DNA from: Lacrimispora amygdalina | GTDB lineage: Bacteria > Bacillota > Clostridia > Lachnospirales > Lachnospiraceae | Length of the DNA: 64,000 nucleotides | Reading direction: 5' to 3' | Assembly (NCBI RefSeq): GCF_003432035.1 | Contig: NZ_QOHO01000023.1 | Span: 56,431 to 120,430 of the forward strand | Shown: in pieces, positions 1 to 64,000 of the stretch | Numbering within the stretch: position 1 is the stretch's first letter | How the letters are laid out: the number at the start of each line of letters is the position of its first letter | Notes under the pieces: model-generated | Seen by the model: the letters and a program-made list of their open reading frames with translations, nothing else | The model's database searches: none | Told to the model about the DNA's origin: nothing | Position numbers and translations under genes: made by a program

Positions 1-338
1 TAATAGCCGGCTTTTGTGTTACTTTTTCCCATATAACGGGATAAGGGGGAATGGCTGAAGAAAAACCCGCAAAAAAGGCTTCCGAGAGAATCTTTCTGAT
101 AAAGCGCTTTTCCCTCTTCCCCCTCCTGGTCCCAGACAGCAGCAGGATACTGGTATCGCCAGATAAAGGAGACGCTATCTGCAACTCCCTCTCCCATCCA
201 GTTTTGTATCTCCTTTAAATCCAGTCTGCCTGCTGCCTGGGAAGCTTCTTTAAAACTAAAAAAAACGGCCAGAATCAGGCTTACTGCAATCATTAAATTT
301 TTAATTAACCGGTTCAATCGTTCACTGCTCTGTTTCAT
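1..338 (-). CDS. Probable stage II sporulation protein P, N-terminal part (cut by window edge)
   Basis: An open frame starts at an ATG at 338 with an AGGAAGG ribosome site and runs without a stop for 112 codons off the left edge. The product has a basic N-terminus, one hydrophobic segment at about residues 14-30, then an extracytoplasmic stretch. SpoIIP is a membrane-anchored cell-wall hydrolase needed for engulfment, and spoIIP directly follows gpr in many Bacilli and Clostridia, which is the order here. The catalytic domain lies outside the window, so the name rests on position and topology. It could be another single-pass membrane protein. Confidence 0.5.
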   Translation of the reverse strand, partial: MKQSSERLNRLIKNLMIAVSLILAVFFSFKEASQAAGRLDLKEIQNWMGEGVADSVSFIWRYQYPAAVWDQEGEEGKALYQKDSLGSLFCGFFFSHSPLSRYMGKSNTKAGY

Positions 339-394
339 AGCCGCCTTCCTGCATTCTTGATTCATAATATACTATGCAGAAAGCCGGCTGTTTA

Positions 395-1372
395 CTACGA
401 AACTTCCTGTCCCAGAAAGGTCATATGGATTCCCTCTGAGATGGTGAAACTCAATTCTTTCACGGTTTCGTCAATATCGGGAGGAGTCACATAAAGTGGT
501 CCGAACTCCGGCTCTAAAAGTTCCCGTATGAGATCATACTGCTCATCAGAATTAAGATTTTCCATAAAATCTCCCATACCCTTGGTCTCCATATTTTCTG
601 ACAAAGCTCTGATTAAGGTTCTGACTGTATCGTGTACGATGGCAGCCGCCCCTACCACGGTGGGGACGCCAATTGCCATAACCGGGACCCCTAAGCTTTC
701 TTTTGTTAAGCTGTGGCGGTGATTTCCCACTCCGGAACCTGGATGGATTCCGGTATCCGTCAGCTGTATGGTGGTTCCGAGACGTTTTACACTTCTTGCA
801 GCCAGAGCATCAATTGCAATAATGAGATCCGGTTTTGTTTCTTTAATAATTCCTTTTAGTATTTCGGCTGTTTCCATTCCGGTCTGAGCCATAACACCAG
901 GTGCAATTCCGCTGATCACCGGCATGGTTTTTCCCCGCCAGAAATCTTCCCCATACTGAACTTTTAAATGTCTGGTGACCTGAAGGTTTTTCAGAACTCT
1001 CGGCCCCAAAGAGTCCGGAGTTACGGAAGAATTGCCAAGTCCTGCCACCAATACGTGAAAATCCGGTTTTCTGAAATCTTTCCCTTCCAGCAGCTTGGAG
1101 ATCTGGGCTGAAAGCTCTTCGGACACCTCCCTGTGATAATCCTCATCTTTTAAAGACAGCTGGTCTGCTTCCAGGGTGATATAGGTTCCAATGGGCTTTC
1201 CCATGGCTTTTGATCCTTTTTCATCAAGAATTTTTACCTCTGTCATTTTAATCCGGCTGTCGGACCGGTGCCATTCCCTTAAGGATACTCCTGATATTTC
1301 TCCGCCGTCACCGGGAAAGCTTTCTTTTTCTTCAACAGCAAGGTCTGTACGAACTTCAAATGTGTTTTCCAT
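395..1372 (-). CDS. gpr: GPR germination endopeptidase
   Basis: This is the spore protease that degrades small acid-soluble proteins (SASPs) at germination. It is made in the forespore as a zymogen that processes itself. The 325-residue product begins MENTFEVRTDLAVEE, and the family blocks GLGNSSVTPDSLGPRV and SGIAPGVMAQTGMETAEI are present. The start at 1372 is preferred over an upstream in-frame start at 1420 because GGAGG lies just before it. It precedes a probable spoIIP on the same strand and is divergent from rpsT. I could not assign a sigma-G promoter with confidence. Confidence 0.93.
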   Translation of the reverse strand: MENTFEVRTDLAVEEKESFPGDGGEISGVSLREWHRSDSRIKMTEVKILDEKGSKAMGKPIGTYITLEADQLSLKDEDYHREVSEELSAQISKLLEGKDFRKPDFHVLVAGLGNSSVTPDSLGPRVLKNLQVTRHLKVQYGEDFWRGKTMPVISGIAPGVMAQTGMETAEILKGIIKETKPDLIIAIDALAARSVKRLGTTIQLTDTGIHPGSGVGNHRHSLTKESLGVPVMAIGVPTVVGAAAIVHDTVRTLIRALSENMETKGMGDFMENLNSDEQYDLIRELLEPEFGPLYVTPPDIDETVKELSFTISEGIHMTFLGQEVS

Positions 1373-1430
1373 TTCTTCCTCCTTTCCAGCATTTCTAAGG
1401 TATTTTCTGCAAAAAAGCAAGAATTATGTA

Positions 1431-1459
1431 TTGACATATGTATCGAAATTCGCTAAAAT
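1431..1459 (+). promoter_or_regulatory. Sigma-A promoter of rpsT
   Basis: A perfect TTGACA (1431-1436) and TAAAAT (1454-1459) are separated by 17 nt. This predicts a leader of about 85 nt before the rpsT start. Confidence 0.75.
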
Positions 1460-1550
1460 ATAAAAGTATGTTTACATTGAACTGTCCGTGTCCAGGCTTT
1501 GATGCAAAACAAAGAATAAATCATATTACATTTTATTGGAGGTGTACAGA

Positions 1551-1814
1551 TTGGCTAACATTAAATCTGCAAAGAAAAGAATCTTAGTTAACGAAACTAA
1601 GGCTGCTAGAAACAAAGCGATCAGATCCAAAGTGAAAACATCCATTAAGAAAGTGGAATCTGCTATTACTGCCGGTGACAAGGCTGCTGCCCAGGCATTA
1701 TTAGTAAATGCTATTACAGAGATCGACAAAGCTGCTACCAAAGGCGTATATCATAAGAATAACGCTTCCAGAAAAGTATCCAGAATCTCTAAAGCTGTTA
1801 ACGCAATGGCTTAA
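1551..1814 (+). CDS. rpsT: 30S ribosomal protein S20
   Basis: This is the small 16S-rRNA-binding protein of the 30S subunit, 87 residues long, basic and lysine/alanine-rich. The N-terminus LANIKSAKKRI and the AIRSKVKTSIKKVE helix are typical. The start is a TTG at 1551, eight or so bases after TGGAGGTG. The in-frame ATG at 1536 lies upstream of that ribosome site and is rejected. It is a single-gene unit with its own promoter and terminator, and it is divergent from gpr as in many Firmicutes. Confidence 0.95.
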   Translation: MANIKSAKKRILVNETKAARNKAIRSKVKTSIKKVESAITAGDKAAAQALLVNAITEIDKAATKGVYHKNNASRKVSRISKAVNAMA

Positions 1815-1831
1815 TTCATAAACGATATTTA

Positions 1832-1866
1832 TCCCATTCAGACTAACCCGCTGAATGGGATTTTTT
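1832..1866 (+). terminator. Rho-independent terminator of rpsT
   Basis: A 10-bp perfect stem TCCCATTCAG / CTGAATGGGA is followed by six T residues, 17 nt after the rpsT stop. Confidence 0.9.
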
Positions 1867-1906
1867 GGTTTGGCGGAATCTCTTTTTATTGGATCCCGCC
1901 AGGTTC

Positions 1907-2737
1907 TTATAAAATTTGAAGTGCACCGTTTTTATCCGTATTAAGGCGCAGCTCCCCTTCATACATACTTCCGTCAGATGTTAACCGGTAAAGCTCATTT
2001 TTCCAGATCACCCACTGGTCTTTTGCCATTTTTCCGTCAATGTCTAAATAATACCATTTTCCGTCACTTCCGGTTTTCCAGGTGTCTTTTACCATATATC
2101 CGGCTTCATCAAACCAGTACCAGGTTTCTCCGTCCTGATACCAGTTGTTTTTCACATAATCTCCTGTATTTCCCAAATAAAATCTCCATCCGTTTTCATC
2201 TTCCACCCATCCGGATTTTACTTCCGCTGCTGATAAAAGTGAATCTTTAAAATCATCCCATGTATGGCTGGTGTGGTTATATACAAATGGATTGGGGCAG
2301 ATTTTACCGGTTACGTCGTAGTGGCGGATTACGTGGTCTTCTCTGATCCCGTATTGTTCCATAAGATGCTTTGTCAGTGTTTTTGCTGAAGCGACAGTTG
2401 CATCTTCAAAATACCAGTCTCTGCTTGTATCGGACTGACTGCCTTTATTTCTGACGCATAGTTCTATGCCGATACTGTTGCTGTTGCGGCATTCGGGATG
2501 GATGTAGGTCCTGGCTCCGCAGTGCCATGCGATATTTTTGTCCTCTACGGACTGCCAGATCTCTCCGGAAAAGCCCACAAAGTAGTGGGCGCTGGCGCCT
2601 ACGTACTGGGAAGCATAGTATTTGCAGTTTGCTTCTGCCCCTCCCAGCGCCCCTACGTAATGAATGACAATATATTTAATACGGCTTAGTTCGCCGTTGC
2701 TGTAATTGTATGGGGTTAGAAGTTTGTTTATTTCCAC
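1907..2737 (-). CDS. N-acetylmuramoyl-L-alanine amidase with C-terminal wall-binding repeats (lysin)
   Basis: This is a phage-type lysin cutting the amide bond between MurNAc and L-Ala. The Amidase_2 domain spans about residues 15-165, with candidate zinc ligands in IVIHYVG, AWHCGART and VIRHYDVTGKICPNP. Residues 175-270 hold aromatic repeats of the choline/glucan-binding type (GWRFYLGNTGDYVKNNWY, WYWFDEAGYMVKDTW, WYYLDIDGKMAKDQW). The start is a GTG at 2737 after GGGAGGGG. It directly follows a small ORF and a holin on the same strand, forming a compact lysis cassette. No other phage structural genes are nearby. Confidence 0.88.
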   Translation of the reverse strand: MEINKLLTPYNYSNGELSRIKYIVIHYVGALGGAEANCKYYASQYVGASAHYFVGFSGEIWQSVEDKNIAWHCGARTYIHPECRNSNSIGIELCVRNKGSQSDTSRDWYFEDATVASAKTLTKHLMEQYGIREDHVIRHYDVTGKICPNPFVYNHTSHTWDDFKDSLLSAAEVKSGWVEDENGWRFYLGNTGDYVKNNWYQDGETWYWFDEAGYMVKDTWKTGSDGKWYYLDIDGKMAKDQWVIWKNELYRLTSDGSMYEGELRLNTDKNGALQIL

Positions 2738-2893
2738 TTAAATCCCCTCCCTTCTTCCCGAGAATCCCATGTCATCTGCATCAAAGGATTCCCGGAAGCG
2801 TTCGATTTCTGTATAATCGGAATTTTTTAAATTTTCCTGTATTCCAAGTAATTCTATGCGGGTCATGTCTTCTGTTGCTTCGCTTTTTACCAT
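2738..2893 (-). CDS. Small hypothetical protein of the lysis module
   Basis: A 51-residue acidic, soluble protein (MVKSEATEDMTRIELL...). The start at 2893 is chosen because AAGGTGAT precedes it. The longer frame back to 2980 lacks a ribosome site. Its stop abuts the amidase start, implying translational coupling. I do not recognise a domain. Small proteins between holin and amidase are common in Lachnospiraceae lysis modules. Confidence 0.6.
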   Translation of the reverse strand: MVKSEATEDMTRIELLGIQENLKNSDYTEIERFRESFDADDMGFSGRREGI

Positions 2894-2995
2894 AGATATC
2901 ACCTTGTCCCTTTTTATTAATATATGAAGGACAGGTGAAAGATGTACCGGATAAATTATGGCTTTCTTTTCAAATGACACCCAAAAGAGAACTTT

Positions 2996-3412
2996 TTAAG
3001 ACGGTTGTGATTTCTGGTTCAACAAGTCTATCGCCTTCGTCAGAACAGAGGGCAGCGGTATTCCCATTAGCCCGGCATTCTCTACTATGGAAATCAGCTC
3101 ATTTGCCATAAAACCAATTACTACAGTATCTCGTATGTATGTTGTTCCAATGGACAAATCTAGTCGATAAGCAATCAGAACAAACAGAAGAGTCATAGAC
3201 TTTCTACATAAGCCTTTCCAGCCTGCTTTTGATTCCAAAGTCCCTGTTTCTGTTTTTTTACTATTATGAAAAATAGCAGCTACTGCTATCCCAGATATGA
3301 AGTCTATTGCCATGAACAGGACCAAAGTGGCAATTCCAGTATCCCAACCTCCTAATAAAGTTGTAATAATACTGCCGACTATACCGGTTAAGGTACACAA
3401 GGTGTTTTTCAT
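2996..3412 (-). CDS. Phage holin family protein
   Basis: A 138-residue membrane protein starting at MKNTLCTLTG, with GAGGAG about 8 nt upstream. A TTG at 3427 would add five residues and is less likely. Hydrophobic segments lie near residues 8-22, 28-48 and 70-85, and the loop AAIFHNSKKTETGTLESKAG and the motif GWKGLCRKS fit the toxin-secretion/phage-lysis holin family. Holins make pores that release the lysin, here the adjacent amidase. Confidence 0.8.
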   Translation of the reverse strand: MKNTLCTLTGIVGSIITTLLGGWDTGIATLVLFMAIDFISGIAVAAIFHNSKKTETGTLESKAGWKGLCRKSMTLLFVLIAYRLDLSIGTTYIRDTVVIGFMANELISIVENAGLMGIPLPSVLTKAIDLLNQKSQPS

Positions 3413-3449
3413 TTTGTCTCTCCTCAAATATAATTTCTGCTAAATAGCA

Positions 3450-3680
3450 TTATGTAGTCTTTTCGTCTACATCATCATTAAAAAAAATACCACTTATCTC
3501 CTCCAACGACACAATCCCAAGCAACTCACACAGCATTTTAATCTCACCCGCCTTAAACTGACTCTTATTCCAAAGTTTCCTCCGAAACCCATAACTGGAT
3601 AAGTGAAGTCTGTCTGCAATCCACCCCTTTTTCAGCCCGAATTTTTTAATTCGCTCATTTAACCGAACCGTATTTGTCAT
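3450..3680 (-). CDS. Small Cro-like helix-turn-helix regulator
   Basis: A 76-residue DNA-binding protein. The segment LNERIKKFGLKKGWIADRLH followed by SSYGFRRKLWNKSQF fits a lambda-repressor-like HTH, and the rest is short and acidic. It is divergent from the larger XRE gene at 3816, so the two resemble a cI/cro-style pair. Its last codons (V-D-E-K-T-T) contain a sequence that recurs almost exactly upstream of its own start; see the repeat entries. Confidence 0.65.
   Translation of the reverse strand: MTNTVRLNERIKKFGLKKGWIADRLHLSSYGFRRKLWNKSQFKAGEIKMLCELLGIVSLEEISGIFFNDDVDEKTT
3454..3470. repeat. Operator-like repeat, copy 1 (inside 3' end of the Cro-like gene)
   Basis: The 17-nt near-palindrome GTAGTCTTTTCGTCTAC is followed by ATCATCAT. 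It encodes the last residues of the small regulator. Copy 2 lies at 3697-3713. Confidence 0.5.
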
Positions 3681-3696
3681 TCCCTCCTCCTTTCTT

Positions 3697-3713
3697 GTAG
3701 TCTTTTTGTCTAC
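3697..3713. promoter_or_regulatory. Operator-like repeat, copy 2 (upstream of the Cro-like gene)
   Basis: GTAGTCTTTTTGTCTAC differs from copy 1 at one base and is also followed by ATCATCAT. GTAG..CTAC arms give dyad symmetry. It lies between the divergent regulators, a natural place for an operator. Read on the minus strand it also resembles a leftover 3' end of a second copy of the regulator gene. Confidence 0.45.
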
Positions 3714-3766
3714 ATCATCATCATACTCTGTTGTTTCCTTTTTGTCAACACCTTTCTCAATTTTTG

Positions 3767-3795
3767 TTGAAAGTAATTCTACTACATGTTATAAT
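3767..3795 (+). promoter_or_regulatory. Sigma-A promoter of the XRE gene at 3816
   Basis: TTGAAA (3767-3772), a 17-nt spacer and a perfect TATAAT (3790-3795), 20 nt before the start codon. GGAGGTGG serves as the ribosome site. Confidence 0.7.
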
Positions 3796-3815
3796 ACTGT
3801 CATGGAGGTGGTCCT

Positions 3816-4298
3816 ATGGATATCGGTCAGATCATAAAACAAAGACGAGAAGAACTGGGAATGTCCCAGGAAGAGCTTGCGCGAAAGGCGGGTTACAAAT
3901 CCCGTTCTTCTATTAATAAGATAGAAGTAGATGGCAGAGGTCTTCCCCAGTCAAAAATTACTGCAATCGCAAAAGCGCTGAGAACAACTCCCGCTTCCCT
4001 CATGGGCTGGGAGGAAACAGAGAGTTTTGCACTGGATCATGTGAACAGCTGTTTTGGAGAGTCTGCCAGAGAAATGTTAAGTAACTTTCAAAAGCTCAAT
4101 GAAAACGGACAGAAAGAGGCGCTAAAAAGGGTCAGTGAGATGGTACACATCCCCCAATATACAAAAGCAGACCCGGTTGTCCAGCCTTTGCATCCGGATT
4201 CCAGATCTTATTTACAGCCGGTAGCGGCTCATGAGCGGACAGATATTGAAGTGACTGAGGAAATGAGACAGCATGATGATGCCTTTTTCGATGAATAA
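3816..4298 (+). CDS. XRE-family transcriptional regulator (phage-repressor type)
   Basis: A 160-residue regulator. The N-terminal HTH (about residues 4-65: IGQIIKQRREELGMSQEELA ... SSINKIE) is classic XRE. The rest is acidic, without the catalytic signature of a LexA-type peptidase. An ImmA/IrrE-like gene follows 18-27 nt later, so this looks like an ImmR/ImmA-style pair in which the second protein relieves repression by the first. Transcribed from a strong promoter divergent to the Cro-like gene. Confidence 0.85.
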   Translation: MDIGQIIKQRREELGMSQEELARKAGYKSRSSINKIEVDGRGLPQSKITAIAKALRTTPASLMGWEETESFALDHVNSCFGESAREMLSNFQKLNENGQKEALKRVSEMVHIPQYTKADPVVQPLHPDSRSYLQPVAAHERTDIEVTEEMRQHDDAFFDE

Positions 4299-4325
4299 GG
4301 AATAAAATTCGTTGAGGTGATTTAT

Positions 4326-4781
4326 TTGAATTATGACATATTATTAAAGGAAGCAGACTCTGACGGAATCATGATTAAAGAAAAACCATTAGTTGCAAAC
4401 GATGGGCGGATCAGGGGCGATCAGATTCTCATCCGGCAGAACATGTCCGGCTGCCAGAAGGCCTGCGTACTGGCAGAAGAGCTTGGGCATTACTACACCA
4501 CTGCCGGAGATATACTGGATCAGTCCAATGTTTCAAACAGAAAGCAGGAACGCACTGCACGCTTATGGGCATATAACAAGATGATTACATTGGAGAAGCT
4601 GGTTGCAGCGAAAGAGGCCGGCTGCAGAAACAGCTTTGAAATCGCGGAACATTTAGAGGTTACGGAAGAGTTTTTATTGGAAGCGCTGGAATGCTATCGG
4701 ACAAAGTATGAGAAGGGGCTGCAAAAGGACAACTATTTAATTCTTTTTGAACCATTTAATATATATAAAATGGCAGAATAA
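4326..4781 (+). CDS. ImmA/IrrE-like metallopeptidase-family protein
   Basis: A 151-residue partner of the upstream XRE protein. The segment CQKACVLAEELGHYYTTAGD matches the ImmA/IrrE active-site helix, but the first zinc-binding His of HExxH is replaced by Glu (EELGH). From memory this variant is frequent in Firmicute phage ImmA-like proteins. The start is taken as TTG at 4326, five bases after GAGGTGA. The in-frame GTG at 4317 lies within that ribosome site. By analogy with ImmA it may cleave or inactivate the adjacent repressor. Confidence 0.75.
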   Translation: MNYDILLKEADSDGIMIKEKPLVANDGRIRGDQILIRQNMSGCQKACVLAEELGHYYTTAGDILDQSNVSNRKQERTARLWAYNKMITLEKLVAAKEAGCRNSFEIAEHLEVTEEFLLEALECYRTKYEKGLQKDNYLILFEPFNIYKMAE

Positions 4782-4839
4782 TTTTTTTGTTATCTTAATG
4801 TCGGCTGTACTCTCATATACTATCCAGAGGTGATGAACT

Positions 4840-5043
4840 ATGCAGTCCTGTGAACTGGTAACACTGGTGTCATCCATTGCCTGCTGTCTTGCAAAAGACC
4901 GCACAGCCGAGGAAATTGCTCTGCTCAGCTGTGTTTTCAACCAGCTGGGTGACACTCTGGAAACAATTGCAGCCCATCGGGTACTTTGTTGCAGCGATGA
5001 TAAGAATGGCAATATCGATGATGATATATTTTTCCGCTTTTAA
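4840..5043 (+). CDS. DUF6774-like small protein
   Basis: A 67-residue protein with AGAGGTGATG before the start. The pattern MQSCELVTLVSSIACCLAK ... EEIALLSCVFNQLGDTLETI resembles the small family DUF6774 found widely in Lachnospiraceae; the assignment is from memory. Function is unknown. It is followed at once by a strong hairpin. Confidence 0.7.
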   Translation: MQSCELVTLVSSIACCLAKDRTAEEIALLSCVFNQLGDTLETIAAHRVLCCSDDKNGNIDDDIFFRF

Positions 5044-5050
5044 AGAGAAA

Positions 5051-5103
5051 GAAACCGGTAGCCATAAGGATCTGTTCATTAGTTCCTTATGGCTGCCGGT
5101 TTC
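5051..5103. terminator. Long hairpin between convergent genes, probable bidirectional terminator
   Basis: A stem of about 20 bp (GAAACCGGTAGCCATAAGGA and its near-perfect complement) lies between the stop of the DUF6774-like gene and the stop of holA. On the minus strand it is followed by a T-rich tract. Confidence 0.7.
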
Positions 5104-5124
5104 TGACTCAGACAACCCGTTGCT

Positions 5125-6108
5125 TTAATACTTCGCAGTCAGCAGAAGCTCCACTGCCATACGGTCCGAAAGCCTTCCGGTTTTTACCGCTTCTTCCGCT
5201 TCAACACAGGAATTTACATAAGAAAGAATCTGCTCTTTTGAAAAAGTTTTTGCCTGAGGCATCAGCTTACCGGCAGCAAAAGGCGGAATTTTAAGTTTTG
5301 CCGCGATTCCCCCTTTATCCATTCCCTTCCCCATCAGTTCCTTCACCTGGAGCAGCTGATTAAACTGCCTGGCTATGAGAAACATAATTCTCATAGGCGG
5401 TTCCTTTAAAGTAAGTAAATCTTCATAAAGATCAAGCGCCTTTTTTGTCTGACGGTTCACAATTGATGTAACCATGTCAAAGATCTTATTGGCTGTGCGT
5501 TCCGTACAGATGGCCGTCACATCCTCATCTGTTATCACTTCTCTTCCCAATGTGAAACTGATAAGTTTTTCCAGCTCCATGCGGATGTTTTCCATGTCAT
5601 CTCCGGTCATGCTTAAGAAAAGCTCCATGGTCTGCCCGGTCACCTTCTTCCCTTCTCTGGCAAGCAGAGTTCCCGCCCACCTGGCAAGCTGGCTCATATC
5701 CTGACGCTCCATTTCAGCAGCATATCCCAGTTCCTTTATCTTTTTAAACATTTTACTTCTTTTATCTACTTCTGATTCCACAAACACCATGCAGGTTGTA
5801 TCCGGCATCTGGGGAAGATAGGCAGCCAGTTCCTCTGCCGCCGATTTAAAAAAGCCGCTGTCTTCTACCAGAATCATTCGCTTCTCAGCAAAAAAAGGCA
5901 TGGTATCAGCAAGGCTTATCAGTTCCTTTACATCAATGGACTTTCCGTTAAACTGATTGAAATTCATGGTATCGCCCTGGGTTATGGCCGATTTCATCTG
6001 ATTTTTATAGCTGTTTTTTAAAAAGGCTTCTTCCCCAAATAAGAGGTAAACCGGCTTAAAACTATTATTTTTTATATCCTGATTCAGGGTCTGCATAACA
6101 TGGTTCAC
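5125..6108 (-). CDS. holA: DNA polymerase III subunit delta
   Basis: The clamp-loader subunit that opens the sliding clamp, 327 residues, normal for the family. It has the N-terminal KPVYLLFGEEAFLKNSYKNQ segment, the NQFNG region, the central DTTCMVFVESEVDKRSKMFK block and the C-terminal collar domain. The start is taken as GTG at 6108, overlapping the comEC stop by 4 nt. ATG at 6096 is an alternative. The comEC-holA order is common in Firmicutes. Confidence 0.93.
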   Translation of the reverse strand: MNHVMQTLNQDIKNNSFKPVYLLFGEEAFLKNSYKNQMKSAITQGDTMNFNQFNGKSIDVKELISLADTMPFFAEKRMILVEDSGFFKSAAEELAAYLPQMPDTTCMVFVESEVDKRSKMFKKIKELGYAAEMERQDMSQLARWAGTLLAREGKKVTGQTMELFLSMTGDDMENIRMELEKLISFTLGREVITDEDVTAICTERTANKIFDMVTSIVNRQTKKALDLYEDLLTLKEPPMRIMFLIARQFNQLLQVKELMGKGMDKGGIAAKLKIPPFAAGKLMPQAKTFSKEQILSYVNSCVEAEEAVKTGRLSDRMAVELLLTAKY

Positions 6109-8459
6109 TCCTTTTCCTTCCCTTCATTATACCCATGGTTCTGATTTCCGTCAACGAAAGTTGAAAAACGGATCCTGGTTCCATCCGTTTCCAGTCTGAC
6201 CGCTCCGCTTTTTCCAGTCTGAAAGACCGTAACATTCCGTTCTTTTAAACGGTCTAAAACTTCTTTATGAGGATGCCCGTAGGAATTCCCCTGTCCATAG
6301 GAAATCACAGCCCAGGCCGGGGAAACTGCGTCAAGGAACGGTTCACTGGATGAAAATCTGGAGCCGTGATGAGCGGTTTTTAAAACATTTACTTCGCCAA
6401 GAAAATGATAATCCGTTTTCCCAAGAAGCCGCTGTTCCTCCGCCTCTCCCATATCTCCGGTAAACAGCATATGACAATCACCATAATCCATTTTAAGCAC
6501 CTGTGATTCTCCATTAACATCACCCGGAACATCTTCTTTGCCGGGATAAAGGCAGGTAATGGAAAGTGTGCCTATTTTCATAAAATCTCCTCCTGTTAAA
6601 TACCTCACGCAGGTCCCCCGTTTGCTTCCCAGCTCTTTAAGTGACTGAATTGATTCATCCTCCCTCCCATGATAGGGGAGAAACAGATTCTTAATCTGAA
6701 TATCCTCACAGCTTTCCAGTAAGTATTTCACCCCGCTTAAATGATCCTGGTCCCCATGGCTGACAAATGCATAATCAATTTCGGAAATACCAAGGGATTT
6801 AAGACAGGGAGACAGTGTGTATTCTCCCAGAGACTTATTCGACGAACTGCCTCCATCAACCAGTATGGCTTCTCCCTCTGTTCTCAGTAAAATCCCATCT
6901 CCCTGCCCCACATCAAGAAACCATGCATCCAGCCCTCTTACTGGCTTGGGTAAAAAAAGCAGTATGGACAAGAGATAGAAGCCTGCTAAAAAAAGAAGCT
7001 TTCCACCATATGGAATCCTCCCTGCATTTTTATCCTTTCTCTCTTTTGGGAGATCTGCTTCCTTCTTCTCTCCATTCTCCCATTTCCCCAACATTTTAAT
7101 GAACAGCATACCAGCAGTCAAAAGTAAAGCATAAGCGGCAAGAACAAGAATATCCGGCCTTCCCAGGATAATATTATGTCCTGGTATCTGCCCGGCCGTT
7201 TTTAGCAGAACTTCATACAAAGACAGAATATAATGCCCGGTGCCAGCTGCCGCAGTTCCTAAAACAGAATTTATGGCTCCAAAGGCAATCACTCCCATAC
7301 CCGAACAGAGTACTCCTCCCATAAGAGGAATGACCAGAAGATTTAGCACCAGACCATAAGGAGGCATTTGATAAAAATGAAATGCCGTTACAGGCAACGT
7401 CATCATCTGAACAGCAAAGCAGGCAGAAATACTCCCGGCAAACAGATGATCTTTCCCCAGCCAGCCCCGGATGACCGGTGCCAGTCCTCCGATCGCAAAC
7501 ACAGCGCCAAAGGAAAGCTGGACTCCTCCCTGCATGATGAGAAACGGGGAATGAAAACTGAGAAGAAGTAAAGACAGAGAAGCTGCAGACAGCAAATCAT
7601 AGGTTCTGCCAAGACAGGCAGCATAAAATCCAACACACATCATAAACCCCGCCCGCACAACTGAGGGGCCCCCACCGGTCATAATGCCGTATAATATCAG
7701 AAGAGCTGTGCTTAAAAGACCTGCCTCCCAAAAACCTGCCCCCGCTTTTTTCATCAGCTTATAGAAAGCCAGCCCGATAAAGGACATGTGCAGACCACTG
7801 ATTGCAAGGAGGTGGGCGATACCGTTTTTCTGGTATAGATCCTTGATTTCACTGGAAATCCCCTTTCTATCTCCCAGCACGGCAGCCGCAAAAATACCTG
7901 CGTCCTCTTCTTTCGCATCCCGATAGAGAAGTTCCTTACTTCGTAACTTAAATTTCCTTAAGCGTTCCAATAGCGGGGACTTTGCAGCATCCACGATTTC
8001 CATCTCTTCTGCAAAAAGGCGGAAATCCAGTCCCAGAGACTGGTAGTAATCTTTGAAGTCAAACTCACCCGGATTTCTTGCCTGGGAAAAAAGCTGCACC
8101 TCTCCCCGCACCATAACCGTCTGCCCGATTCCCAATTGTTCCGATGAAACGCTGCCGGCCTCCTTTAAGGAAACCAGAATTTTGGAATGCTCATAAGGAA
8201 CCTCATCCCAGTTTCCTTTTGTCATCTTCCGTATCCGGTTATTCTTTAACGTCAGCAAGACAGCTCCTTCCTCTTCCTCAATGAAAGAAATCTTACCCTG
8301 AACCTGGGTATAATGGGAGGAAATCTCATAAAGCCTCTTTTCCCGTTCTCTCCATTTCTCCATTTCAGAACCTGCACGAGCCGATCCCAAGTAGAAAAAA
8401 ACAAGAGGCAAAAAGACCCATAGCGGGTTTCTGCCTCTCCTGCAAACACAAAAAATCAT
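6105..8459 (-). CDS. comEC: ComEC/Rec2 DNA uptake channel
   Basis: Membrane channel that passes single-stranded DNA into the cell, 784 residues from the first canonical start. It has an N-terminal OB-like region, the Competence domain (GIAHLLAISGLHMSFIGLAF, about residues 210-460) and a C-terminal metallo-beta-lactamase domain (WFLDVGQGDGILLRTEGEAI, FVSHGDQDHLSG, LKTAHHGSRFSS). The frame continues upstream of 8459 for 36 codons with no ATG, GTG or TTG. That extension encodes a typical ComEC first membrane helix, so the true start may be an ATA at 8567. No other competence gene is in the window. Confidence 0.92.
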   Translation of the reverse strand: MIFCVCRRGRNPLWVFLPLVFFYLGSARAGSEMEKWREREKRLYEISSHYTQVQGKISFIEEEEGAVLLTLKNNRIRKMTKGNWDEVPYEHSKILVSLKEAGSVSSEQLGIGQTVMVRGEVQLFSQARNPGEFDFKDYYQSLGLDFRLFAEEMEIVDAAKSPLLERLRKFKLRSKELLYRDAKEEDAGIFAAAVLGDRKGISSEIKDLYQKNGIAHLLAISGLHMSFIGLAFYKLMKKAGAGFWEAGLLSTALLILYGIMTGGGPSVVRAGFMMCVGFYAACLGRTYDLLSAASLSLLLLSFHSPFLIMQGGVQLSFGAVFAIGGLAPVIRGWLGKDHLFAGSISACFAVQMMTLPVTAFHFYQMPPYGLVLNLLVIPLMGGVLCSGMGVIAFGAINSVLGTAAAGTGHYILSLYEVLLKTAGQIPGHNIILGRPDILVLAAYALLLTAGMLFIKMLGKWENGEKKEADLPKERKDKNAGRIPYGGKLLFLAGFYLLSILLFLPKPVRGLDAWFLDVGQGDGILLRTEGEAILVDGGSSSNKSLGEYTLSPCLKSLGISEIDYAFVSHGDQDHLSGVKYLLESCEDIQIKNLFLPYHGREDESIQSLKELGSKRGTCVRYLTGGDFMKIGTLSITCLYPGKEDVPGDVNGESQVLKMDYGDCHMLFTGDMGEAEEQRLLGKTDYHFLGEVNVLKTAHHGSRFSSSEPFLDAVSPAWAVISYGQGNSYGHPHKEVLDRLKERNVTVFQTGKSGAVRLETDGTRIRFSTFVDGNQNHGYNEGKEKE

Positions 8460-8563
8460 CCCGGCTGCAATGAACGCCGGAAGAAAAAGCCAAGATGTCA
8501 GAGCCAGCAGTACGGCAGTCTCTCCAAGTACAAATCCCCCTGCAATCAGACATAATGGGCGTT

Positions 8564-9550
8564 TTATTGTTGTGTTCCTCCTGTTTCTTCTGTTGATTCC
8601 TCATTTTCCTTATTGTAATCCAGATTTCGCTCAAACAGCTGGTTTAAAGAAATGGAGTCCCGGAACATCACTTCCTGGGAACCATTGACTGTGATCTGCA
8701 CCTTGTTGATGGAAGAGACCGCAGCCAGAGAATTCACGATGGAATAGATGGGAATATATTCTTTTACCTCCAGTGTGTTATTGAGAAATGAGGAGTCAAA
8801 ATTGATGTAACATACATTTTCATTAACGGAAACATTGAGTAACTTGGTATCCTTAGGCAGAGTGGGATTTAATCCCGGTCTGCCGGGACCTGCAATCAGC
8901 TGTTCAATTACCAGCTTTTCCAGAGAAGTATTGATGTTATGAACCACTTCTCTCGTTTCCTTAACCAGCTTCTCTCCGCTTTCATCTGAAAAATATAAAG
9001 ACAGCTCCGTCTTTTCAAAGGAGTTGACGTTACTGATATTATCTACAAAATCCGTACTCTGCATGGGCCCAACCGGGTTTCCGGTGCTGTCCATAAGAGG
9101 CTGTTCCGCCGTATAGATTGCCACGTATGCAATCCCCTTAATCTGGGTTAATGTCCTGACAAGAGCGGCCCTGCAAAGAATCTCCCTGGTACTGTTCATC
9201 ATGGCATAATTATTATCAAAATACAGATATAACACCGTATCTTCCAGTTTATACCGTTCAAATCCCACCTTGTCCGGGACCGCTGCCTGCCGGTCTAAAT
9301 CCTTTGGAACGTTACGAAGCTGTTCCATCAGATTTTTAATCTTCCAGTCTGTTTCCTCTTCTGATTCCTCTGCCGGCTTCTGGGGCATGGTATATGGCTG
9401 AGGCTCCATTTTTGTCATGGCTGAATTCAGATAGTAGATCTGATAAAGCTCCCCATCCTCTTTGCTTTCTTCGGGCGCTCTTCCTGAACAGCCAGATAAA
9501 CAGCATATCACAGACAGCAGGAAGATCAGTATACCGATTCGTCGCTTCAT
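8564..9550 (-). CDS. GerMN-domain lipoprotein
   Basis: A 328-residue exported lipoprotein with signal peptide and lipobox LSGC (Cys about residue 20). Two GerMN-like domains are visible, roughly residues 85-195 and 200-305 (EQLIAGPGRPGLNPTLPKDT; NVSVNENVCYINFDSSFLNN). GerMN proteins take part in spore germination or envelope assembly. It lies directly after a sensor kinase gene and before comEC, with AGGAGG in its tail serving comEC translation. Confidence 0.82.
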   Translation of the reverse strand: MKRRIGILIFLLSVICCLSGCSGRAPEESKEDGELYQIYYLNSAMTKMEPQPYTMPQKPAEESEEETDWKIKNLMEQLRNVPKDLDRQAAVPDKVGFERYKLEDTVLYLYFDNNYAMMNSTREILCRAALVRTLTQIKGIAYVAIYTAEQPLMDSTGNPVGPMQSTDFVDNISNVNSFEKTELSLYFSDESGEKLVKETREVVHNINTSLEKLVIEQLIAGPGRPGLNPTLPKDTKLLNVSVNENVCYINFDSSFLNNTLEVKEYIPIYSIVNSLAAVSSINKVQITVNGSQEVMFRDSISLNQLFERNLDYNKENEESTEETGGTQQ

Positions 9551-9567
9551 CCCTGTCCCTCCTGTTC

Positions 9568-11010
9568 CTAAGAAATATAGGTAAGAGGAATACGTACGGT
9601 AAAAGTGGTACCCTCTCCCTCTTTGCTCTGAAGCTTGATGGCTCCCTGATGCATCAGCACAATTTTTTTCGTAATGGACAAACCAAGACCGGTTCCTCCC
9701 GTTTCTCTGGATCTTGCCTTATCCACCCGGTAAAAACGGTCAAAAACACGTTCCTGGAATTCTTCGGAGATTCCGATTCCTGAATCAGCAACCTTTACAT
9801 AAAAGAACTTATGATCTGCATCCAGTGTCACCCGGACCCAGCCTCCTTCCACGTTGTATTTGATGGCATTCTCCACAAGATTGCTCAGCGCCAGAGACAG
9901 CTTCATCTCATCCACATCTGCGGTGACTTCCCGCATGCTCTCAAAAGTCAGCTCAATATTTCTCTTTCCTGCAATGGGGCGGAGCCGCTTTAAAATCAGT
10001 TCCAGCAGCCCGTTAATTTTAACCTGGGCCACGTTTAAGTTTGCTCCTGCCGTCTTATCCATTCGTACCAGAGCCAGGAGATCGTCGATAATTTTATTCT
10101 CTCTTTCAATCTCTTCTGAGATATCACTTAAAAATTCCCGGTACAGCTCCACAGGAGCATCCTCCATGCCAATCAGAGAATCTGCCAGAACGCGAATCGA
10201 GGTAATGGGAGTTTTTAATTCATGAGATACGTTGGAAACAAACTCTTCCCTTGACTTGTCCACCGCTTTTAACTTCTTTAAGGTGGTATTAATGGAATCA
10301 GAGATCTGCCTGGTTTCCTTATAGATACGGGAACTGATATCTTCATCTAAATTCCCCTCTGCAGCCCGGTTTAACAGCCGCTGCAGCTCACGAAACGGCT
10401 TCATCAGAAGCTTTACAATAAGAACTGCCGCAATTGCCAGTATGGAAACAATTAAAAGCTGCAAAAATGCGCTTTTATCCGATACTGCAACAATCCTGTT
10501 TAAAAGATCCTCAGAAGATGCCGTCACAATCATGACACCGTCTATCTCCTTGTCCTGGCTGTTGGAATAGATGGGAATTGTGAGAGAAAAATATCTTTTT
10601 TCCTGATTATATTTGCTGCTGTTTTCGCCGTTAAAGCATCGGATCACTTCCTCCGACACATTGGTCTTTCCTGCTGATAAGGAAAACGTATCGCCGATAA
10701 TGCGGAAGCTCTTGTTGATAATTACAATTCTTCCGTTAAACATATCCGCTTTCACAGTCATCTCATTGTCCAGCAGGGGATCCTTGGGATCCATGGTTAA
10801 ATATCCAATCCTGGTCATCTTGTTGCTTAATATCCAGCACTGGTTCTGGATCTCCTGCATTCTGGAATCGATGAGATTTTGCCGGAATGCTCCAAGCAGG
10901 ACAGAACTTCCTATAAAGACAGGAATACTTCCTATAAACAAAAAGACGAGAATCAGGGTGACCTGCAGGCTTATGGTGGGCTTTCGGCGGAATTGTTTAT
11001 CCTGAAACAT
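9568..11010 (-). CDS. Membrane sensor histidine kinase
   Basis: A 480-residue kinase. Transmembrane segments lie near residues 15-38 and 182-202, flanking an extracytoplasmic sensor of about 140 residues. A HAMP domain follows, then HisKA (FVSNVSHELKTPITSI, phospho-acceptor His) and HATPase_c (NLVENAIKYN, DSGIGISEEFQERVFDRFYR, GGTGLGLSI). The ATG at 11010 has GGAGGGG seven bases upstream and is preferred over a GTG at 11016. The architecture is WalK/PhoR-like. No response regulator gene adjoins it, which is unusual. Confidence 0.9.
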   Translation of the reverse strand: MFQDKQFRRKPTISLQVTLILVFLFIGSIPVFIGSSVLLGAFRQNLIDSRMQEIQNQCWILSNKMTRIGYLTMDPKDPLLDNEMTVKADMFNGRIVIINKSFRIIGDTFSLSAGKTNVSEEVIRCFNGENSSKYNQEKRYFSLTIPIYSNSQDKEIDGVMIVTASSEDLLNRIVAVSDKSAFLQLLIVSILAIAAVLIVKLLMKPFRELQRLLNRAAEGNLDEDISSRIYKETRQISDSINTTLKKLKAVDKSREEFVSNVSHELKTPITSIRVLADSLIGMEDAPVELYREFLSDISEEIERENKIIDDLLALVRMDKTAGANLNVAQVKINGLLELILKRLRPIAGKRNIELTFESMREVTADVDEMKLSLALSNLVENAIKYNVEGGWVRVTLDADHKFFYVKVADSGIGISEEFQERVFDRFYRVDKARSRETGGTGLGLSITKKIVLMHQGAIKLQSKEGEGTTFTVRIPLTYIS

Positions 11011-11037
11011 GGTCACACCCCTCCAATCTTCGACTTA

Positions 11038-11904
11038 TCATAGCTGTATTTCTTTGGTACAGGCAACCGCCAGCGCCCCCGGCCCGATATGGCAGGCCAC
11101 GCTGAGAGAAAGGTGATCCACATAGATCTCTCCTGTTTCCGGAAATAGTTCTTCAAGCTCCCGTTTGAATTCCAGGGCAGCTTCCAGACTGTCTGAGTGT
11201 ACAACTGCCATATGAGTTTTCTCTCCTTTTGGATCTTTAAAACGTTCATCCATATCTTTTTTTATAGCAGCAACCATCATGGCTTTTGCCTGTTTCATGG
11301 TTCTTGCTTTTGCAAAAGCATCAAGCTTTTCTCCCTGTATGGTAAGTACCGGCTTAATCCGCAGAAAACTTCCAAGCAGTGCGGCAGCAGGGGTGATTCT
11401 TCCGCCCTTTTTTAAATATTCCAGGGTATCTAAGGTGATATAAATGGTAGAGTCCATCTTTGTCTCCTCTAACTTCTCCTTAATCGCCTGGGGGCTTATT
11501 CCCTGATCTGCCATCTCCTTCGCATCAAGTACAGACTGTCTCTGGGTCACGGAGATTCTCTGATTATTAACAACATACACCTTCCCTTCAAAATCCTCTG
11601 CCAGCATAATGGCTGTCTGGCAGGAACTGCTTAATCCGCTGGACATGGGTATGTGCACAATGGCTTCATATTCCTTTAGCAGGTCATTCCATAAATCCAT
11701 TACATCACCGGGAGATGGCTGTGAGGTGGAAATATCCGCGCCGCTTGCCAGCTTTTCATAAAACTCCTTCTGGCTTAAGCTGATATCCTCATAATACATC
11801 TCTCCATCCATCATAAATGGCATGGGAATGACATAAATTCCAGCTTCCTTCCCCTGCTTCTGGGTAATTCCGCTGTTGCTGTCTGTAACAATCGCTACTT
11901 TCAT
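11038..11904 (-). CDS. DegV family fatty-acid-binding protein
   Basis: A 288-residue DegV/FakB-type protein. These bind a fatty acid and present it to the FakA kinase. Family motifs are IVTDSNSGI at the N-terminus, ISTSQPSPGD, HIPMSSGLSSSCQTA and the C-terminal HIGPGALAVAC. A good AAAGGAG site precedes ATG at 11904. It lies between an ABC exporter and the sensor kinase on the same strand, and no fakA is in the window. Confidence 0.9.
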   Translation of the reverse strand: MKVAIVTDSNSGITQKQGKEAGIYVIPMPFMMDGEMYYEDISLSQKEFYEKLASGADISTSQPSPGDVMDLWNDLLKEYEAIVHIPMSSGLSSSCQTAIMLAEDFEGKVYVVNNQRISVTQRQSVLDAKEMADQGISPQAIKEKLEETKMDSTIYITLDTLEYLKKGGRITPAAALLGSFLRIKPVLTIQGEKLDAFAKARTMKQAKAMMVAAIKKDMDERFKDPKGEKTHMAVVHSDSLEAALEFKRELEELFPETGEIYVDHLSLSVACHIGPGALAVACTKEIQL

Positions 11905-11928
11905 TCCGGCTCTCCTTTATTTCTCAAA

Positions 11929-13698
11929 TTAAGTATTCTGCTCTGCTTCACTCACAGATGTATAAAGCTGGTAATACATGCCTTTCTTTAAAAGCAGTTC
12001 TTCATGACTTCCTTCTTCCACAATACTGTTGTCAGACAGAACTAAAATCCGGTCCGCGTTCTGTATGGTAGTAAGCCGGTGTGCGATCGTCACAGTTGTC
12101 CTTCCTTTGGAAAGCCGCTCTAAAGACTGGGAAACCAGCTGCTCGCTTTCATTATCAAGTGCAGAGGTCGCTTCATCGAGAATCAGAACCGGCGGATTTT
12201 TTAAGAACACTCTGGCAATACTGATCCGCTGCTTCTGACCGCCGGAAAGCTTCACTCCCCGCTCTCCTACATATGTATGGTATCCATCTTTTAATCCCAT
12301 GATGAATTCATGGGCTCCTGCCATCTTAGCCGCTGTAACCACCTCTTCCATGGAAGCACCCGGACGGCCGTATTCTATGTTCTCATATACAGTTCCTGAG
12401 AATAAATAAACATCCTGCTGCACGACTCCTACCGTGCTTCTTAAGCTCTTAAGCGTTACTTCCCTGATATCCTGTCCGTCAATCAAAATTCTACCCTCTG
12501 TAGGGTCATAAAACCGTGGTACCAGGCTGCAAAGAGTTGTTTTTCCGCCTCCGGAAGGTCCTACCAGAGCCACCTTTTCTCCCTGTCTGATTTTTAAGTT
12601 AATATGAGACAGGACCGGATTACGGTCATCCGGATATTCAAAAGAGACGTCTTCAAAGGAGATCTCCCCTTTGATTTCCGTAAGAGGTCTTGCGCCTTCT
12701 TCATCAAAAATATCTACATTGGCATCCATCAGCTCCATGAAACGGTCAATCCCTGTCATACCTCTCTGAAACTGCTCCGCAAACTCAATAATTCTTCGTA
12801 TGGTAGCCAGTAACGTGCTGACATAAAGAGTGTATGCCACAAGATCTCCCGGTTCAATGAGACCTTTTATCATAAAAATACCGCCTGCAACGATCACCAC
12901 TACATACATCAGACCGTCAAACATCCGGATGGTATTCTGGAAAGCCGCCATATATTTATAAGTTTTTCGTTTAATCTGTAAGAATTCCTGATTGTCACGA
13001 TTGAATTTTTCAATCTCGATCTTCTCATTGGCAAAAGCTCTCACCACCCTGTTTCCAAGCAGGCTGTCCTCAATCCTGGCATTCAGTTCACCAATATGGT
13101 TTCTCTGGTGTTTGAACGCTTTCCTTACCTGAATATTAAAATAGGTGCAGGACACTGCCATGACTGGAATCAGCAGGAAAATGATAAGAGTCAGCGGAAG
13201 ATTGATCCCCGAGAGGATGACAAAAGAGATCACCGTCTTTAAAAATGCAATAAAAAATTCTTCGGGACAGTGATGGGCAAACTCCGTCACGTCAAATAAA
13301 TCGCTGGTAATCCGTGACATAATCTGCCCGATCTTGGTATTATTAAAATAATTATCGGAAAGCTTCTGAAGATGGCTGAACGCATCCTCTCTCATATCCG
13401 TCTCTATGGCCGCTCCCATCACATGACCGGTATATGCCATATAAAAGCTTGCCATGCCGTCAATGATCCTGAGTCCGAAATAAAGTGCACCGATGCTTAA
13501 AATGGTACGGATAGTCAGTGCCGAAATATCCCGCAGCCCCTGATTGGTAATAAACCGAAGAATCAGGGGCAGCACCATCTCACAAATGGTGGTTAAGGAC
13601 GCACAGAACAAGTCCATCACCATAATCTTTTTATATTTTTTATAATATGGCGCAAACCGCCTCAGCAATATGCCTGTTCTCATCTCTTTTTGATTCAT
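11929..13698 (-). CDS. ABC transporter, fused permease and ATPase (exporter type)
   Basis: A 589-residue half-transporter. Six membrane helices span residues 1-310. The ATPase has Walker A GPSGGGKTT, signature LSGGQKQR and Walker B VLILDEATSALD followed by the switch His (IAHRLTT). It is of the MsbA/multidrug-lipid exporter type and probably works as a homodimer, since only one half-transporter gene is present. Substrate cannot be told from sequence. Confidence 0.92.
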   Translation of the reverse strand: MNQKEMRTGILLRRFAPYYKKYKKIMVMDLFCASLTTICEMVLPLILRFITNQGLRDISALTIRTILSIGALYFGLRIIDGMASFYMAYTGHVMGAAIETDMREDAFSHLQKLSDNYFNNTKIGQIMSRITSDLFDVTEFAHHCPEEFFIAFLKTVISFVILSGINLPLTLIIFLLIPVMAVSCTYFNIQVRKAFKHQRNHIGELNARIEDSLLGNRVVRAFANEKIEIEKFNRDNQEFLQIKRKTYKYMAAFQNTIRMFDGLMYVVVIVAGGIFMIKGLIEPGDLVAYTLYVSTLLATIRRIIEFAEQFQRGMTGIDRFMELMDANVDIFDEEGARPLTEIKGEISFEDVSFEYPDDRNPVLSHINLKIRQGEKVALVGPSGGGKTTLCSLVPRFYDPTEGRILIDGQDIREVTLKSLRSTVGVVQQDVYLFSGTVYENIEYGRPGASMEEVVTAAKMAGAHEFIMGLKDGYHTYVGERGVKLSGGQKQRISIARVFLKNPPVLILDEATSALDNESEQLVSQSLERLSKGRTTVTIAHRLTTIQNADRILVLSDNSIVEEGSHEELLLKKGMYYQLYTSVSEAEQNT

Positions 13699-13706
13699 AC
13701 ATTCCT

Positions 13707-14870
13707 CTACTCTGTTATCCTAATGCTTTTTATCAGTTCCAAAGCCCAGTCTTTCTCCCCCGGTTTTCTGCTTACAATATTAATATTCATTCGCTGGTCT
13801 TTATAAAGTACCTGGGCAGATACTCCATATCTGGTTTCTCCCGGCTTCTCCTCCGGTTCATAAAAAGCCACCCTGACCTTCGCCTGATTCAGTTCAAAAT
13901 CCAGGATCTCCTCGGGTTTGCCCTGTTCAAACCACTGGGGCTTAAACTCCGCTTCCCGTCCTGCAAAGACCGCTGCATAAATATAATAATCATGACCGCC
14001 ATAATCCCTGCCGTCATAATAATGATCCATTGCGCTGTTGTCTTCCTCATCGTATAAGAAATTTCCCGGTATGGCAAAACTCATATTGCCGATCTTCCGG
14101 TAAACCAGATATTTTCTGCAACCAATGGAATCCTCAATATCCATGAGATTCACGGACTCCATCTTCATGGGAGTGTGTAAATCAAGAGCACAGACATCAA
14201 GATAAGTCTTCATTGGAAATGGAATATCCGGATCCATGACATATGCCTTTTCAAGAAGCTCTATAATTCTCTGATTTACATAAAAGTCCTGTGTGCTCCG
14301 CTGGGACGGCATGAAATAGCAGGACTGGTTTAAAAGAACCATCGCGCTGTTCCTATAATATCTGGCATCCTTTTGAAGATCATTCCATATGAAAAAATCC
14401 CTGGCAAATGCCACACTCATCCCGGAATGTACCATCCCGGCTATCTCTTTAAACGAAAAAGACCGGATGTGAGTAATCAGCTTTCCTTCCTGCCTGGATG
14501 GAACATAGTAAATGGCAGGCCAGCAAAACATGTATTCCCCTTTTTCACTCCAGCCGGATACCAGATCCATCAAATCGGAAAACCATTGGTAAAAATATTT
14601 TTGTCTCATGGCAAAAAAATCTCTTTTTAAGAAATAACCCGTCCGGTCTTCCACTTTAAGCTTTAGCTTCTTTTCCCGCGCGGCTTCTTCTAAAAACTCC
14701 ACCACTGCAGCATGAAACCCGGGTCCTGCAATGTTTGTCTGGCTCTCTCCCTGAAACCTGCGTTTATTCCAGTTAAACCAGATATATCCTTCCGGACACA
14801 GCTGGACAAGCAGCATTCCTTCAATGCGAAAACACTGATATCCCATCTTCTTCGCCAGCTCCTTCACCAT
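13707..14870 (-). CDS. Hypothetical protein, 387 residues
   Basis: A soluble protein rich in aromatic residues. No signal peptide or membrane helix is visible. I do not recognise a domain. Notable stretches include PEGYIWFNWNKRRFQGE, YYVPSRQEGKLITHIRSF and an acidic, Tyr/His-rich stretch (MDHYYDGRDYGGHDYYIYAA) near residue 295. The stop lies 8 nt before the ABC transporter start, so the two are probably co-transcribed. It could be a clostridial DUF. Confidence 0.7.
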   Translation of the reverse strand: MVKELAKKMGYQCFRIEGMLLVQLCPEGYIWFNWNKRRFQGESQTNIAGPGFHAAVVEFLEEAAREKKLKLKVEDRTGYFLKRDFFAMRQKYFYQWFSDLMDLVSGWSEKGEYMFCWPAIYYVPSRQEGKLITHIRSFSFKEIAGMVHSGMSVAFARDFFIWNDLQKDARYYRNSAMVLLNQSCYFMPSQRSTQDFYVNQRIIELLEKAYVMDPDIPFPMKTYLDVCALDLHTPMKMESVNLMDIEDSIGCRKYLVYRKIGNMSFAIPGNFLYDEEDNSAMDHYYDGRDYGGHDYYIYAAVFAGREAEFKPQWFEQGKPEEILDFELNQAKVRVAFYEPEEKPGETRYGVSAQVLYKDQRMNINIVSRKPGEKDWALELIKSIRITE

Positions 14871-15050
14871 AAGCTCCGCACACTGACGGTTCTAGGAAAA
14901 CCGGGAAAATAATTTTTTCTTGGGCTCCAAAGAAAATCTGATTCTTATACTCATCTGAAATCCTTCCTAACATACCTTTCTATATTCTATCGTATTTTTG
15001 TTAGAAATGGAAGCACAAAACGTACATGGACAAAGTAATTTTTATTCTTT

Positions 15051-15092
15051 TACAAAAAAGAAGACCCCCAGTACGTTTACTGGGAAGCCCTC
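15051..15092 (-). terminator. Terminator of gpmI
   Basis: On the minus strand CCCAGTA-AACG-TACTGGG with extended G-C pairing is followed by TTCTTTTTT, a short distance after the gpmI stop. The stretch 14871-15105 otherwise shows nothing gene-like. Confidence 0.8.
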
Positions 15093-15105
15093 TTATTCTT
15101 TCAAA

Positions 15106-16644
15106 TTACCGGACAAGCAGTGATTTTCCTGTCATCTCTTTTGGCTGCTTCATACCCATCAGTTCAATTAAGGTCGGTGCGATGTCTGCAAGACAGCCGC
15201 CCTCTCTCAGCTTACAGGCTGGATCCGCATTAACAAGAATGAAAGGTACCGGATTGGTTGTATGGGCTGTAAACGGTTCTCCTGTCTCATAATCCAGAAG
15301 CTGCTCTGCATTGCCATGATCTGCGCAGATAAACAGAACCCCGTTCATCTCCTTCACTGCATCTACAGTTCTTCCCACACATGCATCAACGGTCTCGATT
15401 GCCTTAATTGCAGCATCTTCAATACCGGTATGTCCTACCATGTCCGGATTGGCAAAATTAACGATGATGACATCGTATTTTCCTGAGGTAACAGCCTCAA
15501 CCAGTTTGTCGCAGACAACAGGAGCGCTCATCTCAGGCTGTAAATCATAGGTGGCAACCTTAGGAGACGGAACTAATATTCTGTCTTCTCCTTTATTCGG
15601 TTCTTCCACACCGCCGTTAAAGAAAAATGTTACGTGGGCATATTTTTCCGTCTCTGCAATTCTGGCCTGAGTCATGTTGTGACCGGCAAGGAATTCTCCA
15701 AATGTGTTGACAATGGATTCCTTTTTAAATGCAACCAGCTTATTATTAATTGTCTCATCATAATCAGTAAAGCAGACATAGGTCAGATTAAGACGCTTTT
15801 CTCTCTCAAATCCCTTAAACTCATCATCACAGAAGGCTCTGGTCAGCTCTCTTGCCCGGTCAGGACGGAAGTTAAAGAAGATGACGGAATCCCCGTCTTT
15901 TACAACAGCAACCGGTTCTCCGTTCTCTGTCACTACAAACGGCTCCACAAATTCATCATTCTTTTCTGCGTCATAGGAAGCCTGAATACCGGAAACAGCT
16001 GACTGGGCCTGATTTCCTTCTCCCTTTGTCAGCGCATCATAAGCCCGTTTTACACGGTCCCAGCGGTTATCTCTGTCCATCGCATAATAACGTCCGGAAA
16101 CAGATGCCACCTTACCTACACCAAGCTCTTTCATCTTCGCTTCCAGGGCTTCCACGTAGCTTTTGCCGGAAGCCGGAGGTGTATCACGGCCGTCTAAGAA
16201 GCAATGAACGTATACTTTTTCAAGACCATTTTTCTTAGCCAGTTCCAATAACCCGTAGATGTGGCCGATATGGCTGTGAACTCCGCCGTCTGATACCAGT
16301 CCCCACATATGAAGTGCAGAATTGTTCTTTTTGCAGTTTTCCACTGCCTGTAAAAATTCCGGAACAGTAAAAAAGTCTCCGTCTGAAATCGCTTTTGTAA
16401 TTCTGGTCAGTTCCTGATAAACGATGCGTCCTGCACCCATATTTAAATGGCCAACCTCGGAATTTCCCATCTGGCCATCCGGAAGACCTACTGCCAGACC
16501 GCTGGCATTGCCTTTTACGTAAGGGCACTGGCTCATCAGCTGGTCCATAACGGGAGTTCTCGCTTCACACACAGCATTATGGTCGCAGTTATTGTTTAAC
16601 CCGTATCCATCAAGGATCATTAATACAACCGGTTTCTTGCTCAT
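15106..16644 (-). CDS. gpmI: 2,3-bisphosphoglycerate-independent phosphoglycerate mutase
   Basis: The Mn-dependent mutase interconverting 3- and 2-phosphoglycerate, 512 residues. The N-terminal MILDGYGL metal site, the catalytic serine in QMGNSEVGHLN, the FLDGRDTPP loop, FFNFRPDRARELTRAF and the C-terminal HTGIEDA and CADHGNAEQ ligands are all present. GGAGAAC precedes ATG at 16644. It is the last gene of the gap-pgk-tpiA-gpmI block, separated from tpiA by a terminator. Confidence 0.97.
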   Translation of the reverse strand: MSKKPVVLMILDGYGLNNNCDHNAVCEARTPVMDQLMSQCPYVKGNASGLAVGLPDGQMGNSEVGHLNMGAGRIVYQELTRITKAISDGDFFTVPEFLQAVENCKKNNSALHMWGLVSDGGVHSHIGHIYGLLELAKKNGLEKVYVHCFLDGRDTPPASGKSYVEALEAKMKELGVGKVASVSGRYYAMDRDNRWDRVKRAYDALTKGEGNQAQSAVSGIQASYDAEKNDEFVEPFVVTENGEPVAVVKDGDSVIFFNFRPDRARELTRAFCDDEFKGFEREKRLNLTYVCFTDYDETINNKLVAFKKESIVNTFGEFLAGHNMTQARIAETEKYAHVTFFFNGGVEEPNKGEDRILVPSPKVATYDLQPEMSAPVVCDKLVEAVTSGKYDVIIVNFANPDMVGHTGIEDAAIKAIETVDACVGRTVDAVKEMNGVLFICADHGNAEQLLDYETGEPFTAHTTNPVPFILVNADPACKLREGGCLADIAPTLIELMGMKQPKEMTGKSLLVR

Positions 16645-16775
16645 AACTAGTTCTCCTTTTCCTTATGTTCATTCTATCGTAATTGTACTTGTTGCAATCA
16701 TGGTCTCCCAACACATTATTTTACATGATTTCGTAATTTCCTGCAACCTGGGAATGATAAAAAATTATCACGAAG

Positions 16776-16820
16776 CAAAAAGCTGCTCCCTGCCCGAAAG
16801 CAGACAGGAAGCAGCAGCTG
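16776..16820 (-). terminator. Terminator of tpiA
   Basis: On the minus strand an 11-bp-class GC-rich stem (GCTGCTTCCTG / CAGGGAGCAGC) is followed by TTTTTGC, immediately after the tpiA stop. Upstream of gpmI at 16645-16775 I see no further clear element. Confidence 0.85.
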
Positions 16821-16822
16821 TG

Positions 16823-17575
16823 TTATTTCTTATAATTGACAATATTTCCGAATTCCGGTTTTAAGGATGCTCCTCCTACAAGACCGCCGTCAATATCCGG
16901 CTGTGCAAAAAGTTCCGGTGCACTGCCGGCGGAAACAGAACCGCCATACTGAATCCGGATCGCCTGCGCTGTTGCCTCATCATAGATTTCAGCAATGCAG
17001 GAACGTATAGACTGGCATACTTCCTGGGCCTGCTCAGTCGTTGCAACCTTGCCTGTGCCGATTGCCCAGATGGGTTCATATGCGATCACTGCCTTAGCAG
17101 CATTCTCAGCCGGTATATTTAGGAATGCAATCTTGATCTGCTGACGGATCCAGTCAATGGTGATTCCCTGTTCTCTCTGGGTCAGTGATTCTCCGCAGCA
17201 GATAATAGGAGTGATTCCGTACTCAAAAGCCTTTAATGCTTTTTTATTAACGGTTTCATCAGTTTCTGCAAAATACTCTCTTCTCTCGGAATGACCGATT
17301 ACCACGTATTTTACACCTGCGTCCTTTAACATCGCCGGTGAAATCTCTCCGGTATAAGCGCCTTTATCTTCGAAATACATATTTTCAGCGCCGATGTGAA
17401 TGTTAGAACCTTTTGCTGCCTCCATGGCAGGAATGATGTCAATAGCCGGTACACAAAATACCACGTCTACATCATCACTGGCCACTAAAGGCTTTAACGT
17501 ATTAACAAGCTCCACCGCTTCGGTTGGAGTCATATTCATCTTCCAGTTTCCTGCAATAATTTTTTTTCTGGACAT
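16823..17575 (-). CDS. tpiA: Triose-phosphate isomerase
   Basis: Interconverts dihydroxyacetone phosphate and glyceraldehyde 3-phosphate, 250 residues. The substrate-binding GNWKMN, electrophilic His in VIGHSERR, catalytic Glu in [11 protein letters not shown] and the phosphate loop [17 protein letters not shown] are intact. It follows pgk by 19 nt on the same strand, with a weak ribosome site. Confidence 0.97.
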
Positions 17576-17594
17576 AAAATAACCTTACCTTCCG

Positions 17595-18806
17595 TTATTT
17601 GTTATCTGCTGCTGCAACACCTGGCAGTTCTTTGCCTTCCAGGAACTCTAAGGATGCTCCACCTCCGGTAGAGATATGAGTCATCTTATCAGCAAAGCCA
17701 AGTCTCTTCACTGCATTTACGGAATCTCCTCCGCCGATTACGGTAGTAGCATCGCCAAGCTCTGCAACTGCTCGGCAGACTTCTAAGGTACCCTCTGCGA
17801 AGTTAGAGAATTCAAATACGCCCATCGGTCCGTTCCATACAACAGTCTTAGCGCCTTTTAATGCTTCCTTAAACAGCTCAATGGTCTTAGGTCCGATATC
17901 GAATCCTGACCATCCGGCATCAATGTTTTCTACCACTTTACGTTCTGTATCGTTGGAGAACTCCCTGCCTTCCACATTGTCGATAGGAAGAAGCAGTTTT
18001 ACACCTTTCTGCTCCGCTTTCTTAATCATCTCTAATGCGTAATCAAGCTTGTCTTCCTCACATAAGGAATTTCCGATCTCTTTGCCCTGGGCCTTAGCAA
18101 ACGTGTAAGCCATACCACCGCCGATAATTAAAGTATCAACCTTGTCAAGAAGGTTATTGATTACATTGATCTTATCGGAAACCTTTGCACCTCCCAGGAT
18201 AGCCACAAAAGGACGTACCGGGTTCTCAACTGCCTGTCCAAGGAACTTAATCTCTTTTTCCATTAAGTATCCGACTACATTCTCAGATGTATATTTGGTA
18301 ACACCTACGTTGGAACAATGAGCTCTGTGAGCAGTACCGAATGCATCGTTTACAAAGATTCCGTCGCAGAGAGAAGCAAGCTCTTTTGCATATACTTCTG
18401 CAGCATCATCTTTGCCGTATTTGGTCTCTTCCACTCTGTAACGGGTATTCTCAAGAAGAAGAACTTCTCCATCCTTTAATTCTGCAGCCACTTTCAGTGT
18501 CTCAGGACCAGTTACCTTAGGATCATTTACGAATTTAACTTCTACGCCAAGACGCTCGCTTAAAGCCGGAGCAACCGGTGCCAGAGATAACTCAGGAAGA
18601 GGCTCGCCCTTTGGTTTTCCCAGATGGGAGCATAAAATAACTTTAGCGCCCTGGTCAAGCAGCTTTTTTATAGTAGGAATCGCTCCGTCAATACGGTTAA
18701 AGTTCTGAATGACACCTTCCTTTAACGGTACGTTAAAATCACATCTTACAAGTACTTTCTTACCCTTTAATCCGGTTAAATCATCAACTGTTTTTTTATT
18801 AAGCAT
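17595..18806 (-). CDS. pgk: Phosphoglycerate kinase
   Basis: Transfers phosphate from 1,3-bisphosphoglycerate to ADP, 403 residues. The N-terminal RCDFNVPL, the basic-patch [26 protein letters not shown], and the C-terminal GPMGVFE and GGGDSVNAV nucleotide motifs are present. AAAGGAG precedes ATG at 18806. A terminator separates it from gap upstream. Confidence 0.97.
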
Positions 18807-18828
18807 CTTTTTATGCTCCTTTCAGATT

Positions 18829-18843
18829 ATGTTGTTACAACAT
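18829..18843. promoter_or_regulatory. Perfect 15-nt palindrome in the gap-pgk gap
   Basis: ATGTTGTTACAACAT lies between the gap terminator and the pgk ribosome site. It does not match a Rex site (TTGTTAA-N4-TTAACAA). Its position would allow a repressor site or a 5' mRNA hairpin for pgk. Confidence 0.35.
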
Positions 18844-18844
18844 C

Positions 18845-18887
18845 ATAAAAAAAACAAAAGGCCCGGTCCTTTCCGACCGGACCCTTC
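18845..18887 (-). terminator. Strong terminator downstream of gap
   Basis: On the minus strand a GC-rich stem (GGTCCGGTCGGAAAGGACCGGGCC core) is followed by eight T residues, within 10 nt of the gap stop. Gap is therefore probably expressed largely apart from pgk-tpiA. Confidence 0.9.
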
Positions 18888-18895
18888 GTGGATCT

Positions 18896-19927
18896 TTAGC
18901 CTAATTCAGCGAAGTACTTAATTGTACGAACCATCTGGCTTGTATAGGAATTCTCGTTGTCATACCAGGAAACAACCTGAACCTGATATAAATCATCACC
19001 GATCTTGGAAACCATAGTCTGAGTAGAATCAAACAGAGAACCGAATCTCATACCGATAACATCAGAAGATACGATCTCATCTGTGTTGTATCCGAAAGAC
19101 TCGCTTGATGCTGCCTTCATAGCTGCATTGATTCCTTCCTTGGTCACATCAGCGCCCTTAACAACTGCTGTTAAGATTGTGGTAGAACCTGTAGGAACCG
19201 GAACACGCTGTGCAGAACCGATTAACTTGCCGTTTAATTCAGGAATAACAAGACCGATTGCTTTTGCTGCACCGGTAGAGTTTGGTACGATGTTTGCTGC
19301 ACCAGCTCTTGCTCTTCTTAAATCACCTTTTCTGTGAGGTCCGTCAAGGATCATCTGATCACCTGTATAAGCGTGAATGGTGCTCATGATACCGGACTGG
19401 ATCGGAGCATAATCATTTAATGCCTTTGCCATAGGAGCAAGACAGTTTGTTGTACAGGAAGCAGCGGAGATGATCTTGTCATCTGCTGTTAATACCTTCT
19501 CATTTACGCTGAATACAACGGTTGGCAGATCATTGCCGGCCGGAGCAGAGATAACTACTTTCTTAGCGCCTGCATCGATATGAGCCTGGGATTTGTCTTT
19601 GGAGCAGTAGAAACCAGTACACTCAAGTACTACATCTACGCCGATCTTTCCCCAAGGAAGATTTTTTGCTTCTTTTTCTGCGTAAATTTTGATGGTCTTT
19701 CCATCAACTGTAATGGAATCCTCAGAAGCTTCTACTGTGTGAGCTTTCTCACCATAGTATCCAGCATATCCGCCCTGAGCTGTATCATATTTTAATAAAT
19801 GTGCTAACATCTTTGGATCTGTTAAATCGTTGATTGCTACTACTTCATAGCCTTCTGCACCAAACATCTGTCTGAAAGCAAGACGGCCAATACGTCCGAA
19901 ACCGTTAATCGCTACTTTTACTGCCAT
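18896..19927 (-). CDS. gap: Glyceraldehyde-3-phosphate dehydrogenase, type I
   Basis: NAD-dependent glycolytic dehydrogenase, 343 residues. The Rossmann motif INGFGRIGR, catalytic [28 protein letters not shown], and the C-terminal [16 protein letters not shown] are present. TTAGGAGGAATT precedes ATG at 19927. It has its own promoter and a strong terminator. Confidence 0.97.
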
Positions 19928-19989
19928 AATTCAATTCCTCCTAAGAATAAAATTAAAAGTGATCGTTAAATAATAATCAACTACCGTTT

Positions 19990-20018
19990 ATTCTACCTAA
20001 TATTCCAATAAATAGCAA
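19990..20018 (-). promoter_or_regulatory. Probable sigma-A promoter of gap
   Basis: On the minus strand TTGCTA and TAGAAT are separated by 17 nt, leaving a leader of about 55 nt before the gap start. Confidence 0.6.
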
Positions 20019-20055
20019 GTCCTTTTTTTATTTTTATCATTTCATCACATTAATT

Positions 20056-21726
20056 TTACATTTCATTCTTGACGTAACCGGCAAGATTGTATGCGTGATC
20101 AGAAATGCGTTCCAGGTTGCTGATCAGGTCCAGAAATACAACACCGGCTGCCGTGCTGCACTCCCCTGTGGAAAGACGTTCGATGTGTTTCTCCCTTAAT
20201 TCTTCCTCCAGTGCATCTACTTCATCTTCATACTGAATCACCTTACGGACCTCATCCATATCGCCTCTTCTCCTGGCATCAATGGAATGGGAGAATGACT
20301 GGTAAGCTGCCTGGCAGATGATCTTAAGGTCAGATATACCGGTTTCAGAAAATGCCACCTCATGCTCCGCCATATATTCCGCCTGTTCTGCCAGATTCTC
20401 TGCATGGTCACCGACACGTTCAATATCGTTAATACTGTAAAATAAGTTGTTGATTATTATTTTCTGTTCCTCCGTCAAAGACAGATTGTTGATTTTGACC
20501 AGATATTCCGTCAGCATCTTCTCCATATTATTAATCGTCTTTTCTGTTTTATACACATCCTTTGCTTTATCAACATTTTTCGTTATTACAGCATCAATGG
20601 CAAGCTTCACATTCTCCATGGCAATCTGTCCCATATGTACCACTTCCATGGCAGCTGTCTCCACTGCGAATGCAGGTGATTCAAAAATTCTTTCATCCAG
20701 ATGCTTCATGGTTTCACTTTCCTGATCACTGCTGTCTTCTGGCTGCTTTTTCTCCTCTGGTACCAGAATACCCGATAACTTTACAAGCTGATTAGCAAAA
20801 GGAAACAAAATGCAGGTATTGGTCAGATTAAATACCGTGTGAAAAACAGAAATCTGCACTGCAGTAATGTTATGAGCTGCAATATGAGGCATTGCAATAA
20901 AAATAAGAAAGGAGGCAATCCCAAATAATGTGGAGCCAATGACATTGAAAGAAAGATGAATCACAGCCGCCCGTTTTGCAGTTCTGGAACTGCCGATGCT
21001 TGAAATCAAGGCAGTCACACAGGAACCGATGTTCTGACCAAGAGTGATGAAAATAGCTGCGTTGGTGGTAACCACACCATTCATGGCAAGGGTCTGTAAG
21101 ATACCAACCGAAGCAGAAGAACTCTGTAAAAGCGCAGTTACCAGTGCTCCGATTATCATACCCAGCAGAGGATTATTGCCAAGAATACGGAACGCTTCCG
21201 AGAATACAGGAGCATCTGTATATGGAGAAATCGCACCTGACATGAAATCAAGCCCTATAAACAGCATACCAAGTCCCACCAGTATCTCTCCTGCAGTCTT
21301 AGTCTTCTGCTTTTTTGCAAACAGAAGAAGAACAGCTCCGATTCCCACTAAAAGAGGAGCTAAAAAGGATGGCTGACATATGGAAAATGCATCTCCCAGC
21401 TGATTCATGGAAACAATCCATGCCGTGATGGTTGTTCCTATGTTTGCACCCATGATAACGCCCACAGCCTGAGTCAGATTTAAAACTCCTGCGCTGACGA
21501 AACCTACAACCATGACCGTAGTAGCTCCGCTGCTTTGAATAATCGCTGTAATGAGCGCACCCAGAAGTACTGCCATAAAACGGTTGTTTGTAAGCATTCC
21601 TAGAAACTGGCTCATACGGCTTCCTGCACTTTTCTGCATGCCGTCTGCCATGGTATTCATGCCATACAGGAACAGTCCCAGCCCTCCGATGAATCCAAAC
21701 AGACTCGATATGTCATTGACCGACAT
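20056..21726 (-). CDS. Na/Pi cotransporter family protein with PhoU-like C-terminus
   Basis: A 556-residue sodium-phosphate symporter (NptA/YjbB type). Two inverted membrane repeats carry QSSGATTVMVVGFVSAG and QSSSASVGILQTLAMNG, the QSS motifs that form the substrate site. From about residue 340 a PhoU-like helical domain follows (INNLFYSINDIERVGDHAEN; LISNLERISDHAYNLA). It probably imports phosphate and is controlled by its own PhoU domain. Monocistronic by spacing. Confidence 0.92.
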   Translation of the reverse strand: MSVNDISSLFGFIGGLGLFLYGMNTMADGMQKSAGSRMSQFLGMLTNNRFMAVLLGALITAIIQSSGATTVMVVGFVSAGVLNLTQAVGVIMGANIGTTITAWIVSMNQLGDAFSICQPSFLAPLLVGIGAVLLLFAKKQKTKTAGEILVGLGMLFIGLDFMSGAISPYTDAPVFSEAFRILGNNPLLGMIIGALVTALLQSSSASVGILQTLAMNGVVTTNAAIFITLGQNIGSCVTALISSIGSSRTAKRAAVIHLSFNVIGSTLFGIASFLIFIAMPHIAAHNITAVQISVFHTVFNLTNTCILFPFANQLVKLSGILVPEEKKQPEDSSDQESETMKHLDERIFESPAFAVETAAMEVVHMGQIAMENVKLAIDAVITKNVDKAKDVYKTEKTINNMEKMLTEYLVKINNLSLTEEQKIIINNLFYSINDIERVGDHAENLAEQAEYMAEHEVAFSETGISDLKIICQAAYQSFSHSIDARRRGDMDEVRKVIQYEDEVDALEEELREKHIERLSTGECSTAAGVVFLDLISNLERISDHAYNLAGYVKNEM

Positions 21727-21894
21727 TTGTTACCTCCTTGTAACCGTTATGTATTTTTATACGGTGCAGATCTTTTCCCTGGCATTTATCAGCACCGTAT
21801 AAAATAATAACATAGAAAGATTTCATTTTTCAACGCTTTTTATAATTTATGTAAAGTTTTGGTGAAATTTAGGTAAAACCGTCGTTTGGGCAGA

Positions 21895-21923
21895 TTGCAT
21901 TTCTACTGATGATTGTTTATAAT
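21895..21923 (+). promoter_or_regulatory. Sigma-A promoter of the PHP phosphatase-sdaAB-sdaAA operon
   Basis: TTGCAT (21895-21900), 17-nt spacer and perfect TATAAT (21918-21923). The start codon is at 21952, giving a short leader with AAGGAG. Confidence 0.7.
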
Positions 21924-21951
21924 GAACTTAATTTTTGGAAAGGAGATCACA

Positions 21952-22749
21952 ATGCTGCCAGATTATCATTTTCACTCAGATTTTTCAGGTGACTCCAACA
22001 CCCCCATGAGGAGTCAGATTGAGCAGGCCATTCTCCTTGGAATGGATTCCTTATGTGTGACGGATCACCATGATTATGACGTAGATTCCCCTATTGACTT
22101 TACCCTTGACCCGGACCTGTATTATCAGACCATGTCCGGACTGAGGGAAGAATACAAAGACCGCATTGACCTTCGTATCGGAATTGAGCTGGGGCTGCAG
22201 CCCCATTTAACGCAGTACTATAGCGGACTGCTGAAACGCTATGATTTTGACTATGTGATCGGATCCACCCACTTCATCAACCAAAAGGACGCTGCCTACC
22301 CGGAATTTTTTGAAGGAAAACGGGAAGAAGAGGCATATCTTCAGTATTTTAAGGCCACACTGGAGAATGTAAGAATGAAAGATGCTTATGACGCAGCCGG
22401 ACATATGGATTATATTGTCCGGTATGGTCCTAATAAAGCAGCATTTTACAGCTATGGTGCATATCAGGATATCATTGATGAGATATTAAAGACCGTAATT
22501 GAAAATGGGAATGGTATCGAGTTAAACACTGCAGGCTACAGAAAGGGAATCGGACAGCCAAATCCGTCAAAAGATATTATAAAACGGTACCGCGAGCTGG
22601 GCGGTGAGATTATCACTGTCGGATCAGATGCCCACATACCGGAGGATTTAGGAGCGGATTTTAAGACTGCAAAAGAGCTGCTGAAGCATTGCGGATTTTC
22701 CTATTATACAGAATTCAGAAAAAGAAAACCGGAATTTAAACCACTTTGA
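21952..22749 (+). CDS. PHP-domain histidinol-phosphatase family protein
   Basis: A 265-residue PHP-fold metal-dependent phosphoesterase. Metal ligands sit in DYHFHSDFSGD, CVTDHHDYD, IGIELGLQPH, VIGSTHF and the C-terminal GSDAHIPEDLG. HisK-type histidinol phosphatases have this length and motif order. The start at 21952 has AAGGAG seven bases upstream; an in-frame ATG at 21913 would lie within the promoter. No other his genes are near. It is joined to the serine dehydratase genes, so another phospho-substrate is possible. Confidence 0.85.
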   Translation: MLPDYHFHSDFSGDSNTPMRSQIEQAILLGMDSLCVTDHHDYDVDSPIDFTLDPDLYYQTMSGLREEYKDRIDLRIGIELGLQPHLTQYYSGLLKRYDFDYVIGSTHFINQKDAAYPEFFEGKREEEAYLQYFKATLENVRMKDAYDAAGHMDYIVRYGPNKAAFYSYGAYQDIIDEILKTVIENGNGIELNTAGYRKGIGQPNPSKDIIKRYRELGGEIITVGSDAHIPEDLGADFKTAKELLKHCGFSYYTEFRKRKPEFKPL

Positions 22750-22782
22750 TTAGGCTTGGAGAAAATGGATTGGAGAATTATC

Positions 22783-23442
22783 ATGAATGTATTTGACATC
22801 GTAGGGCCTGTAATGATCGGACCCTCCAGCTCCCATACGGCAGGAGCCGCCCGCATCGGAAAAACTGCCGCTCTACTTCTTGGAGAGCCGGTGGCGAAAG
22901 CGGATATTCTGTTCCACGGTTCCTTTGCAAAAACCTACAAAGGACATGGAACCGATAAAGCCATCGTCGGCGGAATCTTAAAGTATGATCCCTGGGACCC
23001 CGGAATCCGGACCAGTCTTGAAACTGCTGACAGTCAGGGCATCTGCATCGCCATTCACACCGGCACCATTGAAAATGCCCATCCAAATACAGCCCTTGTG
23101 ACACTTACCGGAACAGGCGGTAATACGCTTTCTGTTCAGGGTGCTTCTGTTGGCGGGGGAAATATCGTAATTACCAAAATTAATGACATGGAAGTATATT
23201 TTACCGGCCAGAATACCACATTAATCGTAATGCATCAGGATGTTCCCGGCATCATTGCCCGTGTCACAAATCTGGTTGCTGCCGGCAATGCCAATATCTG
23301 CAATTTCCGGTTAAACAGGCAGGAAAAAGGCGGGCTTGCTATTATGACTATTGAAATGGATTCCGCTTTTGATCCTCCTTTAACCGATCAGATCCGGCGT
23401 CTTCCTCATGTCTATAACACTATTCTATTGAAACTGGGTTAG
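22783..23442 (+). CDS. sdaAB: L-serine dehydratase, beta subunit
   Basis: Beta subunit of the iron-sulfur L-serine ammonia-lyase that forms pyruvate and ammonia. The product is 219 residues and begins MNVFDIVGPVM. The substrate-loop motif GPSSSHTAGAARIG, FHGSFAKTYKGHGTDKAIVGG and a C-terminal ACT domain (VMHQDVPGIIARVTNLVA) are present. The ATG at 22783 fits the family N-terminus; a TTG at 22756 is an alternative. The alpha subunit follows 26 nt later. Confidence 0.93.
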   Translation: MNVFDIVGPVMIGPSSSHTAGAARIGKTAALLLGEPVAKADILFHGSFAKTYKGHGTDKAIVGGILKYDPWDPGIRTSLETADSQGICIAIHTGTIENAHPNTALVTLTGTGGNTLSVQGASVGGGNIVITKINDMEVYFTGQNTTLIVMHQDVPGIIARVTNLVAAGNANICNFRLNRQEKGGLAIMTIEMDSAFDPPLTDQIRRLPHVYNTILLKLG

Positions 23443-23468
23443 AAGAATCAACCAACTGGAGAAAAACA

Positions 23469-24368
23469 ATGAAACTAAAATATAATACCGTGGAAGAACT
23501 GGTGAGTGCCGCTTCTTCCAGTAATAAAAAAATTTCTGAAATCGTTTTGGAGCAGCAGGCGGAGGATATGGAATCAACCACAGAACTGGTGTACGCAACC
23601 ATGGAAAACAGCTTTGATGTCATGCGTCAGTCTGTAATCAGCGGGCTTGATGAGACACTTCGATCTCCCAGCGGGCTTTCCGGCGGAGCTGCCGCAAAAG
23701 TAAAAAAAGCCGTCGATGAAGGAAAAAACCATTACGGCCATCTTCTTGGCAATGCCATCAGCATGGCACTGGCAGTCACAGAATTTAATTCCTGCATGGG
23801 TAAAATTGTTGCAGCCCCCACTGCCGGATCCTGCGGAGTTATCCCTGCAGCCTTAATCTCTGTTATGGATGAGTACGATATTCCCAAGCATGACATCGTC
23901 ATGTCCCTGTTTACCTCGTCTGCCATTGGCATGGTCATCGCCAAATGTGCAAGCATTGCCGGAGCCGAGGGCGGCTGCCAGGCAGAGGTTGGCTCCGCTT
24001 CCGCTATGGCTGCTGCTGCACTGACAGAGCTCTTTGACGGCACACCCCAGATGGTATCAGACAGCTGTGCCATTGCCTTAAAAAACACCATGGGGCTCGT
24101 CTGCGATCCGGTAGCCGGACTGGTGGAAGTCCCCTGCATCAAACGGAATGCCATGGGTGTGGCCAATGCCTTTACTGCATCAGAGCTTGCCTGCGCAGGA
24201 ATAAAAAGCGTGATTCCCGCAGATGAAGTAATTTTTGCCATGAGACAGGTCGGACAGCTCATGTCTTCTTCTTTAAAGGAAACGGCAGAAGGAGGACTGG
24301 CTGCCACTCCAACCGGCTGCCGCTTATGCAGACAGATTTTCGGTCCTGATTCCTGCGGCGAGGAATAA
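23469..24368 (+). CDS. sdaAA: L-serine dehydratase, iron-sulfur alpha subunit
   Basis: Catalytic subunit, 299 residues. The cluster-binding cysteines lie in APTAGSCGVIPA, GLVCDPVAGLVEVPC and PTGCRLCRQIFG near the C-terminus; GAEGGCQAEVGSASAMAAAA is the family signature. It works with SdaAB in serine catabolism, feeding pyruvate. The operon ends here and converges with the YcxB-like gene. Confidence 0.95.
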   Translation: MKLKYNTVEELVSAASSSNKKISEIVLEQQAEDMESTTELVYATMENSFDVMRQSVISGLDETLRSPSGLSGGAAAKVKKAVDEGKNHYGHLLGNAISMALAVTEFNSCMGKIVAAPTAGSCGVIPAALISVMDEYDIPKHDIVMSLFTSSAIGMVIAKCASIAGAEGGCQAEVGSASAMAAAALTELFDGTPQMVSDSCAIALKNTMGLVCDPVAGLVEVPCIKRNAMGVANAFTASELACAGIKSVIPADEVIFAMRQVGQLMSSSLKETAEGGLAATPTGCRLCRQIFGPDSCGEE

Positions 24369-24391
24369 CTTTACATCTCATATCTATTCTC

Positions 24392-24859
24392 TCATTTCTT
24401 CATTTTGGAAGAAAGAAATGCGTAAAAATCATTTTTTTCTTCCTTTAAAATGCGGTTTGGTAAAACAAATCCATGGGTGGAATTTAAAAACACCAGGATC
24501 ATGGAAGGCTTTCTGGCGATTCGCCTGATTTTATTCCAGCTGATATCCTGTTTTCCTTCCCCCTGCCCCACATGAATTCCCATATCATCAAACCGGATCC
24601 TTATATCGCGGCTGGCCGCTGCCTGCTTTTTTGCTTTTCCATAAACTGCAAGAGGCTGAATGACCGGAAAGAGACAGCATCCGAGAACTGCAAAGACCCG
24701 GAACAAATTGCCGGAAGTTTCCCATCTGACAACGGTAAGTGTCAGGACGGCTGCCGTAAAAATCAAGTTGCACACCCCTACCATTGATCCGTAAATATAG
24801 TACATGGAAAGCTGCCAGATATCCTTTCCTGTATTCCGGTAAGTATACTCATATTTCAT
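24392..24859 (-). CDS. YcxB-like membrane protein
   Basis: A 155-residue protein with two hydrophobic helices (about residues 20-42 and 50-72), then a PH-like beta domain ending in FVLPNRILKEEKNDFYAFL, which fits the YcxB family. GAGAGGGAAAG precedes the ATG at 24859. The longer frame from 24904 runs through a terminator hairpin and is rejected. Function of the family is unknown. Confidence 0.75.
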   Translation of the reverse strand: MKYEYTYRNTGKDIWQLSMYYIYGSMVGVCNLIFTAAVLTLTVVRWETSGNLFRVFAVLGCCLFPVIQPLAVYGKAKKQAAASRDIRIRFDDMGIHVGQGEGKQDISWNKIRRIARKPSMILVFLNSTHGFVLPNRILKEEKNDFYAFLSSKMKK

Positions 24860-24880
24860 AATTCTTTCCCTCTCATAACA

Positions 24881-24915
24881 GAAATCAGGCATTGAAAAGA
24901 ACAATGCCTGATTTC
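24881..24915 (-). terminator. Perfect 14-bp hairpin after dctM
   Basis: GAAATCAGGCATTG and its exact complement enclose a 7-nt loop, 12 nt after the dctM stop. The tract that follows is only weakly T-rich, so it may end or stabilise the TRAP transcript. Confidence 0.65.
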
Positions 24916-24926
24916 AAAAGTGCTCA

Positions 24927-26219
24927 TCATTTTGCAAATAAGGACGGTAACCAGAGACTGGCAGCCGGTACAAACGTAATCAGTAACAGAGTAACAATCA
25001 TGCATAGATAAAATGGAAGGGTTGCCTTTACCACCTTTTCCATCGGAATCTTTGCTACTGCAGAACCGATAAAGAGCACCGCACCAACCGGTGGTGTTAA
25101 AAGACCGATACCGCAGTTAAGTACCATAATAATACCGAATTGAACCGGGTCAATTCCAATTGAGGTTGCAATCGGAAGTAAGATAGGTGTCGCAATCAAA
25201 ATAATCGGTGACATATCCATGATACATCCAAGAACCAGAAGAATCAGGTTCAGCAGCAGTGCCAGAATAATTGGATTGGAAGTAACGCCTGTAATTGCAT
25301 TGGCCGCCATATCCGGAACATGGAGTGCTGTCAGACAGTAACCGAATACGTTGGAGGTTGAAATGAGGATCAGTACGATAGCCAGTGTATTGACACAGTC
25401 CCCCATTACATTCCAGACGCCTTTCCAGTCCAGACCTTTATAAATAAAGACGCTGACGATCAGGCTATAAATAACCGCGATGGCTGCAGATTCAGTAGCT
25501 GTAAATACACCGCCAACTACACCGAATACAACAATCAGTACCGCTGCCAGAGCCCAGAAAGAGACTCCCAGCTGCTTAATCAGATTTTTGATGCTGAATT
25601 TATCACCCTTTGGATAATTTCTTTTTACAGAAATAATGTAAGAACCAACCATAAGGGAAAGTGCCAAAATCGCACCTGGAACGTATCCTGCAAGGAAAAG
25701 GCTTCCTACGGATATACCGCCTGCAGTTGTCGCATAAATAACCATATTATGGCTTGGAGGAACTAAAAGTCCCTCACAGGAAGAGGTAATGGTAACAGCT
25801 GTTGAAAAATCATCATCATAACCCTGGTCTACCATCATTGGGATAAGGATAGAACCAAGAGAAGCTGTATCAGCTGCTGCAGAACCGGAGATACCTCCAA
25901 AGAAGTAGGAAGCAACGATATTTACCATTGCCATACCGCCCCGCATCCAGCCTACACAGGCATTTGCCAGTGCAATCAGCTTTTCAGAAATACCGCCGGA
26001 TCCCATGAGAACACCCATGGTGATAAAGAACGGTACTGCCATTAAGCTGAAGGAACTGATTCCTTTTACCATCTGCTGACAGATCACCGCAAGGGAACTT
26101 CCCTGAGCAAGCAGACAAAATACAGCGGATAAGGCTACAGCATAAGCGATTGGAAACCGCAGAAAAACCATCAGAAAGAAACTTCCCAGTAAGACCAGGA
26201 TTGCAATATTAGCGCCCAT
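24927..26219 (-). CDS. TRAP transporter large permease (DctM)
   Basis: A 430-residue, 12-helix permease of a tripartite ATP-independent periplasmic-type transporter, which drives solute uptake by an ion gradient. Typical stretches are PFFITMGVLMGSGGISEKLI, GGISGSAAADTASLGSILIP and NCGIGLLTPPVGAVLFIGSA. Its ATG overlaps the dctQ stop by one base (TAATG), so they are translationally coupled. Confidence 0.93.
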   Translation of the reverse strand: MGANIAILVLLGSFFLMVFLRFPIAYAVALSAVFCLLAQGSSLAVICQQMVKGISSFSLMAVPFFITMGVLMGSGGISEKLIALANACVGWMRGGMAMVNIVASYFFGGISGSAAADTASLGSILIPMMVDQGYDDDFSTAVTITSSCEGLLVPPSHNMVIYATTAGGISVGSLFLAGYVPGAILALSLMVGSYIISVKRNYPKGDKFSIKNLIKQLGVSFWALAAVLIVVFGVVGGVFTATESAAIAVIYSLIVSVFIYKGLDWKGVWNVMGDCVNTLAIVLILISTSNVFGYCLTALHVPDMAANAITGVTSNPIILALLLNLILLVLGCIMDMSPIILIATPILLPIATSIGIDPVQFGIIMVLNCGIGLLTPPVGAVLFIGSAVAKIPMEKVVKATLPFYLCMIVTLLLITFVPAASLWLPSLFAK

Positions 26220-26743
26220 TAGAGATTTTCCTCCTTTACAAACAGTTTTTTCACATCATTGTAGAGAGCTTCCAGTTCAAATATAATCATTGCACCACCT
26301 GCTAAGGGAACAGGGAAATACATCCAAAATCTGGAAAGTTTCGGCATACTGGTATAAAAGCCCTTTGCCCCGATTCCATTAGCATATTTCCAGCCTACCG
26401 TCAGCATGATCAATGCAAGAGCAAGAATGGAGACATCTGCCAGAATATCAAGAACCATGATCAGTTTCTTTGGCAGATATCTGTCCAGTGCAGTCATACG
26501 GATATGAGATCCTTTCCGAATGGCAAGAGCTGCGGATAGTACCGCCATATAGCTCATAAAGGTTAATACCACCTCTTCACTCCACGCCGGATCCGGAATA
26601 AAAGGGATATATCTGCCGGCCACCGACATTGTGGTTATCAGAACATCCCCGATCAAAAGTATCTTACATATAAACAAAACAATCTTATAAACGATATCAT
26701 AAGCCGGTTTTATTTTGTCAATTGTTTTGAAAATTACTGGCAT
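26219..26743 (-). CDS. TRAP transporter small permease (DctQ)
   Basis: A 174-residue protein with four membrane helices. The pattern AWSEEVVLTFMSYMAVLSAA and AIRKGSHIRMTAL is the DctQ signature. It works with DctM and the extracytoplasmic binding protein encoded upstream. Confidence 0.92.
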   Translation of the reverse strand: MPVIFKTIDKIKPAYDIVYKIVLFICKILLIGDVLITTMSVAGRYIPFIPDPAWSEEVVLTFMSYMAVLSAALAIRKGSHIRMTALDRYLPKKLIMVLDILADVSILALALIMLTVGWKYANGIGAKGFYTSMPKLSRFWMYFPVPLAGGAMIIFELEALYNDVKKLFVKEENL

Positions 26744-26766
26744 AAAGAACCCCTTTCTAATAGTGA

Positions 26767-26795
26767 GGGCACAGAAAGCTGAATTTTCTGTGCCC
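26767..26795 (-). other. Intercistronic hairpin between dctP and dctQ
   Basis: An 11-bp perfect stem GGGCACAGAAA / TTTCTGTGCCC without a T tract. Such elements commonly stabilise the binding-protein mRNA so that it is made in excess over the permeases. Confidence 0.6.
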
Positions 26796-26811
26796 CACCT
26801 GTCAACACTGA

Positions 26812-27912
26812 TTATTTCATATCAAGAATCTTCTGATATAATTCTGCATTATCCTTTGTGTTTTCAGCAATAACGTCCTTGCAGGCTTCCTGCCATGGTG
26901 TAATGTCTTTTACTTCAACGATATTTACACCATCTTTCTTCAGACCATCAAGCACTTCATTCTCAGCATCCTGAGAAAGTTTCTGGTTGAAGTCAGAAGC
27001 ATACTTGGCAGCTTCCGTCATAGCCTTCTGCTGATTCTCGGTTAATTTATCCCATGAAGCATCTGTAATGATAACCTGAATGGCACCAAGTGTATGTCCG
27101 TCAAGGATTAAGTTAGGAGCAACTTCCTGGAATGCATTTCCTTTGTAGTTGGCAATTGGCTGTTCAGCAGCATCAACAACGCCGGTCTGAAGAGCTGAAT
27201 AAAGCTCGTTCATGCTTACTACGGTTGCATTTGCGCCTAATGAGCTTACCATTCCTGTCATAACAGGGTCACTGGAAACACGGATCTTTAATCCTTTAAC
27301 ATCATCAATTCCATTAATCGGCTTCTTGGAGAAGAAATGACGGAAGCCTTCTTCACCGTAGAATAACCCTCTTACTCCAAGTCCAATATCGTGCGGCTCC
27401 ATTAAAAACTCAGGAGCAAGATCGCTGTTTACAAATTTCCAGTAATGATCACGGCCTGCAAAGGTGTATGGTATGGATAACAGTTTTGACTTGTTTGCAC
27501 CATAGCTGGTGAGAGCAAATGCAGAGATACGTGACATATCAATGGTTCCGCCTCCGCCAAGCATGTTATCAAGAACATCGTTTTCCGCTCCCAGAACACC
27601 GCTTGCCTGTAAATCAATTTTAATGGATCCGCCGGACAGCTCTTCTACTTTTTCTTTAAACGCCTGATCGGTTTTACCTACAATTGTGTCTAATGGATTT
27701 ACTTCTGCATATACAAGTGTTACCTGTGGATCTGTGGAAGAAGCTTCTTTTGACTCTCCTCCCTTGGTTGTCTCGCCTGCTGCTGCAGTGGTGGTTGCTG
27801 CTGCAGTGGTTCCCTCCGTTGCGGTATTATTCTTTGCAGTACCGCCGCATGCTGTTAATGATAAGGCTGCAATTGCAGCTAACATCAAAGCACTCAGTCC
27901 TCTTTTTTTCAT
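26812..27912 (-). CDS. TRAP transporter solute-binding lipoprotein (DctP)
   Basis: A 366-residue lipoprotein with lipobox LTACGG and an Ala/Thr-rich linker. The DctP domain shows LYSALQTGVVDAAEQPIANY, GHTLGAIQVIITDASWDKL and the family Arg in KGLKIRVSSDP, which in DctP proteins binds a substrate carboxylate. An organic acid substrate is likely but cannot be named. The 27913-28181 gap holds the argH terminator and presumably the dctP promoter, which I could not place clearly. Confidence 0.92.
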   Translation of the reverse strand: MKKRGLSALMLAAIAALSLTACGGTAKNNTATEGTTAAATTTAAAGETTKGGESKEASSTDPQVTLVYAEVNPLDTIVGKTDQAFKEKVEELSGGSIKIDLQASGVLGAENDVLDNMLGGGGTIDMSRISAFALTSYGANKSKLLSIPYTFAGRDHYWKFVNSDLAPEFLMEPHDIGLGVRGLFYGEEGFRHFFSKKPINGIDDVKGLKIRVSSDPVMTGMVSSLGANATVVSMNELYSALQTGVVDAAEQPIANYKGNAFQEVAPNLILDGHTLGAIQVIITDASWDKLTENQQKAMTEAAKYASDFNQKLSQDAENEVLDGLKKDGVNIVEVKDITPWQEACKDVIAENTKDNAELYQKILDMK

Positions 27913-28131
27913 GATATAACCCCTCCTTCTAAATTTCCTTGCCTGTTGGAAACCTCTATTTCCTTATGTTTCCCCAGCGAGATCATTCTAACACACAAAA
28001 AGTCATAAAACTACGGTAAATAATTGCGAATCCTAGTATTATTTTAACATCTTCTTCACAATCTATTCCCGTTTTTTTATATAACATTAACATTGTTTTT
28101 ATTTTTTTACTGTTTTGTTTGACATTTCAGT

Positions 28132-28165
28132 CAAAAAAAGGATCCGTACATCATGTACGGATCCT
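28132..28165 (-). terminator. Terminator of argH
   Basis: A 12-bp perfect stem (GGATCCGTACAT / ATGTACGGATCC) around one base is followed on the minus strand by seven T residues, about 20 nt after the argH stop. The tract on the other side also suits plus-strand termination. Confidence 0.9.
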
Positions 28166-28181
28166 TTTCGTTATTTTACTC

Positions 28182-29555
28182 TTATTCCTCTATCTTCCTC
28201 TTGTAGATCTCAATCACCTTTTTCATGGCCTCCTGTCCGGGTGCACCAATAGTCATTCGCTTTTCCACACAGGTTTTTAAGCTGATGGCATCGTAAATAT
28301 CTTCTTCAAAAACAGGGCTGATGGCCTTATATTCTTCCAGAGTCATATCATCAAGAGCTATCCCTTTATCAATGCAGAAAAGCACAAGCTGACCCACAAT
28401 TCCATGGGCATCCCGGAACGGAACTCCATGGTTTACCAGATAATCTGCCGCATCGGTTGCATTGGTGAAACCGTTCTTTGCACTGACCTCCATTACATCC
28501 TTGCGGAAGGACATGGAAGAAATCATGCCTGTAAACAGAGCAAGGCATCCTTTTACTGTATCAATGGCATCAAAGGTCAGTTCCTTATCCTCCTGCATAT
28601 CTTTGTTGTATGCAAGCGGAATCCCCTTCATCGTGGTTAAGATGGAAATAAGTGCACCATAAACACGCCCTGTCTTCCCTCTGATCAGTTCTGCAATATC
28701 CGGATTCTTTTTTTGAGGCATAATACTGCTTCCGGTACTATAGGAATCATCAATTTCCACAAAACGGTATTCATTGGTATTCCAGATAATGATTTCCTCG
28801 CAGAATCTGCTTAAATGCATGGAGATAGTAGACAAGGCGCTTAAAAGCTCAATTAAATAATCTCTGTCTGCAACCGAGTCCATGCTGTTTAAGGTAGGCC
28901 CGTCAAATCCAAGAAGCTCTGCTGTATATTCCCGGTCTAAGGGATAAGTCGTTCCTGCCAGAGCGCCGGATCCCAGGGGACAATAATTCATTCGTTTTCT
29001 GATATCCAAAAGGCGGGAATAATCCCGGTCAAACATCTCAAAATAAGCACCTGCGTGATGAGCAAGGGTAATGGGCTGGGCCTTTTGCAGATGGGTAAAT
29101 CCGGGCATATAGGTATCCAGATTTTTTTCCATCAGAGCCAGAAGCTCTTTTAAAAGCCCCTTTACAAGTACTGTAAGCTCATCAATCTCATCTCTGGTGT
29201 ATAGTTTCATATCCAGAGCCACCTGATCATTCCTGCTTCTTCCCGTATGAAGACGTTTTCCGGCATCTCCGATTCGTTCCGTTAAAACCGCTTCCACAAA
29301 AGAATGGATATCTTCATGCTCCGCTGTGATTGTAAGCGTTCCGCTTTCTAAATCAGCACAGATGCCTTTCAGTCCGCCGATAATTTTATCCTGGTCCTCT
29401 TCACTGATAATGCCCTGCTTCGCCAGCATTGTAACATGAGCAATGCTTCCCTCAATGTCCTGATGGTAAAACTTCTGGTCAAAAGACAGGGATGCATTAA
29501 AATTGTGAACCAGCTGATTGGTTTCCTTGGTGAAGCGACCGCCCCATAATTTCAT
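28182..29555 (-). CDS. argH: Argininosuccinate lyase
   Basis: Splits argininosuccinate to arginine and fumarate, 457 residues. N-terminal [35 protein letters not shown], the [16 protein letters not shown] block and the catalytic serine loop [20 protein letters not shown] are present. AAGAGGAG precedes ATG at 29555. No other arginine genes are nearby. It lies 18 nt after the YfhO-family gene. Confidence 0.97.
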
Positions 29556-29573
29556 AATTGTTCTCCTCTTTCC

Positions 29574-32444
29574 TTAGTTAGTTGTATGAGTCCGCATGGG
29601 TTTGCGTTTTTTGTTCTTTCCTGCTGCCAGGCCAGCCAGCACAAGGAGTATCAATATGCTGCCTCCGGTAATCATTCCTCCGGTTTTTAAGCCCTGGGGC
29701 ATATATTCCAGTGAAACTTCATGAGTACCGGCTGTCATATGAACGCTTAAAAAGGTGTCAAATATTTTATAAGGCTCTGCGTCTTTTCCATCGATTTTAA
29801 CAGACCAGCCTTTGTCAAACGGAATGCTTAAATACAAAAGTCCCGCTCTCTCTGCATCAACAGTGCCCTTAATCTGTGTATCCGTCCACTTGGTAAGCTT
29901 AAGTGAATTTTTATTTAAAACCTGATAAACCGATTCAAGCCCTTTGGGAAGAAAACGGTAAGCGCTGGCTACCAGATCCTGCTCATTGTCATCGTTTCGG
30001 AGGGTAATCTCTTCTCCAGATTTTAGATAACCAAGTTCCAGTAAATATCCGCGGCTCACGTTGTCAAAGTTTTTCGTCTTTTCTCCCAGAAGTGCTGTGA
30101 CCTTCTCAACCTTTTTATTGCTGACAAATACATAGTAATCTCCATCTGTATCAGGAGTAAAAGTAAAGCTTTTCCCATTTACTTCACTAGGCACTTCAGA
30201 TAGCACAGGACTTGCACCTAATACCACTGATAAATCATTCTGAACCTCTGCCGGGTTCGTCAGCTCCAGCTGCCAGTTATTCTCCACATCATAAGGCATC
30301 ATAACACCTAAGGAAAGAGCATACGTATTTTCCCGCAGCTGCATCTCATCCTGAACGGATACAAGAGAAGAGATTTCATTTTCTCCTGCTTCTTCCGAGT
30401 ACAGAGCATATTTCACAGCAAAAAGAGCATCAACCAGAGGAGTGCTGCCAGTTATGCTGTAGGCATTGGTAGAACTTTCGCAGCCAAGCTTCTTAAAAAA
30501 TTTGGACAAATCTGCATTGGCAGTGGAAGAAAACAGGGACACGGAAGGAAAGTTCATCCATGCGCCGTCATTCTTAGTCTTTCTGGTCACCTTTTCCACC
30601 CTGTAGAAAGCCGGGTTAGGCATCAGGCTTTCCGTTAAGTCTATGGATGCCCTGTTATCCTTTACATAGCTTGTACGGTTTGTGGTTGTCACGCTTGTAA
30701 CCGTAGTGTTAACTGCCGCCTCTAAAGACACCACGCCCAGCGCCAGTAAAACAAGCAGATTCCGGCTGGCCCCCTTCTGATAAAGACCAATCAGCCCCGT
30801 ATAAACAGCCAGAAAAATAATGGCAACATAGAATACAGAAAAATGGAACGCATCATCTGTCACAAGCTTCTGAGCCATAATTACAAAGATAACAGAGGCG
30901 AAGAAAGCTGTGACAACATGTTTCCATGGGATGTCGTGTAAATAAATATAAGCATGATATCCGGCTGTCAGCATAAGAAATATATAAATAAAGGACTGTC
31001 TGCAGGGAAGACTGTTGGGATAATGAAATCCATGCCAGATAAAATTCAATACGTTAATGGAAAAGCTGGCGAAAAAAAACAGTATGAGGGAACACATGAC
31101 AATCTTATCCCTCTGCCGGATCTTCCTGCATCCAAGGTATAACAGAAAAAATATAAGGATTGCCACACCGCAGTAGATATTAGGCCAGTGATCCAGTCCG
31201 ATTTCCGTTTCCACCGCAGGCAAATGTCTTGCGATCATATCAAAAATGGAAAAATAGGAACTGAATGTCTGGGGGAAGTTTATATCTCCCGAAGCCGTCA
31301 TCTTCATGGCATAGATCTCAGGCAGCAGTACAACAGCAGCCAGTCCTCCCGCCAAAAGAGAATATACAGCGAAATGAACGCAGTTAATCAGAATTTCTTT
31401 CCACGGTTTTCTTCCTTCCAAAATCAGCAGTGCACCAAAATAGAAGACCATAAAAATACATATCATAATAGATATGTAATAATTTGATAAAATTGATAAC
31501 CCCAGTGTAATACAGTAAAGAAAACACCTCTTTTCCTGAACCAGTTTTTCCAGTCCCAGCATGATAAGAGGGAACAGCAGGATACAGTCCAGCCACATGA
31601 TATTCCAGCTGTACGCCGCCATATACCCGGACAACGCATAAAAGATTCCGAAAAAAGCAATACCAAAATCAGCTGTTTTAAAATGTCTGCGCAAATACCA
31701 GGAAAAAGCAAGACCGCTTAATCCGATCTTAAAGACAATCATATATGTCATAAACTCAATGATATAATTTTTCGGGCAGAGCACAATCAGCCAGTTTAAG
31801 GGACTTGCCAGATAATAAGAATAGAGAGCTGCAAAATTAACTCCCATGCCTATATCCCAGCTGTATAAAAGGCTGCCTCCGTGTGTCAGCTTATACTGGA
31901 ATTCTGAGAAAAACGGAGCATACTGATGATACATATCCGTTCTCAAAAAGCTTTCTTCTCCAAAAGGGAAGATCCCTCTCTGTGCAAAAATGATGATCAT
32001 GATAACCACAGGCACAAAAAAAGCTGCAATCAGACCGTCAGAAGCTTTTACAAGGCTTCCGCTTTTATGCTCTTTCTTTTTAAAAGAGGGATGCCTGTCT
32101 TCATGGAACGGTTCCCCTGCCCTGTTTTCTTCTTCGTCTTCTTCGTACTCTTCTTCTGCGGTTACGGATTTATCTTCAGAATCATAATCACTATCGTCCT
32201 CTAAACCGCCGTATTCATACAGTTCTTCCATTCCCTCTACCGGGACACTAAGCCGTATTACAGGCATGGAATCACGATCAATCTCCTCGTCTCCTTTATC
32301 AGCCAAAACCCCTGTATCCTGTCTGTCACCCGGTTTTTTCCCCTCCCGGATGTCCTCAGTTCTATCTTTTTTTTCATCTGATGTCATTTTAAGAATATCC
32401 TCTAACTCCTTCGAAATCTTTTCAATATCGTCATCGCGTTCCAT
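29574..32444 (-). CDS. YfhO-family polytopic membrane protein with acidic N-terminal extension
   Basis: A 956-residue protein. Residues 1-125 are cytoplasmic, highly charged and low in complexity (many Glu/Asp/Lys). After that come about a dozen membrane helices with GEESFLRTDMYHQYAPFF and LYSWDIGMGVNF, the YfhO signature, then an extracytoplasmic domain of about 300 residues and a final helix. YfhO proteins in Bacilli glycosylate lipoteichoic acid, and a GtrA-like gene directly upstream supports a role in lipid-linked sugar transfer. The charged N-terminus is unusual. Confidence 0.85.
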   Translation of the reverse strand: MERDDDIEKISKELEDILKMTSDEKKDRTEDIREGKKPGDRQDTGVLADKGDEEIDRDSMPVIRLSVPVEGMEELYEYGGLEDDSDYDSEDKSVTAEEEYEEDEEENRAGEPFHEDRHPSFKKKEHKSGSLVKASDGLIAAFFVPVVIMIIIFAQRGIFPFGEESFLRTDMYHQYAPFFSEFQYKLTHGGSLLYSWDIGMGVNFAALYSYYLASPLNWLIVLCPKNYIIEFMTYMIVFKIGLSGLAFSWYLRRHFKTADFGIAFFGIFYALSGYMAAYSWNIMWLDCILLFPLIMLGLEKLVQEKRCFLYCITLGLSILSNYYISIMICIFMVFYFGALLILEGRKPWKEILINCVHFAVYSLLAGGLAAVVLLPEIYAMKMTASGDINFPQTFSSYFSIFDMIARHLPAVETEIGLDHWPNIYCGVAILIFFLLYLGCRKIRQRDKIVMCSLILFFFASFSINVLNFIWHGFHYPNSLPCRQSFIYIFLMLTAGYHAYIYLHDIPWKHVVTAFFASVIFVIMAQKLVTDDAFHFSVFYVAIIFLAVYTGLIGLYQKGASRNLLVLLALGVVSLEAAVNTTVTSVTTTNRTSYVKDNRASIDLTESLMPNPAFYRVEKVTRKTKNDGAWMNFPSVSLFSSTANADLSKFFKKLGCESSTNAYSITGSTPLVDALFAVKYALYSEEAGENEISSLVSVQDEMQLRENTYALSLGVMMPYDVENNWQLELTNPAEVQNDLSVVLGASPVLSEVPSEVNGKSFTFTPDTDGDYYVFVSNKKVEKVTALLGEKTKNFDNVSRGYLLELGYLKSGEEITLRNDDNEQDLVASAYRFLPKGLESVYQVLNKNSLKLTKWTDTQIKGTVDAERAGLLYLSIPFDKGWSVKIDGKDAEPYKIFDTFLSVHMTAGTHEVSLEYMPQGLKTGGMITGGSILILLVLAGLAAGKNKKRKPMRTHTTN

Positions 32445-32450
32445 TTTAAT

Positions 32451-32885
32451 TTACCTCTCTTTACAGGGGGGAACCTCACTCTTTCGGAATATGAAAAGTT
32501 TGCTGAATACATAGTTTACAATCACAACAACGATGGACACCAGTATTTTGCTTACATATTCATCCATATTGAGCCAGGAAACCATTATCACCATAAGAAC
32601 CATTTCCATGACGCCTGATGCAGCCCTGCACGCAGTAAAGGAAATCATCTCCTTCACCACAAATCCCAGGTGCAGATCATAGCTTTGAAAAACAAAGATT
32701 TTATTAACACCAAATGCAAACAGCACAGAAACAAGCCAGGCTGCTGCAGTGCTGATCCGGTAGTCGATTCCGGCTTTCACCATTCCAACGTACACGATCC
32801 AGTTGACTACCGTGGTAAGGACACCGAATACCAGATAGGAAATGACCTCGCGGTTCATAACCTTGTCCCATATTTTTTTTATCAT
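32451..32885 (-). CDS. GtrA-like membrane protein
   Basis: A 144-residue, four-helix protein (YLVFGVLTTVVNWIVYVGMV; WLVSVLFAFGVNKIFVFQ; NYVFSKLFIFRKSE). GtrA proteins are thought to move polyprenyl-linked sugars across the membrane or to assist such transfer. AGGAGATT precedes ATG at 32885. It overlaps functionally with, and is 6 nt from, the YfhO gene. Confidence 0.88.
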   Translation of the reverse strand: MIKKIWDKVMNREVISYLVFGVLTTVVNWIVYVGMVKAGIDYRISTAAAWLVSVLFAFGVNKIFVFQSYDLHLGFVVKEMISFTACRAASGVMEMVLMVIMVSWLNMDEYVSKILVSIVVVIVNYVFSKLFIFRKSEVPPCKER

Positions 32886-32952
32886 AATGCTAATCTCCTG
32901 TAAAACACATTTCCTCTATTGTATTATAGGCACCGGAAATTGTAAAGGGAAT

Positions 32953-33954
32953 CTAAGGGGACGTTACCAGAAAGTCCTTTGCTCCTTCCGTATAATGAAC
33001 ACTGCCATCAGCAGTGATAAAAACTCCGTAAACATCATCCATGGAATTTAACAGTTCCATTCCCTGTTCCAGTCCCATGGAGAAGCAGGTGGTGGATAAT
33101 GCATCCCCATCAACGGAAAGCTTTGACAGGATCGTGACGGAAACCAGTCCATTTTCATAGGGGTAACCATCTCTTGGATTTAAAATATGATGGTAGTTCA
33201 CACCGTCTTTTACAAAATGACGTTCATATACTCCGGAGGATACCACAGACATATCTTCTATATTCAATGTTTCGATGGTCTCATTCCTGTCTGCATAAGG
33301 TTTCTGCAGTCCGATCTTAAAGGGACTGCCATCCGGTTTTTTCCCGACGCAGAGTACATTTCCTCCCAGATTAATGACTGCACTTCTGACCCCATGCTCA
33401 AGGAGGTAATCCTTCATCCGGTCTGCTATATAACCTTTTGCAATGGCACCAAAGTCTATGGAAGTATCCGGAGATAAAAAGGTGAGGGTATCACCATCAA
33501 GCTTTAAATTCTGGTAACCTACTTTTTTAACCGCAGCACTGATTTCATCGGAAGGCGGAACAACGGGTTTTGGAGCGGTAAAATCCCATAAAGAGGACAA
33601 AGGTTCCACCGTAATATCAAAATCTCCGCCTGAGATCTTGGAATAATAAAGCCCCTTGGAAAGGAGCGCCGCCATATCCGGTGACAGTTTAACAGACGAT
33701 TCCTGGGCCGGTCTGTGGTTGATCTTATAAACTTCGCTTCCCTCAATGGTTTTACTGAAAACATTTTCATAGGAACGGCAGATATCAAGGCATTCATTTA
33801 AAATCTTAGGATCATCCTTATCATAAAGCGTGACGGTAACAAATGTATTTAACAGAAAACCAGACTTGCTGACCGGTTCTATCTTTCTCTGGCATCCGGC
33901 AAGAAGGCTGACAGCCAGACAGACCGCCAAAACCGCTGTTTTTCCTTTTTTCAT
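32953..33954 (-). CDS. apbE: FAD:protein FMN transferase lipoprotein
   Basis: Attaches FMN covalently to Thr/Ser of exported or membrane flavoproteins such as RNF/NQR subunits. The 333-residue protein has lipobox LLAGCQ and ApbE motifs (DFGAIAKGYIADRM, VINLGGNVLCVGKKPDG, NPRDGYPYENGLVSVTI, DALSTTCFSMG). It is translationally coupled to the chelatase gene (ATGA overlap). Confidence 0.93.
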   Translation of the reverse strand: MKKGKTAVLAVCLAVSLLAGCQRKIEPVSKSGFLLNTFVTVTLYDKDDPKILNECLDICRSYENVFSKTIEGSEVYKINHRPAQESSVKLSPDMAALLSKGLYYSKISGGDFDITVEPLSSLWDFTAPKPVVPPSDEISAAVKKVGYQNLKLDGDTLTFLSPDTSIDFGAIAKGYIADRMKDYLLEHGVRSAVINLGGNVLCVGKKPDGSPFKIGLQKPYADRNETIETLNIEDMSVVSSGVYERHFVKDGVNYHHILNPRDGYPYENGLVSVTILSKLSVDGDALSTTCFSMGLEQGMELLNSMDDVYGVFITADGSVHYTEGAKDFLVTSP

Positions 33955-34748
33955 TCCTGATCCTCCATTTCCTTACCGGCTGCCACTGCATGCTCCACAA
34001 ACATCCGGCGTATCCCTTCTATCTCACCCATTCCTTTCAGCCGGCAGATGACCTCATAACCATCTGCTTCGAGCCGGCTTTTCCATGAATCACTGTCAAT
34101 TCCAGCCATATCATTATGAGCATGATCTCCGCAGACAATCATCATCGGCTGGAGAACCACCCGCTTTGAGTCTCTCTCATCCAATTCTGCCTTTACGTCA
34201 TCAAAAGAAGGTTCTGCTTCTACCGTTCCCACATGATACCTGGTGTATCCCTTATTCTTTAAAATTCCAGCCAGACGATAATAAGCTGAATTGGCCTCAT
34301 GTTCTGATCCATGCCCCATAAACAGAATCTCCATACCCTCAGAATCATATACTTTCGTATCTTCAGTCAAAATCGAGGCAAGCTTTAAATAGTCTTCCTC
34401 AGAAGAAAGCAGAGGGGCACCTATAATCAGCCGTTCAAAAGAATCTCTGTATTTTTTCGCAGCATTGACAATGCGGTCATATTCTTCCCCGCCCATAACA
34501 AGAGTCGGCTGGATAATCACCCGTTTAAACCCTTCTTTTGCAAGGTTTTTAATAGCTTCTTCCACTCCGTCAATGATGATATTATCCCGTTTTTTTAATA
34601 TATCTATTATAATCCGGCTGGTAAACGCCCGTCTTAATTCATAGGAAGGAAACTTAACAGCTACCGCCTGTTCAATGGGTTCTATGGTTCTGCTTCGGCT
34701 TTCGTTATAGCTTGTACCAAAACTCACTACTAATAATGCCTGTTTCAT
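33951..34748 (-). CDS. cbiK: Sirohydrochlorin cobaltochelatase (CbiK type)
   Basis: A 265-residue class II chelatase that inserts Co2+ (or Fe/Ni) into sirohydrochlorin. The N-terminal LLVVSFGTSYNESR, IIQPTLVMGGEEYD, FMGHGSEHEANSAY with a metal-binding His, and the MMIVCGDHAHNDMAG motif are typical. No cobalamin genes are near. The ATG at 34748 fits the family N-terminus, and a GTG at 34763 is an alternative. Coupling to apbE is notable. Confidence 0.9.
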   Translation of the reverse strand: MKQALLVVSFGTSYNESRSRTIEPIEQAVAVKFPSYELRRAFTSRIIIDILKKRDNIIIDGVEEAIKNLAKEGFKRVIIQPTLVMGGEEYDRIVNAAKKYRDSFERLIIGAPLLSSEEDYLKLASILTEDTKVYDSEGMEILFMGHGSEHEANSAYYRLAGILKNKGYTRYHVGTVEAEPSFDDVKAELDERDSKRVVLQPMMIVCGDHAHNDMAGIDSDSWKSRLEADGYEVICRLKGMGEIEGIRRMFVEHAVAAGKEMEDQE

Positions 34749-34833
34749 CTTTCTGGTCCACACTTTCTAATCTTTTTCCTGACTACCATATCACAGATGA
34801 TTTTTGCTGTCAAATTCCTTTTTACGCACCACA

Positions 34834-34859
34834 GGCGCAGAACCAAACGGTTCTGCGCC
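34834..34859. other. Perfect hairpin between adh and cbiK
   Basis: GGCGCAGAACC and its exact complement enclose AAAC, about 38 nt after the alcohol dehydrogenase stop. No T tract follows on either strand, so it may be a weak terminator or an RNA-stabilising hairpin. Confidence 0.5.
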
Positions 34860-34896
34860 CATGACACACATTGCATACATTTTATTGGAGATTATT

Positions 34897-36087
34897 TTAA
34901 AAATCTACCTCTTTATCATAGTAACAACAGGTTAACAGTTTCTCCATCTCTGCGGGTGTAATTGCCCGTGGATTTGAGCCGGTGCATGCATCACCAACTG
35001 CTAACTCAGCTACTGCCGCTAATTTATCATTGAACTCTTTTTCATCAATGATTCCGCCTTCGTATTCCTTAATACAGGTAGGAATATCCAGCTTTTTGTT
35101 CATAGAACGGATTTCAGCAATCAGTGCATCAACCAGTTCTTCATTTGTGCTGCCCTCTAAACCAATGAAACGGGCAATCTCACCATAACGCTTTGCTGCC
35201 TCTGCGTCTTTGGAATTAAACTTAATTACTTTAGGAAGATACATGGCATTGGCACATCCATGCACAATGTGTCCGCCTGAATAAGCAGCTCCTGTTTTAT
35301 GAGCCATGGAATGAACGATTCCAAGGAGTGCATTGGAAAATGCCATACCTGCAAGACACTGAGCGTTATGCATACGGTCACGTGCTGCCATATCTCCATT
35401 GTAGGAATCAATCAGATCATTATGTATCATCTTGATCGCATGAAGCGCAAGAGGATCGGTATAATCGCAGTGAAGGGTGGAAACATATGCCTCCATTGCA
35501 TGGGTAATTGCATCCATACCTGTATGAGCAGTCAGCTTCTTGGGCATCATCTCAGCTAAATCCGGATCAACAATTGCCACATCAGGTGTTATATTAAAGT
35601 CAGCAAGAGGATATTTAATTCCCTTGTTATAATCGGTAATAACGCTGAATGCCGTAACTTCGGTAGCAGTACCGGAAGTAGAAGGAATTGCGCAGAACTG
35701 GGCTTTTGTTCTTAAAGTCGGGAAATTAAAGGGAATACATAAATCCTCAAAGGTTGTATCCGGGTATTCATAAAATGCCCACATCGCTTTCGCTGCATCA
35801 ATGGGTGATCCGCCGCCGATAGCAACGATCCAGTCCGGTTCAAACTCCCGCATCATCTGGGCACCCTTCATAACAGTTTCAACGCTGGGATCCGGTTCTA
35901 CCCCTTCAAACAGTTTTACTTCAAAACCAGCTTCTTTTAAATATGTTTCGACTCTGTCAAGAAAGCCAAAGCGCTTCATAGAACCGCCGCCTACAACAAC
36001 AATTGCTTTTTTTCCTTTTAAGTTTTTTATTTCCTCCAGGGAGCCTTTTCCATGATATAAGTCTCTCGGTAATGTAAATCTAGCCAT
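34897..36087 (-). CDS. Iron-containing alcohol dehydrogenase
   Basis: A 396-residue group III (Fe) dehydrogenase that reduces aldehydes to alcohols with NAD(P)H. Nucleotide motif GGGSPIDAAKAMW, metal ligands in HTGMDAITHAMEAY, GIVHSMAHKTGA and GCANAMYLP are visible. It resembles butanol/ethanol dehydrogenases. A LysR gene and rex lie just upstream on the same strand, fitting redox-linked control. AAGGAGGG precedes the ATG. Confidence 0.93.
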   Translation of the reverse strand: MARFTLPRDLYHGKGSLEEIKNLKGKKAIVVVGGGSMKRFGFLDRVETYLKEAGFEVKLFEGVEPDPSVETVMKGAQMMREFEPDWIVAIGGGSPIDAAKAMWAFYEYPDTTFEDLCIPFNFPTLRTKAQFCAIPSTSGTATEVTAFSVITDYNKGIKYPLADFNITPDVAIVDPDLAEMMPKKLTAHTGMDAITHAMEAYVSTLHCDYTDPLALHAIKMIHNDLIDSYNGDMAARDRMHNAQCLAGMAFSNALLGIVHSMAHKTGAAYSGGHIVHGCANAMYLPKVIKFNSKDAEAAKRYGEIARFIGLEGSTNEELVDALIAEIRSMNKKLDIPTCIKEYEGGIIDEKEFNDKLAAVAELAVGDACTGSNPRAITPAEMEKLLTCCYYDKEVDF

Positions 36088-36130
36088 TGTAAAACCCTCC
36101 TTGTGAAATTCCTGTCGTTTCTATGAGATA

Positions 36131-36159
36131 ATTGTAGTTCAAACAAAGAGGAATTACAA
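36131..36159 (-). promoter_or_regulatory. Probable promoter of the alcohol dehydrogenase
   Basis: On the minus strand TTGTAA and TACAAT with a 17-nt spacer, about 45 nt before the start codon. Confidence 0.55.
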
Positions 36160-36169
36160 AGGTAAAAAA

Positions 36170-36201
36170 ATATATATCAGTATATAAATACTGATATATA
36201 T
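36170..36201. promoter_or_regulatory. Perfect AT-rich inverted repeat upstream of adh, downstream of lysR
   Basis: Two 14-nt arms (ATATATATCAGTAT and its complement) enclose ATAA. On the minus strand seven T residues follow, so it can be the lysR terminator. It also sits just upstream of the adh -35, the usual place for a LysR activator site, and contains a T-N11-A type dyad. Confidence 0.6.
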
Positions 36202-36210
36202 TTAACATTC

Positions 36211-37128
36211 TTATTCGGACATTTTTTCTTTTATCCGGCTTAACTGTTCAAGAAATTTCTTATCCCAGCCGGTAAGGGGATACCCCTTGCGGCAAATGAG
36301 TGCATCCCTGAAATCCTTCTTCTTTGCGCACTGTTTTTCCACCAGCTGATACCGCTTTAAAAGCTCAGCCGGCATGGGAGACACCCACATATAGGTCATT
36401 GAATTATCACACAAAAGCTGAAACTGGCTGCCTCTTTCATATACATAAACCCGCTTTGAGGATCTTGGATATTTGATCCCGCTGCCAAAATCATCGCTTT
36501 TGCTGGAGACACCGTCTCCATGAACAATTTCAATAAAGTTTGTTAAATCCTCTGTTTCTATCACGTTCTTATCTGCCAGAGGGTGGGTTTTTGACATGAG
36601 AATCCTTAGGGAGTACTCAAAAACCGATTCCATTAACAGGCCTTTTGCCGCAGTCTCCCTGGCATAATACTTTTCTGAATCAACCGGATACCGGATAATG
36701 CCAAGATTGTACTCCCCGGTCTCCACATCTCTTATGGTATCTGCCGAATTTGTTTCACGAAGCCACACGTTCATCATGGCCTCCCCTCCGGATTCTCCGA
36801 TAAATTTAGAAAATGCAGTGCTGATATAGCTGGCTCTAGGCATGGATAGGGAAAACTCCACGCCGTTTCCATCTCCCGTTTTGTAAAGATGCTCCATTTC
36901 ATCAATCTGAATGAGTACATTTCTGGCATGCTCTAAAAAGATCCTTCCTCTGGCAGTCGGTACAACCCCCTTGGAAGTCCGTTTAAAGATAGGTGCCCCA
37001 AGCCCTTCTTCCAGGGTCTTGATCGCCTTGCTTAAATTGGGCTGATCCATGTATAAATTGGCTGCCGCCTGTGTAATGGACCCTGTCTTTTCCACTTCGA
37101 CTGCATACTGCAATAACACGGTATTCAA
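36211..37128 (-). CDS. LysR-family transcriptional regulator
   Basis: A 305-residue regulator with N-terminal winged HTH (YAVEVEKTGSITQAAANLYM, DQPNLSKAIKTLEEGLGAPI) and a C-terminal effector domain. The start is TTG at 37128 with AGGAGG upstream, overlapping the rex stop by 4 nt. It probably controls the downstream alcohol dehydrogenase, given position and the dyad between them. The effector is unknown. Confidence 0.9.
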   Translation of the reverse strand: MNTVLLQYAVEVEKTGSITQAAANLYMDQPNLSKAIKTLEEGLGAPIFKRTSKGVVPTARGRIFLEHARNVLIQIDEMEHLYKTGDGNGVEFSLSMPRASYISTAFSKFIGESGGEAMMNVWLRETNSADTIRDVETGEYNLGIIRYPVDSEKYYARETAAKGLLMESVFEYSLRILMSKTHPLADKNVIETEDLTNFIEIVHGDGVSSKSDDFGSGIKYPRSSKRVYVYERGSQFQLLCDNSMTYMWVSPMPAELLKRYQLVEKQCAKKKDFRDALICRKGYPLTGWDKKFLEQLSRIKEKMSE

Positions 37129-37808
37129 TCATCTTCCTCCTTCGCATCCTGCCAACCGTTCTTTTCCACTTCATAGAGATACTTTGACAGTGCTGCAAGG
37201 GATACTGCCATGTTCTCATTCTGCACCAGTATATGAGACGGTACAGACAGATGCACGGGTGCAAAATTCCAGATGGCCTTCACGCCGCCTGCCACCAGCC
37301 TGTCGCATACCCCCTGAGCATACTCTGCGGGGACCGTAATGATTCCGATATGTATACTCATTCTCTGACAGAGGTTTTCCAGTTTATCCATGGAAAGGAC
37401 CATCTTTCCTCCGATTCTGGTATTCACCTTTCTTCCGTCAGCATCAAAAGCCATAACGATTTCAACTCCGTACTGCTCAAACCCTTTATAGGAAAGCAGT
37501 GCCTTCCCCAGATAACCCACGCCTACCAGTGCAGCCTGGTTGGTATTATGAAATCCGAGGAATTCCTCCATATCTGCTATTAATTCCTTAATTACATAAC
37601 CCATTTTAGGTTTACCTGCCGTTTTAGCAACCAGTGCCAGATCCTTTCGAACCTGGACCTCATTTAGCTGAAGATCCAAAGCTATGACAGGAGCAGAAAT
37701 GGTCTCTAATCCTTCGCTGCTTTTCTTTTCCAGATAATGATGATAAACGGGAAGGCGCTCCAGCGATTTTCTGGATATTCCTCCGACCATATGTTTTTTT
37801 TCTTCCAT
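37125..37808 (-). CDS. rex: Redox-sensing transcriptional repressor Rex
   Basis: A 227-residue NADH/NAD+ ratio sensor that represses fermentation genes when NADH is low. The winged HTH (SRKSLERLPVYHHYL; ISAPVIALDLQLNEVQVRKD) precedes a Rossmann domain (ALVGVGYLGKALLSY, FDADGRKVN) and the final swapped helix. It is translationally coupled to the LysR gene. I see no canonical Rex operator next to it or before adh. Confidence 0.95.
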   Translation of the reverse strand: MEEKKHMVGGISRKSLERLPVYHHYLEKKSSEGLETISAPVIALDLQLNEVQVRKDLALVAKTAGKPKMGYVIKELIADMEEFLGFHNTNQAALVGVGYLGKALLSYKGFEQYGVEIVMAFDADGRKVNTRIGGKMVLSMDKLENLCQRMSIHIGIITVPAEYAQGVCDRLVAGGVKAIWNFAPVHLSVPSHILVQNENMAVSLAALSKYLYEVEKNGWQDAKEEDD

Positions 37809-37881
37809 AAAATCTTCCCCCAGTCTTATTTAGCAAATAACAGATTGCGGCATCGTTTTTGCCAGCCTTCCCGGATACTTC

Positions 37882-38919
37882 TTAATCCTTCCGGTCCGTA
37901 AGAAACATGGCATCACCAAAGCTGAAGAAACGGTATTTCTCCCGGACTGCTTCCTCGTATGCATGAAGAACATTCTCTCTTCCCGCCAATGCCGATACCA
38001 GCATAATTAAGGTGGATTCCGGCAGATGGAAATTTGTAATCAGACAATCCAGTACTTTAAAACGGTAACCTGGATAAATAAAGATTTCCGTCCAGCCGCT
38101 TCCTGCCTTTAAGATACCGTCTTCCGTGGATGCGGATTCCACTGTTCTGCAGCTGGTGGTTCCCACACAGACGATCCGGCCTCCGCTTCGTTTGGCATCG
38201 TTAACCTTTTTTGCTTCTTCCTCTTCTACAATATAGAATTCGGAATGCATGTGGTGGGCTTCTATTTCATCTACCTTAACCGGACGAAATGTTCCAAGAC
38301 CAACGTGAAGTGTCACATGGGCAATCTCCACCCCTTTTTCCTCAATCTCCTTTAACAGGTCCTTTGTAAAATGCAGACCTGCAGTCGGTGCAGCGGCAGA
38401 GCCTTCGTGCTTTGCATAAACGGTCTGATACCGGTTTTTATCCTGAAGCTGATGAGTGATATAAGGAGGCAGCGGCATCTGCCCCAGCTGATCTAAAATC
38501 TCTTCAAAAATACCCTCATAGGAAAACCGGATCAACCGGTTTCCTTCTTCAACTACATCGATAACGGTTCCTTTTAATAGTCCTTCTCCAAATGAAATGA
38601 CGGTTCCGACTTTTGCTTTCTTTCCCGGTTTCACAAGGGTTTCCCAAATATCATTCTCTCTTCTTTTTAATAGAAGAATCTCAATCTTTGCCTGGGTGCC
38701 TTCTTTCACTCCGAAAAGCCTTGCAGGAATTACCTTGGTATCATTAATGACCAGGCAGTCTCCCTTTTTTAAAAAATCCAGTATATCCTTAAAATGTCTG
38801 TGCTCGATCTCTCCTGTATGCTTGTCCAGTACCAGCAGCCTGGAAGCAGACCGGTCTTCTAAAGGATCCTGTGCAATCAGTTCCTGGGGTAAATCAAAAT
38901 AAAAATCTCTGACGTTCAT
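37882..38919 (-). CDS. queA: S-adenosylmethionine:tRNA ribosyltransferase-isomerase
   Basis: Forms epoxyqueuosine in tRNA from preQ1 by transferring ribose from SAM, 345 residues. N-terminal [19 protein letters not shown], RDxSRL-like [12 protein letters not shown], the [13 protein letters not shown] core and [11 protein letters not shown] are typical. The ATG at 38919 has AAAGGAG upstream and fits the family N-terminus; the frame back to 38976 is rejected. No tgt follows inside the window. Confidence 0.95.
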
Positions 38920-38981
38920 AAAACTACTCTCCTTTATCAAAAATGCCCCTCTGCACGGTGCCACGCAGAGAAGCATCTGTT

Positions 38982-39773
38982 TTACCTGTTGTTCGATTCG
39001 CTGGCAGATTCACTGGCCGGCTCAATGCCGGATTCACCAGAAGTTTCCGCAGCGGCTTCCGGCTCTTCCTCCCCGTTTTTCAGCGTGTTATAAACTGCCA
39101 GAAGATTCTCATCGGACTTTAAAGCCTTCTCAAGGCCTTCGTTTACCTCTTTCGCCATCTTCTGAACTTCATCAGACTGGTTCACTTCTTCCATAAATTC
39201 GGATTCTTCCTTACTGTTATCTGCAACCAGGTAGCAGCCTCCGTCCGCCGCTGTCTTTGCATAGCAGACAATCAGGCTTGGAGCCATCGTCTCTGCCTGA
39301 CGAAATTTAATGTCAAATCTGGCATAAACCACATAGTCTCCATCTGCAATTCCAGGTGTAGTATAACATTCCAGATTTTCAAAACTCTGATAAAATTTTA
39401 CTTCCTCTTCCATTCTGGAAGCCAGCTGTTCTAAACTCTCTTCCCCTGTTTTACCGCCATAAACTTTAGAAAGTGCGTCCCGGTCGCAGCTCTTTCTGGC
39501 ATTAAAATATGACTTCATCAAATCATTTAACTGGGGCACCGAGTCCTTCTTCAGTGCAACTTTCACCTTCTCCGGCTGACCAGATGCGCTTTCCGGCGAT
39601 ATACTTTCCGCCTGAGCAGATACCGTCTCGGGCTCTTTTGCGGTTTGTCCGGCTTTGTCCAAAACAACCACCGCCATGATCAGTATAACTGCAACCAATG
39701 GTATGGCCAGAAACTTCAAAAACCGTCTGGTTTCCTCTTTCAGCCCTTTCCATTTTCCTAATAAGTCCTTCAT
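38982..39773 (-). CDS. Membrane-anchored hypothetical protein
   Basis: A 263-residue protein with one N-terminal membrane helix (about residues 20-39), a Ser/Glu linker, an alpha+beta extracytoplasmic domain of about 140 residues and a low-complexity acidic/Ser tail. The domain ([20 protein letters not shown] ... [11 protein letters not shown]) resembles NTF2-like folds in size and pattern, but I cannot assign it. AGGAGG precedes the ATG. It lies 60 nt before queA. Confidence 0.7.
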
Positions 39774-39848
39774 ATAGGCCTGACCTCCTGGAGAAACAAT
39801 CTCCTCTCTATTCTAACAAAAAAACAGCCAAAAATCAACAAATAACTC

Positions 39849-39877
39849 TTGCGCTTTAAAACAATCTATAGTAGAAT
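39849..39877 (+). promoter_or_regulatory. Promoter of tRNA-Arg
   Basis: TTGCGC and TAGAAT with a 17-nt spacer, 10 nt before the mature tRNA start. Confidence 0.6.
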
Positions 39878-39886
39878 GTAAAAGAT

Positions 39887-39958
39887 GCATCTGTAGCTCA
39901 GTGGATAGAGCAGTGGCCTCCGGAGCCGCGTGCGTAGGTTCGATTCCTATCAGATGCA
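39887..39958 (+). tRNA. tRNA-Arg (anticodon CCG)
   Basis: A full cloverleaf can be folded: acceptor GCATCTG / CAGATGC, D stem GCTC/GAGC, anticodon stem GTGGC/GCCGC with loop CTCCGGA (anticodon CCG, reads CGG), T arm with GTTCGATTC-like loop, discriminator A. CCA is not encoded. It lies directly beside the 3' end of the RiPP operon. I found no repeated copy of its 3' end that would mark an attachment site. Confidence 0.95.
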
Positions 39959-40076
39959 CTATTTTTTTGCCCGGAAATAATGCTCTGAAACCCTGATTTT
40001 ACGGGGTTTATTTTACAGTATATTTTGTCCTGTCTTTATTATATTCCTTAATTTTACGTTTAAGTTCTTTTTTACT

Positions 40077-40115
40077 TAAAAAAACAGAGCATAGTCAATC
40101 AATTTGACCATGCTC
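40077..40115 (-). terminator. Terminator of the RiPP operon
   Basis: On the minus strand GAGCATGGTCAA-ATTGA-TTGACTATGCTC (one mismatch) is followed by TGTTTTTTT, about 45 nt after the methyltransferase stop. The rest of 39959-40158 holds nothing I can identify. Confidence 0.85.
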
Positions 40116-40158
40116 ACATTTTATCAAAATAAGCGTATTGTTCGATCAGTCAGGTTTT

Positions 40159-41046
40159 CTACTTTCGCCCTGTTATTAAAACACTTCCAGACCCTGTCCA
40201 CTCAAAAATGGAGTTATCCTCTAAATTATTGAGTAGAAAGTTCTTTTTTTCTTCCAGAAGATATAAATACTCCTCCGCTTCTTCCTTTTTCAGAAACTGA
40301 TTTCTATCATCTAATTTAAGAAATCTATTCAATTTATGCCATTCACATTCATAAGAATCAATAACATATTTTTCTCTGTCTTTTTTATTTAAACTTGCAT
40401 TACTAAAAGAAAATAAGTTTCCTATTGGATACAGAGATATATCTTTTAATCCGTTTTCAGCAAAAAAATGGGGTATTTCAGCAGTTGTCATTCCATTGGT
40501 ATAGCCTTTAACAGGATCTATCTTTTCATACATATTCCATACGTTCCTATATAACTCTCTGTATCGTACTAACCATTTACAATCTGGTGGATAATGTCCG
40601 CTTTCCATTACTGCCGGAATAAATGACATGGAGGTTATTGAAGAAATTATCCCTTCTGGTTTCAATACGCGCTTCATTTCTTTCAGTACAGCCTTTGGAT
40701 CATTCACACTGGTAAAAAATGTATGACTTACAACGTGGTCAAAACTACTGTCATCAAACGGGATTTTTTTTGCATCTGCTATAAAAAAATTGATTCCACC
40801 GCCGAGGCGCTTTGCCGCCTCAATAAAACCTTTATCCCGGTCAAATGCAGTTATCTGAAGGGATGGAACCCCTTTCTTCAGGTATCTTCCCAGGTAACCA
40901 GTACCACAACCTGCTTCTAAAATTTTATCACCTTCCTTCAGGTGCATGTGGCTGATTACCAGTTCTCTTAATTCATCTGTTAGCATGTATTTTCTGGTAT
41001 ATTCCAAAAATTCTGGCAGTTGGAAATATTTTGACCATTCCTTCAT
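40159..41046 (-). CDS. SAM-dependent methyltransferase of the RiPP operon
   Basis: A 295-residue class I methyltransferase. SAM-binding motif I is ILEAGCGTGYLGRYL (about residues 43-57), then ITAFDRDKGFIEAA, FIADAKKIPFDDSSFDHV and LKEMKRVLKPEG. The C-terminal half is helical and Lys/Glu-rich. Its ATG overlaps the flavoprotein stop (ATGA), with AGGGAG upstream. As the last gene of the operon it is inferred to methylate the modified peptide, for example its N-terminus or C-terminus. The target cannot be told from sequence. Confidence 0.88.
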   Translation of the reverse strand: MKEWSKYFQLPEFLEYTRKYMLTDELRELVISHMHLKEGDKILEAGCGTGYLGRYLKKGVPSLQITAFDRDKGFIEAAKRLGGGINFFIADAKKIPFDDSSFDHVVSHTFFTSVNDPKAVLKEMKRVLKPEGIISSITSMSFIPAVMESGHYPPDCKWLVRYRELYRNVWNMYEKIDPVKGYTNGMTTAEIPHFFAENGLKDISLYPIGNLFSFSNASLNKKDREKYVIDSYECEWHKLNRFLKLDDRNQFLKKEEAEEYLYLLEEKKNFLLNNLEDNSIFEWTGSGSVLITGRK

Positions 41047-41810
41047 ATATTTTTCTCCCTAATTACTTCCTGTAACGAATTATATTTAAAGTACCCCTGC
41101 TCTTCCCAAATCCGTTTCTCCCCAAAACTCAAACCAGGATATTGCTGTTCTATTTCCAAAAGTTTATGAAATCTTAAATTCTGTATGTGAAAATATTCTT
41201 CCTGTTCCAGATTATATTCCAGTTTTCCCCCCATACCTTCCCAAAATTTCACTGCTCCTTCTTTTAATACAGAATTTAATAGTTCATCATCCTTTAATAA
41301 TAGCGTACCGAAGTGAATAAAAACATTCTGGCTAATAACAATGGAAGCTCCCATTAATCCAACCATTTTATTTAAATAGGAAGTTACCGCATCACCATTA
41401 TTACTATCTGCTGTTGAGAAGACACCTGCTGTTTTGCCAATCAAAGGCATTGTATGAAGCCAGCCAGCCAGTCGGTCAACTAATATTTTCATATCTCCGG
41501 AAACAGCTGCCGCATACACAGGAGAAGCAAATATTATTCCATCACTCTTTCTTATTTTATTTTTCAGCATCGCCATCCCATCCTTTTGATCCAGCGGACA
41601 AAATCCCTTTCGAAAGCAAGTTCCGCATGATCTGCATGGCATGATATTCCAATCCGATGGATATAAAATTTCAGATTGAATTAAGGAACCCTGGCTGTAT
41701 GCGCTTTTTTTTAACTCGTCAAGAAAAGTCACACATAGCTTACCAGTATTAGAATTTTTTTCTGCGCTGGACCCTACAAGTACAATCACACTTTTTTTAT
41801 TTTTATCCAT
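41043..41810 (-). CDS. Iron-sulfur flavoprotein / NAD(P)H-dependent FMN reductase family
   Basis: A 255-residue flavodoxin-fold protein. The FMN phosphate loop is GSSAEKNSNTGKL (about residues 13-25). A compact cysteine motif C-x2-C-x2-C-x5-C (PCRSCGTCFRKGFCPL, about 58-73) matches the iron-sulfur flavoprotein family, followed by SPVYAAAVSGDMKILVDRL. The ATG at 41810 has GAGGTA upstream. It overlaps the LanM-like gene by 8 nt. In this setting it may reduce dehydroalanine/dehydrobutyrine to D-amino acids or oxidise an azoline. Both are inferences. Confidence 0.85.
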   Translation of the reverse strand: MDKNKKSVIVLVGSSAEKNSNTGKLCVTFLDELKKSAYSQGSLIQSEILYPSDWNIMPCRSCGTCFRKGFCPLDQKDGMAMLKNKIRKSDGIIFASPVYAAAVSGDMKILVDRLAGWLHTMPLIGKTAGVFSTADSNNGDAVTSYLNKMVGLMGASIVISQNVFIHFGTLLLKDDELLNSVLKEGAVKFWEGMGGKLEYNLEQEEYFHIQNLRFHKLLEIEQQYPGLSFGEKRIWEEQGYFKYNSLQEVIREKNI

Positions 41811-43959
41811 TTCTACCATTACCTCGAATAAGCAGCTTAGGAATTTTTTCCGGATATTGTCTTCTTAACAAAGTGTACAGCCAGCCTCCTTCTCCATGAA
41901 AAAAAGAGGGAAATAAAACTCCATTAATTCCTTCCATAAGACCATTCTCCAACTCCGCTTCCGTCCACAGCCATATATTATTATTTTCACTCTCATTAAA
42001 AAAATCATCTATATCAGTGTGATATAAATTGCTTTTTATTAATTCTCTCATTTGAATAAGCTCCGGAACCTTTATAAAAGCACTTACGATTTCTATCATC
42101 TTCCATAAACCTTCAAGTCCTTCTGAAAGACTTGCTTTATAAGAAGAAAGATTCGTATCCCGAACATAATGAAGAGTACGTTCTGCGACATGATGCAGCA
42201 TATCCAATGCTTCTTCATCATTGGTAATAAAACTCCAGCCTGCCAAAAACGGCAGCAATCCCGGAATCCCCTCCATAATGTTCCATGGTAATCCAGTAAG
42301 ATAATACTTCCCATTTTTTTTGCATACTACAATACCTTCAACATAATCTGATTTTTTCAGTTTATTACTCCACAAATGCAGTCTAAAACGTATGAATCGT
42401 TCTATCACTTTCTTATTTTCCAGACTTCTGGCTAACAAATATACTTTATCCGATTGTATACCATGGCACAATACGGTCCTGATTCTCTTGCATTGCTTCT
42501 CCCGGTCTTCCCGGCACAGATATCTGATTTTATTTTCAATAAGTTCCGTTATCGTATGTTTTTCATCTTCTCCACCTTTCCTCCATAGAGAGGATAACTC
42601 CATATCTAATCTGGGAATATATCCCCTTTTAAGAGACTCCTTCTCTCTGCTGATGAGCTCATTTATTGTATCCTCCCACTTGTCTTGACTTACAACCCGA
42701 TACATTTTATTAACATAGCCAATTCTGTCTTCAAAAATTTCTGCTGAACAAATACTGTCTTTCTGACACAACCACCGTATAATATGATAATAAGTTGCTG
42801 TATTTCTTAAAAGAAATCTTGCACTGCAAAAAGTAAACTTTACAGAAATACCATATTGCTCCAGAGTATCGTAAGCTTTCCTGAATCCTTCCTCTACATC
42901 TTCTGCATATGATAAGGCAGTAACACATCCGTCCTCTCCATTGGGAAGATTATGTGCATTCTCCATAGTAGAGGTAAGAGCATCACTTCCAGGGCATATT
43001 TCTCTTGAACCAGTAATAAAAGGCAGCATATTTGTTCGCAGAACCGAGTCAAAACAATATATATTTTTTTTAACATTCCTGATATCACTTAACAAATTAT
43101 TATCGCATACCCGTACCCCCGTCTCCAAATCAATTAAAACAGGGCAATTTTTATGTGCTATCATATTCTCCGCATGCAAATCACTTCCCTGCAAAACATA
43201 GGCTAAACCCAGAAGAAACCCGCATCTGTAATAGAAGAGATTAAAATCACTTTTCTGTTCAACTGGTTCGGCTGTTACATATTCTTCAAAGCCAAAATCA
43301 CCGCAATCAAGAATCCATGGCGTATAGAAAGGCTCTATCTTCGCCTTTGCAGCTGTTTCCTGCAGCAGCTGCTGCCACTTTTGATCCAATGAAAGAGAAC
43401 GAGGTTTATAAACAATCTGATCTCCACTTTCAAACAATAATATCAGTATGCAGCTTCCATTATGAATATCAGAGTCTCCTCCGGCTATTTTTATAATTTT
43501 TCCGGTATCCTTTCCTAATAGCTTCTGTAACTTCCATTGATACATCAGCAGACGCTTTGTGATAATTACGATAAGATTTGTGAAGTCAGCTGTCCATCCT
43601 GCAACCATAGCCCGGAATCTCTCATGATTTTCCAGTAAACTCTTCCACAATTCAGCATAATTGCAAAATGTGTACTCATCCTCTCCCAGATATTCCCTAT
43701 ATAAGGATTGACTTATCAGATCCAACTGCCTGAAAAAAAAATACCGTGTATCTGTTCCGGCCTTCTTTTTAAAAACAGACTTAACAGCTATCTTTTCTGC
43801 TTCAAATTTATTCTCAATTTCCTGTTTTACATATTGAAACACAGGATCCATGAACAAAAATTTATACGGCAGTTCTTGCTCTTCTTCATTTCCAAAAAAG
43901 AAACTGTCTACTCTGTGCGGCTTCTCCATAAAATTAATTAATTTTTGCTCCGCATTCAT
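41803..43959 (-). CDS. LanM-type peptide dehydratase with degenerate LanC domain
   Basis: A 718-residue class II lanthipeptide synthetase homologue. The dehydratase domain is intact: GGDSDIHNG (about 160-168), VYKPRSL (183-189), GSDLHAENMIAH (258-269), PVLIDLETG (273-281) and the elimination motif RFLLRNTATYY (381-391). Normal LanM proteins are about 1000 residues with a C-terminal zinc LanC cyclase. Here only about 190 residues remain: an N-terminal LanC-like piece (WNIMEGIPGLLPFLAG) and its last motif (FFHGEGGWLYTLLR...KIPKLLI). The zinc Cys/Cys-His motifs are gone. It should phosphorylate and eliminate Ser/Thr but not form lanthionine. Start at 43959 after GAGGGAA. Confidence 0.88.
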   Translation of the reverse strand: MNAEQKLINFMEKPHRVDSFFFGNEEEQELPYKFLFMDPVFQYVKQEIENKFEAEKIAVKSVFKKKAGTDTRYFFFRQLDLISQSLYREYLGEDEYTFCNYAELWKSLLENHERFRAMVAGWTADFTNLIVIITKRLLMYQWKLQKLLGKDTGKIIKIAGGDSDIHNGSCILILLFESGDQIVYKPRSLSLDQKWQQLLQETAAKAKIEPFYTPWILDCGDFGFEEYVTAEPVEQKSDFNLFYYRCGFLLGLAYVLQGSDLHAENMIAHKNCPVLIDLETGVRVCDNNLLSDIRNVKKNIYCFDSVLRTNMLPFITGSREICPGSDALTSTMENAHNLPNGEDGCVTALSYAEDVEEGFRKAYDTLEQYGISVKFTFCSARFLLRNTATYYHIIRWLCQKDSICSAEIFEDRIGYVNKMYRVVSQDKWEDTINELISREKESLKRGYIPRLDMELSSLWRKGGEDEKHTITELIENKIRYLCREDREKQCKRIRTVLCHGIQSDKVYLLARSLENKKVIERFIRFRLHLWSNKLKKSDYVEGIVVCKKNGKYYLTGLPWNIMEGIPGLLPFLAGWSFITNDEEALDMLHHVAERTLHYVRDTNLSSYKASLSEGLEGLWKMIEIVSAFIKVPELIQMRELIKSNLYHTDIDDFFNESENNNIWLWTEAELENGLMEGINGVLFPSFFHGEGGWLYTLLRRQYPEKIPKLLIRGNGRNG

Positions 43960-43968
43960 CACATTCCC

Positions 43969-45849
43969 TCATTTATTGTAATTTCCATATATCAGATGTA
44001 ATTTTTTAGTCATTACATCACTATTAAGAAACTTATTGTATAAATTCCCATAAAAAATACGAAGCTCAGGATACAAACATGTTGTCTGCTCACATTCTTC
44101 ACATTGAAATTGCCTGCACTTTGGATACAGTTTTAAAAACACTTCATCCCGCACACCAAAATCCTCTTGAACCATCTGAACAATTTTATTATCATACAGA
44201 GAATTTAGTATTTCTTCTATCTCTTTCATTCCGTATCCTTCCACTAATCCGCATAAAGTCTTGTGCAGTACAGATAAATATTGGTATTCATCGGATTTGT
44301 CAGCATTTCTGCTCATGCATTTTTGAACCTCTTTTATAGCTTCTTTATCATTTTTCAGATAATACTGACATACCGCACTTAAAAAACCTATGGTATCATT
44401 TCCGCCATGGATTGAATTGGAAAATGGGGTCTGACATAAGACTCCTATGGTATTCTCCAAAACTGAGTTGCGCTGCAATCGTGTGGTCAGCAGCAGTTTT
44501 TTTACTTTATTCTCATTCATATTTTCAACATTACATAGAAAAGAGACTGATTCCATTTTTTGTGCATTTGTTTTTAAGACAGTGTAATTGTAAGGAATGA
44601 GTTCACTCATTCCCTCTGCAAATATAAAAACACTTGGGAAACCCAGATATGATACATCCATAACATATATTTGAGATCCTTCATTTACAATCAGACCGGT
44701 TAATCTGTCAAGCCACTCTCTGTTTGATTGTTTATCGTTACATTCCAATGACCTGTATTCATAATCTGGTTTTTCCCTAAATAAAGAAACTGGATAGTAT
44801 CCCGTTCCTGTTTTCATTGTATTAAGCATATTTTGATGATTGCACACATTTTTTTGATCAAAAGAAATCTGGTTTGTCATAGAGAACTCATCCAGCTTCT
44901 TCCCCTGTAATGCCTCTGTAAATACTCTTTCCAATGCTATTTTTCTGTCAGGATGGGCTCCAAACTTTACTCCAAAAGTTTTTTTGCTGCCATTTATTAC
45001 AATTCCGCATACAACAGGGAAATTTTTTCCTAATGAGCAATCTTTAACAATTACTTTGTAATTCTCATTTTTTTCAATGGCATCAATCATGTTTAATACA
45101 TTCTGGTATTTTTTAAGTTCATCGTTCGGTATATCAGGCGGGGTAATGCATTCCATCATTATTTTACGCTGAACATATCTCTCTAATATTTCTGAATACC
45201 CCTGAACAATTGCCTCTTCTATTGTATTACCAGCTGCCATCCCATTGCTTACGTTCACGCTTTTAACCATTTCCAAAGGGATCCATTCATATTGTCCGGA
45301 CTGTACATGATAAAAAGGGACTGAAAAAACTTCGTTCTTTTCCCAAAGAGGAAAAAGCTTTCTCAATTGGGCTAATACCAGCTGTCTCATATTAAATTCA
45401 TTGGTATCTACTTCCATACTTTCTTCATAATAACTTATAATTCGATTTAATAAGGAGTTCTCATCTTTCAGAAAAACGTCTAAAGAAATTTTTTTACATA
45501 AAGAATGCTTTGGTATTTCTTCTGAAATATATGGAGATTGTATATCATTTTCATGAATCTGATACATAAAAATCTGATTCTGAATTCGTTCCATTAATTC
45601 AGCGTAACCACTTGCCAGACAATAATCTTTTGTTGTTCCTTTACCATTAGCAGCAATTACATCTTTAAGTTTTCCCTTAACGTATACTCTGGCCGAATAA
45701 CAATCAGGTAAATCATTTTCCCAAAAATATGTTTCTGTTTCAATATTTACCTGGTTTAGACATTTTTTTACTTGGATGACAGTATCTTTTGGAAGTGCAT
45801 CCTTTCCTTTTTCATTCCAATATATCATCTTATTTAGATTTTTTTCCAT
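43969..45849 (-). CDS. YcaO-domain protein
   Basis: A 626-residue YcaO ATP-dependent backbone-modifying enzyme. ATP-site motifs are KGTTKDYCLASGYAELMER (about 70-88), NGMAAGNTIEEAIVQGYSEI then LERYVQR (202-228) and HPDRKIALERVFTEALQG (299-316). The arrangement is that of E. coli YcaO rather than of cyclodehydratases fused to an E1-like partner. A helical C-terminal region ends in a four-Cys motif C-x4-C-x2-C-x4-C (578-591). Start at 45849 after GAGGGTG; the ATG at 45891 has no ribosome site. It may form azolines, thioamides or amidines on the peptide. No TfuA or E1-like gene is present. Confidence 0.88.
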   Translation of the reverse strand: MEKNLNKMIYWNEKGKDALPKDTVIQVKKCLNQVNIETETYFWENDLPDCYSARVYVKGKLKDVIAANGKGTTKDYCLASGYAELMERIQNQIFMYQIHENDIQSPYISEEIPKHSLCKKISLDVFLKDENSLLNRIISYYEESMEVDTNEFNMRQLVLAQLRKLFPLWEKNEVFSVPFYHVQSGQYEWIPLEMVKSVNVSNGMAAGNTIEEAIVQGYSEILERYVQRKIMMECITPPDIPNDELKKYQNVLNMIDAIEKNENYKVIVKDCSLGKNFPVVCGIVINGSKKTFGVKFGAHPDRKIALERVFTEALQGKKLDEFSMTNQISFDQKNVCNHQNMLNTMKTGTGYYPVSLFREKPDYEYRSLECNDKQSNREWLDRLTGLIVNEGSQIYVMDVSYLGFPSVFIFAEGMSELIPYNYTVLKTNAQKMESVSFLCNVENMNENKVKKLLLTTRLQRNSVLENTIGVLCQTPFSNSIHGGNDTIGFLSAVCQYYLKNDKEAIKEVQKCMSRNADKSDEYQYLSVLHKTLCGLVEGYGMKEIEEILNSLYDNKIVQMVQEDFGVRDEVFLKLYPKCRQFQCEECEQTTCLYPELRIFYGNLYNKFLNSDVMTKKLHLIYGNYNK

Positions 45850-45913
45850 GGCACCCTCACATTCAGCTGCATTATCAGCGTATATATACATAATTCGAAG
45901 TATTACTTAATCT

Positions 45914-45927
45914 GAGCAACCAATAAA
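45914..45927. repeat. Inverted repeat arm, left of the precursor gene
   Basis: GAGCAACCAATAAA, exactly complementary to 46284-46297. The pair encloses the precursor gene. Confidence 0.7.
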
Positions 45928-45977
45928 CATATCAAGCAATTAGTTCCATTAAATTAATTACCGGTGGTAACCTCGTT

Positions 45978-46265
45978 TTAAATAGCCGCTGCGGAAGCAG
46001 CTGCTGCTGCTGCACCAGTATAAGTTGAAACGGCAGAGACAATTTCACTTGTACTTGCTCCCAATAAAACATTGTTGAGTTCTTTTTCGCTGATGTTGTT
46101 TACAGCACTGTTGAACTCTTTCATTGTTTTTACAAATTCTTCGGAAGAATCTGTCACACCCTCATTACGTGCAATTTTGTAAGCCTCTTCGGGTTTTTTA
46201 ACATTTACCAATTTATTTCTTAATTCTCCATTTTCCAGCTTTTTAATAAACTCTCTTGTTGTCAT
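45978..46265 (-). CDS. RiPP precursor peptide with Nif11-like leader
   Basis: A 95-residue peptide. Residues 1-69 fit the Nif11-like leader: EFIKKLENGELRNKL, KKPEEAYKIARNEG, EEFVKTMKEF, ISEKELNNVLLGA, ending in a Leu-Leu-Gly-Ala cleavage-like site. The predicted core (about residues 71-95) has eight Ser/Thr, no Cys and a run of six Ala, and ends AAAI. The whole protein lacks Cys, so lanthionine rings cannot form within it. AAAGGAG lies 6 nt before the ATG. It is followed by YcaO and LanM-like genes, so the core is their likely substrate. This is inference from context plus leader similarity. Confidence 0.82.
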   Translation of the reverse strand: MTTREFIKKLENGELRNKLVNVKKPEEAYKIARNEGVTDSSEEFVKTMKEFNSAVNNISEKELNNVLLGASTSEIVSAVSTYTGAAAAAASAAAI

Positions 46266-46283
46266 ATAGTCTCCTTTCTAATA

Positions 46284-46297
46284 TTTATTGGTTGCTC
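46284..46297. repeat. Inverted repeat arm, right of the precursor gene
   Basis: TTTATTGGTTGCTC, exact complement of 45914-45927. It overlaps the last codons of the XRE gene. In the operon transcript the two arms could pair around the precursor cistron. Confidence 0.7.
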
Positions 46298-46500
46298 TTC
46301 ATTGTTGGTGTATAAGCAATGATATCTTTCACATCGCATTGAAAAATCTGACAAAAGCGATCAATAGAACTTAACGTAAAATTATGATTGTTTTTCAGTC
46401 TAGAAATCTCAGCAGGATTTAAATCGTACTCCTCTTCCAGCATATAAGAACTTATTTTTCTCTCGTTCATTAATTTCCAAAACGGGTCTGTTGATATCAT
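46285..46500 (-). CDS. Small XRE-type regulator of the RiPP operon
   Basis: A 71-residue protein that is almost only an HTH: MNERKISSYMLEEEYDLNPA, EISRLKNNHNFTLSSIDRF, CQIFQCDVKDIIAY. GAGGTGG precedes ATG at 46500. It is the first gene of the operon, with a TACATATATGTA palindrome next to its promoter, so autoregulation is likely. The precursor follows 19 nt later. Confidence 0.8.
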   Translation of the reverse strand: MISTDPFWKLMNERKISSYMLEEEYDLNPAEISRLKNNHNFTLSSIDRFCQIFQCDVKDIIAYTPTMKSNQ

Positions 46501-46520
46501 TGTTTTTCCACCTCGCTTAC

Positions 46521-46549
46521 ATTATAAAATCACTTTTATATTTATATAA
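46521..46549 (-). promoter_or_regulatory. Promoter of the RiPP operon
   Basis: On the minus strand TTATAT, 17-nt spacer and a perfect TATAAT, about 20 nt before the XRE start codon. Confidence 0.6.
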
Positions 46550-46551
46550 GC

Positions 46552-46563
46552 TACATATATGTA
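46552..46563. promoter_or_regulatory. Candidate operator TACATATATGTA
   Basis: A perfect 12-nt palindrome immediately upstream of the -35. A related ACATATAT motif lies next to the promoter of the neighbouring membrane-protein gene (about 47181-47190). Confidence 0.45.
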
Positions 46564-46608
46564 AGAGATTCGCATTTTTTTTATTTTTCTTTTCTCTATT
46601 CAGGCAAA

Positions 46609-46653
46609 TAAAAAGCCCCATATAGGACTTTATATAAATGTCCTATATGGGGC
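46609..46653 (-). terminator. Terminator of the 129-residue membrane protein gene
   Basis: A perfect 14-bp stem GCCCCATATAGGAC / GTCCTATATGGGGC is followed on the minus strand by TTTTTATTT. It isolates the membrane-protein gene from the RiPP operon. Confidence 0.85.
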
Positions 46654-46702
46654 AGCGTACCGAAATGAATATCCCTGTCTTCTTTATTGATTAAAAATAA
46701 TT

Positions 46703-47092
46703 TTAACGATTATTATTTCTCATATGCAATATCCCTCCCTCAATAACAAACAGTCCGTTCCTGCTTCTCATTACAGAGTAATACTCCTTTTCATTTCCAG
46801 ATAAACCATATGCAATCTGAACCGTTTTCCAGTTGCTCCTGTATAAATTACCTACTTTAACAACCTCGGGAATACGTTCTGTTCTGCTGACCTCAACCAT
46901 ATTTTTATTATGTATCATATCGATATAATTATATCTGGTTACGGTTATGGACAAAATGAGTCCCATGAGTAAAAAACCGGACAGTCCGGTGAGCATCAGC
47001 CAGTCCCGTCCAAGAAAGAATAAAACAAAAAGCAGAAGCATAACCACTAAATACAAAACTCCATAAACTGTAATCCCAACAATATTTGTCAT
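46703..47092 (-). CDS. Small membrane protein next to the RiPP operon
   Basis: A 129-residue protein with two membrane helices (about residues 8-28 and 32-52) and a basic soluble C-terminal domain (NYIDMIHNKNMVEVSRTERI ... GGILHMRNNNR). I do not recognise a family. It is AT-rich like the RiPP genes, has its own promoter and terminator, and shares the ACATATAT motif with the RiPP promoter. Immunity or regulation are possible roles, as inference only. Confidence 0.65.
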   Translation of the reverse strand: MTNIVGITVYGVLYLVVMLLLFVLFFLGRDWLMLTGLSGFLLMGLILSITVTRYNYIDMIHNKNMVEVSRTERIPEVVKVGNLYRSNWKTVQIAYGLSGNEKEYYSVMRSRNGLFVIEGGILHMRNNNR

Positions 47093-47150
47093 ATAGTTTC
47101 CCCCAGGATCAAATCATAATCAAGCTATGGTTCAATGGATATCTGATTAA

Positions 47151-47179
47151 ATTATACCATATATTACCTTAAAATAACA
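47151..47179 (-). promoter_or_regulatory. Promoter of the small membrane protein gene
   Basis: On the minus strand TGTTAT, 17-nt spacer and perfect TATAAT, about 60 nt before the start codon. ACATATAT lies just upstream. Confidence 0.5.
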
Positions 47180-47294
47180 GATATATGTGATAAAATAAGT
47201 CATTCTGTCTATTTTTTAAGTGCAAATGATAATATGTATCGTTTGGAAAACATAACTAAATAATAATGTTTATTTTAATCTTTCTTCTTTCTAA

Positions 47295-47334
47295 ACAAAA
47301 AAACAGGTGAAGATTAACCAGACATATCTTCACC
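47295..47334 (-). terminator. Terminator of the MMPL operon
   Basis: On the minus strand GGTGAAGAT / ATCTTCACC (9 bp) is followed by TGTTTTTTTG, 30 nt after the coiled-coil gene stop. The rest of 47093-47294 holds the promoter noted at 47151. Confidence 0.85.
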
Positions 47335-47363
47335 CGTCTCATTAAACAATTCCATCTGTTTTC

Positions 47364-49481
47364 TTAACTAAAAATCCCCGTAACTGCATTCCAGATCTTT
47401 GCAAACACATTCTTCACTCGCTGCCATACTCCCACATCCACAGCAGCAGGTTCAATATCAACTGCATTATCATTCACATCATCTTCCGATATTTCCTCTG
47501 ATCTTAAGATTATCTGAATACTGGAAGGAGTTGGATTCTTATCCGATGTAAAGGATACCATTTTATCATCTAAGTTCATTTCCAGAAGATTACTGTCATC
47601 TGCAATCTTATCCAGCTTCTCATCCATACTGTCCCTGATGCTCTCATTCGCCCCTTTCAGTTTCCCTGTGGTAGTTGAGGTATCCGCCGCCTTACCCAGA
47701 ATATCAATCAATCCGTTTAAGGTATCCTTCGTGCCGCCTTCTACTGAACCCCGGTTGTTTTTTATGGTATTTTGAACACTCCGAAACAGGGAAATTACCT
47801 GATTGGTGGACGAACTGATCTGCTCTACAGAAGCCGCAGTATCATCAAGCATTAAATCAAAGGCCGCTTTATTGTCATTTTTTGTTTTATTTAAGCTGAC
47901 CACATCTCCGATTGTAGTATCAATATCATATGAAATGGAAGCAAGCTTGCTGACAACTGCCTTGCTGTCCTTAACTCCGCCTTCCACATCAATTCCGGAT
48001 ATTGTATATCGTACACTGGATAAAATGTTGTTCATGGAGTTTAAGATTTTGGATAAAACAGCTGCTGTCTGTACCAGCGTAGCAGCATTGGGATCGCTTA
48101 TTCCGGCGGCTGCGACCGATTGCAGCTGGGCGCGCAGCTTTGCTACCGCATCTGCACCCAATGAAAATTCCAGGTCATCTAATACATCATTCATATCACT
48201 CATAAGCTGCTGCATACTCTCTGCCTGCTTTTTTAAATCATCCTCACTTAACGCCTGGGATGGAGACGCTGTTGAACCAAGCTTTTTTAAAACAGCCTGA
48301 ATTCCATCCAGCTGCTGTTCAATATCTTTGATTTCTTCTGTGATCTGGTTCGCATCAGATTCCTCCAGACCGTTTTGCAGATCACCCAGGGAATCTTTTA
48401 AATCTCTTAATGATGAAGATAAATTATAGAAGTCTTCTCCGGAATCCTGAAGTGTCTCCACCAGAGTATTCACTTTGTTATTCACATCATCAAGTCCCTG
48501 TTTATTAGCCTTAATGTCCGGCGCAAGCTGGCTGATCTTCTGATTTGCAGCCTCCAGGCCATCTATACTTGCATCTGTATTGGAAATAATCTCGTCTTTT
48601 GATGCATCAAAATTTTCTCTTGCACCCTGCAGCTGGCTAAGACCTTTTTTTGTAACATTCATACCATCACTGATGTTGTGCAGCGTATCAAGCATTTCAT
48701 TCATACCATCCAACAATTCATCTGCGGAATCCTTAAATGTATCCTTTGCTTCTTTCACATCGGCAATATCACTGATCTGATCCAGAGTTCCCGGAACCAT
48801 CATCATAATAATCCCGCTGGATTCAAAATCATGGGAACTTATTTCAATGTGAAATGTCTTTTTCTGACCTGGTACTGCCGCAAACAGAACAGCTTTATAG
48901 GTACCAATGGACTGGATCTGCGCTCCGGGCGCTTCAACAGAATTAACATCTTCCATATCTACCATAGTTGCAACCTGTAAAAGCATGTTGTTTTGATAAT
49001 ACACATTGGCATTCTTATTGGGAATGCAGTCTACATCTATCTCTACAAGCCCATCCGCATGCAGCAGGTCCTGGGCTTCTTTTGGCACACCGTTTAATTT
49101 ATAAGAAATATCAAAATCCCAGGGAAGAACTACTTCGCCGTTATTTAACTGACATTCATAATAGAAGCGGTCCTTGGCATCCTCTGGAAGCTGCCAGATC
49201 ACTGTGTCTCCGTCAATTACAGGCTTGGCGTAATTTGACATATTGGTAATATCGTTATAAGTTCCATAATCAGAAAAGGTACGAATTCCGTTTAGAGTTA
49301 CTCCTTTTACCACACTGCTGTTTGTTTCTTTTCCGTAATAATCCAGATTTACATACAGAGTTTCATCAGTGGAAACGGCTGGCGGACCAGCGTAACTATT
49401 TCCCGCCATATTTATACAGATCATTGAAGTGATTAATGCTGCTGCCGTCAGCCGGTAAGCTGTGCTCCATTTACTCTTCAT
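47364..49481 (-). CDS. Secreted coiled-coil protein paired with the MMPL transporter
   Basis: A 705-residue exported protein with a signal peptide (to about residue 31, ...GNSYA). Residues 32-245 form a beta-rich domain. Residues 250-620 are heptad-rich coiled coil (DELLDGMNEMLDTLHNISDG, NNKVNTLVETLQDSGEDFYN) with a low-complexity break, and the C-terminus is amphipathic (WQRVKNVFAKIWNAVTGIFS). It recalls YhgE/Pip-like or adaptor-type coiled-coil partners of RND pumps. Its ATG overlaps the transporter stop, so they are co-translated and likely form one envelope complex. Exact family not recognised. Confidence 0.78.
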   Translation of the reverse strand: MKSKWSTAYRLTAAALITSMICINMAGNSYAGPPAVSTDETLYVNLDYYGKETNSSVVKGVTLNGIRTFSDYGTYNDITNMSNYAKPVIDGDTVIWQLPEDAKDRFYYECQLNNGEVVLPWDFDISYKLNGVPKEAQDLLHADGLVEIDVDCIPNKNANVYYQNNMLLQVATMVDMEDVNSVEAPGAQIQSIGTYKAVLFAAVPGQKKTFHIEISSHDFESSGIIMMMVPGTLDQISDIADVKEAKDTFKDSADELLDGMNEMLDTLHNISDGMNVTKKGLSQLQGARENFDASKDEIISNTDASIDGLEAANQKISQLAPDIKANKQGLDDVNNKVNTLVETLQDSGEDFYNLSSSLRDLKDSLGDLQNGLEESDANQITEEIKDIEQQLDGIQAVLKKLGSTASPSQALSEDDLKKQAESMQQLMSDMNDVLDDLEFSLGADAVAKLRAQLQSVAAAGISDPNAATLVQTAAVLSKILNSMNNILSSVRYTISGIDVEGGVKDSKAVVSKLASISYDIDTTIGDVVSLNKTKNDNKAAFDLMLDDTAASVEQISSSTNQVISLFRSVQNTIKNNRGSVEGGTKDTLNGLIDILGKAADTSTTTGKLKGANESIRDSMDEKLDKIADDSNLLEMNLDDKMVSFTSDKNPTPSSIQIILRSEEISEDDVNDNAVDIEPAAVDVGVWQRVKNVFAKIWNAVTGIFS

Positions 49482-51798
49482 TGCTTTTCACTTCCTCCTT
49501 TTCCTGCTTCTTATCTTCTGTCTTTCTATCCTGCCTACTCTCTTTTTCACCGGATTTTGCCTTCTTCTGTTCCAACTGTTCTTTCTTCTGTTCCGACTTT
49601 TCTTTCTTCTTTTGTATCCGGTCCGCTTTGAATGCTTTTTTCTTTTCAATAACAGCTAAATGGGCAGCAACAATCTTCTGCCTCTTTCCTTCCTCCCACA
49701 TTAACACAGGATCTGCCATTGTCAGAAGAACTGGTAACAAAAACAATACCATGATTACACTGATAAAAGCTCCCCGGCCAATTAAATGCCCAAGACCTGC
49801 GATCGCGGATACCGAAGAGATAAAATATAAACCGTACCCTACGATGGTTAAAATCGTTCCTGAAGTCAGAATGGAAAGCGCACTTTTGGATACGGTGTGC
49901 TTAATCGCTCTTGCCTTTTCCGGATACTTTTTCTTCATATCCATATAATTATTAGTCATCAGAATGGAATAATCCACCGTTGCTCCCAGCTGAAGGCAGC
50001 TGACGATAATATATCCCAGATACAAAATATCCTCTCCTGTAAAATAAGGAATTGCAAAGTTGAAAAATACGGCTACTTCTATGGGAATCAAAACAATAAC
50101 AGGTATAATCAGTGACCGGAATGTAATCATAACCACCAGCCCTACTCCCAATATGGAAAGAATATTTACAAAGTTATAATCTTCTGTGATGATTGACTTG
50201 ATATTCTGGGTAGATGGGATTACCCCTGTTATATAAGCTCCTTCCGGATAATACTTATTTACGATGGAACTGATCTCATCCGAACACTGGAATGCAAAAT
50301 CACTTTCATCGGAAGATTTTACATAGATCATGATTCTGCTGTAATCTTTTGTGTGCATCAGGCTGGTGATGCTTTTTGGTATGATCGTTTCCGGAATTCC
50401 ATCTGGTAAGGTGCCTGCCAAAGATGTGGCAGATCTTACATAGTCGAGATCCTTCAGTTCATCCGTTAAATTCTTTTCCGTTACCATTTTGGTATTGGGT
50501 ACCACTGCAAGGATTAAATTACTCTTTCCAAAACGGCTGTTAATCTGCTGCTCATCATGGTATACCCTGGTACCGGGACTGGATCCAAGTGCGCCGTTAC
50601 CGAACGTAAATGCATTCATATTCTGGGCTACGAAAGCCGGTATTATAAGAAGTGCTATTGCAGTCAGAACGCCATAACGCACTTTATGTACAAGAATACC
50701 TAGTCCATGGAACGACGGCATAAAAGAACGGTGCTCTGTCTTTTTAATTCTGTCTCCCCAGCGAAGCAAAAGAGATGGCATTAAAAACAGCACGGTTATA
50801 AGGCTGATAACAATTCCCTTTGCAAGTACAAATCCCAAATCCCGTCCAATGGAGAAACGCATCAGCATCAGAACCAGGAAACCGATAATTGTTGTTGCTC
50901 CGCTTGCAAGAATAGAGGGAATGGATTTGTGAAGTGCATTGGTAATCGCAGTCACCGGATCATCCCCTTTTTCCCGCTCCTTTGTAAAACTGTCCAGAAG
51001 GAAAACTGAATAATCCATAGCTACTGCCAGCTGTAAAATCGCTGCCACGCTGAACGTAATAAATGAAATCGTGCCTATAACCAGGTTGGTTCCCATATTA
51101 ATGATAATTGCGATACCCATAATCATCAAAAAGAGAAATGGCTCAAACCATGAGGTCGTTGTTGCACACAAGACCAGTGCAATCATGATTACTCCCATCG
51201 CCATGGCAATGCTGATCTCCCTGGTAAGAGTTTCATTTAATGATTTATTCTGAACTGCAGATCCCATAAAATAGCCTTTGTCACCTGTCATCTTCTGCAT
51301 CTGGCTGATGGCCGATTTCGTAAGACTGCTGGAATCGCCTTTCTTAAATATGATATCCATCACAGCATAATTGTCTTTATAGTAGTCCTGGATATCATCG
51401 TAATTAATAAAAATATTCGCTTTATAAACATCGGTGGTGGTATCAGCCCACATCACCATATCCACGCCGTCTATCGCTGCAATCCGGTCTTTGTAGGCCT
51501 TCGCTTCGTACAGCGTAACCGGTCCAACCATCACCCTTGCCGTACCAGGATAACCAAATTCTTCTTCCATAACATTAAGTCCTTTTTTAGCAGGAGCCCA
51601 GTCCGGAAGGTATTCGCTTAAATCATAATTGACGTGAACAAAGCAGGCGCAGACAGCAGATATAATCACTGCCAGTGCAAAGAACTTTTCTATTCGTCTG
51701 CCGTTCTTAACAATCAGCTCGATGAGCCCTGAATGTCTTTTTTTCGGCCTGCTTTCATGAATCTGCTTGTTTTTTTCTTTTGTTTTCACTGTCCTCAC
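49471..51798 (-). CDS. MMPL/RND-family transporter
   Basis: A 775-residue, 12-helix pump with two large extracytoplasmic loops and a Lys/Glu-rich cytoplasmic tail of about 60 residues. RND hallmarks are in the fourth and tenth helices: LQLAVAMDYSVFLLDSFTKE and LQLGATVDYSILMTNNYMDM, with the proton-relay Asp in each. MMPL proteins export lipids, siderophores or peptides. The gene precedes, and overlaps by 11 nt, the coiled-coil partner. Substrate is unknown. Confidence 0.92.
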   Translation of the reverse strand: MRTVKTKEKNKQIHESRPKKRHSGLIELIVKNGRRIEKFFALAVIISAVCACFVHVNYDLSEYLPDWAPAKKGLNVMEEEFGYPGTARVMVGPVTLYEAKAYKDRIAAIDGVDMVMWADTTTDVYKANIFINYDDIQDYYKDNYAVMDIIFKKGDSSSLTKSAISQMQKMTGDKGYFMGSAVQNKSLNETLTREISIAMAMGVIMIALVLCATTTSWFEPFLFLMIMGIAIIINMGTNLVIGTISFITFSVAAILQLAVAMDYSVFLLDSFTKEREKGDDPVTAITNALHKSIPSILASGATTIIGFLVLMLMRFSIGRDLGFVLAKGIVISLITVLFLMPSLLLRWGDRIKKTEHRSFMPSFHGLGILVHKVRYGVLTAIALLIIPAFVAQNMNAFTFGNGALGSSPGTRVYHDEQQINSRFGKSNLILAVVPNTKMVTEKNLTDELKDLDYVRSATSLAGTLPDGIPETIIPKSITSLMHTKDYSRIMIYVKSSDESDFAFQCSDEISSIVNKYYPEGAYITGVIPSTQNIKSIITEDYNFVNILSILGVGLVVMITFRSLIIPVIVLIPIEVAVFFNFAIPYFTGEDILYLGYIIVSCLQLGATVDYSILMTNNYMDMKKKYPEKARAIKHTVSKSALSILTSGTILTIVGYGLYFISSVSAIAGLGHLIGRGAFISVIMVLFLLPVLLTMADPVLMWEEGKRQKIVAAHLAVIEKKKAFKADRIQKKKEKSEQKKEQLEQKKAKSGEKESRQDRKTEDKKQEKEEVKSNEE

Positions 51799-51910
51799 CC
51801 TTTTTTCGTCTTTTCAGTGTATACAATAATACCAATTTCTAGTTTTGTAATTATACAATCTGTTTAAGTTGAATGATTTTTCGACAAAATTCCAAATATG
51901 TCTAAACATA

Positions 51911-51939
51911 TTGTCATTTTTTATCACTTAGGGTATAAT
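51911..51939 (+). promoter_or_regulatory. Promoter of the DUF5688 gene
   Basis: TTGTCA (51911-51916), 17-nt spacer, perfect TATAAT (51934-51939). It leaves an untranslated leader of about 115 nt before ATG at 52060, in which I see no riboswitch. Confidence 0.7.
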
Positions 51940-52059
51940 GGATTTAATTTTATTGCTTACCTGTCTGCAATTTCTATTCATCATTTTTAATTCCCATTTT
52001 TCAACTGCTGTATATCGCATCAGGCGATTTACATAAATCAAATCTAAGGAGGTATACAC

Positions 52060-53025
52060 ATGGTATACGAACAATTTCAAAAAGCAGTAAAGGAATCACT
52101 GGAAGAACGCTTAGGCTCTGGCTACTGCCTGTCTCTTCAGACAGTTACAAAGAACAACGGACTTACTCTTGACGGCATCTGTATCGGAAAAGCACAGGAA
52201 CACACGGCTCCAGCTATTTATCTTCAGACTTTCTATGATACATACCAAAAAGGAAAACCCCTGCCGCAAATTCTGGATGAGATTATAGAATTATACAGGA
52301 CTCATCATTTACCGGAGGATAGTTTTATAGAAGAACTCCACTCAGAAATTCCATTAACAGACCGGATCATTTTCCGCCTCATCAATGAATCCGCCAATCG
52401 CTCTCTTCTTTTGGATCTCCCCCACTTATCTTATCCAGATCTGGATTTATCACTGATCTTCTGCCTGTCTCTGAACAAAAGTGACGATCAGCTTCTTACA
52501 GCTCTTATCCACAATTCCCATCAGAAATTATGGAACTTATCCACCGAAGATTTATACCTGGCTGCCAAAACTAACACTCCCCGCTTATTTCCCGCCCGAA
52601 TCAGTTCTCTTATGGATGTGATAAAGGAGATCACCATGAAGGCTTCCGACACAGAAATAAAAGAAGAGGACTGGGCCGGGTTGTTTGAACCCTCGCCTTT
52701 GTCCCCTCCCATGTATGTCCTCACCAACACCTTTGGTGCCCATGGAGCAGCCTGCATGTTCTATGAAGGCATATTAAAAGACTTCGCAGAACGCACAGAC
52801 GGCGATTTAATTATTCTGCCCTCCAGCATTCACGAAGTCTTAATGATCCCATACAGCAGCCAGATATCCTATGAGGAACTGGCACAAACCGTCTTCTCCA
52901 TCAACCAGGAAGAGGTTGCAAAGGAAGACCGTCTCTCCAATCATATCTATCATTATTCCAAATCACAGAATCATCTGTCCATTGCTTTTACTTCTTCTTT
53001 CCCAATCGGAACAATGAATCCATAA
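52060..53025 (+). CDS. DUF5688-like protein
   Basis: A 321-residue cytoplasmic protein with AAGGAGG before the ATG. The order FQKAVKESLEERLG, TKNNGLTLDGICI, PAIYLQTFYDTYQKGKPL and a C-terminal MYVLTNTFGAHGAACMFYEG block followed by LIILPSSIHEVLMIP resembles DUF5688, a family abundant in Lachnospiraceae. Assignment is from memory; function is unknown. Its last 38 nt overlap the convergent ThrE-type gene. Confidence 0.75.
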   Translation: MVYEQFQKAVKESLEERLGSGYCLSLQTVTKNNGLTLDGICIGKAQEHTAPAIYLQTFYDTYQKGKPLPQILDEIIELYRTHHLPEDSFIEELHSEIPLTDRIIFRLINESANRSLLLDLPHLSYPDLDLSLIFCLSLNKSDDQLLTALIHNSHQKLWNLSTEDLYLAAKTNTPRLFPARISSLMDVIKEITMKASDTEIKEEDWAGLFEPSPLSPPMYVLTNTFGAHGAACMFYEGILKDFAERTDGDLIILPSSIHEVLMIPYSSQISYEELAQTVFSINQEEVAKEDRLSNHIYHYSKSQNHLSIAFTSSFPIGTMNP

Positions 53026-53407
53026 TAAAAATTGCCATGGCAATGGCACCTGAAATCTGCAGCGTCTCCACCAGATAATGGCTGGAAAGCACCGGATCAT
53101 TGCTGATTACATAGGATACGCTTCGGTAAATGGACGCACCGGGCACCGAAGGAAGAATCCCGGCAACCAAAAACACGGTGACCGGTGCTTTACATACCCT
53201 GGCTGCAATATGACTGAACAGCGCCACCAATAGAGTAGATAAAAAGGCCGCAGCTATGACCGAACCGGCTGCGGCCTGTACAAGAAGGTACACCAGCCAG
53301 CCCACGGCTCCGATTGCGCCTGATAAAGCCAGATACTTTTTGGGAAGCTCCAGTATCAGGGAAAAACTGATCACTGCAAAAAATGCTCCAACTGTCTGAA
53401 TCACCAT
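52988..53407 (-). CDS. Threonine/serine exporter, small (ThrE_2) subunit
   Basis: A 139-residue protein with four to five membrane helices (SGAIGAVGWLVYLLVQAAAG, FLVAGILPSVPGASIYRSVS). It matches the C-terminal half of ThrE, here encoded as a separate gene. Together with the next gene it is expected to export threonine/serine. Start overlaps the upstream gene stop by 7 nt. Confidence 0.85.
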   Translation of the reverse strand: MVIQTVGAFFAVISFSLILELPKKYLALSGAIGAVGWLVYLLVQAAAGSVIAAAFLSTLLVALFSHIAARVCKAPVTVFLVAGILPSVPGASIYRSVSYVISNDPVLSSHYLVETLQISGAIAMAIFIMDSLFRLGKKK

Positions 53408-54180
53408 ATCAGGTTACCTCCGGTCAGCCATTGATACAATCCCATACCAGCTCCCACTCCGGCCGCTACCGCCAGAGCAACCACCACCGCTTCCACAATT
53501 CTTGCTGTACCCGATGCATAATCACCGTTTAACGTATCGCGGATTGCTGTCGTAAAGATCACTCCCGGCACCAGCGGCATAATGGCACCGATTATAATAA
53601 TATCACTTTTTATACCGGGCAATGCCCACCGTTCAAGAAAAAGTGTTGTTAAGGCAATAAGAAAAGCGCAGAACGCATTGGCACAGAAATCATTTAAGCG
53701 AACCCTTACAGATGCTTCCATAGCCCCCGCTAACACGGCTCCGGTTATAGCAGCTGCCAGACAGTCTCTTGCGTTTCCGCCAAGAAGGAGTGTGAAAAAT
53801 ACAGCTACTCCCATAAAGCCCATATCCTTAAGCCTTTTATGAAACTGCACTGTTCCCCGGATCTCTTTCAGCCTGCCATATGCCTCTTCCACTGTCATAA
53901 GACCAGCGCAGAGCTTTCTGGATACATCATTTACCAGATAAACCCTGTTTAAATTGGTACTTCTTACATTCACCCTTCTTGCCACCGTAATAGCCTCAAT
54001 TGAGGGATCATTTAAGGACGCAAAAATGCCTGTGGAAAAAACAATCGCTTCTGCCGTATCCCGGCCTGCTTTTCTCAAAATGTGGTCAATGGTATCTTCC
54101 ACGCGAAAGATTTCCGCACCACTTATCAACATAATCTCACCTGCCAGAACTGCAGTTTCCACAAGCAGTTTATCATTCAT
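53401..54180 (-). CDS. Threonine/serine exporter, large (ThrE) subunit
   Basis: A 259-residue protein. A cytoplasmic N-terminal part (VLAGEIMLISGAEIFRVEDT, VFSTGIFASLNDPSIEAITV) precedes five membrane helices (IMPLVPGVIFTTAIRDTLNG). It is the ThrE/DUF1212 half of a split exporter. It lies 19 nt after feoB on the same strand, possibly on the same transcript. Confidence 0.87.
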   Translation of the reverse strand: MNDKLLVETAVLAGEIMLISGAEIFRVEDTIDHILRKAGRDTAEAIVFSTGIFASLNDPSIEAITVARRVNVRSTNLNRVYLVNDVSRKLCAGLMTVEEAYGRLKEIRGTVQFHKRLKDMGFMGVAVFFTLLLGGNARDCLAAAITGAVLAGAMEASVRVRLNDFCANAFCAFLIALTTLFLERWALPGIKSDIIIIGAIMPLVPGVIFTTAIRDTLNGDYASGTARIVEAVVVALAVAAGVGAGMGLYQWLTGGNLIW

Positions 54181-54199
54181 CGGTTTATCCTCTATCCAA

Positions 54200-56197
54200 T
54201 TAAAAAATCAAGCTTCCAATCTGGTACACCATAACAGCAAATATCCAGGCAACTGCCAGCTGAAAAAACACCATTCCAAGAGTCCATCTCAGTGATCCGG
54301 TTTCTTTCTTTATGGTAGCAACTGCTGCAATACACGGGGAATAAAGAAGGCAGAAAATCATCAGTGCATATGCATTCACACCGCCAAACCCCACACTTCC
54401 CAGTAATCCGGACAATTCACCCATTCCTGCTGCCGAATTAATATTGCTGATTCCAAATAATACGGAAAAGCTGGAAACAACCACTTCCTTTGCGGATAGC
54501 CCTGAGATAAGCGCAACAGCTATTCTCCAGTCTCCAAGCCCTGCAGGAGTAAGAACCGGAATTAAAACTCTGCCGATCATCGCTGCGAAGCTTTGTGAAA
54601 CATCCGTGACAAATCCGTTTAATCCGGTATTTAGTACAAACCAGAGCACGATGGAAGCCAAAAATATGGTAGTACCCGCTTTCCCGAGGTAATCCTTAAC
54701 CTTATCCCACACATAGATGGCAACGGTTCTTGCATTGGGTGTCTTATATTCCGGCAATTCAATTAAAAGTGTATCCTCTTCCTGTGATTTTATTATCTTA
54801 TGAGTCACATGAGCAATTATAATTGCAACCAGAAGTCCGATTAAATACAAAGAATAAGCTGCAATCAGCGCGTGTTCCGGAAAAAACATCTCCGAAAATA
54901 AGACGTAAATGGGAAGTCTGGCAGAGCAGGACATAAAAGGTGTAATGAGTATTGTCCTTCGCCTGTCCCTTTCACTGGGCAGCGCTCTTGCTGCCATTAC
55001 AGCCGGCACCGTACAGCCAAACCCTAAAAGCATGGGAAGAAACGCTTTACCGGAAAGTCCCACTCTCCCCATAATTTCATTCATAACATAAGCAACTCTC
55101 GCCATATAACCGCTGTCTTCCAAAAAAGCCAGTGCGAGAAACAGAATAAAAATATTAGGCAGAAACGTGAGGATTCCTCCTACACCTGCAACAATTCCAT
55201 CAACTACCAGAGAAGTGATCCAGTCAGCCGCATGGATCCCTGTCATCAGCTGAAACATAAACGTAGATAAATGGTCCAGGGCAATCTCAAAATATCCCTT
55301 TAAGAAATCTCCCACTGTAAACGTCAGAAAAAACACCATGGCCATAATACCAAGAAACAGAGGAACTCCCCAGAACGGATGGGTTAAATAAGCATCTATC
55401 TTATCCGTCATTGCCGCCTTCTGTTCTTTATTTACGAGACACTCATGAATAACCCCTTCTATATAATCATATTTCTCATTAATAATCTCTTTTTCATAAT
55501 TATGGTCAATAATATTGCTTAAATCAACCGGATGATCATTTGCAACCTCTTCATCATATTCCAGAAACTTGATCGCATGCCACCTTAGATTCCTAAGCTT
55601 TCCATAATGGGCTTTCAGCACTGTTTCCACTTTGGATATCTTATTCTCAATCCGGGGCGAGTACGTAACCACAACACCCTGGGGCCCTTCCTCATAATGA
55701 TGAACAACTGCATGCATAAGCACATCAAGACCGGTCCGTTTCCTTGCAGATACCGGTACTACAGGAATATTCCCAAGCATCTCCGGCAGTCGGTGAAGAT
55801 CAATCTCCATGCCTCTGTCTTCCACAATATCCATCATGTTAAGTGCCAGAATTACAGGCTTTTTCAGTTCCAGAAGCTGAAGTGTCAAATATAAATTACG
55901 CTCCAGAGAGGAAGCATCCACAACGTTAATAATCACATCAACCGATTCATCTTCCAGACACTTTCTCGTAACAATCTCTTCTATTGTATAGCTGGTCAGA
56001 CTGTAGATTCCCGGTGTATCAATCACCCGTATGGACTGGCCTTTGTAGCTGGTCTCCCCTTCCACGCGCTCTACCGTAACCCCCGGCCAGTTTGCCACTT
56101 TCAGCCTTGCACCGGTAAACGCGTTAAATAAGGTTGTCTTTCCGCAGTTTGGATTGCCGACAAATGCAACACGGATCATTCTGCTGTCATCATTCAT
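54200..56197 (-). CDS. feoB: Ferrous iron transporter B
   Basis: GTP-gated Fe(II) importer, 665 residues. The G domain has GNPNCGKTTLFNAFTG, WPGVTVE, DTPGIYSLT and NMMD. The membrane core carries two Gate motifs (LGFGCTVPAVMAARALPSER; LLYSPCIAAVATIKKETGS). It is slightly shorter than the E. coli protein at the C-terminus, as is usual in clostridia. It overlaps feoA by 8 nt and is under the Fur box upstream. Confidence 0.96.
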   Translation of the reverse strand: MNDDSRMIRVAFVGNPNCGKTTLFNAFTGARLKVANWPGVTVERVEGETSYKGQSIRVIDTPGIYSLTSYTIEEIVTRKCLEDESVDVIINVVDASSLERNLYLTLQLLELKKPVILALNMMDIVEDRGMEIDLHRLPEMLGNIPVVPVSARKRTGLDVLMHAVVHHYEEGPQGVVVTYSPRIENKISKVETVLKAHYGKLRNLRWHAIKFLEYDEEVANDHPVDLSNIIDHNYEKEIINEKYDYIEGVIHECLVNKEQKAAMTDKIDAYLTHPFWGVPLFLGIMAMVFFLTFTVGDFLKGYFEIALDHLSTFMFQLMTGIHAADWITSLVVDGIVAGVGGILTFLPNIFILFLALAFLEDSGYMARVAYVMNEIMGRVGLSGKAFLPMLLGFGCTVPAVMAARALPSERDRRRTILITPFMSCSARLPIYVLFSEMFFPEHALIAAYSLYLIGLLVAIIIAHVTHKIIKSQEEDTLLIELPEYKTPNARTVAIYVWDKVKDYLGKAGTTIFLASIVLWFVLNTGLNGFVTDVSQSFAAMIGRVLIPVLTPAGLGDWRIAVALISGLSAKEVVVSSFSVLFGISNINSAAGMGELSGLLGSVGFGGVNAYALMIFCLLYSPCIAAVATIKKETGSLRWTLGMVFFQLAVAWIFAVMVYQIGSLIF

Positions 56198-56423
56198 GGC
56201 CGGTCTCCTCCTTTATCTCGATTCCCTCTGAGATCTTCCTTCCCAGAGCCAGACGAGTCCCCCTGACCTTTATGATCACGGTGCCGCTTCCCTTTTTATT
56301 TAACAGGGTAACCGGCGTCATCTCATTGACGCCTAACGCTTCCAGCCTTCTTGTAATGGCATCTTTCACCATAACACTGTATACAATGTAGGTCTTTCCG
56401 ATATCTCCTTCATGAAGCTTCAT
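56190..56423 (-). CDS. feoA: Ferrous iron transport protein A
   Basis: A 77-residue SH3-like protein that assists FeoB. IGKTYIVYSVMVKDAITRRL, EALGVNEMTPVTLLNKKGSG and RGTRLALGRKIS follow the family pattern. The ATG at 56423 has GAGGAG upstream and fits the family N-terminus. The longer frame from 56489 runs toward the promoter and is rejected. Confidence 0.93.
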   Translation of the reverse strand: MKLHEGDIGKTYIVYSVMVKDAITRRLEALGVNEMTPVTLLNKKGSGTVIIKVRGTRLALGRKISEGIEIKEETGHE

Positions 56424-56497
56424 AATAATCTCCTCTGAATGCAGCCGGTTCCATAACCGGCGCACCAGGGTCCTCTCCCTGGATTGCATCCATAGAG

Positions 56498-56526
56498 ATT
56501 TTACACTTGTTGAGAATCATTGTCAA
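56498..56526 (-). promoter_or_regulatory. Sigma-A promoter of feoAB
   Basis: On the minus strand a perfect TTGACA, 17-nt spacer and TAAAAT, about 75 nt before the feoA start. Confidence 0.8.
56511..56525. promoter_or_regulatory. Fur box overlapping the feoAB promoter
   Basis: TGAGAATCATTGTCA matches the 7-1-7 Fur consensus TGATAATNATTATCA at all but two positions and lies within a 21-nt dyad (56508-56528, one mismatch). It covers the -35, so iron-loaded Fur would block transcription. Confidence 0.8.
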
Positions 56527-56554
56527 CATTATCTGCATGCCTTAGAAATATTTT

Positions 56555-58540
56555 TCACTGACTGATGTCATTTAGCATCTTTTTCACCTGTACCATACGG
56601 TCACGCAGCTTCGCTGCCTCTTCGAAATTCAGTTCTGCTGCAGCCTGGTGCATCTTTTTTGTCAATTCCTTTGAGAGCTTCTCCAGTTCCTTCGCATCCA
56701 TGGATTCAGGATCCTTTTTAAATTCCTTTTCATCGGCTGCTGCAGCCTTTGATATGGCAATCAGATCGCGGACTGCTTTTTTAATGGTAGTAGGAGTAAT
56801 TCCATGCTCTTCATTATAACGTTCCTGAATCGCTCTTCTCCGGTTGGTCTCTTCAATTGCCACTCTCATGGAATCCGTCATATTATCTGCATACATGATC
56901 ACGTGACCTTCCGAGTTTCTGGCAGCCCTTCCTATGGTCTGTATGAGAGAAGTTTCTGAACGGAGAAATCCTTCCTTATCCGCATCCAGAATGGCCACCA
57001 GCGTAATCTCAGGAATGTCAAGACCTTCCCTTAAAAGGTTAATTCCTACCAGGACATCGAAAACATCAAGACGCATATCACGGATAATTTCCGAGCGTTC
57101 CAGAGTATCAATATCGGAATGGAGGTACTTTACCCGGATTCCAACCTCCCTCATATAATCCGTCAGATCCTCTGCCATACGCTTGGTCAAAGTGGTTATC
57201 AGAATCTTATTCTTCTTTTCCACTTCTTTATTGACCTCAGCAATCAGATCATCAATCTGTCCTTCCACCGGACGAACGTCAATCTCAGGATCCAGTAGTC
57301 CGGTTGGCCGAATGATCTGTTCCACTCTTAACAGTTCGTGCTGTGATTCGTAAACAGAAGGAGTTGCTGAAACAAACATCATCTGGTTAATCTTGGATTC
57401 GAATTCTTCAAAATTCAATGGCCGGTTATCAAGCGCTGAGGGAAGGCGGAATCCAAAATTCACAAGAGTGGTTTTTCTTGAACGGTCACCGGCGTACATT
57501 CCTCTCACCTGGGGCAGAGTGATGTGGGACTCGTCCACAATGATTAAAAAATCATCGGGGAAATAATCAATTAAGGTGTAAGGCGGCTCTCCCGGTTTCC
57601 CCCCGGTCAGATGTCTGGAATAATTCTCAATTCCGGAACAGAAGCCGGTCTCTTTCATCATTTCCACATCAAAATTAGTCCGCTCAGAGATTCTCTGGGC
57701 CTCTAAAAGCTTGTCTTCACTTTTAAAATACTCCACCTGCTCCTTTAGCTCCGCAAGAATCGTCGAAGCTGCATGCTCCATCTTCTCTTTGGAAACAACA
57801 TAATGGGAAGCGGGAAATACCGCAATATGGCCCAGTTCTGCCCGGATCTCTCCTGTCAGTGTGTCAATTTCCGTGATCCGGTCAACCTCATCACCAAAGA
57901 ATTCCACACGGTAAGCTTCGCTGCCGGAATAGGAAGGAAAAATCTCCACCACATCACCCCGGACGCGAAACGTACCACGCCTGAAATCCATATCATTCCG
58001 GTCATACTGAATATCGATCAGCTTATGAATCACTTCATCCCGGTCCTTTATCATGCCGGGCCGTAAGGATATCACCATCTCCTGATAATCAATGGGGCTG
58101 CCCAGTCCATAAATGCAGGAAACCGAAGCAACGATAATCACATCTTTGCGCTCTGACAATGCCGCAGTGGCGGAATGGCGCAGCTTATCGATCTCATCAT
58201 TGATGGAGGAATCCTTTTCAATGTAAGTATCGGTAGATGGTACGTATGCTTCGGGCTGGTAATAATCGTAATAGGAAACAAAATACTCCACTGCATTCTC
58301 CGGAAAGAACTCCTTGAATTCTCCGTAAAGCTGTGCAGCAAGAGTTTTGTTGTGAGCAATAATCAATGTAGGCTTCTGCAATTCCTGTATGACATTCGCC
58401 ATGGTAAAGGTCTTTCCAGAGCCGGTAACTCCCAGTAAGGTCTGAAACTGATTGCCCTCCTTAAATCCTCTCACAAGCTGGTCTATAGCCTGGGGCTGAT
58501 CGCCGGTGGGGGCAAATTCTGAATGCAACTGAAACTCCAT
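56555..58540 (-). CDS. uvrB: Excinuclease ABC subunit B
   Basis: DNA damage-recognition helicase of nucleotide excision repair, 661 residues. Walker [16 protein letters not shown], the beta-hairpin [24 protein letters not shown] ([12 protein letters not shown]), helicase motif [12 protein letters not shown] and the C-terminal UVR domain ([20 protein letters not shown]) are intact. uvrA is not in the window. An AAGGAGG site precedes ATG at 58540. Confidence 0.97.
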
Positions 58541-58634
58541 ACGTTCTTTTTACCTCCTTGGTGACAATATCGTACCAAGATTATAACATAGCAAAGATAA
58601 AAAGTATAGGCAGGGAAGGAACATTTGTTCTGAT

Positions 58635-59903
58635 TTATTTTTGGTAAACTGCTTCCTCTTCTGAGCTTACAATCCGGCCGGTTACTGCGCAGGCTGCTGC
58701 GGTTTTAGGTGAAGCCAGATATATTTCCACCCTGGAAGTTCCCATTCTCCCGAGGAAATTCCTGTTATTGGTAGCCACTACCCGTTCCCCGTCGCTTAAT
58801 ATTCCTCCGGTTCTGCCGCAGCATAAACCGCACCCCGGATGGGTGATTATGGCACCTGCATCAGAAAGGATCTCCATAATCCCCTGTTCCATGGCTTCCT
58901 GATAAACCTTCCGGCTGGCAGGTGTTATGATAAGCTTTACATAATCTGCTACTTTTCTTCCCTTTAACACCTCCGCTGCTGCTGCCAGATCCTCCAGACG
59001 GCCGTTGGTACAGGAACCGATGAATACCTGATCAATCACAATCCCCTTCAGTTCACTGACCGGCTTAATTTTATCCACCTGGGAAGGACATGCCATGACT
59101 GGAACAAAATCCTCTGCGTTGTACCGGATTACTCTTTTGTATACCGCATCCTCATCTCCGGTGAGACTCTTCTGGTAATCGCTTAGCTGTATCTCACAAT
59201 ACTCAGCTGTTTTCTCATCCGGCGTAAACAGGGCACATTTTGCACCTGCTTCAACAGCCATATTGGCGATGGTCATACGGCTTGCCACTGACATCTCCTC
59301 CACGGTGCTTCCTGTAAATTCAAGAGCCAGATAAGTTGCGCCGTCAGCACCTAAATCCCCGATCAGGCGAAGGATAATATCCTTAGACATCACATGATCG
59401 GGAAGTCTGCCTTCAATAACCACCTTTATGGTCTCCGGCACTTTGATCCACATGGTGCCGGTACCCAGAATACTTGCCATCTCCGTATAACCGATTCCCG
59501 ATGAAAATGCCCCCACGCAGCCATATGTAGTAGTATGGCTGTCTGTGCCAAATACCACATCTCCCGGTTTAACATAGCCGGCTTCCGTCATCAGCTGGTG
59601 ACAGATTCCATCGCTTCTGTGCACATGCTTCATGCCGTATTTTGCTGCAAATGCATCTCCGATCCGGAAATGCCTGGTATCATCTAACTGGCTGGCAGGA
59701 ACCAGATGGTCATAGATCAAAACAGCTTTGTCCGGATCCCAGAGCTTTTTAAATCCCATCTCCTCAAATTTATCTGCTACAAAGGGAATGAAAATGTCAT
59801 GTATCATCACCCGGTCTGCTTTCACAGTTACGATATCTCCCGGTTTTACATTTTGCGCACCTGTATTATGCCTTATTATTTTCTCAATGATTGTACTTCC
59901 CAT
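58635..59903 (-). CDS. Aconitase-family hydro-lyase, large subunit (LeuC/HacA/DmdA type), pair 1
   Basis: A 422-residue iron-sulfur hydro-lyase large subunit. It has GTDSHTTTYGCVGAFSSGIG, the cluster cysteine motifs FIGSCTNGR and HPGCGLCCGRTGG, and ATNNRNFLGRMG. By family it isomerises or hydrates 2-alkylmalates. It is annotated by homology as 3-isopropylmalate dehydratase, but GICHQLM, as in homoaconitase or dimethylmalate dehydratase types, and the absence of leuA/leuB leave the substrate open. The cognate small subunit is 10 nt upstream. Confidence 0.85.
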   Translation of the reverse strand: MGSTIIEKIIRHNTGAQNVKPGDIVTVKADRVMIHDIFIPFVADKFEEMGFKKLWDPDKAVLIYDHLVPASQLDDTRHFRIGDAFAAKYGMKHVHRSDGICHQLMTEAGYVKPGDVVFGTDSHTTTYGCVGAFSSGIGYTEMASILGTGTMWIKVPETIKVVIEGRLPDHVMSKDIILRLIGDLGADGATYLALEFTGSTVEEMSVASRMTIANMAVEAGAKCALFTPDEKTAEYCEIQLSDYQKSLTGDEDAVYKRVIRYNAEDFVPVMACPSQVDKIKPVSELKGIVIDQVFIGSCTNGRLEDLAAAAEVLKGRKVADYVKLIITPASRKVYQEAMEQGIMEILSDAGAIITHPGCGLCCGRTGGILSDGERVVATNNRNFLGRMGTSRVEIYLASPKTAAACAVTGRIVSSEEEAVYQK

Positions 59904-59913
59904 TGCCCCCTCC

Positions 59914-60405
59914 TTAATCCAGTCCGTTCCGTTTTCTCATGGCTTTTACAAGTCCGCCTGCATTTATAATATCTACCAGGTTCTGAGGCAGTGATGCGAT
60001 CTCATAAAATCTGCCCTGATATTCCACATGCTCATTTACCGTAACTTTAATGGTATCCCCTTCCGTCATATCATCATACAAATCCGGCTGTTCAATGAGA
60101 AGAAGCCCATTGTTAATGGAATTGCGGAAGAATATTCTGGCAAAGGATTTGGCAATTACACATTTCACACCCAGAGCTTTAATAATCTCAGGCGCCTGCT
60201 CTCTTGATGATCCGCAGCCAAAGTTTTTTCCAGCTACAACGATATCACCTTCTTTTATCCTGCCTGCCAGTTCCGGCCGGAGAGGGCTAAATCCGTACTG
60301 CTTCATCTCCTCTATGGTTTTAAGCGCCAGATATTCCGTGGGGATAATGATGTCCGTATCGATATCATCTCCCAGAACCCAGACTTTTCCTGTAAATGTC
60401 TCCAT
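59914..60405 (-). CDS. Aconitase-family hydro-lyase, small subunit (LeuD/DmdB type), pair 1
   Basis: A 163-residue swivelling subunit. GDDIDTDIIIPTEYLALKTI, GKNFGCGSSREQAPEIIKAL and AKSFARIFFRNSINNGLLLI are the family blocks. The substrate-specificity loop after the DTD-II motif reads YLAL here, different from YLLL in the second pair. Small-before-large order is seen in archaeal and clostridial types. Confidence 0.87.
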   Translation of the reverse strand: METFTGKVWVLGDDIDTDIIIPTEYLALKTIEEMKQYGFSPLRPELAGRIKEGDIVVAGKNFGCGSSREQAPEIIKALGVKCVIAKSFARIFFRNSINNGLLLIEQPDLYDDMTEGDTIKVTVNEHVEYQGRFYEIASLPQNLVDIINAGGLVKAMRKRNGLD

Positions 60406-60426
60406 TCTTATTTCCTTTCCCCTTCG

Positions 60427-61668
60427 CTATGCAAGCGTAATTTCCCCGGCAATCGCTGATGCCGTCACAGTGGCAGCAGAACCTAAGTATACCTTGGAAC
60501 TGGGATGACCTGCCCTTCCTTTAAAATTACGGGTCCCCGTACTGATCAGAACCTCATTCTCACCAATTACCCCCTGGCAGCTTCCCCAGCAGACGCTGCA
60601 GTTGGGATTCATCACTATGGCTCCGGATTCCATGAAGATATCAATGAGTCCTTCTTTTAACGCCTGTTTGTATACGAAAAGACTTGCCGGAACGACTAAA
60701 AACCGGACGTTTTCCGCTACCTTTTTTCCCTTGATAATCCCCGCACCGATCCTCAGTTCTTCAATCCGCCCATTGTTGCAGGAGCCTAAAAATGCCTCAT
60801 CAATTTTTACTCCGCAAACCTCTTTTGCAGGAACCACATCATCTACAAAATCCGGTCTTGCAATCACAGGTTCTATGGTTGACAAATCAATCGTATATTC
60901 CCTTGCATAAACCGCATCAGGATCACTTTTGTATACAGCCTTTGGTTTTCTTCCCCATTCTTCCAGATATTCCAGTGCGGTTTCATCCGCCTCAAAGATG
61001 CCTGTCTTGGCCCCTGCCTCAACCGATAAATTGCATAAAACCATACGGTCATTGACACTCAGCGTCTTTGCTCCCTCTCCGCAAAATTCCATCACCTGAT
61101 AGTTGCAGCCATTGGCTCCGATCTGTCCGATGATAGTAAGCATTAAATCTCTTGGATAAACGCCGTCAGGAAGCTTTCCGACCAGATTGAATTTAACAGA
61201 TTCCGGGACCAGTACCCAGGAGGTGCCGGTAACCATTCCGTAAAGGAAGTCTGTACATCCCACTCCTGTGCCGAAAGCACCTAACGCACCGTAGGTACAG
61301 GTATGGCTGTCAGCACCAAAGATCAGTTCTCCGGGACAGACATAATTTTCCATCATAATCTGATGACATACACCCTTCCCCTCCCAGAAATCAATCTTAT
61401 GCTCTCTGGCAAAATCTCTCATCTTCTTCTGGGCTGCAGCCGTCTTCGGATTGTCTGCAGGCACATTGTGATCCACAATAAAGACCAGTTTGCCTGGATC
61501 AGCAATGCGGGGTTTTGTCAGCTTGTTATGATACATGTCAACCGTTAAATGGGTTGTTCCGTCATTGCTCATCAGGCGGTCTAAATTAACAGTATGAATA
61601 TCACCCGGTTTAACATGATCCACACCGGCAGCAGCCGCTATGATTTTCTCTGCGATTGTCATTCCCAT
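60427..61668 (-). CDS. Aconitase-family hydro-lyase, large subunit, pair 2
   Basis: A 413-residue paralogue of the gene at 58635. GADSHTCTYGALGAFGTGVG and the Fe-S cysteine motifs FLGSCNNGR and NPNCSVCWGSCQG are present, as is STGTRNFKGRAGHPSSKVYL. It shares only moderate similarity with pair 1, for example HNVPADNPKTAAAQ versus DHLVPASQLDDTRH. A different 2-alkylmalate substrate is likely. Co-transcribed with pair 1. Confidence 0.85.
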   Translation of the reverse strand: MGMTIAEKIIAAAAGVDHVKPGDIHTVNLDRLMSNDGTTHLTVDMYHNKLTKPRIADPGKLVFIVDHNVPADNPKTAAAQKKMRDFAREHKIDFWEGKGVCHQIMMENYVCPGELIFGADSHTCTYGALGAFGTGVGCTDFLYGMVTGTSWVLVPESVKFNLVGKLPDGVYPRDLMLTIIGQIGANGCNYQVMEFCGEGAKTLSVNDRMVLCNLSVEAGAKTGIFEADETALEYLEEWGRKPKAVYKSDPDAVYAREYTIDLSTIEPVIARPDFVDDVVPAKEVCGVKIDEAFLGSCNNGRIEELRIGAGIIKGKKVAENVRFLVVPASLFVYKQALKEGLIDIFMESGAIVMNPNCSVCWGSCQGVIGENEVLISTGTRNFKGRAGHPSSKVYLGSAATVTASAIAGEITLA

Positions 61669-61670
61669 AC

Positions 61671-62150
61671 CTAATCCTCCTTATTTAAAGATGCAATCAG
61701 GCCGCCCTGATTCAAAATATTCTGCATGTATTCAGGAAGCTTTGTACAGGAGTACTCTTTTTTGTTAGCCCTTACAATTCCTTCTGACAAAGAAAGCTCC
61801 ATGACATCTCCGGTACTCACTTCATCCGGAAGTTCTTTGCAGACAATCACCGGGAGCCCTATATTAATTGCATTTCGAAAGAAAATTCTGGCAAATGATT
61901 TTGCTATCACCGCTTCCACCCCCAGAGCCTTTAATACTCCCGGTGCCTGCTCTCTCGATGAACCGCAGCCAAAATTCTCCCCTCCCACTACGTAATCTCC
62001 CGCTTTTACTTTCTTTGGAAACTCAGGATCAAGAGATTCAAATGTATGTACTTTCATTTCTTCCAGATCAGGCAATAAAAGATACTGGGAGCCTATAATC
62101 TGATCTGTATCAAGATCATTATGAAATTTAAAAATTGTACCTGACGGCAT
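61671..62150 (-). CDS. Aconitase-family hydro-lyase, small subunit, pair 2
   Basis: A 159-residue small subunit (FKFHNDLDTDQIIGSQYLLL, GGENFGCGSSREQAPGVLKA, AKSFARIFFRNAINIGLPVI). The ATG at 62150 has AGGAGG 7 nt upstream; the frame back to 62180 is rejected. First gene of the four-gene operon. The start of the next gene is 3 nt after its stop. Confidence 0.87.
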   Translation of the reverse strand: MPSGTIFKFHNDLDTDQIIGSQYLLLPDLEEMKVHTFESLDPEFPKKVKAGDYVVGGENFGCGSSREQAPGVLKALGVEAVIAKSFARIFFRNAINIGLPVIVCKELPDEVSTGDVMELSLSEGIVRANKKEYSCTKLPEYMQNILNQGGLIASLNKED

Positions 62151-62344
62151 AAGGTTTCCTCCTGCTTTAAAGTAATACATATTCTTTTTTTTATTTTACC
62201 ACAGCCATTTATATAATAATAATACATGATATGAATATTTACTATAACATAAGATTATACTGTATTTGTTTCATCCGCCATTGTAAATCCGGCACATTTA
62301 GTATATCATATTTTTTATACCATCAATCATCAGGAGGACATTTT

Positions 62345-63373
62345 ATGTACAGCTTTAATAATGATTACAGCGAAGGCGCGCATCCAAAGATCCTGGAGGC
62401 GGTCACCCGGACCAATCTGGATCAGAACGGCGGCTACGGAATTGACGGACACTGCGCTCATGCCAGAGAGATGATCAGGCAGGAAATCGGGCGCCAGGAC
62501 GCTGATGTTCATTTTATTGTGGGAGGAACCCAAACCAATTTAATTACCATCGGAACAGCTCTTAAACCGTGGCAGGCGGTGATCTGTGTAGCTCAGGGAC
62601 ATATTAATGTTCACGAAACCGGTGCAATAGAAGCAACCGGCCATAAAGTTCTGGCTATGCCCGGTAAAGACGGAAAACTGACTCCTGATGATATCATTCA
62701 GGCGTTACAGCATCATGCAGACGAACATATGGTCCAGCCCAAAATGGTCTATATCTCCAATTCTACAGAAATCGGAACCCAGTATTCCAAGACAGAACTG
62801 GAAGAAATCCACAGCCTGTGTCTGGAAAAGAACCTCTATCTCTTTTTAGACGGCGCCCGCCTGGGATCTGCACTGACCAGTGCAGTAAACGACTTAACGG
62901 TAAAGGATATCGCTGCTTTAACCGATGTTTTTTATATTGGCGGAACAAAAGCCGGTGCTTTGTTCGGCGAAGCCCTGATCATCAGCCATCCGGATTTAAA
63001 ACCGGATTTCCGCTTCATGATGAAGCAGCGCGGCGCGCTGCTGGCAAAAGGCTGGCTCTTAGGCATTCAGTTTGAGGAGCTGTTTACGGACAACCTCTAC
63101 TATGAACTGGCTTCCCATGCCAATGCCATGGCTGATATCTTAAGAAAAGGAATTGATGACTGCGGCTATTCCTTTGCTTCCCCTTCATTCACCAACCAGC
63201 TGTTTCCCATATTTCCTGAAAGTGTAATAGAAAAGCTCAAAGAAGAATTTATATTTTCTATTCAGGAAAAAGGAACTGACGGACATCTGGTCATTCGTCT
63301 GGTTACCTCCTGGGCGACCAGGGAAGACGAATGCAGACACTTTCTAAGTGTACTTAAAACCTGCTCCATGTGA
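62345..63373 (+). CDS. Threonine aldolase-like beta-eliminating lyase
   Basis: A 342-residue PLP enzyme of the low-specificity L-threonine aldolase group, which splits L-threonine or allo-threonine to glycine and acetaldehyde. The N-terminal FNNDYSEGAHPKILEAV, HFIVGGTQTNL and LFLDGARLGSAL are typical, as is YIGGTKAGALFGEALI with the PLP-binding Lys in GGTK. The ATG at 62345 has AGGAGG upstream; the ORF can be read back to 62231 but without a ribosome site. It is divergent from the hydro-lyase operon. Confidence 0.9.
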   Translation: MYSFNNDYSEGAHPKILEAVTRTNLDQNGGYGIDGHCAHAREMIRQEIGRQDADVHFIVGGTQTNLITIGTALKPWQAVICVAQGHINVHETGAIEATGHKVLAMPGKDGKLTPDDIIQALQHHADEHMVQPKMVYISNSTEIGTQYSKTELEEIHSLCLEKNLYLFLDGARLGSALTSAVNDLTVKDIAALTDVFYIGGTKAGALFGEALIISHPDLKPDFRFMMKQRGALLAKGWLLGIQFEELFTDNLYYELASHANAMADILRKGIDDCGYSFASPSFTNQLFPIFPESVIEKLKEEFIFSIQEKGTDGHLVIRLVTSWATREDECRHFLSVLKTCSM

Positions 63374-63416
63374 TGAAAAAGCCCTTAAGAAACAGGCAAT
63401 CTGATTGCTTGATATG

Positions 63417-63469
63417 CTCCCTTCTAGGTAGACAAGTGAAATAATAAAACTTGTTTATCTAGAAGGGAG
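63417..63469. repeat. Hairpin at the left end of the IS3-like element
   Basis: A 20-bp imperfect inverted repeat (CTCCCTTCTAGGTAGACAAG and its near complement) around a 13-nt loop. TGCTCCC at 63415 may be the start of the IS terminal repeat. The right end is outside the window. Confidence 0.55.
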
Positions 63470-64000
63470 TGTTTTTTATACCTAGAAATGTATCACCACA
63501 GAACAAACTACAAGCAGTTAGCGAATATCTTGCTGGAAAAGGAAGCCAGAAATGTATAGCTAAGAAATATGGTTGTGACCAAAAATCTTTGTCTGCATGG
63601 ATAAATAACTATAAGGTCTTTGGAGAATCAGCCTTTATTAGAACTGGTCACAACCAAAACTATAGTTCAGAATTCAGAAATAAAGTAGTTCAATCTTTTC
63701 TTTCAGGAGAAGGTTCCTACGAAGAGCTTGCAATAAAATTTAAAATTCCTGCAAGATCTACTGTTAGGAGCTGGATTATGAAGTATAATGATCATGAAGA
63801 GTTTAAATCTTCCGGGACAGGAGGAGGTACAATCATGACAAAAGGAAGAACTACCACGTTTGACGAACGAATAGAAATAGTACAGTATTGTAGATAAGCG
63901 TGTGCTTCGTATTTGCCGTAAAGGTAATATTAAATCAACTATTAAGTATTCCAATAATGGGTGTACAAGGCAAGCAGCAAACCCACAGTATATAGCTGAA
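63469..64000 (+). pseudogene. IS3-family transposase remnant, internally deleted and frame-shifted
   Basis: The first frame (63469-63897) encodes an OrfA-like HTH protein (NKLQAVSEYLAGKGSQKCIA; TKGRTTTFDERIEIVQYC) that stops early. In another frame, from about 63890 to the window end, the sequence continues as OrfB (VDKRVLRICRKGNIKSTIKY, then SNNGCTRQAANPQYIAE). The C-terminus of OrfA and N-terminus of OrfB are missing, so this is a deletion, not a simple frameshift. The expected ATG start appears as ATA, with AAGGGAG upstream. It runs off the right edge. Confidence 0.82.

Follow-up and report, generated by a model that had tools for sequence, protein, structure and literature searches.

What does a bacterium produce from a small operon in which a YcaO protein and a LanM-like dehydratase are encoded behind a single precursor peptide? 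The question is raised by a locus in Lacrimispora amygdalina, found in a stretch of 64,000 nucleotides on contig NZ_QOHO01000023.1, here called the window. Six genes follow each other on the minus strand from 46500 to 40159: an XRE-type regulator, a Nif11-like precursor, YcaO, a LanM-like dehydratase, an FMN reductase and a methyltransferase. An earlier note on this DNA described them as one AT-rich operon with tight or overlapping genes and a terminator, and the operon is confirmed as genuine. All six genes were found, with gaps of 19, 128, 6, -17 and -4 nt in operon order when YcaO is taken to start at ATG 45849, and the HTH_26, YcaO, DUF4135, FMN_red and Methyltransf_11 matches among the proteins are above the Pfam cut-offs. 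The GC content per kb is 0.33-0.37 across 40-48 kb, whereas every other 1-kb step of the window has 0.39-0.48. The note had proposed a neighbourhood search for YcaO beside a LanM homologue of about 720 residues and a precursor, and the search bore this out: among 58 loci with LanM-like matches, retrieved by a scan of named genomes, three (L032, L033 and L034) have all six genes in the same order.

The first gene encodes a 71 amino acid XRE/Cro-type HTH regulator (46285..46500, minus strand; PF13443 HTH_26, 3.6e-14), which is also located 5' of the precursor in L032, L033 and L034. The operon ends with an intrinsic terminator (40087..40115, minus strand) of a 12-pair stem followed by a T run, whose 66 nt fold has a z-score of -5.95 with 0 of 200 shuffles folding as well. 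On the other side, a hairpin with a T tail (46615..46653, minus strand) closes the upstream neighbour and divides it from the operon (z -4.73 for the 91 nt at 46600-46690, 0 of 200 shuffles as good). Both calls rest on the folds, because the number of terminators in the window, 4 compared with 3.3 in shuffled sequence, is uninformative; the promoter scan of the window was equally so (32 compared with 31.1). No transporter, protease or immunity gene was recognised in the operon, and the Rfam scan of the window gave only tRNA. A defence system was considered and rejected, as PADLOC returned just a methyltransferase-domain match (mad2, 81 bits).

The operon is an AT-rich variable insert adjoining a tRNA-Arg(CCG) gene (39887..39959, plus strand) and begins directly behind the 3' end of the tRNA. 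In the cluster-free sister genome G787 (L111) only about 290 bp separate the tRNA from a 129 amino acid ORF, and the cluster is absent from this interval. Homology between this genome and the window breaks off immediately after the tRNA, at 39962, and restarts near 46723 at the end of this ORF. The earlier note extended the cluster from 40159 to 47092, which is right as far as 46500 and too long beyond it. The hairpin separates the ORF at 46703-47092 from the operon, and cluster-free sister genomes still have this ORF; it is a neighbour outside the operon, because it is kept at the empty site of L111, where homology resumes at its end. Among 11 flank regions from the genus only L117 (genome G788) carries the cluster, and L111 is the clean empty site. 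In four regions (L113, L114, L116 and L121) the ORF and the tRNA are separated by 1 to 7 kb of other DNA in which the cluster proteins are unmatched. L112 has the ORF and a 30 nt piece of the tRNA region, the ORF is unmatched in L119 and L120, and L115 and L118 break off before presence or absence could show. The precursor was found in two of 25 genus genomes, the own genome included. Self-mobility of the insert is not supported, because no integrase was found among its genes and no exact repeat of the tRNA end of 10 to 24 nt, as an attachment site would leave, was detected.

The precursor (45978..46265, minus strand) has 95 amino acids with a leader at residues 1-69 and a core at residues 70-95 (ASTSEIVSAVSTYTGAAAAAASAAAI), and has one match in its own genome. 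The earlier note spoke of a Nif11 leader. The resemblance is there, but the score of 20.7 bits is below the Pfam cut-off of 23.8 (17.0 compared with 32.3 for TIGR03798), and judged by its sequence the leader grades only as Nif11-like. Precomputed Nif11 annotation was found for P0124 alone among the best 30 precursor matches. The Ala-rich core has 26 residues (A70-I95) with five Ser, three Thr, 11 Ala and no Cys, and a calculated monoisotopic mass of 2311.154 Da.

When the window precursor is compared with 30 relatives (P0121-P0150), the core is more conserved than the leader. Mean column entropy in the 31 sequences is 1.43 bits for residues 1-68 and 0.60 bits for residues 69-95, a contrast limited by the low-complexity Ala tail and by the relatedness of the sequences. 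Within 69-95, residues E74, S77, A78, S80, T81, A87, A89 and A92 do not vary, and the core has conserved ST runs. Cores are Cys-free in 28 of the 31 precursors and contain Cys in three; the C-terminal residue is Ile or Val in 27, Ile in the window, and Ala in the other four. This pattern of a frozen core and a drifting leader is the reverse of that in LahA, where leaders are conserved and cores diverse according to the accessible part of one report (PMC10885120). Such constancy of the core suggests that the product has a single fixed target and is not part of an arsenal that diversifies.

We infer that the leader would be cut between G69 and A70, because V66, L63 and I58 then fall at positions -4, -7 and -12, where the C39 protease LahT prefers hydrophobic residues in the account available (PMC10885120). 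The leader of the window ends LLG|A, with Leu at -2 where 25 of the 31 sequences have Gly. The operon has no C39 gene. C39 domains were found only on three other contigs of the own genome, one of them (L129) beside a LanM with zinc motifs.

The LanM-like protein (41803..43962, minus strand) has 719 amino acids from a GTG start, with an ATG at 43959. It contains the DUF4135 dehydratase domain (PF13575, 1e-57) and scores 239 bits with the TIGR03897 LanM model, whose cut-off is 304. The nine residues for dehydration (kinase and lyase) that were checked, the elimination pair included, are invariant in all 23 rows of an alignment with 32-83% identity. The zinc-ligand motifs of LanC-type cyclases were found in none of the 23 clade rows as against 10/11 and 11/11 of the controls. 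The earlier note called the protein a LanM without cyclase, and the zinc motifs and most of the cyclase are indeed gone, but a remnant is left. The HHalign alignment of the clade with 11 canonical LanMs stops at clade residue 647, which leaves the ends of the deletion approximate. The structure model has a pLDDT of 79.7, low around residues 286-323 and 647-662, and high rmsd values to LicM2 (8.1) and CylM (9.5). The short LanMs form a separate clade in the protein search. CcaM, a LanM with a YcaO partner, is described in the available text of PMC10676384 as requiring its zinc-less cyclase domain for dehydration; this domain is mostly absent from the window protein, which counts against the dehydration reading.

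YcaO (43969..45891, minus strand) probably starts at ATG 45849, which lies behind a GAGGG site and has a better ribosome site than ATG 45891. The E. coli YcaO family model NF040716 gives 272.8 bits, far below its cut-off of 700, and SagD gives 45.9 compared with a cut-off of 219.25. Along its whole chain the protein is predicted to fold like E. coli YcaO, with a C-terminal TPR-like domain. Azoline formation by YcaO proteins needs a PxPxP motif, and none of the eight YcaO chain ends compared has it. TfuA gave no match in the own genome, in a search that did detect it in the positive control M. acetivorans. The isoelectric point, 5.47 for the window protein, does not settle its YcaO group.

The nearest studied relative of the window YcaO is the thioamide-forming YcaO of E. 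coli; the earlier note had left the YcaO chemistry open. The E. coli protein was reported in 2026 as a thioamide synthase for uL16 that works without TfuA, and it needs folded uL16, as a GluC digest of uL16 was unmodified (PMC13063428). Given the need for folded uL16, it takes a leap to extend this activity to the substrate of a RiPP pathway. The E. coli protein also acts on a ribosomal protein outside RiPP clusters, whereas the gene here follows that of a precursor peptide. Backbone thioamide formation is the least certain step of the scheme below, and the chances that the window YcaO has this function seem about evenly divided. A shared YcaO fold is no proof of shared chemistry. The A/G-rich tail of the core could serve the methyltransferase instead of YcaO.

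The flavoprotein (41043..41819, minus strand; PF03358, 6.8e-20) is an FMN reductase with a CxxCxxCx5C motif, found in all six cluster members compared and complete with its four Cys in one of three plasmid relatives. The label of an Fe-S flavoprotein in the earlier note holds for the FMN_red family; the Fe-S part would follow from this motif only. Among 29 plasmid records with relatives, the three examined are all in LanM clusters of the lanthipeptide type with at most two genes between the flavoprotein gene and LanM. FMN_red proteins of class II clusters include the LanJB reductases, which turn Dha and Dhb into D-residues according to the available parts of PMC7268733 and PMC11519912. The window protein is LanJB-like and predicted to be a dehydroamino acid reductase. 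Proteins of the FMN_red family also perform other redox work.

The last gene encodes a SAM methyltransferase (40159..41046, minus strand) homologous to LahSB (PDB 6uak; 255 bits, E 6.5e-75, 122 of 292 residues or 42% identical). LahSB esterifies the C-terminal carboxylates of Met, Ile and Val in the part of the study that could be consulted (PMC11285071), and the window protein is predicted to be a C-terminal carboxyl O-methyltransferase of the LahSB type. Fusions of methyltransferase and YcaO, found in L035, P0202 and P0232, tie the two enzymes together.

The best explanation draws on the gene order and its recurrence, the conserved Cys-free core, the LanM residues, the loss of the zinc motifs, the predicted fold of YcaO and the kinship with LahSB and LanJB. 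The leader would deliver the peptide to the enzymes, and LanM would phosphorylate Ser and Thr and eliminate the phosphate to give Dha and Dhb, some of which the FMN reductase may hydrogenate to D-Ala and D-Abu. YcaO would activate backbone amides with ATP and add sulfide without TfuA, probably in the Ala-rich half. The methyltransferase would esterify the C-terminal Ile, and a C39 protease encoded elsewhere would cut the leader after G69. The product would be a linear, lanthionine-free peptide with dehydrated or reduced Ser/Thr, at least one backbone thioamide and a C-terminal methyl ester, a structure that has an even chance of being correct as a whole. The earlier note had predicted a linear, dehydrated, possibly reduced, YcaO-modified and methylated peptide with no lanthionine, and this outline gains support from the Cys-free core, the missing zinc motifs and the LanJB-like and LahSB-like enzymes.

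The pairing of YcaO and LanM has been described before, and the view of the earlier note that the enzyme set matches nothing described does not stand, since the lah cluster and the dehydrazoles were already in print, as far as the consulted portions show (PMC10676384, PMC11285071, PMC6363468). The lah cluster of Lachnospiraceae bacterium C6A11 (Huo 2020) is described in the accessible texts with YcaO, LanM (LahM1/M2), Nif11 leaders, LahSB and LahT (PMC10676384, PMC11285071, PMC10373908, PMC6363468). The operon could be a reduced cluster of this type that retains the chemistry of the lah products, which seems rather unlikely and could coexist with the preferred reading. It has the YcaO and LanM in one cluster and the LahSB-type methyltransferase, as in lah, together with a leader that is Nif11-like by the scores above, and the expanded relative L035 looks intermediate. 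It differs in having one precursor with a frozen Cys-free core, while the precursors of lah are diverse and number up to nine and a PCAT belongs to that cluster, in having no transporter in the operon, and in its short LanM clade, which lies apart in the protein search. The direct comparison with lah enzymes covered LahSB. The dehydrazoles are the other described class with YcaO and LanM, represented by carnazolamide with CcaM, CcaB and CcaC in the available part of PMC10676384. A similar pathway here, in which YcaO makes (methyl)oxazolines on Ser/Thr and LanM dehydrates adjacent residues, is unlikely. Both systems combine YcaO with a DUF4135 dehydratase without zinc ligands, both give a linear product without rings (predicted in our case), CcaM is reported to act only on Ser before an azole (PMC10676384, in part), and the window core offers eight Ser/Thr with conserved ST runs. 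The family scores of the window YcaO point instead to the E. coli type, PxPxP is missing from all eight chain ends compared, and Pfam gave no match to a SagB-type dehydrogenase (PF00881) or an E1/ThiF-type partner among the operon proteins, so that neither the dehydrazole pairing of YcaO with an azoline dehydrogenase nor the SagD-type YcaO with E1/ThiF-type partner of linear azol(in)e peptides is found. Carnazolamide arises from a Cys-rich core behind a nitrile-hydratase leader, its azol(in)es being formed by YcaO and a dehydrogenase, and every LanM in the dehydrazole networks is reported to have a full class III-like cyclase, in the available sections of PMC10676384. CcaM keeps this full cyclase-like domain, whereas the 719 amino acid LanM of the window has a remnant and is not of the LanMbC form. 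In L094, where no LanM was found, the cores hold just 3 to 6 Ser/Thr.

The remaining alternatives concern single enzymes. The FMN reductase might serve another redox step so that the product keeps its dehydroamino acids, a one-step change compatible with the rest of the scheme. The breadth of the FMN_red family leaves room for this, as does the four-Cys motif, which is shared throughout the cluster members and incomplete in two plasmid relatives; the place of those relatives in class II lanthipeptide clusters, where the family is named LanJB in the accessible part of PMC7268733, makes it quite unlikely. It is very unlikely that the LanM-like protein phosphorylates without elimination, or is a dead remnant in a decaying cluster. 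The large loss of the cyclase, which CcaM needs in order to dehydrate (PMC10676384, in part), would fit such decay, as would the L034 assembly, where the reading frame of LanM is broken at an ambiguous base. The elimination pair is nevertheless invariant with the other catalytic residues over the whole range of identities, and the window, L032 and L033 all have open reading frames for the enzymes; the 712 amino acid LanM relative P0014 from the protein database is also intact.

Thioamitides of the thioviridamide type resemble the proposed product in their Ala-rich core and in combining dehydration with thioamides, which are predicted here. They have a YcaO-TfuA pair and a C-terminal ring derived from Cys, unlike the operon with its genome devoid of TfuA and its core without Cys. 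Class II lanthipeptides with LanJB (bicereucin type) share a LanM with an FMN-dependent reductase that gives D-Ala and D-Abu, as predicted for the window. The LanMs of the bicereucin type have a working cyclase. For the three plasmid LanJB clusters examined, the gene table, which is incomplete, shows no YcaO. Of the features of class II lanthipeptides the operon has the dehydratase domain, and the zinc ligands and core Cys are missing. YcaO and LanM also occur together in PMC10352776 and PMC10783134, with other gene sets in the parts of these papers that were available. Tested defining features of dehydrazoles (the full zinc-less cyclase and the azoline dehydrogenase), lanthipeptides (zinc ligands and Cys), thioamitides (TfuA) and lah (numerous diverse precursors and a PCAT) are missing from the operon. 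The literature searched, which did not extend to most subscription papers, contained no description of this enzyme set, and the earlier note, which named no characterised compound from the exact combination, agrees with this, no product having been found there.

It is a tentative and somewhat doubtful proposal that the operon founds a RiPP class of its own, in which a TfuA-independent thioamide synthase resembling E. coli YcaO, a LanM stripped of its cyclase and a LanJB reductase would give a ring-free, thioamidated methyl ester with D-residues and a core directed at one fixed target. If the preferred reading is right, the thioamide activity of E. coli-type YcaO, known from a ribosomal protein, would also serve, without TfuA, to make a peptide natural product. 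Nature would then offer a LanM reduced to its dehydratase, a tool to introduce Dha/Dhb or D-residues while no ring is closed. For a Nif11-like system, a frozen core behind a drifting leader indicates a single defined function and not a combinatorial library, which makes a search for the target sensible.

A family-wide LanM search gave matches in 30 of 397 genomes, mostly partial ones to the dehydratase core of longer ORFs, and a whole-length match in the own genome alone; the class-wide profile search gave two of 391, the own genome and one ORF of 1086 amino acids. YcaO was found at E 1e-40 or better in three of the 397 family genomes. The C6A11 lah cluster was not met in the collections searched; a search for it by its methyltransferase hit two of the 397 family genomes, namely the own genome and, at 44%, G179. 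LanM relatives were absent from the viral contigs, which were scanned twice. In the protein search 13 of 22 short LanMs have a longest contig equal in length to that of a precursor match, and for 10 of the 22 this holds for a YcaO match too; such equality is a proxy for a shared contig and not a proof. L035 has an expanded cluster built from these gene families, which comprises at least four precursors, a pair of YcaOs, one of which is the protein fused to the methyltransferase, a LanM of 900 amino acids, two FMN reductases and the apparent end of another LanM.

The interval from tRNA-Arg(CCG) to the 129-aa ORF neighbouring the operon (window 39887-46722) is a hotspot. Comparison of the flank regions from sister genomes (L111-L121) shows that the interval can be empty or hold either the RiPP cluster or 1 to 7 kb of other DNA. 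A 62-nt piece (window 40011-40072) is present again in L114, L116 and L120.

A related cluster in L094 (genome G179, 1552-12836) has no visible LanM and encodes a C39-type transporter, a membrane protein, a SPASM radical SAM protein, two E. coli-type YcaOs, a LahSB-like methyltransferase and DUF7005, together with five Nif11-like, double-Gly precursors with Cys-free, Ala/Gly-rich cores. In the expanded cluster of L035, a LahSB-like methyltransferase is fused to YcaO in a 929-aa ORF (3614-6403), which two 920-aa fusion proteins (P0202 and P0232) resemble. Immediately upstream of the cluster in L033 lies a radical SAM gene with an adjoining small ORF ending in GACGACGACGACGG repeats (5432-6777), a pair noticed at none of the other loci.

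Within the LanM of the operon, C379 (719-aa numbering) lies three residues N-terminal of the lyase Arg, and Cys is invariant here in the alignment of the short zinc-less clade (23 of 23 rows).

Apart from the operon, the same genome has a cluster that looks like one for an ordinary class II lanthipeptide (L129, contig C137, 8402-13689), with a short Cys-bearing ORF, a 915-aa LanM with zinc motifs and a 683-aa C39 transporter that could serve the operon in trans. A further RiPP-like set, the neighbours of its YcaO judged by eye, was found in L128 (genome G062, 8923-13658), where a YcaO (30% identical) adjoins a 472-aa ThiF/E1-like-looking protein, accompanied by two membrane proteins with a metalloprotease look and a nearby 69-aa ORF.
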